A stretch of 64,000 nucleotides of DNA, taken from the NCBI RefSeq assembly GCF_002158995.1, contig NZ_LOHF01000001.1, positions 153,367-217,366 of the forward strand, in the 5' to 3' direction. The translations under genes were made by a program, and so were the position numbers. The stretch comes from Pseudomonas caspiana. GTDB taxonomy: Bacteria > Pseudomonadota > Gammaproteobacteria > Pseudomonadales > Pseudomonadaceae. Of the stretch, positions 1 to 64,000 are shown in pieces. Numbering within the stretch: position 1 is the first letter of the stretch; the number at the start of each line of letters is the position of its first letter. The notes beneath the pieces are model-generated. The model saw nothing but the letters and a program-made list of their open reading frames with translations, searched no databases and was not told the origin of the DNA.

Positions 1-1
1 C

Positions 2-985
2 ATTACCCGGCATCAACGTTTCCGGCTGGCGTCACTGACCAAGCTGATCACTTCGGTCTGCGTTCTGCGTTTGCAGGAACATGGCGTGTTACGTATCGAT
101 GATGCGCTGACCCGCTGGTTGCCGGACTTCACGCCGAAACTGGCGGACGGCTCAGTGCCGATTATCACGTTGCGCCATCTGCTGTCCCACACGTCGGGGC
201 TGGCCTATGGTTTTGAATTACCCCCCGGTAACCCATATGAACAGGCCGGAGTCAGCGACGGGCTGGACCTGGTTGCCTTTGATCAAGCTGAAAACCTGTG
301 GCGGCTGGCGAGCGTCCCGTTGCTGTTCAGACCGGGCAGCGCGTGGCGGTATTCACTCGCCACCGACGTGCTGGGTGTGGTGATTCAGCGTGCGACAGGT
401 ATGACATTGCCTGAGGCCATCAGGCATTGGGTTACCGGGCCGCTGGGAATGAGCGCTACCGGATTTCACGAGGGTGATCCGCAATCCCTGGCATGTGCTT
501 ACAAGGATGACGCCCATTGGCCGGTGTTGATCAATTGCGCTGATGAGCTGCATCTGGACACCGGCAGGGCCAGCGTTTCAGCCTGTCGCAGCAGTGATCC
601 ACACGGCTGGTCTTCGGCCGGGGCCGGGATGGTCGGCAACGCCGACGACTATCTACGTTTACTGGAGTGCCTGCGACTAGGAGGTGCGCCATTATTGACC
701 GAGGCTGCCACATCCAGCCTGTTAAGCAATGCGATCGGCGAGGTACAGATCGAGGGCAGGGGGCCGGGCTGGAAATTTGGCCTCGGCCCCATGCTGCTGA
801 CCGATCCGCTTCAGGCCCGGCAGTTACAAGGACCGGGAAGCTGGTCGTGGTGCGGGATTTACGGCTGCCATTATTGGGTGGACCCGCAAGCCGAAATCAG
901 TCTGGTGGCGATGACCAACACTGCGGTGGCGGGCGCCTGGGGGGAATTTCCTGACGCCCTGATCGAAGCGATTTATTCGCCGTGA
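2..985 (+). CDS. serine hydrolase of the beta-lactamase family (5' end missing)
   Basis: The reading frame is open from base 2 and ends at TGA 983-985, so the N-terminus lies outside the window; about 327 residues are visible. The class C beta-lactamase/EstB-type nucleophile motif SLTK is at bases 32-43, just upstream of the first in-frame start-like codon (TTG at 71), so that codon is not the true start. The helper motif LLSHTSGL and the second catalytic motif YSL (visible residue about 117) follow. The C-terminus carries GIYGCHYWVDP, which matches the Trp/Gly-rich third-motif region of esterase-type members. I infer an esterase or peptidase-like hydrolase rather than a true beta-lactamase. 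Any signal peptide would be in the missing part. It runs towards the minus-strand regulator at 990-1943, with only 4 bases between. Confidence 0.85.
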   Translation: MTRHQRFRLASLTKLITSVCVLRLQEHGVLRIDDALTRWLPDFTPKLADGSVPIITLRHLLSHTSGLAYGFELPPGNPYEQAGVSDGLDLVAFDQAENLWRLASVPLLFRPGSAWRYSLATDVLGVVIQRATGMTLPEAIRHWVTGPLGMSATGFHEGDPQSLACAYKDDAHWPVLINCADELHLDTGRASVSACRSSDPHGWSSAGAGMVGNADDYLRLLECLRLGGAPLLTEAATSSLLSNAIGEVQIEGRGPGWKFGLGPMLLTDPLQARQLQGPGSWSWCGIYGCHYWVDPQAEISLVAMTNTAVAGAWGEFPDALIEAIYSP

Positions 986-989
986 GCCA

Positions 990-1943
990 TCAAGCCCGGG
1001 TGAACTGCTTGCGGTAGCTGCTGGGGCTGACGCCAACGATGTTGCGGAAGTGGCGACGGAACGACTCCTCGGAGCCGAACCCTGCGACATCGACGACTTC
1101 GGTCAGGCGCATGTTCGAGGACTCGAGCAACTCCTTCGCGTAGGCAATGCGTTCACCCAGCAGCCAGTCGTTGGGGGTCAGGCCGGTGCTTTCCATGAAA
1201 CTGCGGTGCAGCGTTCGGGTGCTGACGGCTGCGTGATCCGCCATGTCCTTGATGCTGTGCTGGCGTTGCAGGTCGCTGCGGATCCAGTCCATCAACTTCG
1301 AGATTGGTCCTTCGCTGGCAGACACCAGCTGGCGCGAGGCGTATTGCGACTGACCGCCTTCACGATGGGGCGGGATGACCATGCGTTGCGCGACCATGTT
1401 CGCCACTTTTGCGCCGTGATCGTTACGCACCAGATGCAACATCATGTCCAGTCCCGCCGCAGAACCGGCAGCGGTAACGATCTGGCCCTGATCGACATAC
1501 AGCTCGTTTGGCTGGATGGTCAGTTCCGGATACATGCTCGCCAGCAAATCGGTGTAGCGCCAATGCGTCGTGACGCGTTTGCCTTCGAGCAATCCCGCTG
1601 CAGCCAGGACAAATGCACCGGTACAGATCGAGCAGATCCGTGCGCCACGGGCATGCGCTGCCTGCAACTGGGCAATCAGCTTGGGAGGGACCTCGGATTC
1701 GACGCCGCGCCAGCCGGGCACGATGATGGTATCGGCGTTCTCCAGCAACACTTCGCCCGGTGTGGGCACGATGGTAATACCGCCTGCGGCCGTGATCTGG
1801 CCTTCATCCACCGGGAACGTAGCGAACTCATACCAGGTGACACCCAGTTCGGGTCTTTTCAAGGCGAATACTTCAACCGTGCACCCAAACTCAAAGGTGC
1901 ACAGCTGGTTATAGATGAGGGCAACGACGAGATGATTTTTCAT
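990..1943 (-). CDS. ftrA: GlxA/FtrA-like AraC-family regulator with DJ-1/PfpI sensor domain
   Basis: This 317-residue protein has an N-terminal DJ-1/PfpI (class I glutamine amidotransferase-like) domain, about residues 5-185, with the nucleophile-elbow cysteine in ICTGAF (C107). The C-terminal AraC/XylS domain, about 215-315, has two helix-turn-helix segments ending in the family signature FGSEESFRRHFRNIVGVSP. The layout fits GlxA/FtrA transcriptional regulators, in which the PfpI fold is thought to sense a metabolite rather than act as an enzyme. The ATG at 1943 begins MKNHLVV. It is divergent from a free-standing PfpI enzyme at 2079, with a shared 135-base promoter region, so that gene is the likely target (inference). 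The symbol rests on overall resemblance only. Confidence 0.85.
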   Translation of the reverse strand: MKNHLVVALIYNQLCTFEFGCTVEVFALKRPELGVTWYEFATFPVDEGQITAAGGITIVPTPGEVLLENADTIIVPGWRGVESEVPPKLIAQLQAAHARGARICSICTGAFVLAAAGLLEGKRVTTHWRYTDLLASMYPELTIQPNELYVDQGQIVTAAGSAAGLDMMLHLVRNDHGAKVANMVAQRMVIPPHREGGQSQYASRQLVSASEGPISKLMDWIRSDLQRQHSIKDMADHAAVSTRTLHRSFMESTGLTPNDWLLGERIAYAKELLESSNMRLTEVVDVAGFGSEESFRRHFRNIVGVSPSSYRKQFTRA

Positions 1944-2078
1944 GGCACGATGTTACCGGATATTGGCATTTCCGCCAGTAGTGCGGTGCAAATGTACTGG
2001 TTAACCTGAGCCCCTGAAAACAGGCGGTTGCCTTAAACATTTGCCAGTGGTCGCCGGTGCGATCCAGGGAGTACGTTC

Positions 2079-2684
2079 GTGTCTATCAACATCGGTATCT
2101 ACGTCTATGACGACGTCGAAGTTCTCGACTTCGCAGGTCCGTATGAAGTCTTCACCACCGCGACGCGCATGCACTTGCGCAAAAGCCGCGATGACCGGGC
2201 GTTGTTCAACGTATTTACCATCGGCCGTACAACCGACCCGATCCGCGCACGCGCAGGGCTCAAAGTCGATCCGGATTTCTCGATCAATGATCACCCTGCG
2301 ATAGATTGCCTGATCGTGCCGGGCGGGGTGGTCAATGCCGAGTTGGAAAAACCTGACGTCATCAGCTGGATCAGTGCCCAGTCAGTACCGGAGCGCGTGG
2401 TGGCGGCAGTCTGCACCGGGGCCTTTCTGCTGGTCAAGACCGGCAAGCTGGCCGGTAAGCAAGTCACCACGCACTGGGAAGACATTGACGACCTTAAAGA
2501 GATGTTCCCGTCGGTCGATGTGCTGAGCACTTTGCGCTGGGTAGACGAGGGCGCTTTCGTGACCTCGGCCGGTATTTCTGCCGGTATTGACATGAGCCTG
2601 CACCTGGTGGAGCGCCTGCACAGTCGCGAGCTGGCCGAGCGCACTGCTTTGCAACTGGACTTTGACTGGACCGAAAACAACTGA
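2079..2684 (+). CDS. DJ-1/PfpI family protein, isonitrile hydratase-like
   Basis: A 201-residue, single-domain DJ-1/PfpI protein. Visible family features are the DFAGPYEVF segment (residues 17-25), VPGG in the oxyanion region (80-83), and the nucleophile elbow AVCTGAF with C112. Relatives include Pseudomonas isonitrile hydratase and uncharacterised ThiJ/PfpI hydratases; the exact reaction cannot be told from sequence. It starts at GTG 2079, chosen because GGGAG lies 7-8 bases upstream and residue 2 onward matches the first beta-strand. It is divergent from the FtrA-like regulator, whose N-terminal domain has the same fold, giving a regulator/enzyme pair. A hairpin follows the stop codon. Confidence 0.85.
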   Translation: MSINIGIYVYDDVEVLDFAGPYEVFTTATRMHLRKSRDDRALFNVFTIGRTTDPIRARAGLKVDPDFSINDHPAIDCLIVPGGVVNAELEKPDVISWISAQSVPERVVAAVCTGAFLLVKTGKLAGKQVTTHWEDIDDLKEMFPSVDVLSTLRWVDEGAFVTSAGISAGIDMSLHLVERLHSRELAERTALQLDFDWTENN

Positions 2685-2700
2685 CGTTGTTTGTGTTGTA

Positions 2701-2726
2701 CATCTGGCCGTGATGTCGGCCAGATG
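2701..2726. repeat. 9-bp inverted repeat after the PfpI gene
   Basis: The arms CATCTGGCC (2701-2709) and GGCCAGATG (2718-2726) are perfect complements with an 8-base loop. The hairpin lies 17 bases after the PfpI stop and would fit a terminator, but no T-run follows on the plus strand, so it may instead be an mRNA-stabilising end or a weak terminator. Confidence 0.5.
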
Positions 2727-2869
2727 ATCCCTTGCTGACGTTCGTCAACGACACCCAACACCCCGCCGTTTTTCGCAACAAGCTGGCAATACTCGCTTGT
2801 GGCACGCCACTATCGCTCTCCAACGCGCAGTCCAGAGCCTTCAACGCTTACGCTAGAGTGCAGGAAAAG

Positions 2870-3723
2870 ATGAATACCCATTTCTTCAAAGTCGTCCAGA
2901 CCGTTGCTTTCCATGGCTCGTTTTCGGAAGCTGCGGCGATTCTGGGGTGCAGCCAGTCGAATATCAGTTACGCCATTAAAGAGGTGGAGGATTACTTCAA
3001 CAAACGGCTGTTCATTCGTAGCCGGGCCGGTTGCACGCTTACGCCGGAGGGCCAGGTCATCAGCCGCACGCTGGACAGTCTGCTGGCGACCCTTGAGCAA
3101 CTAAAAAAAATGAGCTCGGCGGCAGTGTCGCGATTCGTTACTGCAACCACATAGACGAAACCTCCCTGACCGGGTGTATCGAGGCCATGACGCGACTGCA
3201 TCCGGGTGTGCAGCTGAGTGTGGTGCAGGGGAGCGAGCAGCAGCCATCTCTGGATGTGCTGCGCAGGGAAGGCGCGGACATTCTGATTCTGCCCAGTCCG
3301 CTCCTTGATGAGCATCACATTGAGCACGTGCAGTGGTCTGACGCCTACGTGCTGGTCGCGGCCCGAAACCGTTCACTGACCCCGCGCCCTTTCCACGAGC
3401 TGTGTGAAAGTGTGCGTTATGTGTCCTGGCGGCACGCCGGGGTGGAACGGCTGCACAGCCAACTCGCCGCTGCGCAGGTACGTCTCAGCCATCGTGGGGA
3501 ACTGAGCTGCGTTGCGACGTTGCTTGATCTTGTCGCGAAGGGGCAGTGCATGACGATCCTGCCCAGCCGCCTGATTCCGGACGACAGTCATTTGTACGAA
3601 TGCATTCGCTTGCCAGTACAAATTGAGCGCAGCATCAGCGTGATCGCCCGGCCGGGTTCGCTGCTGTCCAATGCGGCGAATGAAGTGATTGAAGTGCTGA
3701 AAAGGCTGCCGGTGGGTGGTTAG
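2870..3723 (+). pseudogene. LysR-family regulator split by a -1 frame change at an A8 tract
   Basis: The ATG at 2870 follows AGGAA. Frame one encodes a normal LysR winged helix-turn-helix (FSEAAAILGCSQSNISYAIK, then LTPEGQ) up to the run of eight A at 3103-3110, then runs out of frame to TAG 3152-3154. The effector-binding domain continues in the -1 frame from about 3109 to TAG 3721-3723 (ELGGSVAIRY through VLKRLPVGG). Joined, the product is about 285 residues, normal for LysR. The zero-frame bases at the junction read A-AAA-AAA, a classical -1 slippery heptamer, and adding one A would also restore the frame. It may be a programmed frameshift, a contingency tract, a recent mutation or a sequencing error. 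The truncated form would keep only DNA binding. Confidence 0.75.
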
Positions 3724-3770
3724 GGCCACTCAGCCATACCGCCATTATCCAATTGAAACGCGATTCCCTA

Positions 3771-3854
3771 TGGGAGCCGGGCTTGCCCGCGGTAAGCGTA
3801 ACTTCGTTCGCCTGTAAACCGCAGTGTCCGAATCGCGGGCAAGCCCGGCTCCCA
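3771..3854. repeat. REP doublet (BIME) with perfect 21-bp arms
   Basis: Bases 3771-3791 and 3834-3854 form a perfect 21-bp inverted repeat starting TGGGAGCCGGGCTTGCCCG, separated by 42 bases. Each arm also contains the small GGGC..GCCC hairpin of Pseudomonas REP units. This fills most of the 342 bases between the LysR gene and the hydrolase at 4066. No RAYT transposase is nearby. The rest of the gap shows no ORF I can support. Confidence 0.9.
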
Positions 3855-4065
3855 CATGGGCCGTGATCGGACAATGATTGGGGACACTCCAGATATAAAA
3901 TTTCCGCAAATCTTTGGCCCGACTTGTGCACTAATCTCAACGTCGTGACTCTGATACCTGTAAGCAGTTGTTACCAGCGGTCGCGGCAGAGCATGAGGCT
4001 CGCTCCAGACCGGGTAACCCCACTGGTTGGTTTCCTTTCGGACCTTATATAGGTTGGATCGCGCG

Positions 4066-5103
4066 ATGGTACGTATCTGTGCACTATTGCTGGTGTGCCT
4101 GACTCAAAGCCTGATTTCAGTGCAGGTACTGGCTGACGAGGAGTGGAGTGTCGGCTACCACCGACTGAGCTTCCCCGATCCGCTGGATTCCCAGCCGATG
4201 CAAGCCATCGCTTTCTACCCCTCCACAGCCGCCGAACAATCGAGCACGATTCAGGGCTACACCGTTGATGCCGGTCTCGAAGCGCCGATTGCCCTTGGGC
4301 GTTTTCCCCTGGTACTGCTGTCTCACGGCAATACCGGTACGCCTCTTGCGCTGCACGATCTGGCGACCTCGCTAGCGAGACAGGGCTTCGTCGTGGTCGC
4401 TGTGGTCCATCCCGGTGATAACACCGTTGATCACAGCCGACTGGGCAGTGTCAGCAATCTGTATGGTCGGCCACTGCAAATTTCCGAAGCGATTACCACC
4501 GCGTTGCTTGATCCAACCCTGGCGCCTTATATCAGCGCTGATCAAGTGGGCGTCATTGGTTACTCGGCTGGCGGTGAAACCGCTTTGATTCTTGCCGGTG
4601 CGCAACCCGACCTTCAGCGTCTCAAGACCTATTGCAACGCGCGCCCGGACGATCGGGATGCGTGCAAGACCGGAGGCGAGTTGCTGCTCGACCGCGATGA
4701 TCTGCATGCCCAGGCCGATCCAAGGGTGGGAGCGCTGATGTTGATGGCGCCGCTGACGCTGATGTTCGGCCGCCATACTCTGGCGGACGTGCATGTGCCG
4801 GTTTTGTTGTACAGCGGCGACGGGGATGAGCTGCTGGCGGTGGATCAGAATGCCGAAGCGCTAGCGCGCAAGCTGCCGCAGACCCCTGACTACAAGCTTT
4901 TGGCTGGCGCCGGGCATTTCGTGTTCATGGCGCCTTGCAGTGACGAGTTGCGCGCGACTTCACCGGTGATCTGCAATGACCGGGAGGGTGTCGACCGTGA
5001 GGATATTCATCGCAGCCTGAGTGCCGAAGCGGTGCGTTTCTTTGAGAATGCGTTGGGTATGCCTGAAGTACGCAACGGCATGCAGACGGCTCATCAGCAA
5101 TAG
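4066..5103 (+). CDS. secreted alpha/beta hydrolase (dienelactone hydrolase/PAF-acetylhydrolase-like)
   Basis: With ATG 4066 the protein has 345 residues and begins with a clear signal peptide (MVRICALLLVCLTQSL, probable cut after VLA before DEEW), so it is exported to the periplasm. An upstream TTG at 4027 would spoil the signal and was rejected. The alpha/beta-hydrolase nucleophile elbow is GYSAGG, preceded by LLSHGNTG and the strand GFVVVAVVHPGDN; the late GAGHFVF segment supplies the catalytic histidine. Two cysteine-containing stretches (YCNARPDDRDACKTGG and APCSDELRATSPVIC) suggest disulphides. Relatives are annotated as dienelactone hydrolase-like or platelet-activating-factor acetylhydrolase-like; the substrate is unknown. 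It stands alone, after a BIME and before a convergent minus-strand operon. Confidence 0.8.
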   Translation: MVRICALLLVCLTQSLISVQVLADEEWSVGYHRLSFPDPLDSQPMQAIAFYPSTAAEQSSTIQGYTVDAGLEAPIALGRFPLVLLSHGNTGTPLALHDLATSLARQGFVVVAVVHPGDNTVDHSRLGSVSNLYGRPLQISEAITTALLDPTLAPYISADQVGVIGYSAGGETALILAGAQPDLQRLKTYCNARPDDRDACKTGGELLLDRDDLHAQADPRVGALMLMAPLTLMFGRHTLADVHVPVLLYSGDGDELLAVDQNAEALARKLPQTPDYKLLAGAGHFVFMAPCSDELRATSPVICNDREGVDREDIHRSLSAEAVRFFENALGMPEVRNGMQTAHQQ

Positions 5104-5127
5104 CGCCGTCGGATAACGGGCAAAAAG

Positions 5128-5790
5128 TCAGCCGGTTGAAACCGTCAGCGAGCGGAGAAAGTCGGCGAAACCACCTGCTGCACGCGCTTCGAGCCGAGTG
5201 CTGGTGGTGACGCGGGGCCGGCAACTCCAGGCAATGCGTGCGCCATTCAATTCCAACTGCCGAATCAATTGCACGTCTTCATGACACGCGAGCGGCGGGA
5301 ACCCGCCCGCCAATCGATAAGCTGCCGCGCTGATGCCCAGATTGGCACCGTGGACGTGGCGATGACCATCACGATGCTGATAGTGCTGTTGATAGCGAAT
5401 CTGTGCTTCAAGGGGAATATCGTCCTGCCATACGCCCGGTGTGACAGTCCCGCACACCGCGTCTGCATCCAGTGCTAACTGTTCCACCAGCCAGTCTTCG
5501 GCGACGGTGCTATCGCCATCGGTGCAGGCAATCCAGCGGGCACCTTGCTCCAGCAGCAACGCCGCGCCCGCAGCCCGGGCCTGCCCAACGTTGCGTACGC
5601 TGACCTCAATAGCGTCCACAGCGTATCTCTGTGCGATTACGGCGGAACCGTCGGTGCAGCTATCCAATACCGCTAACACCACAACATGCTCACCGCCCAG
5701 GGCGGGATGCTTGCTTGCCTGCAATATGGTTTCAAGGCACTGACCGAGCAATAGCTCTTCGTTGTGGACCGGAATCAGAACGCCAATCAT
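5128..5790 (-). CDS. family 2 glycosyltransferase (last gene of the glgX-coupled cassette)
   Basis: A 220-residue GT-A fold protein. It opens with VLIPVHNEE, has LDSCTDGS in the nucleotide-binding region, the metal-binding DGD at residues 91-93, and GGFPPLACHEDVQL, where ED (171-172) is the probable catalytic base region. There is no transmembrane helix, so it is probably cytosolic, and the donor is likely a nucleotide sugar. It is shorter than polymerising family 2 enzymes, which argues for a single transfer. Its ATG overlaps the upstream methyltransferase stop as ATGA (5787-5790). No terminator is obvious in the 24 bases before the convergent hydrolase gene. Donor and acceptor are unknown. 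Confidence 0.85.
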   Translation of the reverse strand: MIGVLIPVHNEELLLGQCLETILQASKHPALGGEHVVVLAVLDSCTDGSAVIAQRYAVDAIEVSVRNVGQARAAGAALLLEQGARWIACTDGDSTVAEDWLVEQLALDADAVCGTVTPGVWQDDIPLEAQIRYQQHYQHRDGHRHVHGANLGISAAAYRLAGGFPPLACHEDVQLIRQLELNGARIAWSCRPRVTTSTRLEARAAGGFADFLRSLTVSTG

Positions 5791-6386
5791 CGTAGATTTT
5801 CCTTTTCTGCGACTGATGTTTCATCACGGCTCCACACGTCGAGGAAAAAGTCCGCTTCGTGATGGCTGAAAATCCGTGGCATGTTCAAGCGTGCCGCAAG
5901 GATTGCGTGAACCTTTTCCGCATCCAGCGGGCAGCCTTCGATCTGTGGTCGCCAGTGGCAAGCCAGTAATTGCCCTTCATCGGTCAGAGACGCCAGGGCG
6001 TGATCAATCCAGCTATTGAGATCTTGCTCGTCCAGGTAGTAACCCAGTTCGCTCAGTACAATCAGATCAAAGCGTGCGTCCGGCCATTGCTCCGGCAGTC
6101 GCCCATGCATGACTTCTACATGGTTGAACGCCACAAGCCGCTGACGTGCCAGTTCAACCGCTGAACGGTTGGTATCGCAGACCAGCAATCGATCGCAGCG
6201 AGTCGCCAGGTCGGCACTGAGCTCGCCATTGGCGCAGCCTGGCTCGAACGCCGACACGTAACGTTCACGGGGCAGGGCGGCGAGGGTCAGCGCGCGCTTG
6301 CGGCGCTCATACCAGCGCTTCTTGAACGCCCATGGATCATCGCTTTTTTGAAAAAGCTGTTCGAAGTAGCTGTCATCGACGCTCAC
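5787..6386 (-). CDS. NodS-like class I SAM-dependent methyltransferase
   Basis: A 199-residue Rossmann-fold methyltransferase. Motif I is FEPGCANGELSADLA (residues 47-61), followed by an acidic post-I end (LLVCDTN) and motif IV DLIVLSELGYYL. The N-terminal SDDPWAFKKRWYERRKRALTL and the ERYVSAFEPGC context resemble NodS, the N-methyltransferase that acts on a deacetylated chito-oligosaccharide in rhizobial Nod factor synthesis. That specificity is inferred, not shown. It starts at GTG 6386, which overlaps the deacetylase stop as GTGA (6383-6386), and it ends overlapping the glycosyltransferase start. The likely methyl acceptor is an amine exposed by the PIG-L enzyme encoded just upstream. Confidence 0.85.
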   Translation of the reverse strand: MSVDDSYFEQLFQKSDDPWAFKKRWYERRKRALTLAALPRERYVSAFEPGCANGELSADLATRCDRLLVCDTNRSAVELARQRLVAFNHVEVMHGRLPEQWPDARFDLIVLSELGYYLDEQDLNSWIDHALASLTDEGQLLACHWRPQIEGCPLDAEKVHAILAARLNMPRIFSHHEADFFLDVWSRDETSVAEKENLR

Positions 6387-7144
6387 AGAAAAACCACCTC
6401 GAAAGGTTGCATCAAGCGCTCCAGCACATCCGGGGCCAATACCGGCGGCAGACCGATCTTGGGATCACCGGCCAGTTGGCTGGCAAAAGCATGAGCGGCG
6501 TGGCGTTTGCGGGCGATGGTGGACGGATCAAGCGCAATCTTGCGGGCGCGCTCCCAAGGTATCCGGTCATCTTCTGGAGACGCCCAGTGCCACGCCCAGA
6601 CGGGCACTTCATGCAAGCGCGCCCCTGCGGCGCTGGCGGCTCGGGCGCTGGCGCGGCCGACTGCTTCGTGGTCACTGTGGCCGTCGTTTGCCCATGTTGT
6701 GAACACCACATCATCTGGCTGCAGGTAGCGGGTAATGAAGCTGGTGAGTTGATCTTCCTGCTCGGCGACAGTCGTGTCCTCAAAGCCGCCACGTATCCAT
6801 TTCAGCGCATGCATGGGCAGATCCAGCCGGCGCAAGGCCTCAGCGCTTTCCTGAGGACGGATAACGCTCAGACGTTCCGCTGGCCAGTCGGCAGAGCCCG
6901 GATGGCTGGCACTGCCGTCGGTAACCGAGATCAGCTTTAGCGGCCGACCGAGTTGCGTCAGTTGATACATCAACCCGCCGCAGCCAAGGACTTCATCGTC
7001 CGGGTGAGGAGCGATGATTACGGCGCGGGAGTTGACCGGAACCAGTTCTTCGACACTGATCGACGATATTGCGGCCAGTTTTTTCGAACCGTTCCAGGCC
7101 TGCAGCGAGGTGCCGCTGCCGACGATGGGGTTATTGTCAGTCAT
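6383..7144 (-). CDS. PIG-L family (LmbE-like) N-deacetylase
   Basis: This 253-residue protein has the zinc-binding PIG-L signature APHPDDE (residues 45-51) followed by LGCGG, and a later HSDHEAVG supplying the third ligand. Family members (PIG-L, MshB, BshB, LmbE) remove acetyl from N-acetylglucosamine-type sugars linked to lipids or small molecules, so an N-acetylhexosaminide is the expected substrate (family knowledge). The chosen ATG at 7144 overlaps the acyl-CoA dehydrogenase-like stop as ATGA (7141-7144); a GTG three codons upstream is possible but less likely. About 40 residues precede the catalytic domain. It sits between a flavin-enzyme gene and a NodS-like methyltransferase gene. Confidence 0.88.
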   Translation of the reverse strand: MTDNNPIVGSGTSLQAWNGSKKLAAISSISVEELVPVNSRAVIIAPHPDDEVLGCGGLMYQLTQLGRPLKLISVTDGSASHPGSADWPAERLSVIRPQESAEALRRLDLPMHALKWIRGGFEDTTVAEQEDQLTSFITRYLQPDDVVFTTWANDGHSDHEAVGRASARAASAAGARLHEVPVWAWHWASPEDDRIPWERARKIALDPSTIARKRHAAHAFASQLAGDPKIGLPPVLAPDVLERLMQPFEVVFL

Positions 7145-8160
7145 AGTTGCCACATCCGTGATGGCGTGATTGCAGCCTTTTGGGCTGTCAGATCACCCAG
7201 TGCTGCCAGGTCGCGCTCTGCATGACTCTGGCGCAGGAATACCGGGAGGTCAGCGATCAGCCGGGCGAAATGCGCATCCTTGCAATAAGGGCCTGCGCCC
7301 AAGGCACGGCCCACATGCAGAATCACTTGCTCGGCATTGTGTTCAATTACCGCCCGACTACGACGCGCTAACACCTGCGTGTCGGCGCTCGGGGTCTGGT
7401 CTATTTGCCGGGCTGCGTGTTGCAGGGCAGCCCAGGAGCTATGCATTGCCACATCAACCGCGCCCAGATGGGCGAGGGTGTGCGGCTCTTGTGTTTTCGA
7501 TGCCTGTTGCACCAGGCGCTGGGCCAAAGCCCGGGAAGCGCCATACCAGCAGGCGGCGATACCGATCCCGCCCTGCCAGAAGCCGGGTCTGGCCAAATAG
7601 TCGCCGGGTTTACCAATCGCCACGCCTTGAGCGCGGTCGAAGACTACTTCAACACTGCCAGTGGCGCCCATGCCCACGGCGCGCCAACCTTCCTGAGTAA
7701 TGCTGACGCCGGGCTGCCCGAGAGCGACGGCGACCAACTGTTGCTGGCCGTCTTCGTCCCACGCGGTCATCAACGCATGGCTGAGGACCGCAGCACCCGA
7801 ACACCAGGCTTTACGCCCGTTGATTTGCAGGTAGTCGCCTTTGCGCTGCACGTTGACCCGTGCCTGTGGCGGCTCAGCCGCCCACATACCCCAGCTGGTT
7901 CCTGTTTCGGGGGCGTTGACGCCCAGCTCATGGATGATGGCCAACGCATCGGTATGGCCTTCATACAATTTGCACAAACCCAGATCATGCCCCGCAACAC
8001 AGGCCAGTCCCTGCCAACGTTCAAGTATCTGACCGCTGGCAGGAAAGGGAAGCTGGTCCAGCCCTTCGTCGATCAGCGCCTGCAAGCACTCTCCCAACGC
8101 ACGCGTATCGGCGTAGCCGTGCTTGCGCCAGTCGAGAAACTCACTCAGCGCCTGACTCAT
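7141..8160 (-). CDS. acyl-CoA dehydrogenase-like flavoprotein, non-canonical active site
   Basis: A 339-residue protein with the acyl-CoA dehydrogenase fold: an N-terminal helical part, the middle beta-domain signature INGRKAWCSGA (about 113-124), MGATGSVEVVFD, and a C-terminal four-helix domain. It is shorter than ordinary family members (about 380-400). The usual C-terminal catalytic segment (EGT box) is absent and is replaced by LIADLPVFLRQSHAERDLAAL, so the usual glutamate base is not visible there. It could be a flavin monooxygenase, an N- or C-oxidase, or a dehydrogenase with the base elsewhere. Its ATG overlaps the glgX stop as ATGA (8157-8160), and its stop overlaps the deacetylase start. 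Confidence 0.8.
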   Translation of the reverse strand: MSQALSEFLDWRKHGYADTRALGECLQALIDEGLDQLPFPASGQILERWQGLACVAGHDLGLCKLYEGHTDALAIIHELGVNAPETGTSWGMWAAEPPQARVNVQRKGDYLQINGRKAWCSGAAVLSHALMTAWDEDGQQQLVAVALGQPGVSITQEGWRAVGMGATGSVEVVFDRAQGVAIGKPGDYLARPGFWQGGIGIAACWYGASRALAQRLVQQASKTQEPHTLAHLGAVDVAMHSSWAALQHAARQIDQTPSADTQVLARRSRAVIEHNAEQVILHVGRALGAGPYCKDAHFARLIADLPVFLRQSHAERDLAALGDLTAQKAAITPSRMWQL

Positions 8161-10352
8161 GGCTGCACATCATGTTGCAGTTCGAACAACAGCAGCGAAC
8201 GAGCGGTGACGGTGTAGTGATCACCAAAGCCGAATTGCTCACTGGCCTTCATGTCTGGCTGATTCGTGTCGATCAGGCAGGTCCAGTGTTCACCTTCAGG
8301 CACTTGCGGCAGCGTGAAGTTAACGCCGTCGTGGTGCGAGTTGACCACCAGCAGCAAGGTCGCGTCGGCGCCAGGTCGACGAATCCCTGTCTCTTGAGCG
8401 CGGCCGTCCATCAGCATGCCGAGGCAGCGAGCGTGGGCGTCTTCCCACTGTTCGATGCCCATCTCGTTGCCATCCGGCGACAGCCAGGTGACATCCTTGA
8501 CGCCGATTTCTTCGTTGTAATCGCCGACCAGGAAGCGACTCCGGCGCAGGATCGGGTAAGTCATACGGAGCTTGATCAGGCGCTTAACGAATTTGAGCAG
8601 CGATTTGCCGTCTTCATCCAGATCCCAGTTCACCCAGCCAATCTCGCTGTCCTGGCAGTAGGCGTTGTTATTGCCATGCTGGGTGCGTGCAAACTCATCA
8701 CCCGCGACCACCATTGGAGTCCCTTGCGCCAGCAGCAGGGTGGCGAAGAAGTTACGCATCTGGCGCAAGCGCAGCGCGTTGATTTCCGGGTCGTCGGTCG
8801 GACCTTCGACGCCATGGTTCCAGGACAGGTTGTTGTTGCTGCCGTCCTGGTTGTTTTCGTCGTTGGCCTCGTTGTGCTTGTCGTTGTAGGAGACAAGGTC
8901 ATGCAAGGTGAAACCGTCATGCGCGGTGATGAAGTTCACCGACGCTTGAGGCCTGCGACCACGCTGGTTAAACATGTTGCCCGACGCCGTCATGCGCCCG
9001 GCGAAGTCTGCCAGCTGGCCTTCATCGCCTTTCCAGAACGCACGCACGGTGTCGCGGAACTTGTCGTTCCACTCCATCCAGCCCGGTGGGAAACCACCCA
9101 CCTGATAGCCGCCGGGACCGCAATCCCAAGGCTCGGCGATCAGTTTCACCTGACGCAGCACGGGGTCTTGACGGCAGGCCACCAGGAAGCTGTGACGCTC
9201 GTCAAAACCATCGTGGTAGCGGCCGAGAATGGTCGCCAGGTCAAAGCGGAAACCATCAACGTGCATTTCCGTGGCCCAATAGCGCAGCGAATCTGTGACC
9301 ATTTGCAAGACGCAAGGGTGACTCAGATCGAGGGTGTTCCCAGTGCCTGAATCGTTGATGTAGAAACGTTTGTCGTCCGGCATCAGGCGGTAGTACGAGG
9401 CGTTGTCGATCCCGCGCATGGACAGGGTCGGGCCCAACTCGTTGCCTTCAGCAGTGTGGTTGTAAACCACGTCGAGGATCACTTCCAGCCCGGCATGGTG
9501 CATGTGCGCAACCATTTCCTTGAACTCGGCGATCTTGCCGTGAGCGAGGTACCGTGGATCAGGGGCAAAGAACGCAATGCTGTTGTAGCCCCAATAGTTG
9601 GTCATGCCTTTCTGCAACAGATGCTGGTCGTTGACGAAAGCGTGAATCGGCAACAGCTCAACGGAGGTCACGCCCAGCTTGCGGATGTGATCGATCACGT
9701 CAGCAACCATCATTCCCGAGAAGGTGCCTTTGAGTTCGTCCGGTACGGACGGGTGACGCATGGTGAAACCGCGAGTGTGGGTTTCATACAAAATGGTCTT
9801 GTCCCACGGCACGCTGACGCGCTGATCACGACCCCAGGTATAGGCCGGGTCGATGACCTTGCTTTTCGGCACGAATGGCGCGCTGTCACGCTCGTCAAAG
9901 CTCAGGTCGCCGTCCGGGTGGCCGATGGTGTAGCCAAACAGTGCTTCGGACCATTTCAGTTCACCAACCAGTTGCTTGGCGTACGGGTCGATCAACAGTT
10001 TGTTGTGGTTGAAGCGATGACCATTTTTTGGGTCATAAGGGCCGTAGACGCGGTAGCCATAAATCAGCCCTGGGTGGGCGTCAGGCAAGTAGCCGTGATA
10101 AATCTCGTCGGTGTATTCCGGCAACTCGATGCGTTCAAGTTCAACTTCGCCAGTGGAGTCGAACAGGCAGAGCTCAACTTTGGTGGCGTTGGCCGAGAAA
10201 ATAGCGAAGTTGACACCCAGGCCATCCCAGCTGGCACCGAGTGGGAAGGGCAGGCCTTCACGAATTCGCGATACGCTGGCTTCGACTTGATCGGCCTTGG
10301 CGGATGCACCTTTTGGACTGTCTTTCTTTGCGTTTTTGGACTGCGTGTTCAT
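8157..10352 (-). CDS. glgX: glycogen debranching enzyme GlgX
   Basis: A 731-residue GH13 isoamylase-type enzyme that hydrolyses alpha-1,6 branch points of alpha-glucan. An N-terminal CBM48-type domain (LPFPLGASWDGLGVNFAIFS) precedes the catalytic barrel, which shows VVYNHTAEG, the nucleophile motif DGFRFDLATILG, and IAEPWDCGPGGYQ with the acid/base glutamate. I chose ATG 10352 because AGGAA lies about 9 bases upstream and an upstream candidate at 10409 adds an Arg-rich stretch without support. The first 40 residues are a Lys/Ser/Ala-rich, probably disordered leader. It is 158 bases downstream of the DUF2934 gene, with a long hairpin between them, and its stop overlaps the next gene. Confidence 0.95.
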   Translation of the reverse strand: MNTQSKNAKKDSPKGASAKADQVEASVSRIREGLPFPLGASWDGLGVNFAIFSANATKVELCLFDSTGEVELERIELPEYTDEIYHGYLPDAHPGLIYGYRVYGPYDPKNGHRFNHNKLLIDPYAKQLVGELKWSEALFGYTIGHPDGDLSFDERDSAPFVPKSKVIDPAYTWGRDQRVSVPWDKTILYETHTRGFTMRHPSVPDELKGTFSGMMVADVIDHIRKLGVTSVELLPIHAFVNDQHLLQKGMTNYWGYNSIAFFAPDPRYLAHGKIAEFKEMVAHMHHAGLEVILDVVYNHTAEGNELGPTLSMRGIDNASYYRLMPDDKRFYINDSGTGNTLDLSHPCVLQMVTDSLRYWATEMHVDGFRFDLATILGRYHDGFDERHSFLVACRQDPVLRQVKLIAEPWDCGPGGYQVGGFPPGWMEWNDKFRDTVRAFWKGDEGQLADFAGRMTASGNMFNQRGRRPQASVNFITAHDGFTLHDLVSYNDKHNEANDENNQDGSNNNLSWNHGVEGPTDDPEINALRLRQMRNFFATLLLAQGTPMVVAGDEFARTQHGNNNAYCQDSEIGWVNWDLDEDGKSLLKFVKRLIKLRMTYPILRRSRFLVGDYNEEIGVKDVTWLSPDGNEMGIEQWEDAHARCLGMLMDGRAQETGIRRPGADATLLLVVNSHHDGVNFTLPQVPEGEHWTCLIDTNQPDMKASEQFGFGDHYTVTARSLLLFELQHDVQP

Positions 10353-10442
10353 TGTGCGTTCCTGACGGCTAATGTTTTTTCGGGGCGGCCGAAACCGCGG
10401 TCGAAGCAAGAGCGCTTCAACAAGTCGAAGTAAAGTCTGGGT

Positions 10443-10483
10443 TACCGCAGGTCACGATGGGTGAGAAGGTGATCCCTGCGGTA
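10443..10483. repeat. intercistronic hairpin between the DUF2934 gene and glgX
   Basis: TACCGCAGG (10443-10451) pairs perfectly with CCTGCGGTA (10475-10483), and TCAC/GTGA extends the stem across a two-base bulge. No T-run follows on the minus strand. It lies in the only sizeable gap (158 bases) of the glgA-to-glycosyltransferase array and could be an attenuator, a processing site or a stability element separating the glucan genes from the glgX-led block (inference). Confidence 0.5.
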
Positions 10484-10510
10484 CTGAATTGAAGCGGCGC
10501 CCTGGAGGAA

Positions 10511-10933
10511 TCAAGGCGCTGAAGGTTTTACTGCTTTTTTTGCGGCAGGCTTTGCAGCAGGTTTTGCTGCGGGCTTGGCGGCTGGTTTTGCAGGCTGCTC
10601 GGCCTGAGTAGCCGCTGGCGCTGGTTTGCTTTTCACCGGTGCAGGTTTGCTGGCCGGTTTGGCGGCAGGCGATTTGGCGGCCGGTTTAGGCGCTGCCTTC
10701 GGTGCAGATTTTGCCGCAGCAGGCTTGGCTTTATCGGCTGCCGGTTTTGCGTCGACCTTCGGCAACTTTGGCTTGGTAGCCTTGCGTGCGGTTGACTTGT
10801 CCGGCGCCAGGGCTTCGGCTTCAGCCAGCTTGCGAGCCATTTCCCAATGGCGTGCATCCTGGCCCGAAGGTTTCCCCTCTGATTCCCATATCTGATACGC
10901 AAACTCGCGAATTCGCTTTTCGTCGGCACTCAT
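10511..10933 (-). CDS. DUF2934 protein with histone H1-like Lys/Ala/Pro tail
   Basis: A 140-residue protein in two parts. Residues 1-45 form a DUF2934 domain (RIREFAYQIWESEGKPSGQDARHWEMA), a short helical motif common in proteins encoded near glycogen and trehalose genes. The remainder is a low-complexity Lys/Ala/Pro tail with repeated KPAA units, resembling histone H1 or AlgP tails and very basic. The function is unknown; the tail could bind nucleic acid or a polyanion, or the protein could associate with glucan granules. It starts at ATG 10933, 17 bases after the treY stop, so it is in the operon. The DNA encoding the tail is a degenerate tandem repeat that may vary in length between strains. 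Confidence 0.85.
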   Translation of the reverse strand: MSADEKRIREFAYQIWESEGKPSGQDARHWEMARKLAEAEALAPDKSTARKATKPKLPKVDAKPAADKAKPAAAKSAPKAAPKPAAKSPAAKPASKPAPVKSKPAPAATQAEQPAKPAAKPAAKPAAKPAAKKAVKPSAP

Positions 10934-10950
10934 CTCGACACTCCCAGGTT

Positions 10951-13731
10951 TTACTTAGTCTGAATAAGCAGGTTTACAGAAAATTCCTCGAGTGCTGCGC
11001 TGAGCAGCAACTCCTTGTCTGTTGTGACTACGGCGTCTGAAAAAAGTCCCTTCCAGTTTCGACTGGCATCCGCGAACGGTATAACGACCCGCGTATCTCC
11101 CCAATTTGCCGCATTGATGAATGGAGTTTGGGCAGTGCCCAATAGTTCATTGCTCAGGCGTGGCACAACAACGATAGCCTGTTCTTCGCCGAGAACACGG
11201 GCGAATGCCACGACGTGCTCAGCCTGGCTACCCAGCACCTGCAGCGGCACATAATCACCCTGACTGAACAGCTCGGAGTGTGTGGCCCGCAGGTTCAGCA
11301 CTTGATGGATCAGTGCTTGCTTGATCCGTCCGTTTTGCCAGGACCCCAGCAGATCACTCACGGTGGACGCCTGACTTAAAGCGTCCTTTCGATCTGCGTA
11401 ATCCACGGGACGGCGGTTATCTGGATCGACGAGGCTGAAGTCCCAATACTCGGTGCCCTGATACAAATCAGGAACGCCGGGTGCAGTCATGCGAAGCAAG
11501 GTTTGCGCCAGACTGTTTAATGCTCCACTGGTGGCAATGCGGTTGGCGGTGGCCCCTAGCGACTGACGCAAAGCGAGCCCCTGCGGGCTGAGCAAGATGT
11601 TCTGCAGGAACTCCCGACACGCGCGTTCATAGGGCTCGTTGGCTGCGCTCCAGCTGCTTTGCAGCTTGGCTTCACGCAGAGCTTTTTCTTGCCATTTGAC
11701 GAGGCGCTCTGAGTAGTTTTCGAACTCATCGTCCTGTATGTCCAGCGGCCAGCTGCCGAGCATGGCTTGATACAGCATCAGCTCGTCGCCCGGGCTGATG
11801 GCGTTTTCTTCGCCTTTAAGGGGGATGGCCAACTGGCGCCACCGCTCAACCTGTTCGGCATACCAATCTGCACACTCACTGAGCACCGCCAGCCGGGTGC
11901 GCGTGTCTTCGCCCCGCTTGTGATCGTGGGTTGCCGTGGTCAACAGGTTTTCAGGGAAGGCTTGGCTACGAGCAACGCAAGCAGCGTGGAAATCCACTAC
12001 CGGCGCGCTGAAGTGCTGCGGATGAAAGCCGACGTCGTTACGCGACAGCAACACGGCGCTGCGGTAGAACGAGGTGTCTTCCACTGACTTGGCAGCCACC
12101 GGGGAGGTGAGTTGCTGGAAGCGCACGCAGGCGTTTTTGTTCAGCTTGCGTTGCTTGCCCCGAGGCAGCTTGCGCCACGAATCACCGCCGAGCCAGCGCT
12201 GCAGATAATCCAGCACTGGCCAATCGGCTTCGCTCAACATCGTGCGTGCGCCTTGCATGGCCTGCTGGAAGAAACGCTCATCTTCGGCCGAGCGACCGCA
12301 TACGCTGATATAGGTCCGGTAAATCGGGAAGTTCACCACCAGCGCGAGCAAGGACCGGCGAATCGCACCCAGGGTCAGGTCGCGGCTCATCAAGTCACTG
12401 CGCGCCACTTGCAGCAAGGACTGAGCGACGTTTTCAAAGTCACCCGCCAGCGTGCCGTGCAGCACCAGATCCCGCGCTTCAAGGACCTCCTGATCAAAGT
12501 CGGCAGTACGTTCGCTGATGCGGCTCCAGAGTTCGGCCAGAGGCTCCTGACCTTTTGGATCATGCTGCAACAGCGAGACCTGATTCATGAACTCGTAGCC
12601 GGTGGTGCCGTCGACACCCCAGTCTTCACGCAGCGATTCATCCGGGCCGAGGATCTTTTCCACGAAGATCGGCAAATGCGTCAGCTCAGTGCCTGCGGGA
12701 CGTGCCGCGAGGAGGCCGTTGACCCTGCGGCGCAATTTGCGGCAATAGCCACGCGGGTCAGCCAGACCGTCAATGTGGTCAATACGCAAGCCATCCACCA
12801 GGCCTTCGCTGATCAATTCGAATATCTTGCCGTGGGTGGCTTCGAACACATTGGGGCGTTCAACCCGCAAGCCGCCCAACTCGTTGATGTCGAAAAAGCG
12901 CCGCCAGTTGATGTCGTCACCCGCTGTACGCCAGCTGGCCAGACGGTAGTGTTGTGCTTCCAGTAAGCGGTGCAGACGATCAAAGCCTTCAGGTGTGGTT
13001 GAGTCGTAGCGCTGCATAGCCAGGTCAATGGCCTTGGCCACAGATTTGTCCTTGACCAGTTCAACCAGCTCGGCGCGGGCTTGTCTGGCCCGCTCCCATG
13101 CCTGAGGGAATTGATCCAGCGCGGCAAAGCGCTTGCTCAGTTCATCCAGCAGCGGGTTGTCGTCGGATTCAAGCAATGGCCCGTAGGTGCCAGGGTTGAT
13201 CGGGAAATGATGCTGATAATGCTCGATGTAGAACACACCGTGCCCCGGATCGAAGCGCAGCGGGATTTCGCCGGCTTGCAGCACAGTGCCGTAATCGGTG
13301 CTCAGAAACGGCAGCAGCAGTTGCCCTTTGAGCAACGGGTCCGGGGAGTGCCACTGAATGTCGAAGAAGTCTGCATACGGGCTGCGACGCCCCCATTCGA
13401 GCAGATCAAGCCACCAAGGATTGTCGTTACCGCCCACAGCCATGTGATTGGATACGATGTCCAGAATCAGCCCCATGCCTTGCTCACGCAGGGCGCTGAC
13501 CAGACGACGCAGCGCCGGTTCGCCACCGAGTTCCGGGTTGATCACGCGCGGGTCGACCACGTCATACCCGTGCATTGAGCCAGCCCGCGCCTTGAGCAGC
13601 GGGGAGGCGTAGATATGGCTGATACCCAGGCTGGCGAAGTAGGGCACCAGTGCCACCGCGTCGTCCAGGGTGAAGTCTTTATGAAATTGCAGGCGCTGTG
13701 TGGCTCGCAGGCTTTGCAGTGACCGACTCAT
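10951..13731 (-). CDS. treY: malto-oligosyltrehalose synthase TreY
   Basis: A 926-residue GH13 enzyme that isomerises the reducing-end alpha-1,4 bond of a maltodextrin to alpha,alpha-1,1, making maltooligosyl-trehalose. The N-terminus has TLDDAVALVPYFASLGISH and SPLLKARAGSMHGYDV, typical of TreY. Catalytic regions visible are LDIVSNHMAVG, VDGLRIDHIDGLADP (nucleophile Asp) and FVEKILGPDESL (acid Glu). The length is normal for proteobacterial TreY. Its ATG overlaps the malQ stop as ATGA (13728-13731), which suggests translational coupling. It feeds TreZ, encoded two genes upstream. The product is cytosolic. Confidence 0.95.
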   Translation of the reverse strand: MSRSLQSLRATQRLQFHKDFTLDDAVALVPYFASLGISHIYASPLLKARAGSMHGYDVVDPRVINPELGGEPALRRLVSALREQGMGLILDIVSNHMAVGGNDNPWWLDLLEWGRRSPYADFFDIQWHSPDPLLKGQLLLPFLSTDYGTVLQAGEIPLRFDPGHGVFYIEHYQHHFPINPGTYGPLLESDDNPLLDELSKRFAALDQFPQAWERARQARAELVELVKDKSVAKAIDLAMQRYDSTTPEGFDRLHRLLEAQHYRLASWRTAGDDINWRRFFDINELGGLRVERPNVFEATHGKIFELISEGLVDGLRIDHIDGLADPRGYCRKLRRRVNGLLAARPAGTELTHLPIFVEKILGPDESLREDWGVDGTTGYEFMNQVSLLQHDPKGQEPLAELWSRISERTADFDQEVLEARDLVLHGTLAGDFENVAQSLLQVARSDLMSRDLTLGAIRRSLLALVVNFPIYRTYISVCGRSAEDERFFQQAMQGARTMLSEADWPVLDYLQRWLGGDSWRKLPRGKQRKLNKNACVRFQQLTSPVAAKSVEDTSFYRSAVLLSRNDVGFHPQHFSAPVVDFHAACVARSQAFPENLLTTATHDHKRGEDTRTRLAVLSECADWYAEQVERWRQLAIPLKGEENAISPGDELMLYQAMLGSWPLDIQDDEFENYSERLVKWQEKALREAKLQSSWSAANEPYERACREFLQNILLSPQGLALRQSLGATANRIATSGALNSLAQTLLRMTAPGVPDLYQGTEYWDFSLVDPDNRRPVDYADRKDALSQASTVSDLLGSWQNGRIKQALIHQVLNLRATHSELFSQGDYVPLQVLGSQAEHVVAFARVLGEEQAIVVVPRLSNELLGTAQTPFINAANWGDTRVVIPFADASRNWKGLFSDAVVTTDKELLLSAALEEFSVNLLIQTK

Positions 13732-15806
13732 TGATCACGCTCCGCAGCTTGCAGGCGAGCCTGAGACAGCAACTCGACGCGTCGCGCGATTGCTGCATGG
13801 TCCATCAGATTTGCGCTCTGCCCTGGGATACGCCGCCGCCAGTTGGGGTGCTGCGGAGTGTCGCCTGGCAAGTTGAACTGTTCGGTGAGGCCCATGGCGT
13901 CTTCCATTGGTAGCAGCACCAGAGGCGCTCGTGTATGGCCGATATAGCGGATGCTGGCGTCAATCATCTGTTCATCTTGCGGTAAACCGTCGCTGAAGTT
14001 AGTCGAGTTCTGGCTCAGCACCTGGTGCAGTCCTTCACGTTCACGATGACGCTCCTGGCGCCAGTGTTCGGCCTGTTGTTGGTCAACCATGCCCAGGCGT
14101 AAATTCCAGGCTATATCGTTTTCTGCAAGCCAGCCGGCCAAGGTCGGCAGGTCGTGGGTGCTGGTGGTCGCCAATGCCTGATCTGACCAGTCGAGGATCG
14201 GCTTGAACTGCGCGTTGTTTTGCTCGAAGAGCAGTACGCGCATGCCGAGAATTGCCCGGGCGGCGAGCTTCTCGTGCAGACCGGGAGGCACCGTGCCCAA
14301 GTCTTCACCGAGAACAATCGCTTTGTGTCGCCACGATTCCAGACTCAACAGACGGAGCATGTCGTCCAACGGGTAATTAAGGTACGCGCCCTCGCTGGCT
14401 GGTGAGCCCAGCGGTACAACCCAGAGGCGCTGCAGCCCCATGACATGGTCGATGCGCAAACCGCCCGCATGGGCGAAGTTAGCGCGTAACATTTCGATGA
14501 AGGCGCGGAAGCCGTTGCGCTTCAGGCCTTCAGGGGAAAATGCAGAAATGCCCCAACTTTGCCCGGCACGGTTGAGAATATCCGGCGGCGCGCCAACGCT
14601 GAGCGCTGACAACAATTCATCCTGACGACTCCAGGCCTGACTGCCCGCGCCATCGGCACCCACGGCGAGGTCGGCAATCAGACCGACGCTCATGCCGCTG
14701 CTGCGGGCCGCGATCTGCGCGCGCTCCAGACCACGGGCCATCAACCATTGGGTGAAGGCATAGAAGCCGATCTGCTCGCTGTGATTAGCGGCAAAGCGGG
14801 CGATGGCTTCGCTGCGTGGATTCTTGAACTCTTCTGGCCATTCATGCCAGTTGTCGCTCATGCCCAGACGGGGGCATTCGTCACGGATTGCTTCAAAGCG
14901 GCAGTGGTTTTCCAACGCTTCACCGCCGCTGTGACGGAAGCTGTTGAAGTCCTCATGCAATGGATGATCGCTGCCGCTGAAGGCGTCATACAGCTTGCGC
15001 AGCACTTTCCATTTCGCACCGGCTGCGGCTGGCCAGTCAATCAGTGGTAATTCTTCAAGGCGTTTGAGTTCGTCGCCAAGCCCGGATTCCTCAACAGCCA
15101 TCCGCAACGCACGTTCACCCAGAATCGTACCCGGCGAACAGTACAGGCTATTAAGAAACAAGCGGCTGGAGGGCGAGTAAGGACTGTAGCGATGAGGATC
15201 ATTGGCGAACATGGCGTGGACAGGGCTGATCGCCAGTGCGTTTGCACCGCGTTCTCCCGCTGCGCGAGCGAGGCTTTCCAGCGCCTGGGTATCACCAAAG
15301 CCACCATCACCCTCACGGCGCAGTCCGTAGAGTTGAACGGTCAGCCCCCAGGCGCGGGGAACCCGGCTGTCGGTTGCCATAGCCAGACTGAAGCAGGTCG
15401 CTGGCGCCACGGCGATTGTCAGATGCTGACCGGCGATGTTCAGTTGCTGGTAACCCACTGGCGCGAGACCGGGCAGGGCGGCATTGGCAGTCAGATTGGC
15501 GTCGATGGTCGCGCCGTCTTCCAGATGCAACACAAAGGGCGTGCCGGGACTGAACCAGGCACTCAGATCCAGGTTGCTGCCATGTTCCACGGTCAATAGT
15601 GGTGGCGGAACAGCTTGATGATGGGCGTTTCTCAATTGCTGCAGGCTGCTATCGATCTGCAAATTGTCATCGGCCGGGAAGCCCAGGCAACCGAGCACTT
15701 TGCTCAGTACTTCAGGACTGACTCTCTGTGCCCGGCCGTTGGCATCGATCCAGTCGACTGACAAGCCCGCTTCAGTCGCCAGATTCTCTAATTGCTCATT
15801 GCTCAT
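13728..15806 (-). CDS. malQ: 4-alpha-glucanotransferase MalQ
   Basis: A 692-residue GH77 amylomaltase that transfers alpha-1,4-glucan segments between maltodextrins. The catalytic signatures are LRIDHVMGLQRLWVVP (nucleophile Asp), GEDLGTVPPG (acid Glu) and STHDLPTLAGW. The extended N-terminal domain beginning LENLATEAGLSVDW fits the long bacterial form. I start it at ATG 15806 because GGAGG lies 7 bases upstream; an earlier in-frame start at 15824 is inside treZ and has no such site. It overlaps treZ by 11 bases and treY by 4. Disproportionation would supply chain lengths suited to TreY and GlgX products. Confidence 0.95.
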   Translation of the reverse strand: MSNEQLENLATEAGLSVDWIDANGRAQRVSPEVLSKVLGCLGFPADDNLQIDSSLQQLRNAHHQAVPPPLLTVEHGSNLDLSAWFSPGTPFVLHLEDGATIDANLTANAALPGLAPVGYQQLNIAGQHLTIAVAPATCFSLAMATDSRVPRAWGLTVQLYGLRREGDGGFGDTQALESLARAAGERGANALAISPVHAMFANDPHRYSPYSPSSRLFLNSLYCSPGTILGERALRMAVEESGLGDELKRLEELPLIDWPAAAGAKWKVLRKLYDAFSGSDHPLHEDFNSFRHSGGEALENHCRFEAIRDECPRLGMSDNWHEWPEEFKNPRSEAIARFAANHSEQIGFYAFTQWLMARGLERAQIAARSSGMSVGLIADLAVGADGAGSQAWSRQDELLSALSVGAPPDILNRAGQSWGISAFSPEGLKRNGFRAFIEMLRANFAHAGGLRIDHVMGLQRLWVVPLGSPASEGAYLNYPLDDMLRLLSLESWRHKAIVLGEDLGTVPPGLHEKLAARAILGMRVLLFEQNNAQFKPILDWSDQALATTSTHDLPTLAGWLAENDIAWNLRLGMVDQQQAEHWRQERHREREGLHQVLSQNSTNFSDGLPQDEQMIDASIRYIGHTRAPLVLLPMEDAMGLTEQFNLPGDTPQHPNWRRRIPGQSANLMDHAAIARRVELLSQARLQAAERDQ

Positions 15807-17610
15807 CCTGTTCCTCCAGAACATCGGTTGCTATCAGGCTGACAATGGCCGTGTAAGGATTGAGGATGCCTCGTCGGGAAAGTTCTGCCGCATGTGGCAG
15901 GGTTTCGAAAACAACTCTGCCGCCTTTCCATTCCGGAGCGGTAACAGCGTGTTCGCTCAGATTGAGATCGATGCGCAACAGTGCGCCATCGCCCATCCTC
16001 CAGCGTGCTGACACAGCTCCCTCGCTCAGCACGTCTGCGCCCAGAGCATGGCTGCCAGGCAAGCGCGGTACGATGTGCTGGTGACGCAGGGCTAGCAGTT
16101 GTCGATAGAGCTCAAGCCAGCTGCGGTGGTCGCTGCCCTTGTCGGTTTCCAGATACACCGCGTCAAACGCTGGCCTGGAAGCTTCGAAGGTCGCCGGGTC
16201 GTTGGGGTCAGGGATATGTTCGCGCTTTTCTTCATCGGCAAAGGCTGCGAAGTCGGCGAACTCACTGCGTCGGCCTTCACGCACCGCGTCGGCCAATTCA
16301 CCATGGTGATCGGTGAAGAACAGAAACGGCTCGCTGGCGGCCCATTCATCACCCATGAACATCAGCGGGATCATCGGCGAGAGCAGCCACAATGCGGTCG
16401 CTGCCCGTAACGCCGGGCCGTGACAGATCTGCGGCAAGCGCTCACCAAAGGCCCGGTTGCCGATCTGGTCATGGTTCTGCAGGAACAAGACGAAAGCGCT
16501 CGGCGGCAGATGGCTGCTGGATTCGCCACGTGTGTGGCCGTGCCGGGTTGCTTCGCCCTGATACACGAAACCCTGACTCAGCAAGCGTGCGAGCTTATGA
16601 GTGGCCTGATGGGCAAAGTCCGAGTAATACGCGTCCGATTCGCCCGTCAACAACACGTGCAACGTGTTATGGCCGTCGTCATTCCATTGCGCGTCGTAGC
16701 CTTGTTCCAGCAGGCTGGCCTGGTTGAACTCGTTTTCCAGATTCAGCCAGACATGGCGCGGTGCGTCGATCTGCTCACGAACCTTCTGAGCGAATTCCTT
16801 CAGGAAAGTGTCGTCGTTGATGGCGTGTACAGCGTCCATCCGCAACCCGTCGAATCGATACTCCAGCAACCACATCAGGGCATTGTCGATAAAGAAATCA
16901 CGAACTTCTCGACGCCGGAAGTCGATTGCGTCTCCCCAAGGAGTCTTCACGTCGCTGCGGAAGAATCCTTTGGCGTAGCGTCCGAGGTAATTCCCGTCGG
17001 GACCGAAGTGGTTGTAGACCACGTCGAGAATTACCATCAGGCCGTAGCCGTGGGCGGTATCAATGAGATGTTTAAGCTGTTCTGGCGTGCCGTATGAGGA
17101 CTGCGGAGCGTAAGGCAACACGCCGTCGTAGCCCCAGTTGCGTTCGCCGGGGAATTGCGCGATGGGCATCAACTCAATGGCTGTCACCCCAAGTCCGGCC
17201 AGACGCTCCAGATGAGCCTCGACCCCGGCATAGCCGCCCAATGCCCCGACGTGCAGCTCGTAGATGACTGCTTCGTGCCAGGGACGGCCTTGCCAGCCGG
17301 TGTTTTGCCACTCATAGGCAAGTGGATCAACCACCATGCTATGGCCGTGGACGTCAGTGGATTGAGCACGTGAGGCGGGGTCGGGGACTTCAATCTCCCC
17401 ATCGATGTTGTAGCGGTAGCGAGTGCCCGCCGGGCAGCGGGCCTCAAGAATGAACCAACCTTCGTTTTGAGGGAGCATGGCCAGAGACTGGCCATCCTCA
17501 AGTTCAACACTGACGTAGTAGGCGTCGGGTGCCCAGAGGGCAAACCGCGTATAGCCAGAATCCAGCAAGATGGCGCCGTGGCGCCAGCTCTCGTCCGTAC
17601 GCAGAGGCAT
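15796..17610 (-). CDS. treZ: malto-oligosyltrehalose trehalohydrolase TreZ
   Basis: A 604-residue GH13 enzyme that releases free trehalose from maltooligosyl-trehalose made by TreY. It starts with an N-terminal beta-sandwich (TRFALWAPDAYYVSVELE), then shows VVYNHFGPDGNYLG, the nucleophile motif DGLRMDAVHAI, and WLNLENEFNQ in the acid region; FLQNHDQIGNRAFG is the seventh conserved block. The length matches TreZ (about 580-610). It begins 15 bases downstream of glgA and overlaps malQ by 11 bases, so the four genes glgA-treZ-malQ-treY form one transcription unit. The product is cytosolic. Confidence 0.95.
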   Translation of the reverse strand: MPLRTDESWRHGAILLDSGYTRFALWAPDAYYVSVELEDGQSLAMLPQNEGWFILEARCPAGTRYRYNIDGEIEVPDPASRAQSTDVHGHSMVVDPLAYEWQNTGWQGRPWHEAVIYELHVGALGGYAGVEAHLERLAGLGVTAIELMPIAQFPGERNWGYDGVLPYAPQSSYGTPEQLKHLIDTAHGYGLMVILDVVYNHFGPDGNYLGRYAKGFFRSDVKTPWGDAIDFRRREVRDFFIDNALMWLLEYRFDGLRMDAVHAINDDTFLKEFAQKVREQIDAPRHVWLNLENEFNQASLLEQGYDAQWNDDGHNTLHVLLTGESDAYYSDFAHQATHKLARLLSQGFVYQGEATRHGHTRGESSSHLPPSAFVLFLQNHDQIGNRAFGERLPQICHGPALRAATALWLLSPMIPLMFMGDEWAASEPFLFFTDHHGELADAVREGRRSEFADFAAFADEEKREHIPDPNDPATFEASRPAFDAVYLETDKGSDHRSWLELYRQLLALRHQHIVPRLPGSHALGADVLSEGAVSARWRMGDGALLRIDLNLSEHAVTAPEWKGGRVVFETLPHAAELSRRGILNPYTAIVSLIATDVLEEQDEQ

Positions 17611-17625
17611 CCATAAACCCCTTGA

Positions 17626-19215
17626 TCAATAGTGAAGTGCAGCACCCACGTTCTTTTTCAGCAAATCCTGATAGAGCTCTGCGTAAGGCTCTACCGCTTG
17701 ATGCCAGTTGAATGGAGCTGCCATGGCCCGGCAACGCATTGCGTTGAGCAGTGCAGGATTGGAGAACACGTTGAACGCGCGGTTCAATGCTTCTGTGTAG
17801 CTTTCGACCGTTGACTCGTCGAACAGAAAACCGGTTACGCCGTCTTCGATGGTGTCAGCCAGGCCGCCTGTGTTGCGGGCAACGGGCAACGAACCGAAAC
17901 GCTGGGCGTACATCTGGCTCAGTCCGCAAGGTTCGTAGCGTGATGGCATCAGCAAAAAGTCGCTGCCGGCAAACATGCGTCGGGCATCAGTCTCATTGAA
18001 ACCGATACGTACACCAATTCTGCCCGGGAAGCGTTCTGCCAGGGCGCGCATGGCGTCCTCTTCTTCAGGCTCGCCCCGACCAATGATTGCGATCTGGCCG
18101 CCGTTGTTGACGATGTGCTCTGCAACACCAATGGTCAGATCCAGACCTTTTTGGTAGACCAGGCGCGAAACCACGGCGAACAGCGGCCCAGTGGACGGAT
18201 CCAGCTCGAAGAGTTCACGCACGTGGTCGGCGTTGATTTCCTTGCGCTGCCATTCATTGGGCGCGAAGTGGCAAATCAAGTGCTCGTCGGTCGCCGCATC
18301 CCAGCTGGCATCGATGCCGTTCGGGATACCACTGAGCTGCCCACGGTTGGCTTTGTGCTGCAGGAAACCTTCCAGGCCGCAACCGAACTCAGGCGTGGTG
18401 ATTTCTTTGGCATAGGTCGCGCTGACCGTGGTGATGTGGCTGGCGTAGGCCATGCCGGCCTTGATAAAGGAGAGCTTGCCGTAAAACTCCATACCGTCGG
18501 AACTCAGCGCCTCATCCGGGATACCCAGTTCGCGACTGGATGCGGTGCTGACGGTGCCTTGATAAGCCAGGTTATGAATGGTGAAGATGGTTGGCGTGGT
18601 CTGACCGCGCCATTTCATGTAGGCCGGGGCCAGGCCTGCAGGCCAGTCATGGGCGTGAACCAGCTCAGGACACCATTGGGTTTTCACGGCGCCAGCTGCA
18701 AATTCGGCAGCAGCCAGACCCAGTCGGGCGAAACGAATATGGTTATCGGACCAGTCACGGCCCTGGTTGTCTGCGTAGGGAGTGCCTTCGCGCTCGTACA
18801 ATTCCGGGCAAATCAGCACATAGATGACCAGACCGTCTTTCATGTCCATTCGGCCGATCTTGCACGGAGGTAGTGCAGCATGTCCGCCCAACTGGCTGAT
18901 CACATGGATCGGGTTACCACTGTTGAGGACTTGCGGGTAGCCGGGAATCAGCACACGGACGTCGTGCAGGTGGCGCATGGCTCGCGGCAGCGCGGCAGAA
19001 ACATCACCCAACCCCCCGGTTTTTACCAGGTCAGCCAGTTCCGAAGTGACAAACAAGACTTTGCGCCTGTTGCTCGACACGATGGTTGGCTGCGTAACAG
19101 CAGGCAATTGCAGCAGTGGAACGCTCGTCGTAGCGAAAACCGGCAGATGAGTCAGCTCGCTGGCCGGCTGGTTAAAACTCTCTCCCTTCTGGGTTTTGAC
19201 AGCGGCGCTAATCAT
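17626..19215 (-). CDS. glgA: glycogen/maltodextrin synthase GlgA
   Basis: A 529-residue GT5 enzyme that adds glucose from a nucleotide sugar to the non-reducing end of alpha-1,4-glucan. The nucleotide-sugar loop KTGGLGDV (residues 65-72) and the C-terminal RYEPCGLSQMYAQRFGSLPV are clear. I start it at ATG 19215, which has GGGAG 8-9 bases upstream; the longer candidate at 19335 adds a Cys/Trp-rich stretch without support. Even so, about 50 residues precede the usual RKVLFVTSE start of the family, a Pro/Thr-rich extension. It is the first gene of the minus-strand array, with about 600 bases of upstream sequence. No glgC, glgE, treS or glgB is present in the window. Confidence 0.93.
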   Translation of the reverse strand: MISAAVKTQKGESFNQPASELTHLPVFATTSVPLLQLPAVTQPTIVSSNRRKVLFVTSELADLVKTGGLGDVSAALPRAMRHLHDVRVLIPGYPQVLNSGNPIHVISQLGGHAALPPCKIGRMDMKDGLVIYVLICPELYEREGTPYADNQGRDWSDNHIRFARLGLAAAEFAAGAVKTQWCPELVHAHDWPAGLAPAYMKWRGQTTPTIFTIHNLAYQGTVSTASSRELGIPDEALSSDGMEFYGKLSFIKAGMAYASHITTVSATYAKEITTPEFGCGLEGFLQHKANRGQLSGIPNGIDASWDAATDEHLICHFAPNEWQRKEINADHVRELFELDPSTGPLFAVVSRLVYQKGLDLTIGVAEHIVNNGGQIAIIGRGEPEEEDAMRALAERFPGRIGVRIGFNETDARRMFAGSDFLLMPSRYEPCGLSQMYAQRFGSLPVARNTGGLADTIEDGVTGFLFDESTVESYTEALNRAFNVFSNPALLNAMRCRAMAAPFNWHQAVEPYAELYQDLLKKNVGAALHY

Positions 19216-19811
19216 CGATTTCTCCCATTCAATACAGTGTCGGTACTGCATTAGATTTGTTATTGGCCATGTCCTATGGCCAGGCACACATGCGCTACGC
19301 AAGATCAGTACCCATTTACTGTTTGCGTTATTCACGGACAGACAGGTAGCGCCAAAATGCGGGCTCAGCCATCAGCATAGGCGCTCTTATGAGATGACCT
19401 GTGCGCGCAACGGAAAGTTTCGACTTTTTTTGTAGGAAATGTCTGGGATGGGCTTCAGAGCCTGATGGCGCGGGTGCAGATGTCGGCGATAAAACATGGC
19501 CAACCGCAACGATGCGCTTTGTTAGGGCGAAAAAAAGACCATGGGGCGTAGACATTACCGGTCGTCGGATTGTTGGACGATGACGCGTCAGCGCTTTAAA
19601 AATGGGCGCGACAGGTGCCTACGTAGTGCAGAAATAATGTCTTAACGCGATCCAGGCCTTTTCTTGGTGCGGCTGTCGCTTATTCCTAGGGCGCCTGTGG
19701 AATTTTCCTCGTCGTTGATCGAAACATTTTCGGGCATGCCGAGATAGAATCGGGCACCCGACTCGGATTGAGTCAGTCCTGTTCGTGATTAAGTGACAGC
19801 AAGAGGATGTA
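19216..19811. other. 596-base intergenic region upstream of glgA and the GNAT gene
   Basis: This divergent promoter region contains no ORF I can support. It holds a short hairpin GGCCAT/ATGGCC (19265-19281) in the probable glgA leader. A weak plus-strand terminator-like element lies at 19414-19431, AAAGT-TTCG-ACTTT followed by a T-run. I could not assign promoters for glgA, which is expected to be osmotic- or RpoS-responsive (inference). Confidence 0.4.
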
Positions 19812-20303
19812 ATGGATAGCCCTGAAGTTTTGGTACTGCAAGCCAGCTACACCAACCCGGTGCACGCGCAAGCAATTGGATTCATGCTCAATCAGTACGC
19901 CGAAGATCTCATGGGCGGTGGCGAATCACTGTCGGTGGATACTCAGCAGCAACTGGCGATCGAGCTGGCCAAACGTCCTCATGCATTCAGTGTCTTGGCC
20001 TTTATTTCTGGCGAGCCGGTAGGGCTTATCAATTGCTTTGAAGGTTTTTCGACTTTTCAGTGCCGCCCGTTGGTCAACATCCACGATGTTGTGGTGCTTG
20101 GCCAACATCGCGGCTTGGGCATCAGTCAGAAAATGCTCGCTAAAGTGGAAGAGATTGCTCGTCAGCGCGGCTGCTGCAAGCTGACTCTGGAAGTGTTGGA
20201 AGGCAACCTGATTGCTCAGGGTGCATATCGTAAGCTCGGCTTCGCGGGCTACGAGCTGGACCCGCAGATGGGCAAGGCAATGTTCTGGCAGAAGACGCTT
20301 TAA
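19812..20303 (+). CDS. GNAT family N-acetyltransferase
   Basis: A 163-residue single-domain GNAT protein. The acetyl-CoA pyrophosphate-binding motif is QHRGLGIS (motif A, R/Q-x-x-G-x-G/A form), preceded by VNIHDVVVLG, and followed by CCKLTLEVLEGNLIAQGAYRKLGFAGYEL, the standard end of the fold. The acceptor is unknown. ATG 19812 follows AGAGGA. It is monocistronic and divergent from glgA. The N-terminal half (LQASYTNPVHAQAIGFMLNQYAEDLMGGGE) is typical of a Pseudomonas-conserved subgroup whose substrate has not been assigned as far as I know. Confidence 0.85.
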   Translation: MDSPEVLVLQASYTNPVHAQAIGFMLNQYAEDLMGGGESLSVDTQQQLAIELAKRPHAFSVLAFISGEPVGLINCFEGFSTFQCRPLVNIHDVVVLGQHRGLGISQKMLAKVEEIARQRGCCKLTLEVLEGNLIAQGAYRKLGFAGYELDPQMGKAMFWQKTL

Positions 20304-20467
20304 ATCAGTAAGGGCCAGGCACAGCTATCTGCCGGGTAAACATAAGCCGGGCTTGAGCGTTAGGTGAGGTGTCTGGTTTCAAATCTGAGGGGTATGAGGC
20401 GTCGACGCACGCGTCGGGGTAGATTAATAGAAGGAAGAGGGTTGCCGGAAAGAGGTTTATTGCGTGG

Positions 20468-20492
20468 GGCAAGCCAGCTGATCGGGCTTGCC
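20468..20492. repeat. 8-bp hairpin downstream of the GNAT gene
   Basis: GGCAAGCC (20468-20475) pairs with GGCTTGCC (20485-20492) across 9 bases. It sits in the 242-base gap between two convergent genes and could terminate either, although neither side has a strong T-run. Confidence 0.35.
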
Positions 20493-20545
20493 GCTGTTGT
20501 TCTTCATGCTACGTTGCACTGGGGCGACGTTGGGGTAGGGCGCAA

Positions 20546-20719
20546 TCAGGCTTGCAGAGCGTTGCCGGAATGCATCAATTGCGCTTGTTGAAGCATGAGG
20601 CTCAAGTGAGCGACTTTGCTAAGCAATTGTTCGCGCTCTTCTTTAAGCTGGCGCAGTTCGTCACGGCGGATAGTGACATAGAGAGTTTGTGGTGCAGTTG
20701 CCGGTAGTACAGTGCCCAT
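20546..20719 (-). CDS. 57-residue coiled-coil protein, function unknown
   Basis: A short ORF read directly from the minus strand: ATG 20719, stop TGA at 20548-20546. A good ribosome-binding site (GAGGTGA, 4-5 bases from ATG) supports it. After a Thr/Pro-rich start (VLPATAPQTLYVTIRRDEL), residues 19-50 form a heptad-like amphipathic helix (ELRQLKEEREQLLSKVAHLS), so dimerisation is likely. No family is recognised. It is divergent from the gnd-zwf operon, sharing a 344-base upstream region. The charged helix and clean initiation site make chance unlikely, but expression is unproven. Confidence 0.6.
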   Translation of the reverse strand: MGTVLPATAPQTLYVTIRRDELRQLKEEREQLLSKVAHLSLMLQQAQLMHSGNALQA

Positions 20720-21063
20720 TGCTCACCTCGCAAATGGCGGATTCAACATGAAAGGCCTTGGCAAATGACTATCGATGCCCGAATCGCCTCTGCTTACCTC
20801 TCTATCGGCCGCAATTCTGATTTCTTTTGCGCGAAAATGGAACTTTTTTATTTTCAATTGTCGCGAACGTTTCGCGTTCTTAATTATAGTCATTTTTGCG
20901 CTGATGTCCATTAGCCATCTTGCGGCCCCGCTACAGCCCCCGCAGGGCTTGGTGTAGCGCGAATCTTAAGCTTTAAAAATCATGCTTATGGCTGGCTCAT
21001 AACGAGGTGAGCTGTACAATGAGGTAACATTTTTTTGTTTTTTGCGAATTACGGAGCACCAGC
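20720..21063. other. 344-base divergent promoter region of the small ORF and gnd
   Basis: An AT-rich stretch with a CGCGAA-CGT-TTCGCG palindrome (20863-20877) and a TATA-rich segment just after it (around 20880-20888) that could serve as a -10. I see no HexR-like site I would defend. The gnd start is supported by ACGGAG about 8 bases before ATG 21064. Confidence 0.35.
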
Positions 21064-22040
21064 ATGCAACTTGGAATCATCGGACTTGGCCGCATGGGCG
21101 GCAATATTGCAAGACGCCTCATGCTCAATGGCCACACCACCGTGGTTTACGATCGTGATGAAGCGTCCCGCAGCGCTTTGGCCAAGGAAGGATCGACTGC
21201 AGTCGCTGATTTGCCTGCCCTGGTGGCTGCAATGGACAAGCCCCGCGCTGTCTGGGTCATGCTTCCTGCTGGTGAGCCAACTGAAGAAACTATCAACGTC
21301 CTGAGCGAACTGCTCGATGCGGACGACGTGATCATTGACGGCGGCAACACCTTTTACAAAGACGACGTTCGTCGCGCCCAGGCACTGACTGCCAAAGGGC
21401 TGCATTACGTCGACGTCGGCACTTCCGGTGGTGTCTGGGGCCTGGAGCGTGGTTATTGCATGATGATCGGTGGCGAAGCTGATGTGGTTCAGCGCCTTGA
21501 TCCACTGTTTGCGACACTGGCTCCTGGCATGGGCTCGGTAGAGCGCACCAAAGGTCGCAACTCTGCCGATGATCGCGCTGAACGTGGCTACATTCATGCA
21601 GGTCCGGCCGGTGCCGGGCACTTCGTGAAGATGATCCACAACGGTATCGAGTACGGCATGATGCAGGCCTTCGCCGAGGGCTTCGATATCCTCAAGCAGA
21701 AGAATTCCGAGAATCTGCCTGTCGAGCAGCGGTTTGACCTGAACATGGCGGACATCGCCGAAGTATGGCGCCGTGGCAGTGTGGTTTCGTCCTGGTTGCT
21801 CGACCTGACCGCTGATGCACTGGCTACAGACCCGCAACTCGACGCTTATTCAGGCGCAGTAGCCGATAGCGGTGAAGGACGCTGGACGATCGAGGCTGCC
21901 ATGGAGCAGGCGGTGCCCGTCCCGGTACTTTCCAGCGCTCTGTTCGCCCGATTCCGCTCGCGTCAGAAGAGCTCATACGCAGACAAAATGCTTTCGGCAA
22001 TGCGCTTTGGCTTCGGCGGTCATAAGGAAGGTCCAAAATA

Positions 22041-22041
<1 letters not shown>
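21064..22041 (+). CDS. gnd: 6-phosphogluconate dehydrogenase, decarboxylating (short type)
   Basis: A 325-residue enzyme that converts 6-phosphogluconate to ribulose-5-phosphate and CO2. The Rossmann motif [13 protein letters not shown] is at residues 6-18, the substrate loop [10 protein letters not shown] follows, and the catalytic region [20 protein letters not shown] contains the Lys and His-Asn pair. At 325 residues it is the short form, related to the mainly NAD-dependent GndA/YqeC group rather than the 470-residue dimeric NADP enzyme. Its stop shares a base with the zwf start (TAATG at 22039-22043), so the two are coupled. Confidence 0.93.
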
Positions 22042-23565
<1,524 letters not shown>

Positions 23566-23573
<8 letters not shown>

Positions 23574-24384
23574 AGTGCACCAACCAGACGTTCGCTTTTT
23601 ACTTTCCGACATCGACGGGACGCTGTTGCGTCCTGATCACAGTCTGAGCCAGGCCAATATTGACGCCGTTGCCCGACTGCGAGACGCCGGAATCCATTTC
23701 ACTGTAGCCAGCAGTCGCCCGCCACGAGCGATGCGCCAGCAGATTGAGGCATTGGGTGTCGATCTGCCGACCGCAGGTTTCAACGGAGCCAATATTGTTG
23801 CTCCGGACGGCAGCGTTCTGTTTGCTTACCGTATCGACCCGGTCGCCGCACGAACCTGCATTGAGCTGTTCTCCGGATACGACGTGGCTGTTTGGGTATT
23901 CGCCGATGATCAATGGTTTCTGATTGATCCGGAGGGCGCTTACGTCGAACACGAACGCAGCACTCTGGGCTACGAGCCGGTTCAGGTCGATAGCTTCGAG
24001 CCTTGGCTGGATCGTGTCGACAAGATCGTCGCAGCCAGTAACGATTTCGAGCTGTTGAAACGCCTCGAAACCCGGCTCAACCCTTTGATTGCCGGCAAGG
24101 CGCATGCCGCGCGATCGCAGCTGTATTACCTCGATGTCACGGCTTTGGATGCAAACAAGGGTCATGCGTTAATCACGCTGGCGAGTCAGTTGGGCGTGGA
24201 CATGGCCTACACTGCTGCGATTGGCGACGGAGGCAACGACGTTGCCATGTTCCACAAAGCCGGGTTTTCCATCGCCATGGGGCAGGCTGAAGAAAGTGTT
24301 CGCAGCCAGGCTGATATTGTTACCGGCAGTAATCTGCAGGATGGAGTAGCCAGCGCTATCGAGCGCTACATGCTGCCGCGCTGA
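23566..24384 (+). CDS. Cof-type HAD phosphatase
   Basis: A 272-residue HAD-superfamily hydrolase, type IIB (Cof) with C2 cap. The nucleophile motif DIDGTL has D15 and D17, motif II is TVASSRPP, and motifs III/IV are GHALITLASQLG and AIGDGGNDVAMF, followed by GFSIAMGQA. Members dephosphorylate sugar phosphates, flavin or pyridoxal phosphates. The start ATG 23566 lies inside the zwf end with an 8-base overlap; longer upstream forms run antisense to logic within zwf and were rejected. Operon position between zwf and a GH15 enzyme suggests a sugar phosphate substrate, perhaps a house-cleaning role for the pentose-phosphate step (inference). Confidence 0.88.
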
Positions 24385-24422
24385 ATTGCCCTTGATGCTC
24401 AATCCATTACGGATGCTTGTTC

Positions 24423-26243
24423 ATGGCTGCATTGATCGAAGACTACGCATTGCTCGGCAACTGCAAGACCGCCGCCCTGGTTGCCAGAGACGGCTCGCTC
24501 GACTGGCTGTGCTTTCCACGTTTCGATTCAGCGGCCTGTTTCGCTGCGCTCTTAGGCAACAGTGATAACGGACGCTGGAAACTTGCTGCCGGTGGGACAC
24601 TGCTCAGTACTGAGCGGCGTTACCGGGAAGGCACGCTGATTCTCGAGACGCTGTTTGAAACTTCGGCCGGGCGGGCAATGCTCATCGACTTCATGCCGCC
24701 GGGCGAGGGCGGTCATGTGGTCCGGATCGTTGTCGGCTTGAGCGGCCATGTGTCTTTCGAGATGGATCTGGCGATTCGCTTTGACTATGGCAGTAGCGTG
24801 CCGTGGGTCGAGAACAAAGACGGTCAGACCCTGACCGCAGTCGCCGGGCCGGAAATGCTGGTGCTGCGTGCGCCATACCCCATGCAGGCGCATGACCACC
24901 ATACCGGTTGCCATTTCCGCATTGAAGCGGGTGAGCGCAAGGGATTTATCCTGAGCCATCAGGCGTCTTACGAACCCCTTCATGACGCTATCGATGCCGA
25001 GTCGGCGTTGGCTGAAACCGAGTATTTCTGGCTTGAGTTCTCCGGACGATGTCCTGAGGTCGGGCCCTGGACCGCTCAGGTCAAGCGCTCACTTATCACC
25101 TTGAAGGCGATGACCTACCAGCCTACTGGCGGTATCGTCGCGGCAGTCACCACGTCATTGCCGGAGCAGTTGGGCGGCGAGCGCAATTGGGATTACCGCT
25201 ATTGCTGGTTGCGGGACGCGACCATGACGTTGCTGGCGTTCATGAATCTTGGTTATTTCGAAGAGGCGGCAGCCTGGCGTGAATGGTTGATGCGCTCGGT
25301 GGCCGGTAATCCCGAGCAGATTCAGATCATGTACGGGCTCGGCGGCGAACGGCGATTGCCTGAATTTGAGCTGGATTGGCTTGAGGGCTATGAAGCCTCA
25401 AGGCCGGTACGGATCGGTAACGGCGCGGCCACCCAGATGCAGCTGGACGTGTATGGCGAAGTTGCCGATGCGATGATCCAGGCGATCAAGGGTGGTTTGC
25501 CTCGACCACCGCGCAGCATTGCGATCTCCAGGGTGATCATGCCGTTTCTGGAGAAGGTCTGGCATTTGCCAGACAAAGGCATCTGGGAGATTCGCTCTGA
25601 ACCCCGACACTTCACTCACTCCAAGGTGATGACCTGGGTTGCCTTTGACCGCAACTCGACATTGCTCGCTGAGTCCGCTCAAACCGACGAAGAGCGGGCG
25701 CTGGCTGTTCATTTTCGCCAGGTTGCGAATGACATCCACGCTGACGTATGCCGCAACGGTTACGACCCGCGTATTGGCAGCTTCACCCAGACTTATGGCT
25801 CGCCCGCGCTGGATGCCAGCCTTTTACAAATCGCACTTACCGGTTTCTTACCCGTTGATGATCCGCGAGTGGTTGGCACGGTGGCCGCGATCGAGAGCAA
25901 CCTGATTCAGGATGGCTTGCTGTTGCGTTATGACACAGAGCGCAGTGTTGATGGCGTGGCCGGTCACGAAGGGACTTTTCTGGTGTGTTCGTTCTGGCTG
26001 GCGGATGTTTATGTGTTGATGGGGCGGGAGCAGGAGGCCGCGGCGTTATTTGATCGGCTGTGCGGGCTGTGCAATGACGTGGGCCTGCTTGCTGAACAAT
26101 ACGATCCCCGGGAAAAGCGCATGCTGGGCAACTTTCCTCAGGCGTTCAGCCATATCGGAATTATTAACACCGCGCTTAATCTGCATCGAGCGGTCTGCCC
26201 GGTGAAGTCCCGTGCTGCATGCGAGTCTACTGCGCGCGTCTGA
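24423..26243 (+). CDS. GH15 glucoamylase/trehalase-like glycoside hydrolase
   Basis: A 606-residue protein with an N-terminal beta-domain (LIEDYALLGNCKTAALVARDGSLDWLCFPRFDS) and a C-terminal (alpha/alpha)6 barrel. Barrel signatures include GGERNWDYRYCWLRDATMTL and, near the end, HEGTFLVCSFWLADVY, which carries a glutamate in the position of the catalytic base. Relatives act on glucan, maltodextrin, isomaltose or trehalose (trehalases in mycobacteria), so either glucan or trehalose breakdown to glucose is plausible here. ATG 24423 is chosen over an upstream TTG. There is no signal peptide, so it is cytosolic. It ends the gnd-zwf-HAD operon and overlaps alkB tail to tail by 17 bases. Confidence 0.88.
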   Translation: MAALIEDYALLGNCKTAALVARDGSLDWLCFPRFDSAACFAALLGNSDNGRWKLAAGGTLLSTERRYREGTLILETLFETSAGRAMLIDFMPPGEGGHVVRIVVGLSGHVSFEMDLAIRFDYGSSVPWVENKDGQTLTAVAGPEMLVLRAPYPMQAHDHHTGCHFRIEAGERKGFILSHQASYEPLHDAIDAESALAETEYFWLEFSGRCPEVGPWTAQVKRSLITLKAMTYQPTGGIVAAVTTSLPEQLGGERNWDYRYCWLRDATMTLLAFMNLGYFEEAAAWREWLMRSVAGNPEQIQIMYGLGGERRLPEFELDWLEGYEASRPVRIGNGAATQMQLDVYGEVADAMIQAIKGGLPRPPRSIAISRVIMPFLEKVWHLPDKGIWEIRSEPRHFTHSKVMTWVAFDRNSTLLAESAQTDEERALAVHFRQVANDIHADVCRNGYDPRIGSFTQTYGSPALDASLLQIALTGFLPVDDPRVVGTVAAIESNLIQDGLLLRYDTERSVDGVAGHEGTFLVCSFWLADVYVLMGREQEAAALFDRLCGLCNDVGLLAEQYDPREKRMLGNFPQAFSHIGIINTALNLHRAVCPVKSRAACESTARV

Positions 26244-26904
26244 ACGTAAAGTTGATTCGCTGTTCTCCCAGCAGCGGATGGTTGCCGGCCTTGATCGGTA
26301 GCACACCATGAAAGCGCAGTCGGTCTTCGCCGCCCCAGACCACGACATCGCCATGCAGGAGCGATATGCGCTGGGTCTTGTCGCTGCGCTGATGTCCTCC
26401 AAAGAGAAATATCGCTGGCAAGCCCAGTGAAATCGAAACCACTGGCCATCCGTAGTGCTTTTCGTCCTTGTCCTGATGCAGGGACATTTTTGCACCGGGT
26501 ATGTACTGATTGATCAGGCAGGCGTCGGGGGTAAAACCGGTGAAGCCGCAGATCTGCGCCGCACGCTGGGCCAACTCCATAAAGGCTTGGGGGATTGGCG
26601 GCCATGGCAAACCGGTTTGTGGGTCGGTAGGGGTGTAGCGATAGCCAGTACTATCCGTCATCCAGCCAAAGCTGCCACAGCTACTTAGCGCTGCCGACAT
26701 GGTGAAGCCGCCAGGAGTCATCATGTGCCTGAAAGGCGCTTTAGCCAAAACGTCTTCCAGTGCCGGTAACAAGCGCTCGACTTCATCCAGAGCGAAGCTG
26801 CGCAATACCCAGGAGCAAGGGCCGAGCTGCTCCATTGCGGCGCTTTGTACGGGCTCTTCAGCGAACAAGTCGAAGGTGGTCGGCGTCGTGCTTTGCCGTT
26901 TCAT
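26227..26904 (-). CDS. alkB: alpha-ketoglutarate-dependent DNA repair dioxygenase AlkB
   Basis: A 225-residue Fe(II)/2-oxoglutarate dioxygenase that removes alkyl groups from N1-methyladenine and N3-methylcytosine. The jelly-roll core has LINQYIPGAKMSLHQDKDE with the metal-binding HxD (LHQDKD), the distal histidine in RLRFHGV, and the 2-oxoglutarate-binding arginines in RINFTFR at the C-terminus. Length and order match E. coli AlkB (216). Unlike in E. coli, no ada gene is adjacent. The final 17 bases overlap the end of the convergent GH15 gene. A REP doublet lies just upstream. Confidence 0.93.
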   Translation of the reverse strand: MKRQSTTPTTFDLFAEEPVQSAAMEQLGPCSWVLRSFALDEVERLLPALEDVLAKAPFRHMMTPGGFTMSAALSSCGSFGWMTDSTGYRYTPTDPQTGLPWPPIPQAFMELAQRAAQICGFTGFTPDACLINQYIPGAKMSLHQDKDEKHYGWPVVSISLGLPAIFLFGGHQRSDKTQRISLLHGDVVVWGGEDRLRFHGVLPIKAGNHPLLGEQRINFTFRRAQ

Positions 26905-26929
26905 CGAGGGAGGGCTCCTTCAGAGTAGC

Positions 26930-27000
26930 GTAGGAGCTGCCGAAAGCAGCGGCACTCATCAATCTGACATGCCGCCATCGCAGCCTTCGGCAGCTGCGAC
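26930..27000. repeat. REP doublet between alkB and small genes
   Basis: GTAGGAGCTGCCGAAAGC (26930-26947) faces the inverted GCAGCCTTCGGCAGCTGC (26980-26997), with matching GCCGC-type blocks inside. The GTAGGAGCTGCCGAAGGCTGCG form is a common Pseudomonas REP. It lies upstream of alkB and downstream of the gene at 27032, and may help separate their transcripts. Confidence 0.85.
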
Positions 27001-27031
27001 ATACCTTGCGCCATCTGCATCCGTGTCGGGA

Positions 27032-27214
27032 TTACAGGGCTTTACTGACTTTCACGTCGCTGATGACGTCGCCGCTTTCGCCGTGCATTTTTTCCAGGGC
27101 GGTCCTTGCTTCTTCGACAGATGCCGACTGTAATTGAGCGAACTCAAAGCGGCGTTCGCCGTTGAGTTTGTAGCTGACAGCGTATTTGGTCGTTCGTGGG
27201 GCAGGTGTGTTCAC
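27032..27214 (-). CDS. 60-residue protein, function unknown
   Basis: A small soluble protein with sequence like a compact alpha/beta unit: YAVSYKLNGERRFEFAQLQS, then SVEEARTALEKMHGESGD and a final short strand. No known family is recognised with certainty; similar small ORFs occur in other pseudomonads. It starts at GTG 27214, supported by AGGAGA 6 bases upstream. It is followed by a REP doublet and preceded at 28 bases by the DUF1883 gene on the same strand, so co-transcription is likely. Confidence 0.65.
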   Translation of the reverse strand: MNTPAPRTTKYAVSYKLNGERRFEFAQLQSASVEEARTALEKMHGESGDVISDVKVSKAL

Positions 27215-27242
27215 GTTGTCTCCTGACTTCTGGTTAGTACGA

Positions 27243-27548
27243 TCAGCTCAGTCGAGACGTCGAGCGACGGACAATTTTGATCGAGTGAGTGAAGTTAGTC
27301 TTGCGCCCACCGTTGGAGTCCATCTTGCGCCCCGCAGTATCGATGGTGATGTTCCAGAACCCGGTACTGGGAACGGCGATCTTGGCCGGAAACTTGTCGA
27401 ACGCACCGCCGTGATAGGTATGACGGCCACCGTTTTTGAAGGTGCGGAAGTTCGAGTCATTCATCAGGCGGATGTTGCAGAGCTGAGAACACTCGATGAC
27501 GACGAGATCGTCTTCATTGAGGTGCTCGCGCTGGTGTACGAATTTCAT
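27243..27548 (-). CDS. DUF1883 domain protein
   Basis: A 101-residue protein that matches DUF1883 along its length: it begins MKFVHQREHLNEDDLVVIECSQLCNIRLMNDSNF and continues with the Gly/His-rich YHGGAFDKFP and FWNITID strands. DUF1883 proteins form small beta-rich domains of unknown function and sometimes occur fused to TIR domains. ATG 27548 has CGGAG about 8 bases upstream. The C-terminus ends in a basic SIKIVRRSTSRLS stretch. Its neighbour on the same strand is the 60-residue ORF at 27032. Confidence 0.8.
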   Translation of the reverse strand: MKFVHQREHLNEDDLVVIECSQLCNIRLMNDSNFRTFKNGGRHTYHGGAFDKFPAKIAVPSTGFWNITIDTAGRKMDSNGGRKTNFTHSIKIVRRSTSRLS

Positions 27549-27715
27549 GGGTGTCTCCGGCGGAAGTCTTTTTTCGAAAAATCAAAACCATAGCATGACG
27601 CGGGTCGGCATTTATCAGCGATTCAGGTTTTATTGCAGTCCGTTGGGTAAAAACGACTTTATTCGGGATTTAATTCCCGCCAAGCTTGTCGTAGCACCTT
27701 TACCGGGAGGATTGT

Positions 27716-28066
27716 ATGAAATTGGCTGTCGTAATTTTGGCTCTGGCGATGACTGGCTGCGCCACCGTCGCAGATATCGAACATACCCCAGCAACCATGA
27801 ACGTGATGTCTGGCAAATCTCCCAAGGAATATACCGAGTGTTTTGTTGGCAAGATTGCCGACAGCCGCAAGCCGCCGCTGATTGAACCTCATCATGACGG
27901 CTTGCGCGTGATCGTGGCGCAGAAGTTCAGCAAGGACCCGGCTGCGGTTCTGGATGTGGAAAACCGTTCAGGCGGCAGCTCGATCAAGGTTTACGAGCGA
28001 TTGTCGAACATGCCGATCCGGCCCAAGGATGTGCAGCATGCTGCGACGTTCTGTATCTCGGGCTGA
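27716..28066 (+). CDS. small lipoprotein, function unknown
   Basis: A 116-residue predicted lipoprotein with a short signal peptide and a lipobox MTGC (acylated C15). The start ATG 27716 is supported by GGGAGG 5 bases upstream. The mature part is soluble (KSPKEYTECFVGKIADSRKPP, then LRVIVAQKFSKDPAAVLDVEN) and has two cysteines, at the start of the domain and at the end (AATFCISG), possibly a disulphide. No named family is recognised. Asp or Ala at position +2 is not seen here (CATV), so outer-membrane sorting is expected. It is convergent with a second small lipoprotein gene. Confidence 0.75.
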   Translation: MKLAVVILALAMTGCATVADIEHTPATMNVMSGKSPKEYTECFVGKIADSRKPPLIEPHHDGLRVIVAQKFSKDPAAVLDVENRSGGSSIKVYERLSNMPIRPKDVQHAATFCISG

Positions 28067-28072
28067 TCCGTT

Positions 28073-28354
28073 TTACTTGCACACCACCAGCACGCTGCGG
28101 TTTTTGTAGTTGCCTACATCGGCGCCTAAAGTCTTGTCAGTTTCCGGCAGGCGTGGCGTGCCATCGGTGCCGATGATTTCATAGCCGGTGCCCGCGCAGG
28201 ATGCGTCTGCTTTTTCGTAACAACTGGCCCATGACATGGCTTCGCCGGAGCAGTCGATGTTCAGTCCCTGCTTGCCATTTTTCAAGTAAGTGTTGGAGGC
28301 CGTCGCGCAGCCAGTAAGGCCCAGTACAACGATAATGGACAAAACTTTGATCAT
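28073..28354 (-). CDS. small lipoprotein, function unknown
   Basis: A 93-residue predicted lipoprotein: MIKVLSIIVVLGLTGCATAS with lipobox LTGC (C16). The mature region has the pattern NIDCSGEAMSWASCYEKADASCAGTGYEII, with four cysteines counting the C-terminal VVCK, suggesting two disulphides in a small folded domain. It resembles Pseudomonas proteins that keep C-S-x5-W-x2-C-Y motifs and have no assigned function. The ATG 28354 is preferred over a TTG six codons upstream because GAAGAAG is correctly placed. It is convergent with the lipoprotein gene ending at 28066, with only 6 bases between. Confidence 0.75.
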   Translation of the reverse strand: MIKVLSIIVVLGLTGCATASNTYLKNGKQGLNIDCSGEAMSWASCYEKADASCAGTGYEIIGTDGTPRLPETDKTLGADVGNYKNRSVLVVCK

Positions 28355-28464
28355 GTCTTGGTACTTCTTCAAAGGGCGTAGGTGGGTTCAAGCGTCGCTG
28401 GTGGTATGACTCACCGATAAAGCCATCGTTCCGACATCATTCAGCGATTTCAGTAGCCTTTGTT

Positions 28465-28641
28465 TCAGGAGCGTCGGCGTGCGGCTTTCGGCTGGTCCTG
28501 CAAGACGGCGGCAACTTCAATCGCGGCTTCTTCGCTTATAAATGGTCCCGCGATGGCTTCACCTTCAGCCGAGCACGCCCACCACTGGCCATCCTGAAGT
28601 TTTTTGATCAAGTAGCCGTTTACATTTTTCACTTGTGACAT
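28465..28641 (-). CDS. 58-residue protein, function unknown
   Basis: A short protein starting MSQVKNVNGYLIKKLQDGQWWACS. The pattern is one beta-hairpin with tandem Trp, GPFISEEAAIEVAAVL helix, and a basic end KAARRRS. I do not recognise a family. The longer in-frame ORF from 28746 adds an Arg/His-rich stretch that looks non-coding, so the ATG at 28641 is preferred even though its ribosome-binding site is weak (GAGAT). It has no operon partner. Confidence 0.6.
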   Translation of the reverse strand: MSQVKNVNGYLIKKLQDGQWWACSAEGEAIAGPFISEEAAIEVAAVLQDQPKAARRRS

Positions 28642-29022
28642 TGCAGCAATCTCGTGGGTAAGGGGGCGGGAGCGGCACATCATAAGTCGCCGCCGGTGCG
28701 GCTGTCTCCTGTGCTGTGGGGGATAATCCTGCGCATCGCATGGCATTGGACTACGCTGGTATACGGCTTTCAGTGCAGATTGAAACCGTTGGGTTCTCCT
28801 CTCCAGACAAGGTTGCTGTCAAGGGCTTGAAGCTCTTGCGGCGTACCTGCCGTTGATTGTTTGGGTGCGCTCCGATGTTTTTAAAATCTGCAATCGAGTG
28901 GAACTATCTGCTCGAGGATTCCTCTACCATGGCATCGAAAGGCCAGAGGCGGGGCATTGTAAGGTGATCGCCGCCTGATTAGACTGCGCCGCTAACGCCA
29001 CCAGCCCTTATAAAGGACTTTT
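28642..29022. other. 381-base intergenic region upstream of galU
   Basis: No further ORF is supported. AAAGGA lies 5-6 bases before the galU ATG. I see no unambiguous promoter or operator. Confidence 0.3.
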
Positions 29023-29856
29023 ATGATCAAGAAATGCTTGTTCCCCGCAGCCGGTTACGGCACTCGCTTTTTGCCAGCGACCAAAGCCATGCCTAAAGAG
29101 ATGCTGCCAGTGGTCAACAAGCCACTGATCCAATACGGCGTGGAAGAAGCTCTTGCTGCAGGCCTTAACGAAATTTCCATTGTTACCGGCCGTGGTAAGC
29201 GCGCGCTGGAAGACCATTTCGACATCAGCTACGAGCTGGAAACCCAGATCAAGGGCACCGACAAGGAAAAGTACCTGGTTGGTATTCGCAAACTGATCGA
29301 CGAGTGCAGCTTTTCCTACACTCGCCAGACCGAAATGAAAGGTCTGGGTCATGCGATCCTCAGCGGTCGTCCGCTGATTGGTAATGAAGCCTTTGCCGTA
29401 GTGCTCGCGGATGACCTGTGTGTGAATCTGGAAGGCGAAGGCGTGCTGGCGCAGATGGTCAAGCTGCACAAGCACTACGGTTGCTCGATCGTTGCCATTC
29501 AGGAAGTACCTGCCAACGAAACGCAGAAGTACGGCGTGATTGCAGGTGAAGAAATCAAGCCAGGCCTGTTCCGTGTCACTGACATGGTTGAGAAGCCAAA
29601 GCCCGAGGACGCACCGTCCAACCTCGCAATTATCGGTCGTTACATTCTGACGCCGGATATCTTCGCGAAAATCGAAGCTACTGAGCCGGGCAAGGGTGGA
29701 GAAATCCAGATCACCGACGCTTTGATGAAGCAGGCAGCAGAAGGCAACGTGCTGGCTTACAAATTCAAAGGCACCCGTTTTGACTGCGGCGGCGCAGAAG
29801 GTTATATCGAAGCAACCAACTTCTGCTTCGAGCATTTCTACAAGAAAGGCAGCTAA
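29023..29856 (+). CDS. galU: UTP-glucose-1-phosphate uridylyltransferase GalU
   Basis: A 277-residue enzyme that makes UDP-glucose from UTP and glucose-1-phosphate. The nucleotide loop FPAAGYGTRFLPATKAMPKEMLP is at residues 7-29, the central VVLADDLC holds the metal-binding Asp, and VEKPKPEDAPSNLAIIGRY matches the family sugar-binding region. The length equals other Pseudomonas GalU. UDP-glucose feeds LPS core, exopolysaccharide and possibly trehalose/glucan synthesis, relevant to the glgA cluster 10 kb away. A strong terminator with a UUCG loop follows, so it is monocistronic or ends its operon. Confidence 0.96.
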   Translation: MIKKCLFPAAGYGTRFLPATKAMPKEMLPVVNKPLIQYGVEEALAAGLNEISIVTGRGKRALEDHFDISYELETQIKGTDKEKYLVGIRKLIDECSFSYTRQTEMKGLGHAILSGRPLIGNEAFAVVLADDLCVNLEGEGVLAQMVKLHKHYGCSIVAIQEVPANETQKYGVIAGEEIKPGLFRVTDMVEKPKPEDAPSNLAIIGRYILTPDIFAKIEATEPGKGGEIQITDALMKQAAEGNVLAYKFKGTRFDCGGAEGYIEATNFCFEHFYKKGS

Positions 29857-29887
29857 GCCTCTGAGGCCTCCTCAGACTTGCTTGTAG

Positions 29888-29915
29888 GACAAAGCCACCT
29901 TCGGGTGGCTTTGTC
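29888..29915 (+). terminator. Rho-independent terminator of galU
   Basis: A 12-bp perfect stem, GACAAAGCCACC / GGTGGCTTTGTC (29888-29899 and 29904-29915), is closed by a TTCG tetraloop. The T-run after it is short (GTTTC), but the stem alone is very stable. Confidence 0.85.
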
Positions 29916-29957
29916 GTTTCTGGCTGATATGCTGTACCTCTGCTTTAGGAGATTTAC

Positions 29958-31316
29958 ATGGCTTACGACTTCGACCTCTTTGTAATCGGTGCCGGTTCTG
30001 GCGGCGTGCGCGCCGGACGTTTTGCTGCTGGTTTTGGTGCGCGTGTGGCGGTAGCCGAGAGCCGTTATCTGGGTGGTACCTGCGTCAATGTGGGCTGTGT
30101 GCCGAAGAAATTACTGGTTTATGGTGCCCATTACGCCGAGGATTTTGAGCAGGCCAAAAGCTTCGGCTGGTCTACCGGTGAACCTGGCTTTGACTGGGCG
30201 ACGTTGATCGCAAACAAAGATCGACAGATTGAGCACCTGAACGGTATCTACCGTAATTTGCTGGTCAACAGTGGCGTAACGCTGCTGGAAGGGCATGCCA
30301 CGCTCAAGGGCCCGCACGAGGTTGAGGTCAACGGCCAGACTTACAGTGCCGAACATATCCTGATCGCTACCGGTGGCTGGCCGCAGGTCCCGGACATTCC
30401 CGGTCGCGAGCATGCGATAACCTCTAATGAAGCGTTTCATCTCAAGCAGCTTCCAAAGCGTATTGTGGTCGTTGGCGGCGGGTATATCGCGGTTGAATTC
30501 GCTTCGATTTTTCACGGTCTTGGTGCTGATACCACGCTGATGTACCGCGGCGAGATGTTCCTTCGCGGTTTCGATGGCGGTGTGCGCAGCCACTTGCATG
30601 AAGAGCTGGTCAAGCGCGGCATGGATGTGCGTTTCAACGCGGATATAGAGCGCATCGAGAAACAAGCCGATGGAAGTCTTCAGCTGTTCCTCAAGAATGG
30701 CCAGCAAGTGAATACCGATTGTGTGTTCTACGCCACCGGGCGCAGGCCTATGCTCGACAACCTGGGTCTGGAGCATGTCAACGTCAAGCTCGATAAAAAT
30801 GGCTTTGTCGAGGTTGATGACAACTACCAAAGCAGCGAGCCTTCAATCCTGGCTATCGGCGATGTGATCGGTCGGGTTCAACTGACGCCTGTGGCGCTGG
30901 CAGAAGGCATGGCTGTTGCCCGGCGCTTGTTCAAGCCGCAAGATTTTCGTGCTGTGGATTATGCGCATATTCCGACTGCTGTTTTCAGTTTGCCGAACAT
31001 TGGCACTGTTGGCCTTACCGAAGAAGACGCGCAGAAGGCAGGCCATGAGGTGCGCATCTTCGAAAGCCGTTTCCGCCCTATGAAACTGACCCTGACTGAC
31101 AATCAGGAGCGTACGCTGATGAAGTTGGTCGTAGACGCCAAAACAGATGTAGTGCTTGGCTGCCACATGGTCGGCCCGGAAGCCGGTGAGATCATTCAGG
31201 GGTTGGCCATTGCGCTCAAGGCTGGCGCGACCAAACGCCAGTTTGACGACACGGTCGGGGTGCATCCGACGCTTGCTGAAGAGTTCGTTACCATGCGCTC
31301 GCCGGTGGATCGTTAA
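29958..31316 (+). CDS. gor: glutathione-disulfide reductase Gor
   Basis: A 452-residue FAD/NADPH oxidoreductase that reduces oxidised glutathione. The FAD-binding start is [14 protein letters not shown], the redox-active disulphide is CVNVGC (C42 and C47) followed by VPKKLL, the NADPH-binding loop is [15 protein letters not shown], and the C-terminal interface motif [10 protein letters not shown] carries the catalytic His. The [10 protein letters not shown] form is the glutathione-reductase pattern, not dihydrolipoamide dehydrogenase. ATG 29958 follows AGGAGA. It sits between galU's terminator and a histidine kinase gene; no regulatory site is evident. Confidence 0.95.
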
Positions 31317-31398
31317 GCGCTCTGCGCGAAAATCACGTTTTACCCGGGATTCAGGATGAAGGCCGGGTTGATAATCTATTCCAGGAAGGACACCTGCG

Positions 31399-33120
31399 AT
31401 GAGCAGTCAACACTATTGGGCGGCGATGCCATTGACCTTCGATGAGCAAGATATAGGTCCCATGCGCAACATTGATGCGTTACTTGAGAGTGAGCGGCAG
31501 TTTCGCAGTCTTGCTGACAACATGAGTCAACTGGCATGGACTGCGGATTCAGCGGGCAACATTTATTGGTACAACGAGCGCTGGTACGACTATACCGGCG
31601 CGTCTCTGGAAGCCATGCGCGCACTGGGCTGGCGCTCTGTTCATCACGCCGAGCATGTGGATCGGGTGACGGCTCGGTTGATGCATTGTTTTGCAACGGG
31701 GTCCATCTGGGAAGACACCTTCCCATTGCGTGGCAAGGACGGCACTTATAGCTGGTTTCTGGCCCGGGCCTTGCCGATTCGTGATGAGCACGGACACATT
31801 ACCCACTGGCTAGGCACCCACACCGACATTACGGCCCAGGTCAATGCCGAGGAGGCGCTTCGCGAACTCAATGAAAGTCTCGAGTTGCGAGTCGCCGAGC
31901 GTACCCGTGAACTGGCCAGTATCAATGAACTGCTGCAAATAGAAATGGCTGAGCGCGCACAGGCAGAAGAGACGCTGCGCCACGCGCAAAAAATGGATGC
32001 AATAGGTCAGCTGACCGGTGGGATTGCCCACGACTTCAACAATATGCTCACCGGCGTGCTAGGCGCTCTCGACCTCATGCAGCGACGCATTGCTGCTGGT
32101 CGAGCGGGGGAAATTGATCGCTACATCAGCGCGGCCATGACGTCTGCCAACCGGGCCGCTGCTCTGACTCATCGTCTCCTGGCTTTCGCTCGTCGGCAAT
32201 CACTCAATACCACTGCTGTCGATGTCAACCAGATGGTGACGTCGATGCAGGAGCTTTTAGCGCGAACCATCGGCGAAAGTATTGAGTTGCGGATCGAGCT
32301 GAGCGATGGCTTGCATCGGACCAATACCGACGAACATCAGCTTGAAAATGCCCTGTTGAACCTGGTGATAAATGCCCGGGATGCGATGCCTGATGGTGGA
32401 CTCCTTACGATCACCAGTGAGCATGTCAGCGTTGAAGCCAGGTCTGGCGATGTATCGGACGGTGAGTATGTGCGCCTGAGTGTTCACGACAGCGGTTCGG
32501 GTATGCCTGATGACGTCCTGGATCGTGCTTTCGATCCTTTCTTCACCACCAAGCCTATTGGGCAGGGAACCGGGCTTGGCCTGTCGATGGTCTACGGTTT
32601 TGTGAAGCAGACCGGAGGGCATGTGTTGATTGATAGCGCTGAGGGGCAGGGCACGGTCGTGCATCTTTACTTGCCTTGTCATCGTGATCTGCCAGAGCGC
32701 AGGCCGGTAAGTGTCGAGGGTCTGGAGGCTCCGCGCGCCGTCAATGGTGAGCGGGTGCTGGTGGTCGAAGACGAAGAGCCGGTGCGAATGCTGGTTGTCG
32801 ATGTGTTGCAGGAGTTAGGTTATTCAACTCTGGAGGCCTGTGACAGCAAGGCCGCGTTGCCGTATCTGCAGGGAGGTGAGCGTATCGACTTGCTCGTCAG
32901 TGATGTGGGGCTGCCGGGCTTGAATGGTCGTCAGCTTGCGGAGATAGCCAGACAGTATCGGCCTGAGCTACGCGTACTGTTTATCACCGGCTACGCTCCC
33001 GAGGCCCAGGTGCAAGGGGATTTTCTGGGGTGTGGAATGGAGATGATGACAAAGCCCTTCACGGTCGATCAATTGGCATTGCGTGTGCGGACCATGCTCG
33101 AGCGCCGAGATCAGTCCTGA
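31399..33120 (+). CDS. PAS-containing hybrid histidine kinase/response regulator
   Basis: A 573-residue cytosolic protein without transmembrane segments. The order is: a PAS domain (about 32-145; [22 protein letters not shown] and a PAC end GTHTDITAQ), coiled coil (145-195), HisKA with the H box IAHDFNN (H211), HATPase_c (N box [11 protein letters not shown] box [11 protein letters not shown]), and a C-terminal receiver domain ([13 protein letters not shown] to about 568) with the phospho-acceptor Asp in [10 protein letters not shown]. No DNA-binding output is fused, so it likely signals through phosphotransfer to another protein. It has AGGAAGGA before ATG 31399. Its last 10 bases overlap the convergent KfrA-like gene. 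Confidence 0.92.
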
Positions 33121-34100
33121 TCAGTAGGCAGGTCTGGAGGCGTCGCGCTTTTCGCGTGTGCTGCCCGCAAATTTTCAAGGGCCAGTTCGGTCTTGATCAA
33201 AATCAGTTCCACTACGCGGTTTTGCTGCAACTGATCGGTCAGTTGCTGGCGAGCGTCCGCGGCTTCCTGTTGAGCCGTGCGGGCGCGCTCTTCAAGCAAG
33301 GCGCAACGCGTTTCCGAGTGTTGAAACTGCTCATTTGCACTCGCCGCCCGAGCAGTGATTTTTTCCAGATGGCTATTCTGCTTTTCGAGTTCCCGTTGAG
33401 CGCTGCGGCTTTCAGCTAACAGGCGTTCATTGTCCCGAGTAAGCCGGGTGACTTCCGTCTGATGCTGCGTGGCGCTCTGTTGCGTCTGGCGCAGTTCAGT
33501 CTGTAACTGGCGAGTGTGCTCTTCATACCGACGCTGTGCCTGCTCGTGCTGGTCTTTTGCAGATTCGCGGGCATGCAGGTTTTTCTCTTCCAGGGAGCGG
33601 ATTTGCTCGTCTTTCTCCTGTAGACGGGTCGTCATGTCCAGATTGGCTTGAGTCAGGCGGGCATTGTTGGTTTGTTCAATCTGGAGTCGCTCGCGGGTGG
33701 CGTGCAGCGTTGCGGTTTGCTCTTTTAGCTGGTCGGTTTTGCGCGTCAGGCGGCTGGTGATCTCCGCTAGCTGATTTTGAATCTGCTTTAACTCTTCATT
33801 CTGCTGATGGCAAGTTGCGTCGAAGCGCGACTGCGCCGCATTTATCGTTTCTTGCGCCTGACCTTGCAGGCGTTGGGCGAGGCGAGTCACCAGCTCGGTT
33901 AGCTCATCGTTGATATCGGCCGGGGCTGTACCTGTCCGGTCGGCTGCATCTAGCTCTTTCAGATAGCGATGAATCGTGGTCTTGGAGCCGGTGTTGCCCA
34001 TTTCAATACGTACCGAATCGATGCTCGGGTGCTCGCCACGGGCCATCAATGACAGTCGTGCTGTCTGTACCAATGCTTTGTTGACGCCGCCCCGAGTCAT
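33111..34100 (-). CDS. KfrA-like coiled-coil DNA-binding protein
   Basis: A 329-residue protein. Residues 1-55 match the KfrA N-terminal DNA-binding domain (VNKALVQTARLSLMARGEHPSIDSVRIEMGNTGSKTTIHRYLKELD). The rest, about 60-310, is a nearly continuous Gln/Glu/Arg-rich coiled coil. Plasmid KfrA proteins are autorepressors that bind repeats in their own promoter and influence partitioning; chromosomal homologues are poorly studied. Here three copies of CATAC/GTATG lie just upstream of the ATG (34118-34149), as expected for autoregulation. The gene is convergent with the hybrid kinase gene (10-base overlap). The C-terminus ([13 protein letters not shown]) is probably disordered. Confidence 0.85.
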   Translation of the reverse strand: MTRGGVNKALVQTARLSLMARGEHPSIDSVRIEMGNTGSKTTIHRYLKELDAADRTGTAPADINDELTELVTRLAQRLQGQAQETINAAQSRFDATCHQQNEELKQIQNQLAEITSRLTRKTDQLKEQTATLHATRERLQIEQTNNARLTQANLDMTTRLQEKDEQIRSLEEKNLHARESAKDQHEQAQRRYEEHTRQLQTELRQTQQSATQHQTEVTRLTRDNERLLAESRSAQRELEKQNSHLEKITARAASANEQFQHSETRCALLEERARTAQQEAADARQQLTDQLQQNRVVELILIKTELALENLRAAHAKSATPPDLPTDQD

Positions 34101-34117
34101 TTCGTTCGCCTTTATTT

Positions 34118-34149
34118 CATACTGTGGTATGTACCCTGTAATTACATAC
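34118..34149. promoter_or_regulatory. candidate KfrA-like operator (CATAC/GTATG repeats)
   Basis: CATAC (34118-34122) and GTATG (34127-34131) form one inverted repeat. GTATGTA (34127-34133) and TACATAC (34143-34149) form a second, perfect 7-bp inverted repeat with a 9-base loop. The array starts 18 bases before the ATG of the KfrA-like gene on the minus strand, which suits an autorepressor that blocks the promoter or the leader. Confidence 0.55.
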
Positions 34150-34187
34150 TATTTCAAGCGTTATATCGAGTTGAATTTTATCGACCT

Positions 34188-34272
34188 TAGGAGCGCACGA
34201 GCACCGTGAGGCCGTGATCACGGTTTGCCTGGTTCACCGCTATCGCGGCCTCGCGTGGCCCGTGCGCTCCTA
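34188..34272. repeat. REP doublet (BIME) between the KfrA-like gene and ahpC
   Basis: TAGGAGCGCACG (34188-34199) and CGTGCGCTCCTA (34261-34272) are perfect outer arms; inside them GTGAGGCCG and CGGCCTCGC continue the imperfect pairing. The outer sequence matches the TAGGAGCG head of Pseudomonas REP units. It separates the divergent KfrA-like and ahpC promoters. Confidence 0.8.
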
Positions 34273-34347
34273 CAGGCTAGTGTTTGCCAGCTGAAGAGGG
34301 GCATCCTCAGTAGGCATTCCAATTCCTTCTATTAATAAGCCGCCGTT

Positions 34348-34384
34348 ATAGTCAAAACCAATCGTGCGCATGAGGTTTGCCAAT
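34348..34384 (+). promoter_or_regulatory. candidate OxyR binding site upstream of ahpC
   Basis: Four tetranucleotides spaced by exactly 7 bases, ATAG (34348), CAAT (34359), ATGA (34370) and CAAT (34381), follow the OxyR pattern ATAG-N7-CTAT-N7-ATAG-N7-CTAT with several mismatches. The right end abuts the proposed -35 box, the usual place for an OxyR activator. ahpC is a classical OxyR target, so this is a prediction from spacing and context. Confidence 0.4.
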
Positions 34385-34404
34385 GAGCTTGCATAGGTCA
34401 TTAT
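34377..34404 (+). promoter_or_regulatory. candidate sigma-70 promoter of ahpC
   Basis: TTGCCA (34377-34382) and CATTAT (34399-34404) are separated by 16 bases, giving a reasonable -35/-10 pair about 50 bases before the ahpC ATG. The ribosome-binding site is AGGAGA (34441-34446). Confidence 0.45.
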
Positions 34405-34452
34405 GCGTAAGCTCCGTTTCATCGAATTAACAACCCACTAGGAGATTCACCG

Positions 34453-35016
34453 ATGCCTATCATCAACAGCCAGGTAAAACCGTTCAAAGCCACTGCATTC
34501 CAGAACGGCTCTTTCGTAGACGTGTCTGAAGCTGACTTCAAAGGCAAATGGTCTGTCGTCTTCTTTTATCCAGCAGACTTCACCTTCGTATGCCCGACCG
34601 AACTGGAAGACCTCGCTGACAACTACGCTGACTTCAAAAAGCTCGGCGTTGAAATCTACGGCGTGTCGACTGACACCCACTTTGCCCACGCTGCCTGGCA
34701 CAACACTTCGCCAGCCATTGGCAAAATCCAGTACCCATTGATCGGCGACCCAACTCACATCCTGTCCCGTAACTTCGACGTTCTGATCGAAGAAGCTGGT
34801 CTGGCTGACCGCGGCACTTTCGTGATCAACCCAGAAGGTCAGATCAAAATCGTTGAACTGAACGACGGTGGTGTAGGCCGTGACGCTTCCGAGTTGCTGC
34901 GCAAAGTCAAAGCCGCTCAGTACGTAGCTGCTCACCCAGGCGAAGTTTGCCCGGCTAAATGGAAAGAAGGCGAAGCCACTCTGGCTCCATCTTTGGACCT
35001 GGTCGGCAAGATCTAA
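34453..35016 (+). CDS. ahpC: alkyl hydroperoxide reductase subunit AhpC (peroxiredoxin)
   Basis: A 187-residue typical two-cysteine peroxiredoxin that reduces H2O2 and organic peroxides. The peroxidatic cysteine is in DFTFVCPTE (C47), and the resolving cysteine is in GEVCPAKW near residue 166; the GGVG/YF-type C-terminal helix is present. Codon use is strongly biased toward C-ending and major codons (for example repeated AAA, GAA, GGC), consistent with high expression. A 12-bp terminator stem follows before ahpF, which would make AhpC more abundant than AhpF. An OxyR-like site lies upstream. The product is cytosolic. Confidence 0.97.
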
Positions 35017-35090
35017 GCTGCATGCATCCAAGTCGCGTAAGTCGGCTAGGGGCGTTGAGCTCTTAAGCAAGTAAACCGCATCGCCCCAAA

Positions 35091-35126
35091 AACGCCCGGG
35101 CGACTATCGCCTGGGCGTTGTTTTTT
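35091..35126 (+). terminator. terminator/attenuator between ahpC and ahpF
   Basis: AACGCCCGGGCG (35091-35102) pairs over 12 positions (one G-T) with CGCCTGGGCGTT (35108-35119), followed by GTTTTTTC. It would stop most ahpC transcripts, with partial read-through into ahpF 28 bases later. Confidence 0.88.
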
Positions 35127-35153
35127 CTACTACAGCAAAAAGGAATCGCCCGC

Positions 35154-36716
35154 ATGTTGGACGCCAATCTTAAAGCGCAGCTGAAGTCTTACCTGGAACG
35201 GGTTACCCGCCCGGTCGAGATCGTCGCGTCCCTCGATGACGGCGCGAAATCCCAGGAAATGCTGGCGTTGCTTAACGACGTGATCAGTGTTTCGAAAGAC
35301 ATCACCCTCAATGACAGCGGCACCGACGTGCGTACTCCGTCGTTCTCGCTTAACAGCCCGGGACAAAACATCAGCCTGCGATTTGCCGGCATCCCGATGG
35401 GCCATGAATTCACCTCGCTGGTACTGGCGCTGCTGCAAGTCGGTGGCTACCCATCCAAGGCCAGTGCGGACACTGTCGAGCAGATTCGCGCTCTTGAAGG
35501 CGAGTTCTTGTTCGAAACCTATTTTTCCCAGTCTTGCCAGAACTGCCCGGATGTCGTCCAGGCTCTGAACCTGATGGCGGTGCTGAACCCGAACATCAAG
35601 CACGTCGCTATTGATGGCGCGCTGTTTCAGGACGAAGTTACCGACCGGCACATCATGTCGGTACCGAGTATCTACCTGAACGGCGAGCTGTTTGGTCAGG
35701 GCCGCATGGGCCTTGAAGAAATTCTGGCCAAGATTGACACCGGTGCTGGTGATCGTCAGGCGCAGAAACTCAACGCCAAAGACGCTTTCGACGTGTTGGT
35801 CGTTGGCGGCGGTCCGGCCGGTTCCGCAGCGGCTGTTTATGCAGCCCGCAAAGGTATTCGTACCGGTGTGGCGGCGGAGCGCTTCGGCGGCCAGGTGCTG
35901 GACACCATGGCGATCGAGAACTTCATTTCCGTGCAGCACACAGAAGGTCCGAAGCTCGCCGTTGCCCTTGAAGAGCACGTCAAACAATACGAAGTAGACA
36001 TCATGAATCTGCAGCGCGCAGATCAACTGATTGCTGGTAAGGACGGCGCACTGCACGAAGTGAAGTTCGCAAGCGGCGCGAGCCTGAAGGCCAAGACAGT
36101 TATTCTTGCCACTGGCGCACGCTGGAGGGAGATGAACGTTCCTGGCGAGCAGCAATATCGCAACAAGGGCGTGGCCTACTGCCCGCACTGCGACGGTCCG
36201 CTGTTCAAAGGCAAGCGTGTCGCGGTGATCGGTGGTGGTAACTCCGGTGTCGAAGCGGCCATCGACCTGGCGGGTATCGTGGCTCACGTCACGCTGCTTG
36301 AATTTGATGTGCAATTGCGCGCTGATGCCGTACTGCAGCGCAAGCTGACCAGCTTGCCGAATGTTACGGTCATCACCAACGCGCAGACCACTGAAGTGAC
36401 CGGTGACGAGCAGAAGGTCAACGGCCTGCGCTACAAGAACCGCGTGAACGGCGAAGAAGTGGCGGTAGAGCTGGAAGGTATTTTCGTGCAGATCGGTCTG
36501 CTGCCTAATACCGATTGGCTCAAAGGCAGCATCGAGCTGTCGCCACGCGGGGAAATCGTTGTGGACTCACGTGGTGAAACGTCCATTCCCGGAATCTTCG
36601 CTGCGGGTGACGTGACCACCACACCTTACAAGCAGATCATCATTGCTTTGGGGGAGGGTGCCAAGGCTTCTCTCAGCGCATTTGATCACCTGATCCGGAC
36701 CTCGGCGCCAGCCTGA
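35154..36716 (+). CDS. ahpF: alkyl hydroperoxide reductase subunit AhpF
   Basis: A 520-residue flavoprotein that passes electrons from NADH to AhpC. The N-terminal double thioredoxin-fold domain has redox CQNC (C128 and C131), the FAD motif [19 protein letters not shown] follows, and the thioredoxin-reductase-like site is CPHC (343-346). A C-terminal [11 protein letters not shown] motif closes the FAD site. ATG 35154 is chosen over an upstream TTG at 35118 that overlaps the terminator. AGGAATCG precedes the start. It ends at a bidirectional terminator shared with gloA. Confidence 0.96.
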
Positions 36717-36734
36717 GGACTAATGTTCAGGCAA

Positions 36735-36772
36735 TAAAAAAGGGCCTCATGATATCCATGAGGCCCTTTTTG
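36735..36772. terminator. bidirectional terminator between ahpF and gloA
   Basis: AGGGCCTCATG (36741-36751) pairs perfectly with CATGAGGCCCT (36757-36767), flanked by an A-run on the left and a T-run on the right, so it serves both convergent genes. Confidence 0.92.
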
Positions 36773-36782
36773 CTTGTGTGGA

Positions 36783-37304
36783 TTACAGCGGCGTTGGCTG
36801 GATAATCTCGACCCAGTAGCCATCCGGATCCTTGATGAACGCCAGGCTGTTCATGCGGCCGTCAGCCAGGCGTTTCTGAAAGTCCACGCCCAGCGCTTCA
36901 AAGCGCTCGCAGGCAACATGCACGTCCGGCACGGAAATGCAGATGTGACCAAAGCCGCGAGGGTCGGTGTTGCCATTGTGATAGGCGAACTCCGGATCTT
37001 TTTCGGTGCCGTGGTTGTGCGTCAGTTCGAGGATGCCCGGGATCGACTTCATCCACACGTTCCGAGCGGCGTCGTCAGCCGGAATCTGGCTTTTGTCCAC
37101 CAAAGCCAGGAAGTAAAGGCTGAACTCGGCCTCAGGAAAGTCGCGCTTCTCAACGAGACTGAAACCCAGTACGCGGGTGTAGAAGTCCAGTGATGCGGTG
37201 ATGTCCTTGACCCTCAGCATGGTGTGGTTGAACACGAATTGCCGGGTCGCCACCTCTGGCTGTGCGGTCACGCCAGGGAAGGTATTAAGGTCTTGCAGGC
37301 TCAT
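36783..37304 (-). CDS. gloA: lactoylglutathione lyase (glyoxalase I)
   Basis: A 173-residue glyoxalase I of the metal-dependent VOC fold. It converts the hemithioacetal of methylglyoxal and glutathione to S-lactoylglutathione. Paired beta-alpha-beta-beta-beta modules show [44 protein letters not shown] and [12 protein letters not shown]; the metal ligands His/Glu come from HTM, ELTHN, GHI and WVEIIQP. The 173-residue length with the [11 protein letters not shown] insert fits the long, zinc-activated eukaryote-like type also found in Pseudomonas. ATG 37304 has GGAGATAT just upstream. It uses glutathione kept reduced by Gor. Confidence 0.93.
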
Positions 37305-37478
37305 GGATATCTCCGGTTGAGGTCTTCTATAGATGTAAATGATACGGGCCACCTGCGCCGAAGCCAAATCTCGAAGCAATTGAAGTGTGCTGGCCCTTGT
37401 TCCTGATGAGCGTGGCGGGCAGACTTCGTTGCTTACGCGCTTCGGTGATGATTTTTATGTACTTCGGTGACGCCGCTC

Positions 37479-38030
37479 ATGATTGACCCGCGATACAAAT
37501 ATTCATTCATTGGTTTTTGCCTGACGCTGGTTGCAGGCAGCGCTCATGCAACTGATGCGGTCATCATCTGGCCCAGTGGCTGGCAAGTGGAAGATCTGAC
37601 CGCACAGCAATCAGGTTCGGGCCAGTCTTCGCTGCAGTCCAGGCAGCGAGCCGCGAAAAATGATCAGGCGGGCAATCCGGTCATGGTCATGGAGTTGACT
37701 GAGTCGCGTCTGGCCTCAGGTCACCAGGTCAACGTTGAAGGGGTGTTACTGGAGATGCGTAAAGCCGTGCAGGTCAATTTTGCCCGCAGCGGTTTCCAGA
37801 GCGTGTGTACCCGAATACACCCGACCGAGCTCAGTAAGATTCCTGCACTTGAGACGAGCTGTACGATCACCCAGAACGGGGTGCACGTGATGACTCAGAC
37901 GCTCGTCGCGGCTGCGACGGCTGATACTGCCTGGTCGCTGTCGTACGCAGGTTCGGCTGCTGGTTACGCCGCGACCAAGGATGAAGCCCTGCAGATCCGC
38001 AACACGCTGCGGCTTGGGGCTGGTCAGTAA
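37479..38030 (+). CDS. exported protein, DUF4946-like
   Basis: A 183-residue protein with a signal peptide (SFIGFCLTLVAGSAHA, cut before TDAV) and no other membrane segment, so periplasmic. The mature part starts AVIIWPSGWQVEDLT, a pattern I associate with Pseudomonas DUF4946 proteins, and contains two cysteines (SVCTRIHP and ETSCTITQ) likely to form a disulphide. The function is unknown. ATG 37479 is chosen because the ORF extension to GTG 37467 places charged residues and a weak site before the signal. The gene is isolated, with no operon partner. Confidence 0.7.
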   Translation: MIDPRYKYSFIGFCLTLVAGSAHATDAVIIWPSGWQVEDLTAQQSGSGQSSLQSRQRAAKNDQAGNPVMVMELTESRLASGHQVNVEGVLLEMRKAVQVNFARSGFQSVCTRIHPTELSKIPALETSCTITQNGVHVMTQTLVAAATADTAWSLSYAGSAAGYAATKDEALQIRNTLRLGAGQ

Positions 38031-38054
38031 CCGCTGCACACTCTGAGTTTCAGG

Positions 38055-38164
38055 CAAAAAGAAGCCCGCCGAAGCGGGCATGGGGCGCTAATCCTTTAGC
38101 GGCCTTCATCTTGGAAGACCCGCTGTGAAAAAAACGTGAAGCCTGTGAGAAAAATCTGGAACGT
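38055..38164 (-). ncRNA. candidate small RNA with a GGA-loop hairpin and UUCG terminator
   Basis: The 461-base gap after 38030 holds a minus-strand transcription unit without an ORF. Going 5' to 3' on the minus strand there is a promoter-like TTGTCA (38191-38196) with TATAAG (38170-38175) after 15 bases. About 110 bases later a terminator, GCCCGC-UUCG-GCGGGC (38064-38079), is followed by UUCUUUUU. Inside lies a hairpin CGCUAA-AGGA-UUAGCG (38086-38101) with GGA exposed in the loop, the form bound by RsmA/CsrA proteins. The A-run on the plus side shows the terminator faces only the minus strand. It could instead be the end of mvaT read-through. I do not match it to a named RNA. Confidence 0.45.
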
Positions 38165-38445
38165 CCGTACTTATACATATCGGAATATTCTGACAACTTT
38201 CTACGATAATGCTGGTTGTTATTAGTCTTGATTGCTGCTGCTCTCGGGTTGGCATATGCAAGCTCATCAACGTTGTGAATTAGGCGTATAGATAGATATC
38301 TCCAGGCGGCGCCAGTAGTAGTCGCTCGAGAGCTTGTCCTAACTGAGCTCAGTCACGGTTGAACGAAGTTGTACGACAGTACAAAAATGATAAGTCGATT
38401 AATGCCAATGAATTATATCTGGCGTCAGAGAGTTGTCGCTCGTAT
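38165..38445. other. non-coding stretch between the candidate sRNA and the mvaT terminator
   Basis: AT-rich, no supported ORF. It contains the proposed sRNA promoter (38170-38196). Nothing else is recognised. Confidence 0.3.
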
Positions 38446-38474
38446 AAAAAAGCCCTGCAAGGGCAGGGCTTTTT
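38446..38474 (-). terminator. terminator of mvaT
   Basis: AGCCCTGC (38451-38458) pairs with GCAGGGCT (38463-38470), extended by A/T runs on both sides, so it works on the minus strand for mvaT and would also stop plus-strand transcripts. Confidence 0.92.
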
Positions 38475-38491
38475 ATACTGAAAGAACTCGA

Positions 38492-38854
38492 TCAGGCGCG
38501 AAGCCATGAGTCGACGGTATCAACACCGTATTGCTCTTTCCAGGATTTCAGGCCACGGTGGTTGCCACCTTTGGTCTCGATCAGCTCACCGGTGTGAGGG
38601 TTCTGATAGACCTTGACGACTCTCGCACGACGGCGCTTTGGCCCAGCAGCAGCGGGCAGAGAGGACGAGCCTTTAGGGTCGAGGATAGTGATGATATCGC
38701 GCAGACCCTTGTCGTACGTGCTCATCAGAGCCTGAAGCTTCTGTTCGAACTCGATTTCCTTTTTCAGGCCTGCATCATTCTTCAAGAACTCCAGCTGGGC
38801 GAGCTGTTCCTGAAGGGCTTTTTCTGCTGCGCGAAACTCGGCAAGTCTGGACAA
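38492..38854 (-). CDS. mvaT: H-NS-family xenogeneic silencer MvaT
   Basis: A 120-residue nucleoid protein. Residues 1-60 form the oligomerising coiled coil (LAEFRAAEKALQEQLAQLEF, then EFEQKLQALMSTYDKGLRDI). A linker with basic GPKRRRARVVKVYQNPHTGE leads to the C-terminal AT-hook-like DNA-binding domain (ETKGGNHRGLKSWKEQYG) typical of MvaT/MvaU. It binds AT-rich DNA and represses horizontally acquired genes (family knowledge). Both flanks are AT-rich, consistent with autoregulation. Pseudomonads carry several paralogues, so MvaT rather than MvaV or MvaU is the best match by sequence, not proven. Confidence 0.92.
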   Translation of the reverse strand: MSRLAEFRAAEKALQEQLAQLEFLKNDAGLKKEIEFEQKLQALMSTYDKGLRDIITILDPKGSSSLPAAAGPKRRRARVVKVYQNPHTGELIETKGGNHRGLKSWKEQYGVDTVDSWLRA

Positions 38855-39223
38855 ATAACATACTCCAACGGTGATTGGCTGTTACCAGCGTCAAAAAACG
38901 ATAAGACAAGATGCTCGGGAGTTACGCGCAGTCGATTGTCCGTCAGGGAACCAAGGGGCGTATTTTTCTCCAGTGAGTTTAGCGCTTCCTGTCGTTTTCA
39001 TTTCGATGAAAAAAGGTAGTTGTAATCAGTAGCGTGTAAATCATGCACGTTTTTTTTGAGTTAGAAAATACTTTTGATGCAATTAACTAGCGGTATGGAT
39101 GTCCTGAGTTTTTGATGACGCTACTCGCTTCGTCTTATCAGATGAATTCGCTTGTAAGTTATTTCTGATATTAAGCGTTCGGGGAACTACACAATTTTTC
39201 GCCTTGAAGCTGCATTTTTTTGG
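38855..39223. other. AT-rich 369-base region upstream of mvaT
   Basis: There is no supported ORF. It has the compositional bias expected of an MvaT-bound autoregulated promoter. A plus-strand hairpin CGTGTA/TGCACG (39033-39049) followed by eight T could be a weak terminator of an unidentified plus-strand transcript. Confidence 0.35.
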
Positions 39224-40414
39224 CTAGAGTCCCTGCTGTAGAGCCGGATCGTCAGGGTTTTGTTGCTCAAGCTCGGCTTGCAATATCTGTACGTTTTGCA
39301 ATTGCCCGGTTTCCTTCCAGTATCGAATCAATAACACCCGAGCCTGGCGGTTGGCTGGCTGGCGTTGGAGGATTTCAGCCAATTGTTTTTGCGCTGCCTC
39401 CAATTGCTCAAGGTCGTGAAGTGCCACGGCTAGGTCATATCGGTAATCAGTGTTGTCAGGTTCCAGCTCAACAGCTTTGGCCAGTGCCAGCAACGCATAC
39501 TCGGTTTGATCATGATCGAGCAGCCACATTCCCAGAGCGTGTTGAAGCCTTGATGAGTTTGGGTGGTGGGTCAGAAGCCGACCCAGCAATTGACGCGCTT
39601 GCTCGGTTTGCCCTTGTTGGTCGAGTTGTTCGAGATAAGCGATGGAGGCATCCAGATTTTTTGGCTCCAGATCCATTGCGACTTGCAGAGCAGCCAGCGC
39701 AGCCGGACCGTCACCGCTGTGCGCGAGTAATCGAGCCAGTTGCAACTGACTGCTGCCGGTGGGGGGCTGAGCCTTAAGGCTTGCCACGTACAGGTCGACG
39801 CTGTGTTGCAACGCTGCGAAATACAGACCAAGCTCGTCAGGCGACAGATCGAGCAGGGCCATGGTGGCGGTAAAGCGAACCGATGTTTCGGGATCTTCAA
39901 GCAATGGTCCCAGCAAAATGCTGCGTTTGCCGTCGGGCAGCATTTTTGTGGTGACCTCAATGGCTGCCTCACGCACGAGTGTTGAGTCATTCTGCAGCGC
40001 AGCATCGAGCAGCTTCAGTGCTTGAGGGCTCGGGTAGTTGGCGAGTTCGGCAAGCAGGCTGGCGCGACGAATATCGGAGAGGTCGTTGCGGGCAAGGTGC
40101 TGATAGAGGACCCGGGCAGCACCCGGTTTGCCGTTGTGCGCCAGCTCCAGGGCCTCGCTGTAAGTCTGGCTGAGTACCGGGGGGGCAGGCGGGGTTGCCC
40201 ACTGGTGACCCAGGTAAACGGCGCCGATCAATGCGATCAGGATTACCCCGGCCATCAGTGTTATACCGCGGCGGGCTTTTGTTTTTGAAAAAAAGCCTCG
40301 AACAGGCATGAGCATACCGATATCCATTTCTTTACGGCTTGCAGCTTCGTGGAGCGACGGCTTGGTGTCAAACGATCGATGTTGAATGGATGGGGTAACG
40401 ACGGGTTCTTCCAT
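39224..40414 (-). CDS. membrane-anchored HEAT/TPR repeat protein
   Basis: A protein of up to 396 residues. One transmembrane helix (ITLMAGVILIALIGAVYLGHQW) follows a basic cytosolic N-terminus, so the rest is periplasmic. The first part after the helix has HEAT-like repeats (LLAELANYPSPQALKLLDAAL), and the C-terminal half has about four tetratricopeptide repeats (LLDHDQTEYALLALAKAVELEPDNTDYRYDLAVAL). It is probably a scaffold; similar TPR proteins assist assembly of envelope enzymes. The start is uncertain: 40414, 40438 and 40327 are candidates, none with a strong ribosome-binding site. A perfect 15-bp inverted repeat overlaps the start region. Confidence 0.75.
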   Translation of the reverse strand: MEEPVVTPSIQHRSFDTKPSLHEAASRKEMDIGMLMPVRGFFSKTKARRGITLMAGVILIALIGAVYLGHQWATPPAPPVLSQTYSEALELAHNGKPGAARVLYQHLARNDLSDIRRASLLAELANYPSPQALKLLDAALQNDSTLVREAAIEVTTKMLPDGKRSILLGPLLEDPETSVRFTATMALLDLSPDELGLYFAALQHSVDLYVASLKAQPPTGSSQLQLARLLAHSGDGPAALAALQVAMDLEPKNLDASIAYLEQLDQQGQTEQARQLLGRLLTHHPNSSRLQHALGMWLLDHDQTEYALLALAKAVELEPDNTDYRYDLAVALHDLEQLEAAQKQLAEILQRQPANRQARVLLIRYWKETGQLQNVQILQAELEQQNPDDPALQQGL

Positions 40415-40421
40415 GCAGTTA

Positions 40422-40465
40422 CGTGTGTACATATCCATGACCGCAGAAACGGATATGTACACACG
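40422..40465. promoter_or_regulatory. perfect 15-bp inverted repeat at the start of the TPR gene
   Basis: CGTGTGTACATATCC (40422-40436) pairs perfectly with GGATATGTACACACG (40451-40465) across a 14-base loop, immediately upstream of ATG 40414 and covering the alternative ATG 40438. It could be an operator or a translation-blocking leader hairpin. It lacks the T-run of a terminator. Confidence 0.6.
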
Positions 40466-40490
40466 AATCACTAAACGCCAGACACCAAAA

Positions 40491-40518
40491 AGCCCCGCAG
40501 TCCAGGAGGAGCGGGGCT
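40491..40518 (-). terminator. terminator of the mexE-mexF-oprN operon
   Basis: AGCCCCGC (40491-40498) pairs with GCGGGGCT (40511-40518); on the minus strand the stem is followed by TTTTTGG. It lies 23 bases after the oprN-like stop. Confidence 0.9.
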
Positions 40519-40541
40519 TCATGGTTCAAGCAGTCAATCCA

Positions 40542-41939
40542 TCAAGCCTGTGGCTGCCAGCCTCCGCCCAGTGCTTTATAGATAGCGACGATGCCGTGGT
40601 ACAGATCGATCTCGGCCTGAGCCTGTGAGTCCTCGGCTGCGAGACGTTCGCGCTCGGCGTCCAGCAGCACCAGGAAGTCTGCGGTGCCTTCGCGGTATTG
40701 GATCGACGCGAGATTGGCCGCCGCACGACTCGCTTCACTCTGACGAATCAGCGAAACCAGACGTTGCTGACGTTTGTCGTAATCGCTGAATGCGTTTTCC
40801 GACTCCTCCAGCGCCAACAGTACCTGCTGCTCATAGTTAGCCAACGCGCCTTCAGCGTCAGCATCGGCCCCGCGAATCCGTGCTCGCACACTGCCTAGAT
40901 CAAACGCTGCCCACGAAATGCTTGGCCCCAACGACCAGGCTCTGGCGGCTGACGAGCCGATTTGTGATCCGCGGCCGGCGGTAAAGCCCAGAAAACCACT
41001 CAGGCTGACCCGAGGGAACAAATCAGCCGTTGCCACACCAATACGGGCCGTGGAGGAGGCCAACTGACGTTCAGCCGCACGAATGTCCGGGCGTTGACGC
41101 AGCACCTGGGTCGGATCGCCAATAGGCAACGCTTTGGCAATCGCCGGCAGTTTTGCCGGGCTCAGGTCGACACTCAGGCTTTCCGGACGCTCGCCCAGCA
41201 ACGTTGCGATGCGGTTACGCTGACGAACCTGTTCGGCCTGCAATTGCGGAACCGACGCTTCGACTGCCGCAAGGCGCGCATCGGCACGCATGACATCCAG
41301 CTCATTGCCTACCCCGGCGTCACGCAGTTGCGCTGTAACCCCGCGGGATTCCTGTTGGTTTTTCAGGTTTTCCCGAGCAATTTCCTCACGCAACTGCGCC
41401 CCGCGCAGTTGGCCGTAGGCATCCACCACTTCGGCGGTCAGGGTGACCTGAAGCTGATACAGATTGGCTTCGGCAACGTCCTGATCGGCTTCGCTGGCTT
41501 CCAGCTCGCGCTGAATACGGCCGAACAGATCGAGCTCCCAGGCCATGTCCAGGCCCAGATCGTAACGCTCACTGCTGACTCGGCGTTCAGTAATGCCTGG
41601 TTGCTGGCCTTTTCCCAGATCACTGCTGACCCGGCTGGTGACCACGGGCATGGCGTCATTGCTGACGTCATCGCGGATTGCTCGTGCTGCTTTGAGGCGG
41701 GCGAAGGCGACGCGCAGTTCGCGGTTGTCATTCAGCGATTTGGCGACCAACTGGTTCAGGGTTGGATCGTCAAACTGCTGCCACCAGACGGTTTCCTGAT
41801 GGCTGCGGTCAAACTTGCCCTCGGTCGCCGAAGCGACCTTGGCAGCTGCGGTATCAGGAGCTTTGTAATCAGGGCCGACCGCACATGCAGCCAGCGCCAA
41901 AACCAGCAGGCTCGGCATGAACAGCTTTAACGAATTCAT
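40542..41939 (-). CDS. oprN: RND efflux outer-membrane channel, OprN/OprM family
   Basis: A 465-residue outer-membrane factor. The signal peptide ends in a lipobox (LALAAC, C19) followed by AVGPDYKAP, the usual start of OprM/OprN lipoproteins. Paired domains of the TolC fold show DLGLDMAWELDLFGRIQREL and RDAGVGNELDVMRADARLA, then the second repeat IQYREGTADFLVLLDAERERL. It forms the trimeric exit duct for the MexEF pump encoded upstream. ATG 41939 overlaps the mexF stop as TGATG. The name OprN rests on operon position; sequence alone could equally be called OprM-like. Confidence 0.88.
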   Translation of the reverse strand: MNSLKLFMPSLLVLALAACAVGPDYKAPDTAAAKVASATEGKFDRSHQETVWWQQFDDPTLNQLVAKSLNDNRELRVAFARLKAARAIRDDVSNDAMPVVTSRVSSDLGKGQQPGITERRVSSERYDLGLDMAWELDLFGRIQRELEASEADQDVAEANLYQLQVTLTAEVVDAYGQLRGAQLREEIARENLKNQQESRGVTAQLRDAGVGNELDVMRADARLAAVEASVPQLQAEQVRQRNRIATLLGERPESLSVDLSPAKLPAIAKALPIGDPTQVLRQRPDIRAAERQLASSTARIGVATADLFPRVSLSGFLGFTAGRGSQIGSSAARAWSLGPSISWAAFDLGSVRARIRGADADAEGALANYEQQVLLALEESENAFSDYDKRQQRLVSLIRQSEASRAAANLASIQYREGTADFLVLLDAERERLAAEDSQAQAEIDLYHGIVAIYKALGGGWQPQA

Positions 41940-44900
41940 CAATGCGCCTCCGGGTTCAGGTTTTGCACGCTCTGTGTCCTGGCCGCCTTGCGGGCCTCTT
42001 TGCGCTCCACATAGTTACGAATCAGCACGTAGAACACCGGTGTCAGCAGCAGGCCGAAGAAGGTCACCCCGAGCATCCCCGAGAACACCGCAACACCCAT
42101 GGCGTGACGCATTTCTGCACCGGCGCCGCTGGAGAACACCAGTGGCACAACACCCATGATGAACGCGAAGGAAGTCATCAGAATCGGCCGCAGACGCAGG
42201 CGGCACGCTTCCAGTACGGCTTCCAGCGGCGACATGCCTTCGGTCTGCTTGTCCTTGGCGAATTCGACGATAAGGATCGCGTTCTTACAGGCCAGTCCCA
42301 CCAGCACGATCAGTCCGATCTGGGTAAAGATGTTGTTATCGCTACCCGACAGAATCACCCCGGTAATGGCCGACAGCAGTGTCATCGGTACGATCAGGAT
42401 CACCGCCAGTGGCAGGCTCCAGCTTTCGTACTGAGCAGCCAGCACCAGGAAGGCCAGCAGAACGCAGAGCGGGAAGACCAGCAGCGCGGTGTTGCCCGAC
42501 AGGATTTGCTGGTACGTAATCTCGGTCCACTCGTAGGTCATGCCATTAGGCAGTTCGTCCTTGAGCAGTTTTTCCACGGCGGCCTGAGCCTGCCCCGAGC
42601 TGTAACCCGGAGCGGCAGCGCCGTTGATTTCTGCCGTGATGAAACCGTTGTAGTGCATGACCCGATCCGGACCTGCGGTGTCGCTGACCTTGATGAAGGT
42701 CGCCAGCGGGATCATCTCACCCAGGTTGTTGCGTACCTTGAGCTGACCAATCTGGTCGGCGTCCTGACGGAACTGTTGTTCAGCCTGAACGTTGACCTGA
42801 TAGGTGCGGCCGAAACGGTTGAAGTCGTTGGCGTACAGCGAGCCCAGGTAAACCTGCAGGGTGTCGAAGATATCGCTGATCGCCACGCCGTGAGTCTTGG
42901 CTTTTTCACGGTCGATGGCAGCATCGACCTGCGGCACATTCACTGTGTAGCTGGTGAACAGGCCAGCCAGTTCCGGAACGCTGTGGCTCTTGGCGATGAT
43001 ATTCATCGTCTCTTTATAGAGCTCGTCGTAACCCAGGTTGCCACGGTCTTCGATCTGCAGGCGGAAGCCGCCGATAGTGCCCAGACCTTGTACCGGTGGC
43101 GGCGGAAAAATCGCCATGTAGGCGTCCTGAATATCACCGAACTTGCCGTTCAATGCACCTGCAATTGCACCTGCCGAAAGGCTGGCGTCTTTGCGATCCT
43201 CAAAAGGTTTGAGGGTCACGAACACGATGCCTGCGTTCGGGCTGTTGGTGAAGCCGTTGATGGACAGGCCGGGGAACGCTACTGCACTTTCCACACCATC
43301 CTGTTTCAGGGCGATGTCGGACATGCGTTTGATAACGTCTTCGGTACGGTCCAGGCTGGCGGCGTCCGGGAGCTGGGCGAAAGCCACCAGATACTGTTTA
43401 TCCTGCGGCGGTACGAAACCAGTCGGTGTGGTGGCGAAGCCGAAGTAAGTCAGCACCATCAAACCGCCGTAAAGCACCAATGCAATACCGCTGCTGCGAA
43501 TCACCCGACCGACGATGCCCACGTAGCTATTACTGGCGCGTTCGAACACTCGGTTGAACGGGCGGAACAGCCAGCCCCCGAATATTTTGTCCAGACCGCG
43601 CGAGAAGCGATCTTTCGGCGCGTCGTGAGCCTTGAGCAGCACGGCGGACAATGCCGGTGAAAGGGTCAGGGAGTTGAAGGCCGAAATCACCGTGGAAATC
43701 GCGATTGTCAGTGCAAACTGCTTGTAAAATTGCCCCGTCAATCCGGAGATGAACGCAGCCGGGATGAACACCGCGCAGAGCACCAGCGCCGTGGCGATGA
43801 TCGGTCCGGTCACTTCCTTCATGGCCCGCTTGGTGGCTTCTACGGGATTCAGACCGAGTCCGATGTTTCGCTCGACGTTCTCCACTACCACGATGGCGTC
43901 GTCGACCACGATACCAATGGCCAATACTAATCCGAACAGTGATAACGCATTGAGCGAGAAGCCGAACATGTGCATTACGGCGAACGTACCGATCAGCGAT
44001 ACAGGCACCGCAGCCAATGGAATGATCGAGGCGCGCCAGGTCTGCAGGAACAGGATCACGACCAGCACAACCAGAATCAACGCTTCGAACAGGGTATGAA
44101 TAACCGCTTCAATCGAGCCGCGAACAAAGATCGTCGGGTCGTAAACGATGCTGAAATCCATGCCTTCCGGGAAGTTCTGCTTCAGCTCGGTCATCTTCGC
44201 CCGAACGTCGTTCGAGATGTCGATGGCGTTGGAGCCTGGGCGCTGGAAGATCGGGATCGCCACAGCAGGCTGGTTGTCCAGCAGTGAACGCAAGGCGTAT
44301 TGGTTGGAGCCCAGCTCGATACGCGCGACATCACGCAGACGAGTGATCTCACCGTCGGCACCGGAACGAATCACGATGTTTTCGAATTCTTCTTCGCTGA
44401 CCAGACGGCCTTGGGTGTTGACCGACATCTGGAAGCTGGTGGCGCTAGGCGAGGGCGGTGCGCCCAACTGGCCCGCAGCGACCTGACGGTTCTGCTCGCG
44501 AATGGCGTTGACCACGTCGGTTGCGGTCAGATTGCGCGAAGCGGTCTTGTTCGGGTCCAGCCAGACCCGCAGCGAGTAGTCGCCCATACCGAACAATTGC
44601 ACGTCACCGACACCGCCAAGGCGAGCCAGCTCATCCTTGATGTTGAGGATGGCGTAGTTGGACAAGTACAGCATGTCGTAGCGTTTATCCGGCGAGGTCA
44701 AGTGGACCACCATCGTCAGATCGGGCGACGCCTTGTCCACGGTAATACCGATGCGCGTCACTTCTTCAGGCAGCTTCGGCTCGGTCCGGGTGACCCGGTT
44801 CTGAACCTGTACCTGTGCGTTATCCAGGTCAGTACCCAGCGCGAAGGTAATAGTCAGGGTGATTTTGCCGTCAGCGGTGGATTGCGAGGACATGTACAGC

Positions 44901-45130
44901 ATGTTCTCGACGCCGGTAATTGCCTGCTCTAGAGGAGCGGCAACAGTTTCGCCGATAACCTTGGGGTTGGCGCCGGGGAAGTTGGCGCGCACGACGACGG
45001 TGGGTGGTACTACTTCAGGGTATTCACTGATCGGCAACTGGAACAGTGAGATGGAGCCCGCGATCAGGATCAACAGCGACAGCACCGCCGCGAAGATCGG
45101 ACGCGAAATAAAGAATTGAGAGAAGTTCAT
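41939..45130 (-). CDS. mexF: RND efflux pump inner-membrane transporter MexF
   Basis: A 1063-residue hydrophobe/amphiphile RND transporter with 12 transmembrane helices and two large periplasmic loops. The start MNFSQFFISRPIFAAVLSLL and the next ELPISEYP-type segment agree closely with MexF. TM4 contains GLVLAIGIVVDDAIVVVENVERN with the proton-relay DD. The conserved GPDR/porter-loop motifs are present. It exports antibiotics such as chloramphenicol and quinolones in P. aeruginosa (family knowledge). ATG 45130 is preferred over an upstream candidate at 45172 inside mexE. It is coupled to oprN by TGATG and is 13 bases after the mexE stop. Confidence 0.95.
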   Translation of the reverse strand: MNFSQFFISRPIFAAVLSLLILIAGSISLFQLPISEYPEVVPPTVVVRANFPGANPKVIGETVAAPLEQAITGVENMLYMSSQSTADGKITLTITFALGTDLDNAQVQVQNRVTRTEPKLPEEVTRIGITVDKASPDLTMVVHLTSPDKRYDMLYLSNYAILNIKDELARLGGVGDVQLFGMGDYSLRVWLDPNKTASRNLTATDVVNAIREQNRQVAAGQLGAPPSPSATSFQMSVNTQGRLVSEEEFENIVIRSGADGEITRLRDVARIELGSNQYALRSLLDNQPAVAIPIFQRPGSNAIDISNDVRAKMTELKQNFPEGMDFSIVYDPTIFVRGSIEAVIHTLFEALILVVLVVILFLQTWRASIIPLAAVPVSLIGTFAVMHMFGFSLNALSLFGLVLAIGIVVDDAIVVVENVERNIGLGLNPVEATKRAMKEVTGPIIATALVLCAVFIPAAFISGLTGQFYKQFALTIAISTVISAFNSLTLSPALSAVLLKAHDAPKDRFSRGLDKIFGGWLFRPFNRVFERASNSYVGIVGRVIRSSGIALVLYGGLMVLTYFGFATTPTGFVPPQDKQYLVAFAQLPDAASLDRTEDVIKRMSDIALKQDGVESAVAFPGLSINGFTNSPNAGIVFVTLKPFEDRKDASLSAGAIAGALNGKFGDIQDAYMAIFPPPPVQGLGTIGGFRLQIEDRGNLGYDELYKETMNIIAKSHSVPELAGLFTSYTVNVPQVDAAIDREKAKTHGVAISDIFDTLQVYLGSLYANDFNRFGRTYQVNVQAEQQFRQDADQIGQLKVRNNLGEMIPLATFIKVSDTAGPDRVMHYNGFITAEINGAAAPGYSSGQAQAAVEKLLKDELPNGMTYEWTEITYQQILSGNTALLVFPLCVLLAFLVLAAQYESWSLPLAVILIVPMTLLSAITGVILSGSDNNIFTQIGLIVLVGLACKNAILIVEFAKDKQTEGMSPLEAVLEACRLRLRPILMTSFAFIMGVVPLVFSSGAGAEMRHAMGVAVFSGMLGVTFFGLLLTPVFYVLIRNYVERKEARKAARTQSVQNLNPEAH

Positions 45131-45143
45131 CAGTGGTTTTCCC

Positions 45144-46385
45144 TTAACCGCGTGGCGCGGAGATGCCGGCAACTTTTTCAGGTGCTTTAGGCTTCACTTG
45201 CGGCAAGTTGCTGGCTTCCAGAGCCTGGCGTTGTTTGAGCAGCGCAGCGAGCGTCTCGGCGCTGGCCATCGGGGTCTCTTCCGGTGTGACCGGCTGACCA
45301 GGGCGGACGCGTTGCAGGCCCTTGACCACGATGGTGTCGTCTTTGCTCAGGCCGCTGCGCACGATGCGCAGACCTTCGACTTTCGGACCCAGCTCAACCG
45401 GGCGATACGCCGGCTTGTTGTCCTGGCCCACGACGAGCACGAACTTCTTGCCCAGGTCGGTGCCCACGGCTTCATCATTGATCAGGATTGCAGAGTAGGT
45501 GCCGCTGCCGACCAGTTTGACCCGGGCGTACAGGCCTGGGGTGAAGCTGCCGTCGCTGTTGTCGAACACAGCGCGACCGCGGATGGTGCCGGTACGCGGG
45601 TTGACCTGGTTGTCGACGAAGTTCATCTGGCCCTGATGCGGGTTGCCGACTTCATTGGATAGACCCAGATACACCGGGGTGGTCTGGCCGCGTTGGCCTT
45701 TGCGAGCCAGCTCCGTGTATTTAAGGAAGACACGCTCATCGGCGTCGAAGTAGGCGTAGACCTTGTCGGTGGAAACCACACTGGTCAGCGGGGTGACGTC
45801 GGCGGTGACGATGTTGCCAGCAGTGATTTCGGCGCGGCTGACACGGCCACTGATCGGCGATGTCACGCGAGTGAAGCTCAGGTTCAGTTTCGCCAGGTCC
45901 AGTTGCGCCTGGATGGCCGCTACACCGGCGCGGGCTTCTTGTGCGGTGGTGGTGCGAGAGTCAGCCAGTTCGGCGGAAATGGCGTTGTTGGTGCGCAGGC
46001 GTTCACCGCGCTGGGCTTCGTTTTCACTGCGGTTTGCAGTGGCGCGAACCTGTTGCAGTTGAGCTTCGAGGCGGCGAACTTCTGACTGGAACGGGCGGGG
46101 ATCGATCTGGAACAGCACATCACCTTTCTTGACCAGTGCGCCGTCGGTGAAAGCGACAGCATCGATCTGGCCGGATACCCGAGGGCGGATTTCTACGGTT
46201 TCCGGTGCTTCCAGGCGCCCTGTGAACTCATCCCACTCGTTGACGGGTTGTTCCAGCACCTTGGCGACGCTGACTTTAGCGGCAGCAGGCGCGACCGTCG
46301 CTTCAGGCGATCCGCCGCAAGCGCTGATCACCACCAGCGCCAATGCGGCCAGGGGGAAGCGCAATTGATTGAATTTCTGAGCCAT
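45144..46385 (-). CDS. mexE: RND efflux periplasmic adaptor MexE
   Basis: A 413-residue membrane-fusion lipoprotein with lipobox ISAC (C23). The lipoyl half-motifs VEIRPRVSGQIDAVAFTDGALVKKGDVLFQIDP and RVTSPISGRVSRAEITAGNIV flank an alpha-hairpin (residues about 100-165). A C-terminal Gln/Ala-rich tail follows. It bridges MexF and the outer-membrane channel. ATG 46385 is chosen; an extension to 46460 crosses a perfect palindrome and lacks support. No mexT-like LysR gene is adjacent, unlike in P. aeruginosa. The upstream gene is a TonB-dependent receptor on the same strand, with 226 bases between. Confidence 0.93.
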   Translation of the reverse strand: MAQKFNQLRFPLAALALVVISACGGSPEATVAPAAAKVSVAKVLEQPVNEWDEFTGRLEAPETVEIRPRVSGQIDAVAFTDGALVKKGDVLFQIDPRPFQSEVRRLEAQLQQVRATANRSENEAQRGERLRTNNAISAELADSRTTTAQEARAGVAAIQAQLDLAKLNLSFTRVTSPISGRVSRAEITAGNIVTADVTPLTSVVSTDKVYAYFDADERVFLKYTELARKGQRGQTTPVYLGLSNEVGNPHQGQMNFVDNQVNPRTGTIRGRAVFDNSDGSFTPGLYARVKLVGSGTYSAILINDEAVGTDLGKKFVLVVGQDNKPAYRPVELGPKVEGLRIVRSGLSKDDTIVVKGLQRVRPGQPVTPEETPMASAETLAALLKQRQALEASNLPQVKPKAPEKVAGISAPRG

Positions 46386-46465
46386 GGGATTGTCCGCCGG
46401 AATATTAAGATGGGCGGATTCTGTTCTTGAGGGTGGTATTGCACGAATCGAATGAAACAAAAGTT

Positions 46466-46486
46466 AATATCATTCGGAATGATATT
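46466..46486. promoter_or_regulatory. perfect 21-bp palindrome upstream of mexE
   Basis: AATATCATTC (46466-46475) and GAATGATATT (46477-46486) are perfect complements around a central G. The site lies 81-101 bases before the mexE ATG, a natural position for an operator. It does not match the MexT consensus (ATCA-N5-GTCGAT-N4-ACYAT). Confidence 0.6.
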
Positions 46487-46540
46487 GAGTATCTCTCGGG
46501 CAGTAATAATCCGATGGTTTGCGAGGGTACGTAGAATTTT

Positions 46541-46568
46541 GTGGGAGCTGAGCAAGCTCAGCCCCCGC
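46541..46568. repeat. single REP unit between the TonB receptor and mexE
   Basis: GTGGGAGCTGAGCAAGCTCAGC carries the GTGGGAGC head of Pseudomonas REP and a GCTGAGC/GCTCAGC hairpin. It follows the receptor stop codon (minus strand) by about 44 bases, where it could also act as a 3'-end stabiliser. Confidence 0.7.
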
Positions 46569-46611
46569 AAAAGCTCATTCGCAGATCAGTAGCGCAGTAT
46601 CACCAACCAAA

Positions 46612-49044
46612 TCAAAAATCATAAGCCAGTTTGGTGTACCAGTAACCGCCACCCGGATAGAACGGCGGGTTACCATACGGTGCAAGGCCGAGGTTGCTGT
46701 AAACAGCATTTTTGGATGGCCGTACGTCAAAGATATTGGTCCCGCCGATGCTTACCGTCAGTTGGTCAATAAAGGTGTAGCTGACATCCAGATCGGTTAT
46801 CCATTTGGCACCAAAACTGCGGTCGCCGCTGGGGTTAACCGCCAGCGTTTTCACTGCGCCGTAACGGCTGGTCTGCAGGTTTACCGCCAGATCGTCAACC
46901 TTCCAGTTGGCGCCCAGAATCCATTTGGTCTTGGGTGACGCTTCGGTCAGGTCGCCCTCGCGATCACGACCTACCAGGGTTACCCCGGAATTGGCCAGCG
47001 CCGCGGGCGTATCACGAACGCCTTCAATCGTGGTTTTGTTCCAGTTGAACCCAAGACTCCAGCGCACTTCTCCAAAGGCATCCAGCGGCGTGGTGTGGTC
47101 GGCGACGATATCCAGGCCACGCGTGCGGGTGTCGAACGCGTTGGTGTAATAGTTGACCCAGGTTCCTGAGGGCACGCCTTGAGCGCTGAGGACGCCGTTG
47201 ATAACGCCGTTGCCCTGATCATAAATGTTGCTGGTCAGTGCGATTCGATCATCAATGTCGATCAGGTAAGCATCCGCCGTAACGCTGGTTCGCGGTGCCG
47301 GTTGCCAGGTCAGCCCCAACCCGAGGTTGCGCGACTTCTCCGGTTTCAGATCATCGCCGCCCAACGCTGCGGCCAGGTTGCTGCCTGACGGGGTAAGACG
47401 GGTCACGGCCGGGACCACGTTGCCGTTCACATCGACAGCGACCCGATTGTCCGCAACGGTGTAACCAATCTGGGTCAGGGAGGGCGCCCGGAAGCCGGTG
47501 CCAACAGTGCCCCGTACGGCAACCGTGTCGGTCAGTTCGTAACGGGAGTTCACTTTCAGGCCAAAGGTATTGCCTGAATCGTCGTCGTAATGTTCAACCC
47601 GCCCGGCGACGTCCAGAAACCAACGATCAGTCAGATCGAAGCCCAGGTCCAGGTAGCCCGCATAGTTATTGCGAATCAGGTTGACCTCATCCTCCGGGCG
47701 AATGGTCACTGCCGCTTGAGCCCCTGATGCCGCCGGATAGGTGCCAGTAATGTAGGCCTCCGGATCGCCAGCGAAGGTGCTGAAACGTTCCCAGCGATGT
47801 TCGAGGCCGGCTGATACCTGAACCGGCGAGGTCAACTGAAACAGGCTGTCGTAGCGACGGGTGAAGTCCAGATTGTTGACCCATTGTTCAAAGCGAAATG
47901 TCGCTAGATTGTCGAACCTGGTAGGGGACGCAGTGCCCAGCGACGGGTTGATATTCAGGTCGCTGGAGTGATGCACGTTGTTACGTCCGTAGGTCGTGCT
48001 CAGGTCCCAGTTCCAGTCGGCGAGCTCGCCCTTGCCACCGAACAGAAACTGGTAATCGGTATCCTTGATGTTGTTCAGCGGGTAATAACCGTCTGGGAAA
48101 ACCTCGGGGACCGATGCTGTGCCGGTGGGCAGGCGAAAATAGTTAGCCGCCTCGGCGTCGCGCTCGCCATAAGTGGTGAAGGAATACAGCGTCAGATCTT
48201 CCAGCGGCAATTCGGCGTTGTAAGCCAGGTTGAAGGCTTTCAGATCCGGATCGCCATTCTTGATGGCGACGCGATCCCAGGCTGCTTCTTTTGCCGGGTC
48301 ACTGAACGCTCGAACGCTGCTGTCCGCCTTGTCGTTCCACGAGGCCTCACCCCGTTTGCGGGCGTCGGCAGAAAAATGGAAAAAGCCTTTTTCGCCGAGG
48401 GTAAAGCCTTGGTCACCCGCGATCTTGAGGGTCTTACCCGCACCCGAAAATAACTTGCCGTAAGTGCTTTCATAGTGTCCGCCGGAATCGCCGGACTTGA
48501 GAATAATGTTGATCACACCGGCAACCGCGTCGGAGCCGTACTGAGCTGCAGCACTGTCCTTGAGCACTTCGATGTGGTCCACAGCACTGACCGGGATCAG
48601 ATCGATGTCCACTGCGTTGGCACCGCTGTTATCGATTGAGCCTCGCTGGCCCACTGCGCCATTGTGCCGGCGCTTGCCGTTAACCAGCACCAGCGTATAA
48701 GCCGGGCCCAGGCTTCGATTGCTCAGCGGCCGTGTCACCGAGTTGTAGCCCGCGATATTGGTTCCAAAATTGAAAGAGGGCAGCAGTTTGGCGATGGCCT
48801 CAGAGAGTTCTGCGCGGCCAGTCTTGAGGAGTTGATCACTGTTAATGATGTCGATAGGCGCCGGGCTGTCCGCCACCGTCCGCTGTTGTCCACGTACCCC
48901 CGTGGAAATCACCGTCACGGTACTGAGGGTCGATTCGTCGCTGGCGGCCTCGACGAGTGGCGAGAATGCCCCAAGCAATAACGCAGCGGTGAGTGTTGAA
49001 AGCGGATACGTTTTGGCGGGACTTGTTGCAAGCGTCATTGTCAT
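46612..49044 (-). CDS. TonB-dependent outer-membrane receptor
   Basis: An 810-residue receptor. The signal peptide (LSTLTAALLLGAFSPLVEA, then ASDES) precedes a TonB box-like STVTVIST and the plug domain (SPAPIDIINSDQLLKTGRAEL, VLVNGKRRHNGA, IEVLKDSAAAQYGSDAVAGVINI). The barrel region runs to the C-terminal Phe (YWYTKLAYDF), the usual outer-membrane sorting residue. No siderophore type can be assigned; the GKRRHNGA and SIDNSGANAVDIDLIP plug details resemble receptors for plant-derived or carbohydrate substrates more than ferric siderophores (weak inference). The start at 49044 lacks a strong ribosome-binding site. Confidence 0.9.
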   Translation of the reverse strand: MTMTLATSPAKTYPLSTLTAALLLGAFSPLVEAASDESTLSTVTVISTGVRGQQRTVADSPAPIDIINSDQLLKTGRAELSEAIAKLLPSFNFGTNIAGYNSVTRPLSNRSLGPAYTLVLVNGKRRHNGAVGQRGSIDNSGANAVDIDLIPVSAVDHIEVLKDSAAAQYGSDAVAGVINIILKSGDSGGHYESTYGKLFSGAGKTLKIAGDQGFTLGEKGFFHFSADARKRGEASWNDKADSSVRAFSDPAKEAAWDRVAIKNGDPDLKAFNLAYNAELPLEDLTLYSFTTYGERDAEAANYFRLPTGTASVPEVFPDGYYPLNNIKDTDYQFLFGGKGELADWNWDLSTTYGRNNVHHSSDLNINPSLGTASPTRFDNLATFRFEQWVNNLDFTRRYDSLFQLTSPVQVSAGLEHRWERFSTFAGDPEAYITGTYPAASGAQAAVTIRPEDEVNLIRNNYAGYLDLGFDLTDRWFLDVAGRVEHYDDDSGNTFGLKVNSRYELTDTVAVRGTVGTGFRAPSLTQIGYTVADNRVAVDVNGNVVPAVTRLTPSGSNLAAALGGDDLKPEKSRNLGLGLTWQPAPRTSVTADAYLIDIDDRIALTSNIYDQGNGVINGVLSAQGVPSGTWVNYYTNAFDTRTRGLDIVADHTTPLDAFGEVRWSLGFNWNKTTIEGVRDTPAALANSGVTLVGRDREGDLTEASPKTKWILGANWKVDDLAVNLQTSRYGAVKTLAVNPSGDRSFGAKWITDLDVSYTFIDQLTVSIGGTNIFDVRPSKNAVYSNLGLAPYGNPPFYPGGGYWYTKLAYDF

Positions 49045-49580
49045 ATCGGGCGGTGTCCATTGAACTGGCACTGGCCCGTGGCGAGGGTGCAGATTAATTA
49101 GCCTGATGGGAAAGAGTGATAGCAGGAACGATGTCGTCTGCGCTGGATAGTATTTGCATAATAAAACCGCTGGAAATGCCGTTTTGGAATATGGATATTA
49201 TTCTTTATTGGTATCATATCCTGATAATAGATTAAATAATCTGATAGTAAGCGCTGTTATGGGGCCTTTCCTATGCCCATGGATTCTGTACGGAAAAAGA
49301 TGTCTATCAGGTCAGGAAAAAAGCGCTGGCATATAGCCACTCGTCGATGAAATTCAATAAAAATCGAAATATTGCCGAAACAACGAATATCCACGCAACT
49401 TTCTACAGGCCTTACGAGTCGGAGCTTTGACCTTTGTGATGTCTCATGGCCATTACCTGGGTTGCGCTTGTCATGCCTTGCTTTCAAGTGCGTTGAAAAG
49501 GGGTCAAAGAAGTCCCTTATAAGAGAAACGGATAGTTCTCACCCCAATAGAAAATTGCCCACCAGGGCTGTGAGAATCCT
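49045..49580. other. 536-base AT-rich region between the TonB receptor and the chemoreceptor
   Basis: No ORF here has convincing coding character. Around 49223-49241 a GATAAT-rich stretch matches 11 of 19 positions of the Fur consensus and includes AGATTA-AA-TAATCT; this is suggestive, not sufficient. The rest shows nothing recognisable. Confidence 0.35.
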
Positions 49581-51605
49581 ATGAACATCCTTGCTCCTGC
49601 CGTTTACCTGTCCAGCCGTTTACGCTTTTCTGCAAAATTTGCACTGCTTGCATTCACTGTTCTAATCGCGTTGTCACTCCTTGCTGCTCGAATAGTCCAC
49701 CAGATCAATGAACGCATTGATGGGGTGCATTCAGAACAGCTTGGCCAGCGCTATTTGATGGATGTAACACCCGTCCTTAGACTGTCGATGATGCAACGTG
49801 CACTGACCAACCGATTGCTGAGTGGTGACCCCACTGCTCAAGCTGATTTCACCGCCAACCAGGCGAAGCTTCTGGAAGCATTTTCCAGGCTTGAGTCGAC
49901 TGACCGGCAATACAACGTGGCGCTGGAAACCGGCGACCGAGTGCAGCGTTTACGCGCTGGGGCTCAGCGGCTCATTGATCAGGTCAAGCCCGATGCCAAT
50001 CAGGCAAAGGCGTTTGATGAGTGGAACGATCAGCTCACTCAGACACTGAATTTCATCTATTTCGTTTCAGCCACGTCGGGCATGGTGCTGGATGAGGATT
50101 ACGCGTCGCTGTTCATGATTGATCAAAGCACCATCAGATTGCCTCGACAAATCAACGTTGTGGGGCAACTACGAGGCTTGTCCAGTGGGTTGCGCAACGG
50201 ACAGCCGTTAACTGAAAGCACCCGCTCTGCATTGCAATCACTGCTCAAGCAAGAAGCCCAGATACGCACAGAGCTCCAGCAGAGCATCAGTCTCTTGCGT
50301 CGCAAAGAACCTGCTCTTGCTGACACCATCCAGCTGCCTGTCACCAACGCACTGTCGAACCTCGACAGTTTTCGCAACGATGTTGAAGCGTTAACGCGCT
50401 CGACGAACGACACCATCAGCGGGGTGCAGGACCTGCCCGCAAAAGGTAACGCTGTGGTCGCCGATTTGTATAAGGCCCAGGACATGCTGCAGGAATCGCT
50501 GTCGGCTTTGCTGGAGAAGAGAATCGGCGAAAAATCAGCGGAAAGATCGCTGATATTGGCAGCGTTAGCCTTTATGAGTCTGCTACTGATCTATTCATTC
50601 GCTGGTATCTACACGTCTATGCGCCGTGCTATCCAGGATGTACTGAGTGCTACCCAACTCATTGCCCAAGGTGACCTCACCGCTCGCGCAAAAGTGCAGG
50701 GTAAAGATGAGATGGCAGACATCGGCAATGGCCTTAACCACATGGCGCAGGCGTTCAGCACGTCGTTGACTCAGGTTGAGCAGAGCTCACATTCGGTATC
50801 AGACGCTGCCCAACGCCTGGGCTTGTCTATTGATCGCGCCAAGCAGTCAATGAGCTCCCAGCAGGGTGAGACTGAGCAAGTGGCCACGGCTATCAACGAG
50901 ATGACCGCAAGCGTCGCAGATGTTGCGCAAAATACCGAGGGTGCCGCACGAGCAGCGGAACAAGCCAGCCAGGCTTCAAGCACTGGTCTGGCAGTCATGC
51001 GCGACACTCGATTGACTGTCGAGGAGCTGGCCAATGAAGTCGAAGCCAGCGCTGAGAAAGTATCTGCCCTTGCGCTGCACAGTCAGGAAATCGGCGGCGT
51101 AATTGAGGTCATCCGCAACATCGCTGATCAAACCAATCTGTTGGCGTTGAACGCTGCCATCGAAGCGGCCCGCGCAGGAGAGCAGGGCCGTGGCTTCGCG
51201 GTCGTCGCTGATGAGGTCCGGACTCTCGCATCACGCACGCAGAATTCGACCGAGGAAATCCGTCGGATCATTCAAGAGCTGCAACTCGCAACGACGGCTG
51301 CAGTGGAGCAAATGAAGGCGGGACGCCACAGAGCGCAGGATTGTATTGCGTCTGCCGATCAAGCCGCAGCCAGCCTTGATGAAATCAACAACGGTGTTGA
51401 GCGAATTGTCGGGATGAACACCCAGATCGCCAGTGCGGCGGTGCAGCAGCATGCCGTGTCTGAAGACATCAACCGCAACGTGACTGAAATTCGTAACGGG
51501 AGCGAGGCACTCAGGGAGGAGATCGAAGATAACGCCGTCACCGCTAACGAGTTGTCAACGTTGGCTGGCGAGCTACGAATGGTGGTGTCACGTTTCAAGA
51601 TGTAG
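49581..51605 (+). CDS. methyl-accepting chemotaxis protein
   Basis: A 674-residue chemoreceptor. TM1 is about residues 18-40, then comes a large, mostly helical periplasmic ligand domain (about 41-322, long enough for a helical-bimodular or double four-helix sensor), TM2 (323-345), HAMP (about 346-400) and the cytoplasmic signalling helix. The hairpin tip [37 protein letters not shown] is unmistakable. No CheR pentapeptide ends the protein (VSRFKM). The ligand is unknown. A stem-loop follows the stop. The downstream gene is a diguanylate cyclase in the same direction, 130 bases away. Confidence 0.93.
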
Positions 51606-51635
51606 AAGCTGACCTCTGACATTCATGACGCCTAA

Positions 51636-51667
51636 CCGCAGCGATCGCTGTTTTCCGATCGTTGCGG
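51636..51667 (+). terminator. probable terminator after the chemoreceptor gene
   Basis: CCGCAGCGATCG (51636-51647) pairs, with one mismatch or wobble, with CGATCGTTGCGG (51656-51667). It is followed only by TTATC, so termination may be modest. Confidence 0.5.
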
Positions 51668-51735
51668 TTATCTGGATAGCAACAGGCTCCAATTGAGCTA
51701 TCCGTACCGATTCTCCCTTGCCGTTGCGGTGCCGC

Positions 51736-52932
51736 ATGCTGAATACCCTCCTGGATCGTCCCTGCGCCAAAGATCCTCAAACGCTGATCGAGGTCGAGCA
51801 GACCATCGCGTCAGGTGTGCGTGCATTGCGCTTCAGCGACGAACTTGAGCGACGCTATGAAGCAGAAACGCTGGAACGGCGGCGTCGGTTCATCACAATT
51901 GTCGGTATCGGAGGAGGGCTGGTTTACAACCTGTTCCTGATCAGCGACTGGCTGACACTGCGTGATGTATTCACCTATGTGGCAGTAGGGCGCTTGTGCC
52001 TGATTACCCCTCTGTTCATCGTGCTTTTGCTTCTGGTTCAACGTCTGACGCAACGGTGGGCGCTGGAAACCGTTGCGGCAACTGGTACTGTCGTGGCTTC
52101 GTTGATGCCGTTGGTGGTGATGATCTACAGCGATAGCCCTTACAGGCTTCACTACCAATTGGGGATGCTGTTGCTGATGGTGTATTGCACGATGATCCAG
52201 CAGCTACCGTTGCGTTACGCTGCACTTGCGATGAGCGTGATGTTGGTCATCCAGTTGGTGACGACCTACATTGCTGATTTCGCAGACTTGCGGATCTGGC
52301 AAGCCAATGCGCTGTTGTTTGTGGCGACAGTGGCGCTGTTGTTGATGGCGTCTTATTTCCTGGAGCGGGGCAGTCGCATGAGCTATCTGTTCGCGCTGCG
52401 AGGACGTCTTTTGCAGGTGCAACTGATGGAGATGGCGCGCACTGATGCGCTCACTCAATTGTTCAATCGGCGTTATCAGGACGAAGTACTCACGTCGGTC
52501 TGGGAGCACGCCTTGCATACGCCCACCAACGTGGCCGTCATCCTGCTGGATATTGATCACTTCAAAGTCTACAACGACAGCTATGGCCACCCGCAGGGCG
52601 ATACCTGCCTGAGATTGTTGAGCGAAGCTATTCAGCAGACAGCGACAGATTCAGGCGCGCTGACGTTTCGTTTTGGTGGCGAAGAGATTCTGGTGTTGAT
52701 GATTAACGCAGATGTCAGCAAAGCCAGCACATTAGCCGAGAAGCTACGGGCCGCAGTCGCCGCACTCAATGTTCCGCACCCGGTACTGGGCGAAGACGCC
52801 CGCGTCACTATCAGTCTGGGGCTGGCGGTTACAGCCGCACCTCAGGTCAGTGCCGGAGCCTTGATCGGTGCCGCTGACGCTGCGCTTTATGCCGCCAAGC
52901 ATGCGGGTCGTGACCGGCTATGCGTGGCCTGA
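51736..52932 (+). CDS. membrane-bound GGDEF diguanylate cyclase
   Basis: A 398-residue protein. A cytosolic N-terminus leads to five to six transmembrane helices (about 45-205: FITIVGIGGGLVYNLFLISD, TPLFIVLLLLVQRL, VVASLMPLVVMIY, LIQLVTTY-like segments), then a GGDEF domain with the substrate motif DALTQLFNRRYQDEVL and active-site GGEEI at residues 314-318. GGEEF/GGEEI forms are normally active in making cyclic di-GMP. No RxxD inhibitory I-site is visible before the motif, so feedback inhibition is likely absent. The chosen start is ATG 51736. The membrane part resembles a MASE-like sensor of unknown ligand. Confidence 0.92.
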   Translation: MLNTLLDRPCAKDPQTLIEVEQTIASGVRALRFSDELERRYEAETLERRRRFITIVGIGGGLVYNLFLISDWLTLRDVFTYVAVGRLCLITPLFIVLLLLVQRLTQRWALETVAATGTVVASLMPLVVMIYSDSPYRLHYQLGMLLLMVYCTMIQQLPLRYAALAMSVMLVIQLVTTYIADFADLRIWQANALLFVATVALLLMASYFLERGSRMSYLFALRGRLLQVQLMEMARTDALTQLFNRRYQDEVLTSVWEHALHTPTNVAVILLDIDHFKVYNDSYGHPQGDTCLRLLSEAIQQTATDSGALTFRFGGEEILVLMINADVSKASTLAEKLRAAVAALNVPHPVLGEDARVTISLGLAVTAAPQVSAGALIGAADAALYAAKHAGRDRLCVA

Positions 52933-53066
52933 GGGTGTTTCGCCAACAGTGGGTCCGGCCATGTTTTGACCCCGCGTTGTCCCGGAGCAAAGGCGGTGTT
53001 TCAGGCTGGTGCGCTCACATCTTTCGCAAGCAGCCTGGAAGGCATTGCAGTTCAACGTTTTGAATT

Positions 53067-53654
53067 TTATTCGCCAGAAACGACAGAGGGTGCCACTGAC
53101 CCAAGAATAGCCGCGCGACTGGCCTCAAGAATTTCATCCGCCAGTGGCGAGTCATCCGGGCAGGCGCGGGACATGACGATTGCCCCGAGTGCTTGCGCCA
53201 TTATGGCAAGGCGTTTGGCACGCGCCTGGGCCGAGTCCGCGTCGTTCGGCGGCTCAGCACCACCTTGCAACACGGCCAACTGAGTTTCAATACCTGTGGA
53301 AAATGTCGCGCGAACGTCCTCATCTTTGCGGGCAGCATCTGCGCACAACGACGCCATCGTGCAGCCAGTGGCGCGGTTGTCGCGGTGCTCGCGGGAAAGA
53401 TAAACCTCAACGAACTCTTGAACCGATGCACCTGCAGTCAGCGCCGCAGACTGGGCGATGCCGGACGCTGCTGACTCTGCCATCAGATCGGCCTTGGAGC
53501 CGAAGTGCTTGTAAAAACCGCCCTGAGTGAAGCCAGCCGCCGCCATCAGATCGGCAATGCCAACCCCGTCATAACCGCGCTCGCGAAAAAGAGCCGACGC
53601 GGTTTCGACGATGTGCGCGCGATTCGCCTGGGCCTGTTGCTTGGTGACTTTCAT
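53067..53654 (-). CDS. TetR-family repressor (NemR-like)
   Basis: A 195-residue regulator with the TetR N-terminal helix-turn-helix (IVETASALFRERGYDGVGIADLMAAAGFTQGGFYKHFGSKADL) and a helical ligand domain with cysteines in RATGCTMASLCADAA. Members of this group control reductases of electrophiles, and cysteine modification is a known signal for NemR. It is divergent from an Old Yellow Enzyme gene. A perfect 20-base palindrome (53701-53720) lies in the 131-base shared promoter, giving a clear candidate operator. ATG 53654 starts MKVTKQQAQANR. Confidence 0.9.
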   Translation of the reverse strand: MKVTKQQAQANRAHIVETASALFRERGYDGVGIADLMAAAGFTQGGFYKHFGSKADLMAESAASGIAQSAALTAGASVQEFVEVYLSREHRDNRATGCTMASLCADAARKDEDVRATFSTGIETQLAVLQGGAEPPNDADSAQARAKRLAIMAQALGAIVMSRACPDDSPLADEILEASRAAILGSVAPSVVSGE

Positions 53655-53700
53655 CGCTTATCCAACAAGGTTTGTACCGGAATGAGTTCGACACTATACA

Positions 53701-53720
53701 TTGATGTCGTTCGACATCAA
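53701..53720. promoter_or_regulatory. palindromic operator of the TetR regulator
   Basis: TTGATGTCG-TT-CGACATCAA has perfect 9-bp arms around two bases, the length usual for TetR-family operators. It lies 46 bases before the repressor start and 65 bases before the OYE start, so one site could repress both. Confidence 0.7.
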
Positions 53721-53785
53721 ACGATTGACATTTTAGATTGTGATCGTAATCATTGGCGCCACTCACACAGCAGAAGCCAAAACAC

Positions 53786-54868
53786 ATGTCTGACAAAACA
53801 CTTTTCGAACCTTATCTTCTCGGCGATCTGACCCTCAACAATCGCGTCGTCATGGCGCCATTGACCCGTAACCGTGCAGGTGCCGGTCTGGTCCCCGGCG
53901 AATTGGCTGCCACTTACTATGCCCAACGCGCTTCGGCGGGGCTGATCATCACCGAGGCCACGCAAGTTTCGGCGCAGGCTCAGGGTTATCAGGATACCCC
54001 CGGTCTTTACACGCCAGAGCAAATCGCGGGCTGGCGTAAGGTCACCGATGCCGTGCACGCCAAGGGCGGTCGCATTTTCGTGCAGCTTTGGCATGTAGGC
54101 CGCGTTTCCCACGTTGATTTGCAGCCGGGTGGCGCGTCGCCGGTCGCGCCTTCAGCAATTCGGGCGCAGACCAAAGTCTTCGTCAACAATGAGTTTGCCG
54201 ACACTTCCGAGCCGCGCGCGCTTCAACTCGCCGAACTGCCAGGCATCGTTAATGATTTTCGCCAGGCAGCTGCCAACGCCATTGCTGCGGGATTCGACGG
54301 TGTGGAGATTCACGGGGCCAACGGCTATTTGTTGGAACAGTTCATCAAGGATGGGGCCAACCAGCGTACCGACGCCTACGGCGGATCGGTCGAGAATCGC
54401 TCACGTCTGTTGCTGGAAGTCGTAACAGCCGTGGTTAAAGAGATCGGAGCGGATCGGACTGGCGTGCGTATCTCGCCGGTTTCGCCTGCCAATGCGATTT
54501 CCAGTAGCGACCCGCAACCGCAGTACGAGTACATCGTTGAGCAACTCAGCAGTCTGGGCGTTGTTTTTCTGCATGTGGTTGAGGGGGCAACGGGTGGCCC
54601 ACGTGATGTGGCCGAATTCGACTATGGCGCACTGCGCAGCCGTTTCAAGCGGACGTATCTCGCCAATAACGGCTACGACCTGAAACTCGCCACTGCCCAC
54701 CTCAATACTGACAAGGCTGACCTGTTTGCCTTTGGGCGTCCTTTCATCAGCAACCCCGATCTGGTCGAGCGATTGAAGACCGGCGCGCCACTGGCGCAGC
54801 CCAATCCAGCCACCCTCTATGGCGGCGGCGCGGCAGGTTATACCGACTACCCGAGCATTTCCGACTGA
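53786..54868 (+). CDS. nemA: Old Yellow Enzyme, alkene/N-ethylmaleimide reductase
   Basis: A 360-residue FMN enzyme that reduces activated C=C bonds, nitro compounds and quinones with NADPH. Signatures are PLTRNRA with the FMN-binding Thr, QLWHVGRVSH, the substrate-binding HGANGYLLEQF (His and Asn), and a C-terminal FGRPFISNPDLVERL. ATG 53786 is chosen (MSDKTLFEPY); an extension upstream overlaps the promoter. It is divergent from its likely TetR repressor and is followed 52 bases later by an SDR gene. The symbol reflects the closest characterised E. coli enzyme, not a demonstrated orthologue. Confidence 0.93.
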   Translation: MSDKTLFEPYLLGDLTLNNRVVMAPLTRNRAGAGLVPGELAATYYAQRASAGLIITEATQVSAQAQGYQDTPGLYTPEQIAGWRKVTDAVHAKGGRIFVQLWHVGRVSHVDLQPGGASPVAPSAIRAQTKVFVNNEFADTSEPRALQLAELPGIVNDFRQAAANAIAAGFDGVEIHGANGYLLEQFIKDGANQRTDAYGGSVENRSRLLLEVVTAVVKEIGADRTGVRISPVSPANAISSSDPQPQYEYIVEQLSSLGVVFLHVVEGATGGPRDVAEFDYGALRSRFKRTYLANNGYDLKLATAHLNTDKADLFAFGRPFISNPDLVERLKTGAPLAQPNPATLYGGGAAGYTDYPSISD

Positions 54869-54920
54869 AGCTCTTGGCTATCAGAGCAAAAAATCGAACC
54901 CCATTTTGAAGGATTTCCCC

Positions 54921-55709
54921 ATGACAAAGCTTGCGACTGTACTCATCACCGGCGCCTCTACCGGTATCGGCGCCACCTATGCCAAACGCTTCGCCAGCCG
55001 TGGTCACGATCTGGTTCTGGTGGCACGGGACAAGACCCGACTTGACGCGCTGGCAGCGCACTTGCGCGAGGGAAACGGCGTTGCAGTTGAAGTGCTTCAA
55101 GCCGACTTGACCCGCGCCGCCGACCTCACTGCACTCGAAACCCGCCTGCGCGATGACGCTGATATCGGCATTCTCATCAACAACGCTGGCATGGCTCAGT
55201 CGGGCGGCTTCGTCCAGCAGGGTGCTGACGCTATCGAGAAGCTGATCACCCTTAACATCACCGCACTGACCCGTCTGGCCGCCGCAGTCGCACCGCGTTT
55301 TACGCAGTCGGGCACTGGCTCAATCGTCAATATCGGCTCAGTAGTGGGTTTGGCTCCAGAGTTCGGCATGACAGTTTACGGTGCCACCAAGGCATTCGTG
55401 CTGTTCCTGTCTCAAGGCTTGAACGTGGAGCTGTCGCCCAAGGGCGTTTACGTCCAGGCCGTTCTGCCTGCAGCGACGCGCACTGAGATATGGGAGAGGG
55501 CGGGGATCGACGTCAACACCATCGCCGATGTGATGGAGGTTGACGAGCTGGTCGATGCGGCATTGGTCGGGTTTGACCGGCGTGAACTCGTCACCATTCC
55601 ACCGCTGCACGTCGCAGAGCGCTGGGATGCACTGGATGCCGCGCGTCAGGGCTTGCTATCGGATATCCGCCAGGCCCATGCCGCCGAGCGCTATCAGCCC
55701 AAAGCCTGA
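54921..55709 (+). CDS. classical SDR oxidoreductase
   Basis: A 262-residue short-chain dehydrogenase. The cofactor motif TGASTGIG (residues 10-17), NNAG, and the catalytic Ser...YGATKAF (Tyr-x-x-x-Lys) triad with Ser in GSIVNIGSVVG are all present. The substrate is unknown; the RHD/VLVARD after the first helix suggests NADP preference. ATG 54921 has AAGGATT nearby. It is probably co-transcribed with the OYE gene (52-base gap) and controlled by the TetR repressor. Related SDR genes often accompany OYE genes in pseudomonads. Confidence 0.9.
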   Translation: MTKLATVLITGASTGIGATYAKRFASRGHDLVLVARDKTRLDALAAHLREGNGVAVEVLQADLTRAADLTALETRLRDDADIGILINNAGMAQSGGFVQQGADAIEKLITLNITALTRLAAAVAPRFTQSGTGSIVNIGSVVGLAPEFGMTVYGATKAFVLFLSQGLNVELSPKGVYVQAVLPAATRTEIWERAGIDVNTIADVMEVDELVDAALVGFDRRELVTIPPLHVAERWDALDAARQGLLSDIRQAHAAERYQPKA

Positions 55710-55836
55710 GGGTTCTGGTTTCGTAATGACCATGCTCCCTGCACCGTTGGCGTGGGGGGCGTACCTCAATGCGGATTTATTTAAATACTGATCGATACAT
55801 AAGTTGTTGACTGCCTAGACACCCCTCCCTATATTC

Positions 55837-55850
55837 ATACCGATCGGTAT
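55837..55850. promoter_or_regulatory. 14-bp palindrome upstream of the MFS transporter
   Basis: ATACCGATCGGTAT is perfectly symmetric and ends 17 bases before the MFS ATG (55868). It has the ACCGAnCGGT-type core often bound by TetR/AcrR-family repressors, but no TetR gene is adjacent on this side, and its sequence differs from the palindrome at 53701. Confidence 0.55.
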
Positions 55851-55867
55851 ATTAGTGAGGGGTTCAA

Positions 55868-57073
55868 ATGACTACGGATGACAAACAGAGCGAAAAACTG
55901 CCGTTAGGTGCATTACTGGCGCTGGCGATGACGGGTTTCATTTGCATCGTTACTGAGACTTTACCGGCAGGTTTACTGCCTGAGATCGGCAGCGGCCTTG
56001 GGGTCTCGCCCTCGTTTGCAGGGCAGATGGTCACTGTTTATGCATTGGGTTCGCTGCTGGCAGCTATTCCACTGACCATTGCCACGCAGAGCTGGCGTCG
56101 CAGGACAGTCTTACTGCTGACGATTGTCGGCTTTCTGGTTTTCAACTCTGTCACTGCCGTGTCTTCCAATTACTGGCTGACGTTGATCGCAAGGTTTTTC
56201 GCCGGCGTTTCTGCAGGTTTGGCCTGGAGCCTTATCGGCGGATACGCACGACGCATGGTTGTCCCTCAACTACAGGGCCGCGCGATGGCGGTGGCAATGG
56301 TCGGGACGCCCATTGCCCTGTCACTGGGTGTGCCTTTGGGCACATGGGTCGGTGGGTTCATTGGCTGGCGCATGGCGTTTGCATTGATGTCCGGGCTGAC
56401 CTTGCTGTTGATCGTCCTGGTTTTGGTCAAAGTGCCGGATTACCCTGGCCAGTCAGCCTCGCAGCGCATGGCCTTGCGTCAGGTATTTTTCACACCTGGG
56501 GTACGCTCGGTGTTGGCAGTGGTCTTCACTTGGATGCTGGCTCACAACATCCTTTATACCTACGTTGCTCCTTTTGTTACCAAAGCCGGTTTGGCGAGTG
56601 ACGTGGATCTGGTATTGCTGGCATTTGGTATCGCAGCGCTGGCAGGCATCTGGGTGGCGGGACGGCTGGTTGATCGTCACTTGCGGAAGACGGTGTTGGC
56701 CAGTCTCGCAACCTTCGCCGCGGTTTCGGTTTTCTTCGGCTTGTTTTCAGACTCTGCGCCGGCAATGTATACCGGGGTGTTTATCTGGGGCCTGACGTTT
56801 GGCGGCGCCGCTACGCTTTTGCAAACCGCGCTCGCCGACTCGGCAGGTAAGGGCGCTGACGTCGCGCTGTCGATGAACGTCGTTGTCTGGAACAGCGCGA
56901 TTGCAGGGGGTGGACTACTGGGCGGCGTGTTGCTCGGTCAATCAGGGGTGAGTTCTTTTCCCTGGGTCTTGTTGGCATTGCTACTGCTCAGTCTGGTCAT
57001 TGCATCGCGGGCGCAAGTCCATGGTTTTGCAAAAGGCGACAGGCACTCCGGTCAAGTTGTCACCGGTCATTGA
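55868..57073 (+). CDS. MFS (DHA1-type) efflux transporter
   Basis: A 401-residue protein with 12 predicted transmembrane helices. The N-half has LLPEIGSGLGVSPSFAGQMVTVYALGS and RFFAGVSAGLAWSLIGGYARRMV, typical of AraJ/SotB-type drug or sugar efflux carriers; the C-half has the WGLTFGGAATLLQTALADSA segment. GTFTG antiport motif variants are implied by VGTPIALSLGVPLGTWVGGFIGW (motif C-like). The substrate is unknown. ATG 55868 lies just past a palindromic operator candidate. It is in the same orientation as the OYE/SDR pair but 158 bases after the SDR stop. Confidence 0.88.
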   Translation: MTTDDKQSEKLPLGALLALAMTGFICIVTETLPAGLLPEIGSGLGVSPSFAGQMVTVYALGSLLAAIPLTIATQSWRRRTVLLLTIVGFLVFNSVTAVSSNYWLTLIARFFAGVSAGLAWSLIGGYARRMVVPQLQGRAMAVAMVGTPIALSLGVPLGTWVGGFIGWRMAFALMSGLTLLLIVLVLVKVPDYPGQSASQRMALRQVFFTPGVRSVLAVVFTWMLAHNILYTYVAPFVTKAGLASDVDLVLLAFGIAALAGIWVAGRLVDRHLRKTVLASLATFAAVSVFFGLFSDSAPAMYTGVFIWGLTFGGAATLLQTALADSAGKGADVALSMNVVVWNSAIAGGGLLGGVLLGQSGVSSFPWVLLALLLLSLVIASRAQVHGFAKGDRHSGQVVTGH

Positions 57074-57092
57074 TGTACTGGCGGCATTGAGG

Positions 57093-57527
57093 CTAGCGGT
57101 TCTGGCGCATCGGCATTTTATCGATGGTCGTGAAGATCGCGCTGATGTCCAGCGGTGCCTGTTGGTCAATCTTTGTGCCGCCGTCTTTACCCACCAGAAG
57201 CAAACGGGTCGGGCCACCGGGCTTTACGCCAAGTGTGCCCAGTAGTGCCGACGTGGCTTGTGGGTCCAGGGCCTGGTCGTTGCGTTTGCCGACGCCATCG
57301 ACCACGGTGTACAGCACCATTTCCCTTTCGATAAAGGCCTCACGGTTGGCTGGCTTCATCAGGTCCTGCTGGAACTGAAGCCAGCTTGCATCACTGGCGT
57401 GAGGCGCTACCACAATCAACGGCCGGGACTGCCAGCGCTCAGCGTCCAGGGGATTGGAGGAGTCGGCCATCACCGGGCTGCCCGCCATGACGAACAGCAA
57501 GCTCAGTGGGGTCATCAGGCTTTTCAT
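57093..57527 (-). CDS. DUF4174-like secreted protein
   Basis: A 144-residue protein with a signal peptide (LMTPLSLLFVMAGSPVMA, cut before DSSN). The mature part RPLIVVAPHASDASWLQFQQDL, then VLYTVVDGVG and KPGGPTRLLLVGKDGGTKI looks like a thioredoxin-fold-like DUF4174 domain. No Cys-x-x-Cys is present, so redox activity is unlikely. ATG 57527 is supported by AAGGAG 6 bases upstream. The in-frame extension to 57704 is non-coding in appearance. It is convergent with the MFS gene, with a 19-base gap. Confidence 0.8.
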   Translation of the reverse strand: MKSLMTPLSLLFVMAGSPVMADSSNPLDAERWQSRPLIVVAPHASDASWLQFQQDLMKPANREAFIEREMVLYTVVDGVGKRNDQALDPQATSALLGTLGVKPGGPTRLLLVGKDGGTKIDQQAPLDISAIFTTIDKMPMRQNR

Positions 57528-57824
57528 TGGCAACTCCTTGGCATTGGCTGATGTTGAAGTGTTCGACTTCAGTACTGCCGGTCTGATCGCAATGACGGAC
57601 CAAAGGTCGCCACGTCGCACAGCTGCTAGCCGATGAAACCATGTTGTAACTCCGCGAAATATTTCCAGTGTTTGCTTAGCGCTCTGTGTCGGCACTCGAA
57701 GCACACATTCGAATTAATTGTACTCCGTCGTATTGCAAAACAATTGTGTATGGCGTTTATTAGGCACTGTCACGACAGTTGTTTTCATAAAAACTCCCCT
57801 ACAAAAACAAATGGAGTGCTTCAC

Positions 57825-58568
57825 ATGACTAAACGCATCGCTTATGTCACCGCTGGTATGGGGGCTCTTGGGACTGCTGTCTGTCAGCGCCTGGCAAGAG
57901 ATGGTTTTACCGTCGTGGTGGGCTGCGGGCCGAACTCGCCGCTTAAAAAGAATTGGCTGGACGAGCAGAAGCAACAAGGCTTCAGCTTTATCGCGTCAGA
58001 AGGCGACGTCGCCGACTGGGGATCTTGTCAGATTGCTTTCCAGAAAATCCTTAAAGATGTCGGGCCGATCGATGTGCTGATCAACAATGCCGGAACCGCT
58101 CGCAATGTGATGTTTCGCGATATGCAGCCAAGCGACTGGCAAGCGGTGATCAACACCAACCTCAATTCCCTGTTTAACGTAACCCGGCAGGTCATCGACG
58201 CTATGGTCAGTCGCGGCTGGGGCAGAGTGATCAATATCTCTTCGGTCAATGCCCAGCTAGGGCAGGTCGGTCAGGTCAACTATTCGACCGCCAAATCCGC
58301 CATTCGCGGCTTCACCCGTGCCTTGGCCAAGGAAGTGGGCTCGCGTGGTGTGACTGTGAACACCGTTTCTCCGGGGTATATCGCCACCCCCAAGCTCAAG
58401 GCCGTCACCACGGTTGATGCGATGGATCGTTTGATTCGTGAAGTTCCAACCCGACGCCTGGGCACGCCAGAGGAAATCGCTTCGATCTGCTCATGGCTGG
58501 CCTCGGAGGAATCCGGCTATGCCAATGGCGCAGATTTTTCCATTAATGGCGGCCTGCACATGAGCTGA
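57825..58568 (+). CDS. PhbB-like SDR (acetoacetyl-CoA reductase family)
   Basis: A 247-residue SDR starting MTKRIAYVTAGMGALGTAVCQRL. The cofactor site TAGMGALG differs from the usual TGGxxGIG by keeping Ala. NNAGTARNVMF, GRVINISSVNAQLGQVGQVNYSTAKSAI (Ser, Tyr, Lys) and the C-terminal GFTRALAKEVGSRGVTVNTVSPGYI match PhaB/PhbB acetoacetyl-CoA reductases. Here, away from pha genes and beside a CitMHS transporter, it may oxidise a hydroxy acid of a catabolic pathway instead (inference). ATG 57825 has GGAG 8-9 bases before it. The gap before it (57528-57824) shows no site I can support. Confidence 0.85.
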   Translation: MTKRIAYVTAGMGALGTAVCQRLARDGFTVVVGCGPNSPLKKNWLDEQKQQGFSFIASEGDVADWGSCQIAFQKILKDVGPIDVLINNAGTARNVMFRDMQPSDWQAVINTNLNSLFNVTRQVIDAMVSRGWGRVINISSVNAQLGQVGQVNYSTAKSAIRGFTRALAKEVGSRGVTVNTVSPGYIATPKLKAVTTVDAMDRLIREVPTRRLGTPEEIASICSWLASEESGYANGADFSINGGLHMS

Positions 58569-58666
58569 TTGCCGTTTTGGGGTAGTAAAACCGCCTGATC
58601 GGCCTGTCCACCCTGTTTCATGGCATGTAGTTCTCGAAGCGCCTCTGCGCCAAACCATAAAAACAA

Positions 58667-58692
58667 ATGTACTTCTAGTCGAGGAAATACAT
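58667..58692. promoter_or_regulatory. imperfect inverted repeat overlapping the transporter ribosome-binding site
   Basis: ATGTACTT (58667-58674) and AAATACAT (58685-58692) pair at 7 of 8 positions across 10 bases, ending at the ATG of the CitMHS gene and covering its GAGGAA. GntR/FCD regulators often bind sites with a GTA...TAC core, so this may be an operator. Confidence 0.35.
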
Positions 58693-60018
58693 ATGCTGTC
58701 AATTCTCGGTTACGGCATGATCGTAACCTTCATGGCGCTGATCATGACCAAGCGCCTCTCTCCGCTGGTTGCGCTGACCATCGTTCCGATCATTTTTGCC
58801 CTTCTCGGGGGCTTCGGCTCGACGATGGATACGATGATGATCGACGGCCTGAAAAAAGTCGCGCCGACGGCCATCATGGTCATGTTCGCCATCCTGTATT
58901 TCGGGATGATGTTTGACACCGGGCTGTTCGATCCGGTAATTCGCGCCTTTTTGAAGATCATCAAGGGCGACCCGGTCAAAGCGGTGGTCTTCACCACACT
59001 GCTGGCTGGCATGGTCTCGCTCGATGGTGATGGCTCGACCACCTACATGATCACGGTGACCGCCATGCTGCCGCTGTTCAAGCGCTTGCGTTTGAATCTG
59101 TTGGCGATGACCTGCGTCATCATCCTTGCCGCCAGCGTTACCAATCTGTTGCCGTGGGGCGGCCCGTTGGCTCGGGCGGCGGCGTCGCTACAAGTGGAAA
59201 CTTCGGAACTGTTCCAGCCAATTATTCCGGCGATGATCATCGGCTTTATCGGGGTTATGTGTCTGGCCTGGTATATCGGCGTTCGCGAGAGGTCGCGTCT
59301 GGGCAAACTCAGTTTGCCAGATGATGTAGAAGGTTCAGATTTCGATGACGATGCCACTGGAATGCCTGCGATGTCTCAGGAAGACGCCGAGCTACGTCGT
59401 CCCAAGATGTTCTGGCTCAATGCGGCGCTGACCATTGCGTTAATGGCCGGGCTCGTCATGGAATGGTTACCTTTGGCCATTCTGTTCATGGTCGCGTTCT
59501 CGGTCGGGCTGGTCATTAACTACCCGCATATGGCCGACCAGCGTCGGCGCATCGCTGCCCATGCACCGACAGCGCTGAACCAGATCGCGATCTTTCTTGC
59601 TGCGGGGATTCTCGCCGGAATTCTGTCCGGTACCGGGATGGTCAACGCCATGTCGGGGAGCTTTCTGGCGATGCTGCCTGAAACCTGGGGGCCCTACATG
59701 GCACCGATTACCGCGCTGGCCAGTATCCCCGGCACGTTCTTCATGTCCAACGACGCGTTCTATTATGGTGTGCTGCCAGTGCTTGCCAAGGCAGCCGAGG
59801 CGTATGGCATCAGCCATGCCGAGATTGGCCGGGCGTCGCTGATTGGCTCTCCGGTGCATTTGCTGAGTCCGCTGGTGGCCTCCACTTATCTGCTGTGCGG
59901 GCTGGCCGGTGTCGAGTTCAGCGATCATCAGAAATACACCATGAAGTGGGCGTTCGCGCTGAGCTTCCTGATCATGGGCGCGATGGCAGCGACTGGCGCG
60001 TTCTCGATGTTCCCGTGA
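58693..60018 (+). CDS. CitMHS-family carboxylate transporter
   Basis: A 441-residue transporter with 11-12 predicted transmembrane helices, of the citrate-Mg2+:H+/citrate-Ca2+:H+ symporter family. Recognisable segments are LSPLVALTIVPIIFALLGGF, FGMMFDTGLFDPVIRAFLK, the family loop SLDGDGSTTYMITVTAMLPL and, near the end, IPGTFFMSNDAFYYGVLPVL and HLLSPLVASTYLL. Members import citrate or related tricarboxylates as metal complexes, or other carboxylates. ATG 58693 is preceded by GAGGAA. A strong terminator follows. It lies 124 bases after the SDR and 111 before a GntR regulator. Confidence 0.9.
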   Translation: MLSILGYGMIVTFMALIMTKRLSPLVALTIVPIIFALLGGFGSTMDTMMIDGLKKVAPTAIMVMFAILYFGMMFDTGLFDPVIRAFLKIIKGDPVKAVVFTTLLAGMVSLDGDGSTTYMITVTAMLPLFKRLRLNLLAMTCVIILAASVTNLLPWGGPLARAAASLQVETSELFQPIIPAMIIGFIGVMCLAWYIGVRERSRLGKLSLPDDVEGSDFDDDATGMPAMSQEDAELRRPKMFWLNAALTIALMAGLVMEWLPLAILFMVAFSVGLVINYPHMADQRRRIAAHAPTALNQIAIFLAAGILAGILSGTGMVNAMSGSFLAMLPETWGPYMAPITALASIPGTFFMSNDAFYYGVLPVLAKAAEAYGISHAEIGRASLIGSPVHLLSPLVASTYLLCGLAGVEFSDHQKYTMKWAFALSFLIMGAMAATGAFSMFP

Positions 60019-60073
60019 GCAGCTGGCGCGGGTTGTCAGGATGTCTCGGCAAATGAGCTGTGGTATTTTGGCG

Positions 60074-60100
60074 GGGTCGGCTGATTAAGCCGACCCTTTG
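60074..60100 (+). terminator. terminator after the CitMHS transporter
   Basis: GGGTCGGCT (60074-60082) pairs with AGCCGACCC (60088-60096), followed by TTTG. The 9-bp GC-rich stem is stable although the T-run is short. Confidence 0.75.
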
Positions 60101-60129
60101 CGTACAATCCCCCATCTTCACGAGCGATC

Positions 60130-61113
60130 ATGAACTCTACCGGTGTAGCCTCAGCCCCTGAACACGGCAAGACAAAGCCTCGGATCAAGTCCGATCTGGC
60201 GGAGCAACTGGCACCGAAAATCGTCGATATGGCGCGCGCTCGATCAATGCGCAGCGGCGACCCATTGCGCGAAGAATCTTTCGCCAAGGAGCTTGGGGTT
60301 TCCCGATCACCGATTCGCCGCTGTTTTGCCTTGCTCGAAGAGCTGGGTATTGCTCGCCGGGAACAGAATCGCGGTTATTTCCTGACCTGCGACGCTCGAG
60401 GGATTGATACGGCCAAGCTGCCGTTGGATGTCGATCCTTTTGAAGATTTTTACCTGCGCGTCGTCGATGACGTGCTTAGTGGCGATATCCCCACCTCGTT
60501 TTTCGAGGCGGAACTGCTGCGTAAGTACGATGTGCCTCGCGGTCAGTTACTCAAAGTTCTCAATCGGCTGGCCAACGAAGCGATGATTGAGCGCAAGCCT
60601 GGCCAAGGCTGGGAAATCAACGCGTTTCTGCATGACTCCAGCGCGCATATTCAAAGCTATCGTTTTCGTATGGCGATTGAACCGGCGGCGCTGCTTGAAC
60701 CTGGTTATAAGGTCGACAAGGCCGCTTTTGCCAAGGCAAGGGCGTTACAGCAACAGCTGCTTGATGGTGATATTTTCAGCCTCTCCAGATCGCAGTTGTT
60801 CCACATTAACGCCCAACTGCATGAGCTGATCGTGCGCTGCTCCGGAAATGCGTTTTTTCTTGAGGCCATCCGTCGACAAAACCAGCTGCGCCGCTTCATG
60901 GCCTACAAGGCCAACCTGGATCGTCAGCGTCTGATCATCCAGTCCACCGAGCATATCCAGTTACTGGATTTGATCGAGAGCGGCAAGTGCGAAGCCGCTG
61001 CCGGCTTCCTGCGTCATCACCTTGATATCGTCGGCCGACAGAAGACGGAGAAAGAGGCGCGGGATGAAGCCGAAAAGCGAGCAAGAGAAAGTGCTGCTTC
61101 TTCTTCGGTTTGA
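60130..61113 (+). CDS. GntR-family regulator with two winged helices and an FCD domain
   Basis: A 327-residue regulator. Residues about 20-85 are a GntR winged helix (LREESFAKELGVSRSPIRRCFALLEELG). A second winged-helix-like segment (about 105-165) reads VVDDVLSGDIPTSFFEAELLRKYDVPRGQLLKVLNRLANEAMIERKPGQGW. A C-terminal FCD domain (about 175-300) holds RMAIEPAALLEP, INAQLHELIVRCSGN and STEHIQLLDLIESG, the metal-ligand histidines among them. The tail is Lys/Glu-rich. FCD regulators sense carboxylates, which fits the transporter and dehydrogenase around it. The regulator at 63164 has the same unusual layout. Confidence 0.85.
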   Translation: MNSTGVASAPEHGKTKPRIKSDLAEQLAPKIVDMARARSMRSGDPLREESFAKELGVSRSPIRRCFALLEELGIARREQNRGYFLTCDARGIDTAKLPLDVDPFEDFYLRVVDDVLSGDIPTSFFEAELLRKYDVPRGQLLKVLNRLANEAMIERKPGQGWEINAFLHDSSAHIQSYRFRMAIEPAALLEPGYKVDKAAFAKARALQQQLLDGDIFSLSRSQLFHINAQLHELIVRCSGNAFFLEAIRRQNQLRRFMAYKANLDRQRLIIQSTEHIQLLDLIESGKCEAAAGFLRHHLDIVGRQKTEKEARDEAEKRARESAASSSV

Positions 61114-61206
61114 TGATTCACCTCCACCAAGCACCCACAGAAAAGTATTCCAATTCAGTTAGTTGTAGTTTTCTGATGAGATCTGCAGAGGGCTGAGAAT
61201 CTAGCC

Positions 61207-61887
61207 TTAGGCCACACCTGCAGGTGCAAGGAGTTCCAGCAACTCCCTCAGCCGTATCACGGCGCTGTCAGGGGTGGTCAGCACCGGCTTTCCGCTTTCT
61301 GACCGGACTGTTCCAGCCGCACTGGTCATGGAAAACTGCGCAAAGCAGATCACGTCACAGCCTTCAATCGCATTGGCGACATTCGCGATTTTGCGGTCAT
61401 GGCGTTCAATGTCCCCATCTTGAAGCGCCTGAAAGGCACCTGCAACAACGTGTGTGGTGATCTGCGGAGGCGTGTCGGCGGCTATTGACGCAGTCTTGAA
61501 TTCTTCAAGCATGGGTGCGATGGCCGGTTCGAATGTGGCCAACAGCGCGATACGCGACGCCGAACCAAGCGCACGATCAATCATTGCCTCGTTGGGTTTC
61601 AATACCGGGATTGAGACGGCATGCTTGCAGGCGTCGATAGCGGCACCGAACGCCGAGCAGGTGAAGAGTATTGCGTCTGCACCGGCTGACTCGGCGTATT
61701 GGGCCAGGCTGAGGGATCGCTGTATCAGCGCCTCGGCCAATTCGCCTGTTAAAGACAGATCTTTGGACAGAGAATCATCCAGCAGATTAGCCAGCTGCGC
61801 CTCAGGCCAGTGCCTTTTGAAGGCGTCGGTGATGGGCACAATCGCCAGCGGAGTTGCGTGAATCAGAAAAATACGTGCGCCGGGCAT
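61207..61887 (-). CDS. Asp/Glu/hydantoin racemase-like protein with one catalytic cysteine
   Basis: A 226-residue protein of the aspartate/glutamate racemase superfamily. The first cysteine is in AILFTCSAFGAAIDAC (C77). The second catalytic-cysteine position is CFAQFSMTSAAG, where the family's GC-T/H is replaced, so a two-base racemase mechanism is doubtful. Single-cysteine relatives include arylmalonate decarboxylase and some isomerases. ATG 61887 is preferred over GTG 61890 because AGGAGG is 7 bases away. It is divergent from the dehydrogenase gene at 62107 and convergent with the GntR gene, so it is probably part of the same pathway. The substrate is unknown. Confidence 0.82.
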   Translation of the reverse strand: MPGARIFLIHATPLAIVPITDAFKRHWPEAQLANLLDDSLSKDLSLTGELAEALIQRSLSLAQYAESAGADAILFTCSAFGAAIDACKHAVSIPVLKPNEAMIDRALGSASRIALLATFEPAIAPMLEEFKTASIAADTPPQITTHVVAGAFQALQDGDIERHDRKIANVANAIEGCDVICFAQFSMTSAAGTVRSESGKPVLTTPDSAVIRLRELLELLAPAGVA

Positions 61888-61927
61888 CACTTTGCCTCCT
61901 GAGCAGCAAAAATTACGCGTGAGCAGA

Positions 61928-61953
61928 TTGCATATTAACTATATAAAATGCAA
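61928..61953. promoter_or_regulatory. AT-rich inverted repeat in the racemase/dehydrogenase promoter
   Basis: TTGCAT (61928-61933) and ATGCAA (61948-61953) flank 14 A/T-rich bases. The divergent promoter between 61887 and 62107 is a likely regulator-binding region for one of the two GntR proteins. The sequence evidence is only this short repeat. Confidence 0.35.
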
Positions 61954-62106
61954 TTCTTTGGCGTCCGCCTGCAAGCGGTCTTTTTTGGGATGTAGATGGA
62001 TTCAACGAACCCGGGATACTAAGTTTTATTGTATTTTGTGATTCGTAGATACATATCGGAAGCGGTCATCGACATCTCAGCCAATGCAAACAAGAAGGAG
62101 AAGGTT

Positions 62107-63177
62107 ATGCGTATTCTGGTTTTGCCCGGCGACGGCATCGGTCCTGAAATCATTGAATCATCCATGTGTGTGCTCGAGGTCGTGAACGCGAAGTTTGCCC
62201 TCGACCTGACGTTCGACTATGACGACGTCGGTTTCGCCAGCCTGGAAAAGCACGGCACTACGTTGCGTGACGAAACTCTGCTCAAGGCTGGAAATTACGA
62301 CGGGATCATTCTCGGGACTCAATCCCACGCAGATTATCCGGTACCGGAAAAAGGGGGGCGTAACGTGTCGGCCGGTTTCCGGATCGGGCTGGATTTGTAC
62401 GCCAATGTTCGTCCGGCACGTACCCGATCGTTCCTGACGTCGAATATGAAGGAAGGCAAGCGCATGGATCTGGTGATCATGCGCGAGGCAACTGAAGGCT
62501 TTTATCCTGATCGCAATATGAGCAAGGGCTGGGGTGAGGTCATGCCCAGCCCTGATATGGCGCTTTCAACCCGCAAGATCACTCGCCATTGCAGCGAACG
62601 CATTGCTCGGCGCGCGTTCGAGCTGGCGATGAAGCGTAATAAAAAGGTTACCGCTATCCATAAAGCCAACAGCTTTCACATGACCGATGGCTTGTTTCTC
62701 GAAGCCGTCCGAACGGTGGCGAAGGAGTTTCCTGACGTCGTGCTCGACGATCTCCTGGTAGATGCGTCCACCGCGCATCTGGTGCGCAATCCGGAACGCT
62801 TCGATGTACTGGTTGCCACCAATTTCTATGGCGATATTCTCAGCGATCTGGCCAGCGAGTTGTCCGGCAGCCTTGGCCTGGCCGGCTCAATCATGGCCAG
62901 TGATGTGCACTGCGCGGCGCAGGCTCAACACGGCTCCGCGCCGGACATTGCCGGGCAGGACAAGGCCAACCCGGTGTCGATGATTCTGTCGGTGGCCATG
63001 CTGTTGCAGTGGATGGGCGAGCGCCATCAGCACAGCGCTCTGGTCGAGGCCGGCCTGGCGATGGACCGTGCCGTCGATGTGGTGCTGGAAAACCCGGCTA
63101 CCCGGACCTTTGACTTGGGCGGCACTCTGGGTTGCAGAGGGTTTGGTGAGGCTGTGGCTGCGGTCATTCAGGGCTGA
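62107..63177 (+). CDS. isocitrate/isopropylmalate dehydrogenase-family enzyme
   Basis: A 356-residue beta-decarboxylating dehydrogenase. It starts MRILVLPGDGIGPEI, has the substrate-binding arginines in GLDLYANVRPARTRS and DLVIMREATEGFYPDRN, the metal-binding aspartates in NFYGDILSDLASELSGSLGLAGS, and HGSAPDIAGQDKANP for the nicotinamide. It could act on 3-isopropylmalate, tartrate, malate, homoisocitrate or a related (R)-malate derivative. It is not in a leu operon, and leuB-type synthesis is less likely. ATG 62107 with AAGAAGGAGAAGG upstream is preferred over the longer form. Its 3' end overlaps the next regulator gene by 14 bases. Confidence 0.88.
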   Translation: MRILVLPGDGIGPEIIESSMCVLEVVNAKFALDLTFDYDDVGFASLEKHGTTLRDETLLKAGNYDGIILGTQSHADYPVPEKGGRNVSAGFRIGLDLYANVRPARTRSFLTSNMKEGKRMDLVIMREATEGFYPDRNMSKGWGEVMPSPDMALSTRKITRHCSERIARRAFELAMKRNKKVTAIHKANSFHMTDGLFLEAVRTVAKEFPDVVLDDLLVDASTAHLVRNPERFDVLVATNFYGDILSDLASELSGSLGLAGSIMASDVHCAAQAQHGSAPDIAGQDKANPVSMILSVAMLLQWMGERHQHSALVEAGLAMDRAVDVVLENPATRTFDLGGTLGCRGFGEAVAAVIQG

Positions 63178-64000
63178 CTGCTGCCTCGGCAAATTGCTGC
63201 AACACAGGTGATTTACGTGCCAGCGAACCGGTCAGGTGGCGTTTCATCAGCTCGGACGCTGCCTGATTGTCTCCCTGTTCCACCAGCGCGATGATCTGCA
63301 GATGCTCCTCGCACTGCTGGTAGTAGCGCTTGCGATCCACCATGGCCCGGTATTCGATCAGGCGTCGCATGTTGTTCATTTGCACCAGCACCATGTGGTA
63401 CATCGAGTTGCCGGACATTCTCATCAGCTCTTCGTGAAAACGCATGCCGGTGCGCAACAGCGCATCGGCCGGCAGCGTTTCAATCCCTCCGCGCAATAAC
63501 TGCTGCTGCTCACTGCCGAGCTTGCGCAACATCAGTGGATCGTTCTGGAACGTCGGTTCGAGGAGACCGGCAGGCTCGATCAGCAGCCGCAGGTTATAGA
63601 TCTGATTCAAGGATTGCCGGGTTTTGGCAACTTCAGAAAAGCGCCAGCCATAACCCGGTTTGGGTTGTGCCCAGCCGACCGTGGCGGCGCGGTTGAGAAT
63701 GTCGCTGGCTTGCGCCTTGCTCAACCCATAGCGTTCACGCACGAACGGCTCGGTCACATCCTGCGGGATGCGGTCGTTCAACCAGTCTTCGGACAACTGG
63801 TAATAGGCTTCAGGCTCCTCCAATGCACAAGGCAGAGCAGGGGAGGCGTGCTGCCCAGGCGCAAGAACAAAAAAACCACGATTGGGTTGTTGATCAAGCA
63901 GGCCTTGATCAGCAAGAGTGACCAGCGCTTCACGAGCCGGTGAGCGCGACACCTGGAATTCATCCGCAATCTTCTGCGCGCTCATGTGGCTGCCCACGGC
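63164..64000 (-). CDS. GntR/FCD regulator with two winged helices (5' end missing)
   Basis: The frame is open to the window edge, so the start lies beyond base 64000; about 278 residues are visible. A GntR winged helix (SAQKIADEFQVSRSPAREALVTLADQGLL) is followed by a second winged-helix-like block (SEDWLNDRIPQDVTEPFVRERYGLSKAQASDILNRAATVGWAQPKPGYGW). The FCD domain (LRLLIEPAGLLEPTF, MRFHEELMRMSGNSMYH, CEEHLQIIALVEQGDNQAA) completes it. The layout and spacing match the regulator at 60130, so the two are paralogues. Its stop codon region overlaps the convergent dehydrogenase gene by 14 bases. The visible N-terminal edge is not a natural start. Confidence 0.85.
   Translation of the reverse strand, partial: AVGSHMSAQKIADEFQVSRSPAREALVTLADQGLLDQQPNRGFFVLAPGQHASPALPCALEEPEAYYQLSEDWLNDRIPQDVTEPFVRERYGLSKAQASDILNRAATVGWAQPKPGYGWRFSEVAKTRQSLNQIYNLRLLIEPAGLLEPTFQNDPLMLRKLGSEQQQLLRGGIETLPADALLRTGMRFHEELMRMSGNSMYHMVLVQMNNMRRLIEYRAMVDRKRYYQQCEEHLQIIALVEQGDNQAASELMKRHLTGSLARKSPVLQQFAEAAVSPE

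Follow-up and report, generated by a model that had tools for sequence, protein, structure and literature searches.

The glycogen debranching gene glgX of Pseudomonas caspiana is followed by four genes that raise two questions: whether they form one unit, and whether the product of this unit belongs to alpha-glucan metabolism. The window, i.e. the whole stretch of DNA that was analysed, is 64,000 nt long; its relevant features are listed in Table 1. An earlier note on this DNA had read the regular overlaps between the genes as a sign of fixed stoichiometry and of one pathway or complex, tied the genes to alpha-glucan metabolism and proposed that the gene set is undescribed. Direct reading of the minus strand found 4-base overlaps at all four junctions, as the note had placed them, and its family labels for glgX and the four genes (GlgX, PIG-L, NodS, Glycos_transf_2 and Acyl-CoA_dh_M) all scored above cut-offs, the last one with 36.6 versus the Pfam cut-off of 33.3. 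The upstream genes malQ (TIGR00217), treZ (TIGR02402) and glgA (PRK00654) each exceeded their own cut-offs in a profile search.

Table 1. Features of the glgX locus, in coordinates of the window
Feature	Coordinates	Strand	Basis
glgX, glycogen debranching enzyme	8157..10352	-	TIGR02100, 1093.4 bits versus NCBIfam cut-off 640.9
ACAD-like gene (predicted ACAD-fold flavoprotein)	7141..8160	-	Pfam Acyl-CoA_dh_M; model pLDDT 95.5
PIG-L (LmbE-type) N-deacetylase gene	6383..7144	-	PF02585, 1.9e-25; HPDDE and DxHxDH motifs intact
NodS-like SAM-dependent methyltransferase gene	5787..6386	-	PF05401, 1e-13; PDB 4isc, 2.8e-77; NodS 3ofj, 6.8e-12
GT2 glycosyltransferase gene, small, GT-A fold	5128..5790	-	PF00535, 8.7e-11; model pLDDT 95.7
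glgX/ACAD overlap ATGA	8157..8160	-	Direct reading; 9/48 related loci
ACAD/PIG-L overlap ATGA	7141..7144	-	Direct reading; 88/113 related loci
PIG-L/methyltransferase overlap GTGA	6383..6386	-	Direct reading; 92/113 related loci
Methyltransferase/GT2 overlap ATGA	5787..5790	-	Direct reading; 86/96 related loci
Upstream trehalose/alpha-glucan genes: DUF2934 protein, treY, malQ, treZ, glgA	10511..19335	-	Pfam (DUF2934) and family profiles

The ACAD-like, PIG-L, NodS-like methyltransferase and GT2 genes (the cassette) are a real conserved unit, as the note had supposed: a tblastn search found the complete set without a stop in 90 of the 137 loci with an ACAD gene. The three inner overlaps recur in related loci (Table 1) more often than expected by chance, the background being 4 of 31 co-directional neighbours within a 50-kb segment taken from an annotated Pseudomonas plasmid; the junction counts include only pairs at most 400 bases apart, and the choice of the in-frame start codon closest to −4 biases them towards −4. 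Regular overlaps alone were rejected as proof of one complex, because malQ and treY, upstream of glgX, also overlap by 4 bases (13728–13731). Distances between the proteins are correlated for the four families (0.84–0.90 across 90 loci; 0.66–0.77 for distant pairs).

Members of Pseudomonadota, Actinomycetota, Deinococcota and Cyanobacteriota carry relatives of the cassette; the analysis does not include the phylum hit G363. The same four-gene set is present in Kitasatospora. In Nostoc and Deinococcus the ACAD, PIG-L and methyltransferase genes adjoin each other, with a glycosyltransferase gene on the opposite strand, and in Rubrobacter a PF01522 (NodB-type) deacetylase gene adjoins genes for the ACAD-like, NodS-like, FAD oxidoreductase and GT2 proteins, no gene of that stretch being annotated as PIG-L. 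Relatives of the ACAD-like protein are encoded in at least 530 stretches, with cassette membership counted for 80 of these. The cassette is probably a mobile module, one that occurs in several phyla of bacteria, frequently close to stress-protection genes. Among the PADLOC defence models only the methyltransferase had a match, to a part of mad2 (58.9 bits), and the other three proteins matched nothing at 0.001.

The predicted model of the ACAD-like protein has the ACAD fold and matches isovaleryl-CoA dehydrogenase with Z 32.8 (325 residues compared, rmsd 2.6). The catalytic Glu of the dehydrogenases lies in the YEGT/S motif and is E376 in MCAD; two alignments showed no acidic residue at this position in any of 76 sequences. 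In a MAFFT alignment that includes four dehydrogenases from the same genome, the position is Q in 76/76, while the HH global alignment assigns it to S312 (S in 64, P in 7, A in 3, T in 1 and C in 1 of 76). The candidate role of an ordinary acyl-CoA dehydrogenase was rejected. A further reading, which we consider very improbable, is that the protein is a true dehydrogenase whose substrate is an acyl group borne by the glycan. It would fit the Pfam match, the top Z score of isovaleryl-CoA dehydrogenase (tied with monooxygenases) and the acid E315 (E or D in 74/76), which follows the catalytic position by three to four residues and makes a shifted alignment conceivable. Against it stand the non-acidic catalytic position in all 76 sequences and, provided that the column is rightly chosen, the composition of the column of E241 of L249, the alternative, isovaleryl-type Glu, where W is found in 62, S in 6, T in 2 and H, C and F in one each of 76 rows, three rows having no residue listed. 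Besides, none of the four cassette proteins is an acyltransferase.

The ACAD-like protein is probably a flavin monooxygenase rather than an acyl-CoA dehydrogenase. Profile comparison with PDB ranked TdsC/DszC first (1.1e-15 to 3.4e-15), followed by 5z8t/5gj7 (9e-13); the first dehydrogenase, isobutyryl-CoA dehydrogenase (1.6e-12), came ahead of KijD3 (2.1e-11) and DnmZ (3.3e-9). Foldseek put 5gj7, DnmZ and KijD3 at the top with butyryl-CoA dehydrogenase close behind (4e-13 versus 2e-14), and the TM-score of isovaleryl-CoA dehydrogenase (0.82) was higher than those of the top ranks (0.71–0.79). Structure scores fail to separate the two kinds of enzymes, with Z of 31–33 for both. The protein resembles DszC/TdsC, MsuC, KijD3, DnmZ and ORF36 in fold and in lacking an acid at the dehydrogenase position, the best profile matches among these being TdsC/DszC; however, its identity to ACAD-fold monooxygenases and sugar N-oxygenases is only 16–19%, and the catalytic His92 of DszC is aligned with K64 (counted by eye).

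The HPDDE motif is present in 105 of 107 first PIG-L copies (two are unresolved), and H156, D158 and H159 of the second His motif are invariant in 13/13 aligned rows. Among the NCBIfam models the PIG-L protein matches BshB1 best, and its score of 50.7 bits is under the BshB1 cut-off of 182.5. A whole-genome search, covering eight of the loci seemingly without PIG-L in the first scan, detected PIG-L by profile in six of the eight genomes, in two of them inside the cassette; genome G375 had none at 1e-10. Seven deacetylase queries run on 24 loci gave none within the searched stretch in 17. NodS, an N-methyltransferase, is the best named relative of the methyltransferase, which scores 64.1 bits against the NCBIfam NodS equivalog (cut-off 300) and 52.1 bits against the looser Pfam NodS family (cut-off 24). 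The GT2 protein (PF00535, 42.5 bits versus a cut-off of 23.3) has invariant D91, D93, E171 and D172 (DxD and ED) in 56 rows; its fold search matched fucosyl, GlcNAc, GalNAc and mannosyl specificities with no single sugar indicated.

Two known types of pathways resemble this gene set. In Nod factor synthesis NodC, NodB and NodS act as glycosyltransferase, deacetylase and methyltransferase. The cassette likewise combines a GT2 protein, an N-deacetylase and a NodS-type methyltransferase, and its Rubrobacter relative even carries the NodB-type deacetylase, but the cassette has PIG-L in place of NodB and an additional ACAD-fold enzyme; no NodA-like acyltransferase was found among the nine window proteins scanned. 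Mycothiol and bacillithiol synthesis uses glycosyltransferases (MshA, BshA) and PIG-L deacetylases (MshB, BshB), a pair also seen here; in contrast, the cassette enzyme is GT2 rather than GT4, and no ligase is among the four genes. No description of the cassette was found in the literature searched (titles and beginnings of abstracts), where PIG-L is possibly poorly indexed, in agreement with the note on this point.

Our leading reading, a tentative one with somewhat less than an even chance, is that the cassette is a mobile four-enzyme stress module making an N-deacetylated, methylated and oxidised glucosamine glycoside. The GT2 protein would link an acceptor to N-acetylglucosamine or a similar N-acetyl sugar, the PIG-L protein would then remove the acetyl group, the NodS-like enzyme would methylate the liberated amine and the ACAD-fold flavoprotein would oxidise the product, on N or on a neighbouring carbon. 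The acceptor could be trehalose, sucrose or another non-reducing disaccharide; genes for making such sugars are repeatedly found next to the cassette. The retained HPDDE motif, the NodB-type deacetylase of Rubrobacter, the kinship with NodS and the non-acidic catalytic position of the ACAD-like protein speak for these steps. Against the reading count the 17 loci with no deacetylase match, genome G375, the acid E315, the structure scores shared by both kinds of enzymes and the many sugars matched by the GT2 fold. The analysis shows the gene unit with its recurring overlaps, motifs, predicted fold, non-acidic catalytic position and neighbours; we infer donor, acceptor, step order, methylation and oxidation sites, product and stress expression. 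If correct, this reading would reveal an unread pathway in many bacteria, next to the best-known genes for protection from drying, salt and DNA damage; it would add a product to trehalose and alpha-glucan physiology, account for proteins that now go by the names ‘acyl-CoA dehydrogenase’, ‘PIG-L deacetylase’ or ‘nodulation’ methyltransferase, and offer four clear enzymes for assay.

The tie to glgX turned out to be local. Five genes upstream of the cassette form the same glgA-treZ-malQ-treY-glgX operon as known in Pseudomonas; passages of PMC8084333 and PMC8982409 present this operon without the cassette genes, and ‘acyl-CoA’ and ‘deacetylase’ have 0 occurrences in the two main texts. The coupling to glgX that the note had proposed was not supported as such: the glgX/ACAD junction is a 1-base gap in 36/48 loci, an overlap like the one in the window being the exception (Table 1). 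Among 36 genomes of the genus, 33 have glgX and 22 have the cassette; a search for the cassette away from glgX found it elsewhere in 6 of these 22, with the other 16 carrying it behind glgX. On the ACAD tree, one change accounts for the position behind glgX, gain and loss not being separable by count. The gene glgX was rejected as the partner that defines the cassette; it is an upstream neighbour in this lineage, outside the cassette core. Most carriers in the genus probably acquired this arrangement via one insertion, and in those genomes the cassette is presumably co-transcribed with the trehalose/alpha-glucan operon. No terminator-like sites were found on the minus strand of 4900–11000; a sigma-70 scan gave zero sites and is uninformative about stress promoters.

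In a rival reading the cassette would modify the alpha-glucan itself, e.g. by placing a modified amino sugar on ends exposed by GlgX, which would make the glgX link functional. The cassette lies at most 300 bases behind glgX in 50 loci, glgX is present in all 22 cassette-bearing genomes of the genus, and locus L099, from one other family, has the cassette behind treZ-malQ-treY-glgA. We nevertheless regard this as improbable given the single tree change, the six genomes with the cassette elsewhere and the lack of glgX in stretches where the cassette sits by otsBA, by a sucrose-phosphate-synthase-like gene or, in most cases, by LigD; the exception is L087, with both LigD and a convergent glgX.

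What stands of the alpha-glucan tie is a wider one: an association of the cassette with trehalose, sucrose and alpha-glucan synthesis and with other stress genes is likely, the numbers being modest. Neighbours in other genomes include otsBA, treYZ, a sucrose-phosphate-synthase-like gene, LigD/Ku, catalase and DUF421. Disaccharide or glucan genes lie near 8/29 cassette loci versus 0/40 control stretches, a partly post hoc count, since the stress query proteins had been picked from the first plasmid loci met and three sucrose-phosphate-synthase cases were found by inspecting recurrent neighbours; without these three the count is 5/29 versus 0/40 (p 0.01). Genes for trehalose/glucan, catalase, NHEJ or DUF421, counted together, lie near 10/29 loci versus 0/40 controls. 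A pre-specified repeat sample, from which fragment G1227 was excluded, gave 3/17 versus 0/20 for disaccharide genes (p 0.09; glgX in L264, a sucrose-phosphate-synthase-like gene in L266, glgX/treY/treZ in L270 and otsA in none) and 2/17 versus 0/20 for catalase/NHEJ (p 0.20); the two pooled gave 5/17 versus 0/20 (p 0.014), although this pooling was not pre-specified. Disaccharide genes in both samples together amount to 11/46 versus 0/60, again partly post hoc. Controls were hand-picked places in the same genomes, though not all of them (800 kb versus 555 kb of case stretches), and the ORF caller used for neighbour calls retained some antisense ORFs. The upstream side of 56 loci had no gene of the query set.

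An alternative is that these neighbours have nothing in common but a stress regulon (RpoS- or EcfG-like) and that the product is chemically unrelated to trehalose or sucrose; we hold this explanation to be quite possible, with a chance of somewhat over a third. LigD, Ku, catalase and DUF421 are found near the cassette in addition to disaccharide genes, contexts change often on the tree (NHEJ 6, kat 5 and ots 4 times), and the disaccharide gene lies on the opposite strand in L087, L095, L112, L264 and L266 and kilobases off in L111 and L270. The more specific proposal, that across phyla the cassette makes an undescribed class of stress metabolites, glucosaminyl-trehalose or glucosaminyl-sucrose derivatives, N-methylated and N-oxidised by an amino-sugar branch of the ACAD fold and spread among stress genes, is in our estimate unlikely. 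What speaks against a shared regulon only is that genes of unlike routes run co-directionally into the cassette: otsB-otsA in L094 and L100, treZ-malQ-treY-glgA in L099, the sucrose-phosphate-synthase-like gene in L103, and genes for a phosphoglucomutase/trehalose-phosphatase fusion and a GH65 protein in L032.

As the earlier note had described, the four genes that follow glgX in the window (the cassette) are joined to it and to one another by 4-base overlaps at all four junctions, three ATGA and one GTGA, read directly from the window. Family searches bore out the labels given there to the genes, and likewise checked the names of those upstream of glgX on the same strand, which code for a DUF2934 protein, treY, malQ, treZ and glgA.

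Features of the window and of compared loci (L-numbers); G000 is the window's own genome
Feature	Position	Strand	Remark
glgX	10352-8157	minus	directly upstream of the four genes, without gap
ACAD-fold protein	first gene after glgX	minus	339 residues; ACAD, acyl-CoA dehydrogenase
PIG-L protein	second gene after glgX	minus	253 residues
NodS-like methyltransferase	third gene after glgX	minus	199 residues
GT2	fourth gene after glgX	minus	220 residues
LysR-type regulator, first ORF	2732-3154	plus	HTH judged by eye only
LysR-type regulator, second ORF	3187-3723	plus	substrate domain; regulator apparently split
alpha-amylase-family genes	G000, contig C1, about 75.7-81.5 kb		about 80 kb from glgX; perhaps a GlgE/TreS/GlgB cluster
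Rubrobacter indicoceani plasmid	L239:5904-10555		PF01522 polysaccharide deacetylase, ACAD, NodS-like methyltransferase, pyridine-nucleotide FAD oxidoreductase, GT2
Deinococcus sp. AJ005 plasmid, ACAD gene	L238:6572-8935		787 residues, about 400 N-terminal ones without Pfam match; followed by a gene for UDP-galactopyranose mutase and by more glycosyltransferases
large ORF	L124:9905-18506		1270 aa, between ACAD and PIG-L; sole relative among compared loci downstream of the cassette in L132
second PIG-L copies, examples	L132:13051-13857; L045:12386-13147		downstream of GT2

The comparison covered 139 loci, of which 6 came from plasmid records, 21 from same-genus relatives (first search), 32 from an even phylum sample and 80 from a named-genome scan (the best 80 of at least 530 relatives). 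The four genes proved regularly adjacent: all four proteins are readable without a stop in 90 of the 137 loci having an ACAD match, and 4-base overlaps occur at the ACAD/PIG-L (88/113 loci), PIG-L/methyltransferase (92/113) and methyltransferase/GT2 (86/96) junctions, counted among neighbours at most 400 bases apart and biased upward by choosing the in-frame start nearest to −4. For comparison, 4 of 31 co-directional pairs overlap by 4 bases on one annotated plasmid stretch. Distances of the four proteins correlate (0.84-0.90). The core extends beyond Pseudomonadota: Kitasatospora has all four genes, with overlaps ATGA, ATGA and GTGA, and Nostoc and Deinococcus have the core with the glycosyltransferase gene on the opposite strand.

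Distribution is patchy. The ACAD profile matched 34 of 398 phylum-sample genomes at 1e-25 (the window's own included), 6/337 and 7/369 in even samples of two classes (1e-30) and 8/200 and 13/150 in two orders, some genomes being counted in more than one of these samples. Within the genus, glgX is present in 33 of 36 genomes and the cassette in 22, behind glgX in 16 and in other places in 6. The proposed coupling to glgX holds in part; of 48 loci, 9 have a 4-base overlap at the glgX/ACAD junction and 36 have a 1-base gap. An ACAD tree of 82 rows, made by a quick method, accounts for the glgX context by a single change (support 85), and for the NHEJ, catalase and ots contexts by 6, 5 and 4, in a count blind to gain versus loss. 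The cassette follows LigD in a number of Pseudomonas, among them P. entomophila, P. putida 31303 and P. hunanensis, in another genus of the same family (L087) and in Achromobacter piechaudii.

The gene set had also been put forward as a candidate for an undescribed system. Passages of PMC8084333 and PMC8982409 give the glgA, treZ, malQ, treY, glgX operon of P. aeruginosa and P. syringae with the four genes unlisted. Our searches, which covered a minority of subscription papers and, of bioRxiv preprints, those in PMC, found no published account, which is weak evidence that none exists.

The HPDDE motif is present in 105 of 107 first PIG-L copies. That the PIG-L step may be an N-deacetylation is best argued by one case, Rubrobacter, where a PF01522 (NodB-type) deacetylase adjoins the ACAD and NodS-like genes and no gene of the locus is annotated as PIG-L. 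The PF01522 fold differs from that of PIG-L. Ten further loci, from named records and others, have no deacetylase within the locus stretch (17/24 in all, by stretch only). A profile search of eight genomes apparently lacking the cassette PIG-L found one in six: between the ACAD and methyltransferase genes after all in G149 and G382, about 12 kb away in G191, and unlinked in G003, G084 and G204. In G003 the ACAD and methyltransferase genes adjoin, with no PIG-L between, and the genome's strong match (6e-104) is some 330 kb distant. G375 and G308 gave no PIG-L at 1e-10 in genome profile searches; tblastn finds a diverged one in G308. The second PIG-L copy of 37 Pseudomonas loci has HPGDE for HPDDE in 37/37 and mostly N or T for the His of the next motif; it is a conserved paralogue, probably catalytically dead or altered.

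The methyltransferase profile matches PDB 4isc, a methyltransferase of the same group, at 2.8e-77 and NodS at 6.8e-12; by the NCBIfam NodS cut-off, which it does not reach, it is not NodS. The predicted model of GT2 shows a GT-A fold, and its DxD and ED motifs are invariant in the alignment.

The ACAD-like protein has a complete ACAD fold in a high-confidence model. According to a passage of PMC6165268, group D monooxygenases and acyl-CoA dehydrogenases have one domain in common. Our structure comparison of the ACAD-like protein scores the two alike, with no separation. At the MCAD-type catalytic-glutamate position, aligned with same-genome dehydrogenases, all 76 sequences have Q (MAFFT) or S/P/A/T/C (HH); a conserved acid, E315, stands three to four residues beyond. 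The 76-row profile ranks TdsC/DszC first in PDB (1e-15), then 5z8t/5gj7 (9e-13), the first dehydrogenase (1.6e-12), MsuC (4.3e-12) and KijD3 (2.1e-11). Given the profile ranking and the lack of an acid at the catalytic position, a monooxygenase is a better guess than a dehydrogenase, though not proven.

We tentatively infer a scheme in which GT2 would attach an N-acetyl sugar, PIG-L would expose the amine, the NodS-like enzyme would methylate it and the flavoprotein would oxidise the product. The early steps of the Nod factor system follow the same logic, with acylation where the cassette would have oxidation. As a whole the scheme is possible, somewhat short of probable; that it makes glucosaminyl-disaccharide stress metabolites across phyla is unlikely. 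E315 and the close Foldseek scores lowered our confidence in both.

Trehalose or sucrose as acceptor is a guess from neighbour genes, whose presence could also be accounted for by a stress regulon common to them and the cassette. Of 29 phylum-sample loci outside the genus, 5 have trehalose/glucan genes nearby, 4 have catalase, 3 LigD or Ku and 2 DUF421; any of these is near 10/29 loci versus 0/40 control stretches. Inspection of recurrent neighbours added a sucrose-phosphate-synthase/phosphatase-like gene near L103, L111 and L112; with these three, added after inspection, disaccharide/glucan genes are near 8/29 versus 0/40. Names of the sucrose-phosphate-synthase-like genes and of OtsA in L094, L100 and L029 are likely, not certain, their best NCBIfam matches lying below curated cut-offs. 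In a repeat test, defined before new loci were taken, disaccharide or glucan genes were near 3/17 versus 0/20 (p 0.09), catalase or NHEJ genes near 2/17 versus 0/20 (p 0.20); both samples pooled gave 11/46 versus 0/60 for the former. Upstream of the cassette, no gene from the query set was found in 56 loci. The disaccharide gene is on the opposite strand in L087, L095, L112, L264 and L266 and kilobases distant in L111 and L270. In L103 the sucrose-phosphate-synthase-like gene is first of the run, and otsB-otsA (L094 and L100), treZ-malQ-treY-glgA (L099) and, in Legionella lytica, a phosphoglucomutase/trehalose-phosphatase fusion with a GH65 gene lead straight into the cassette.
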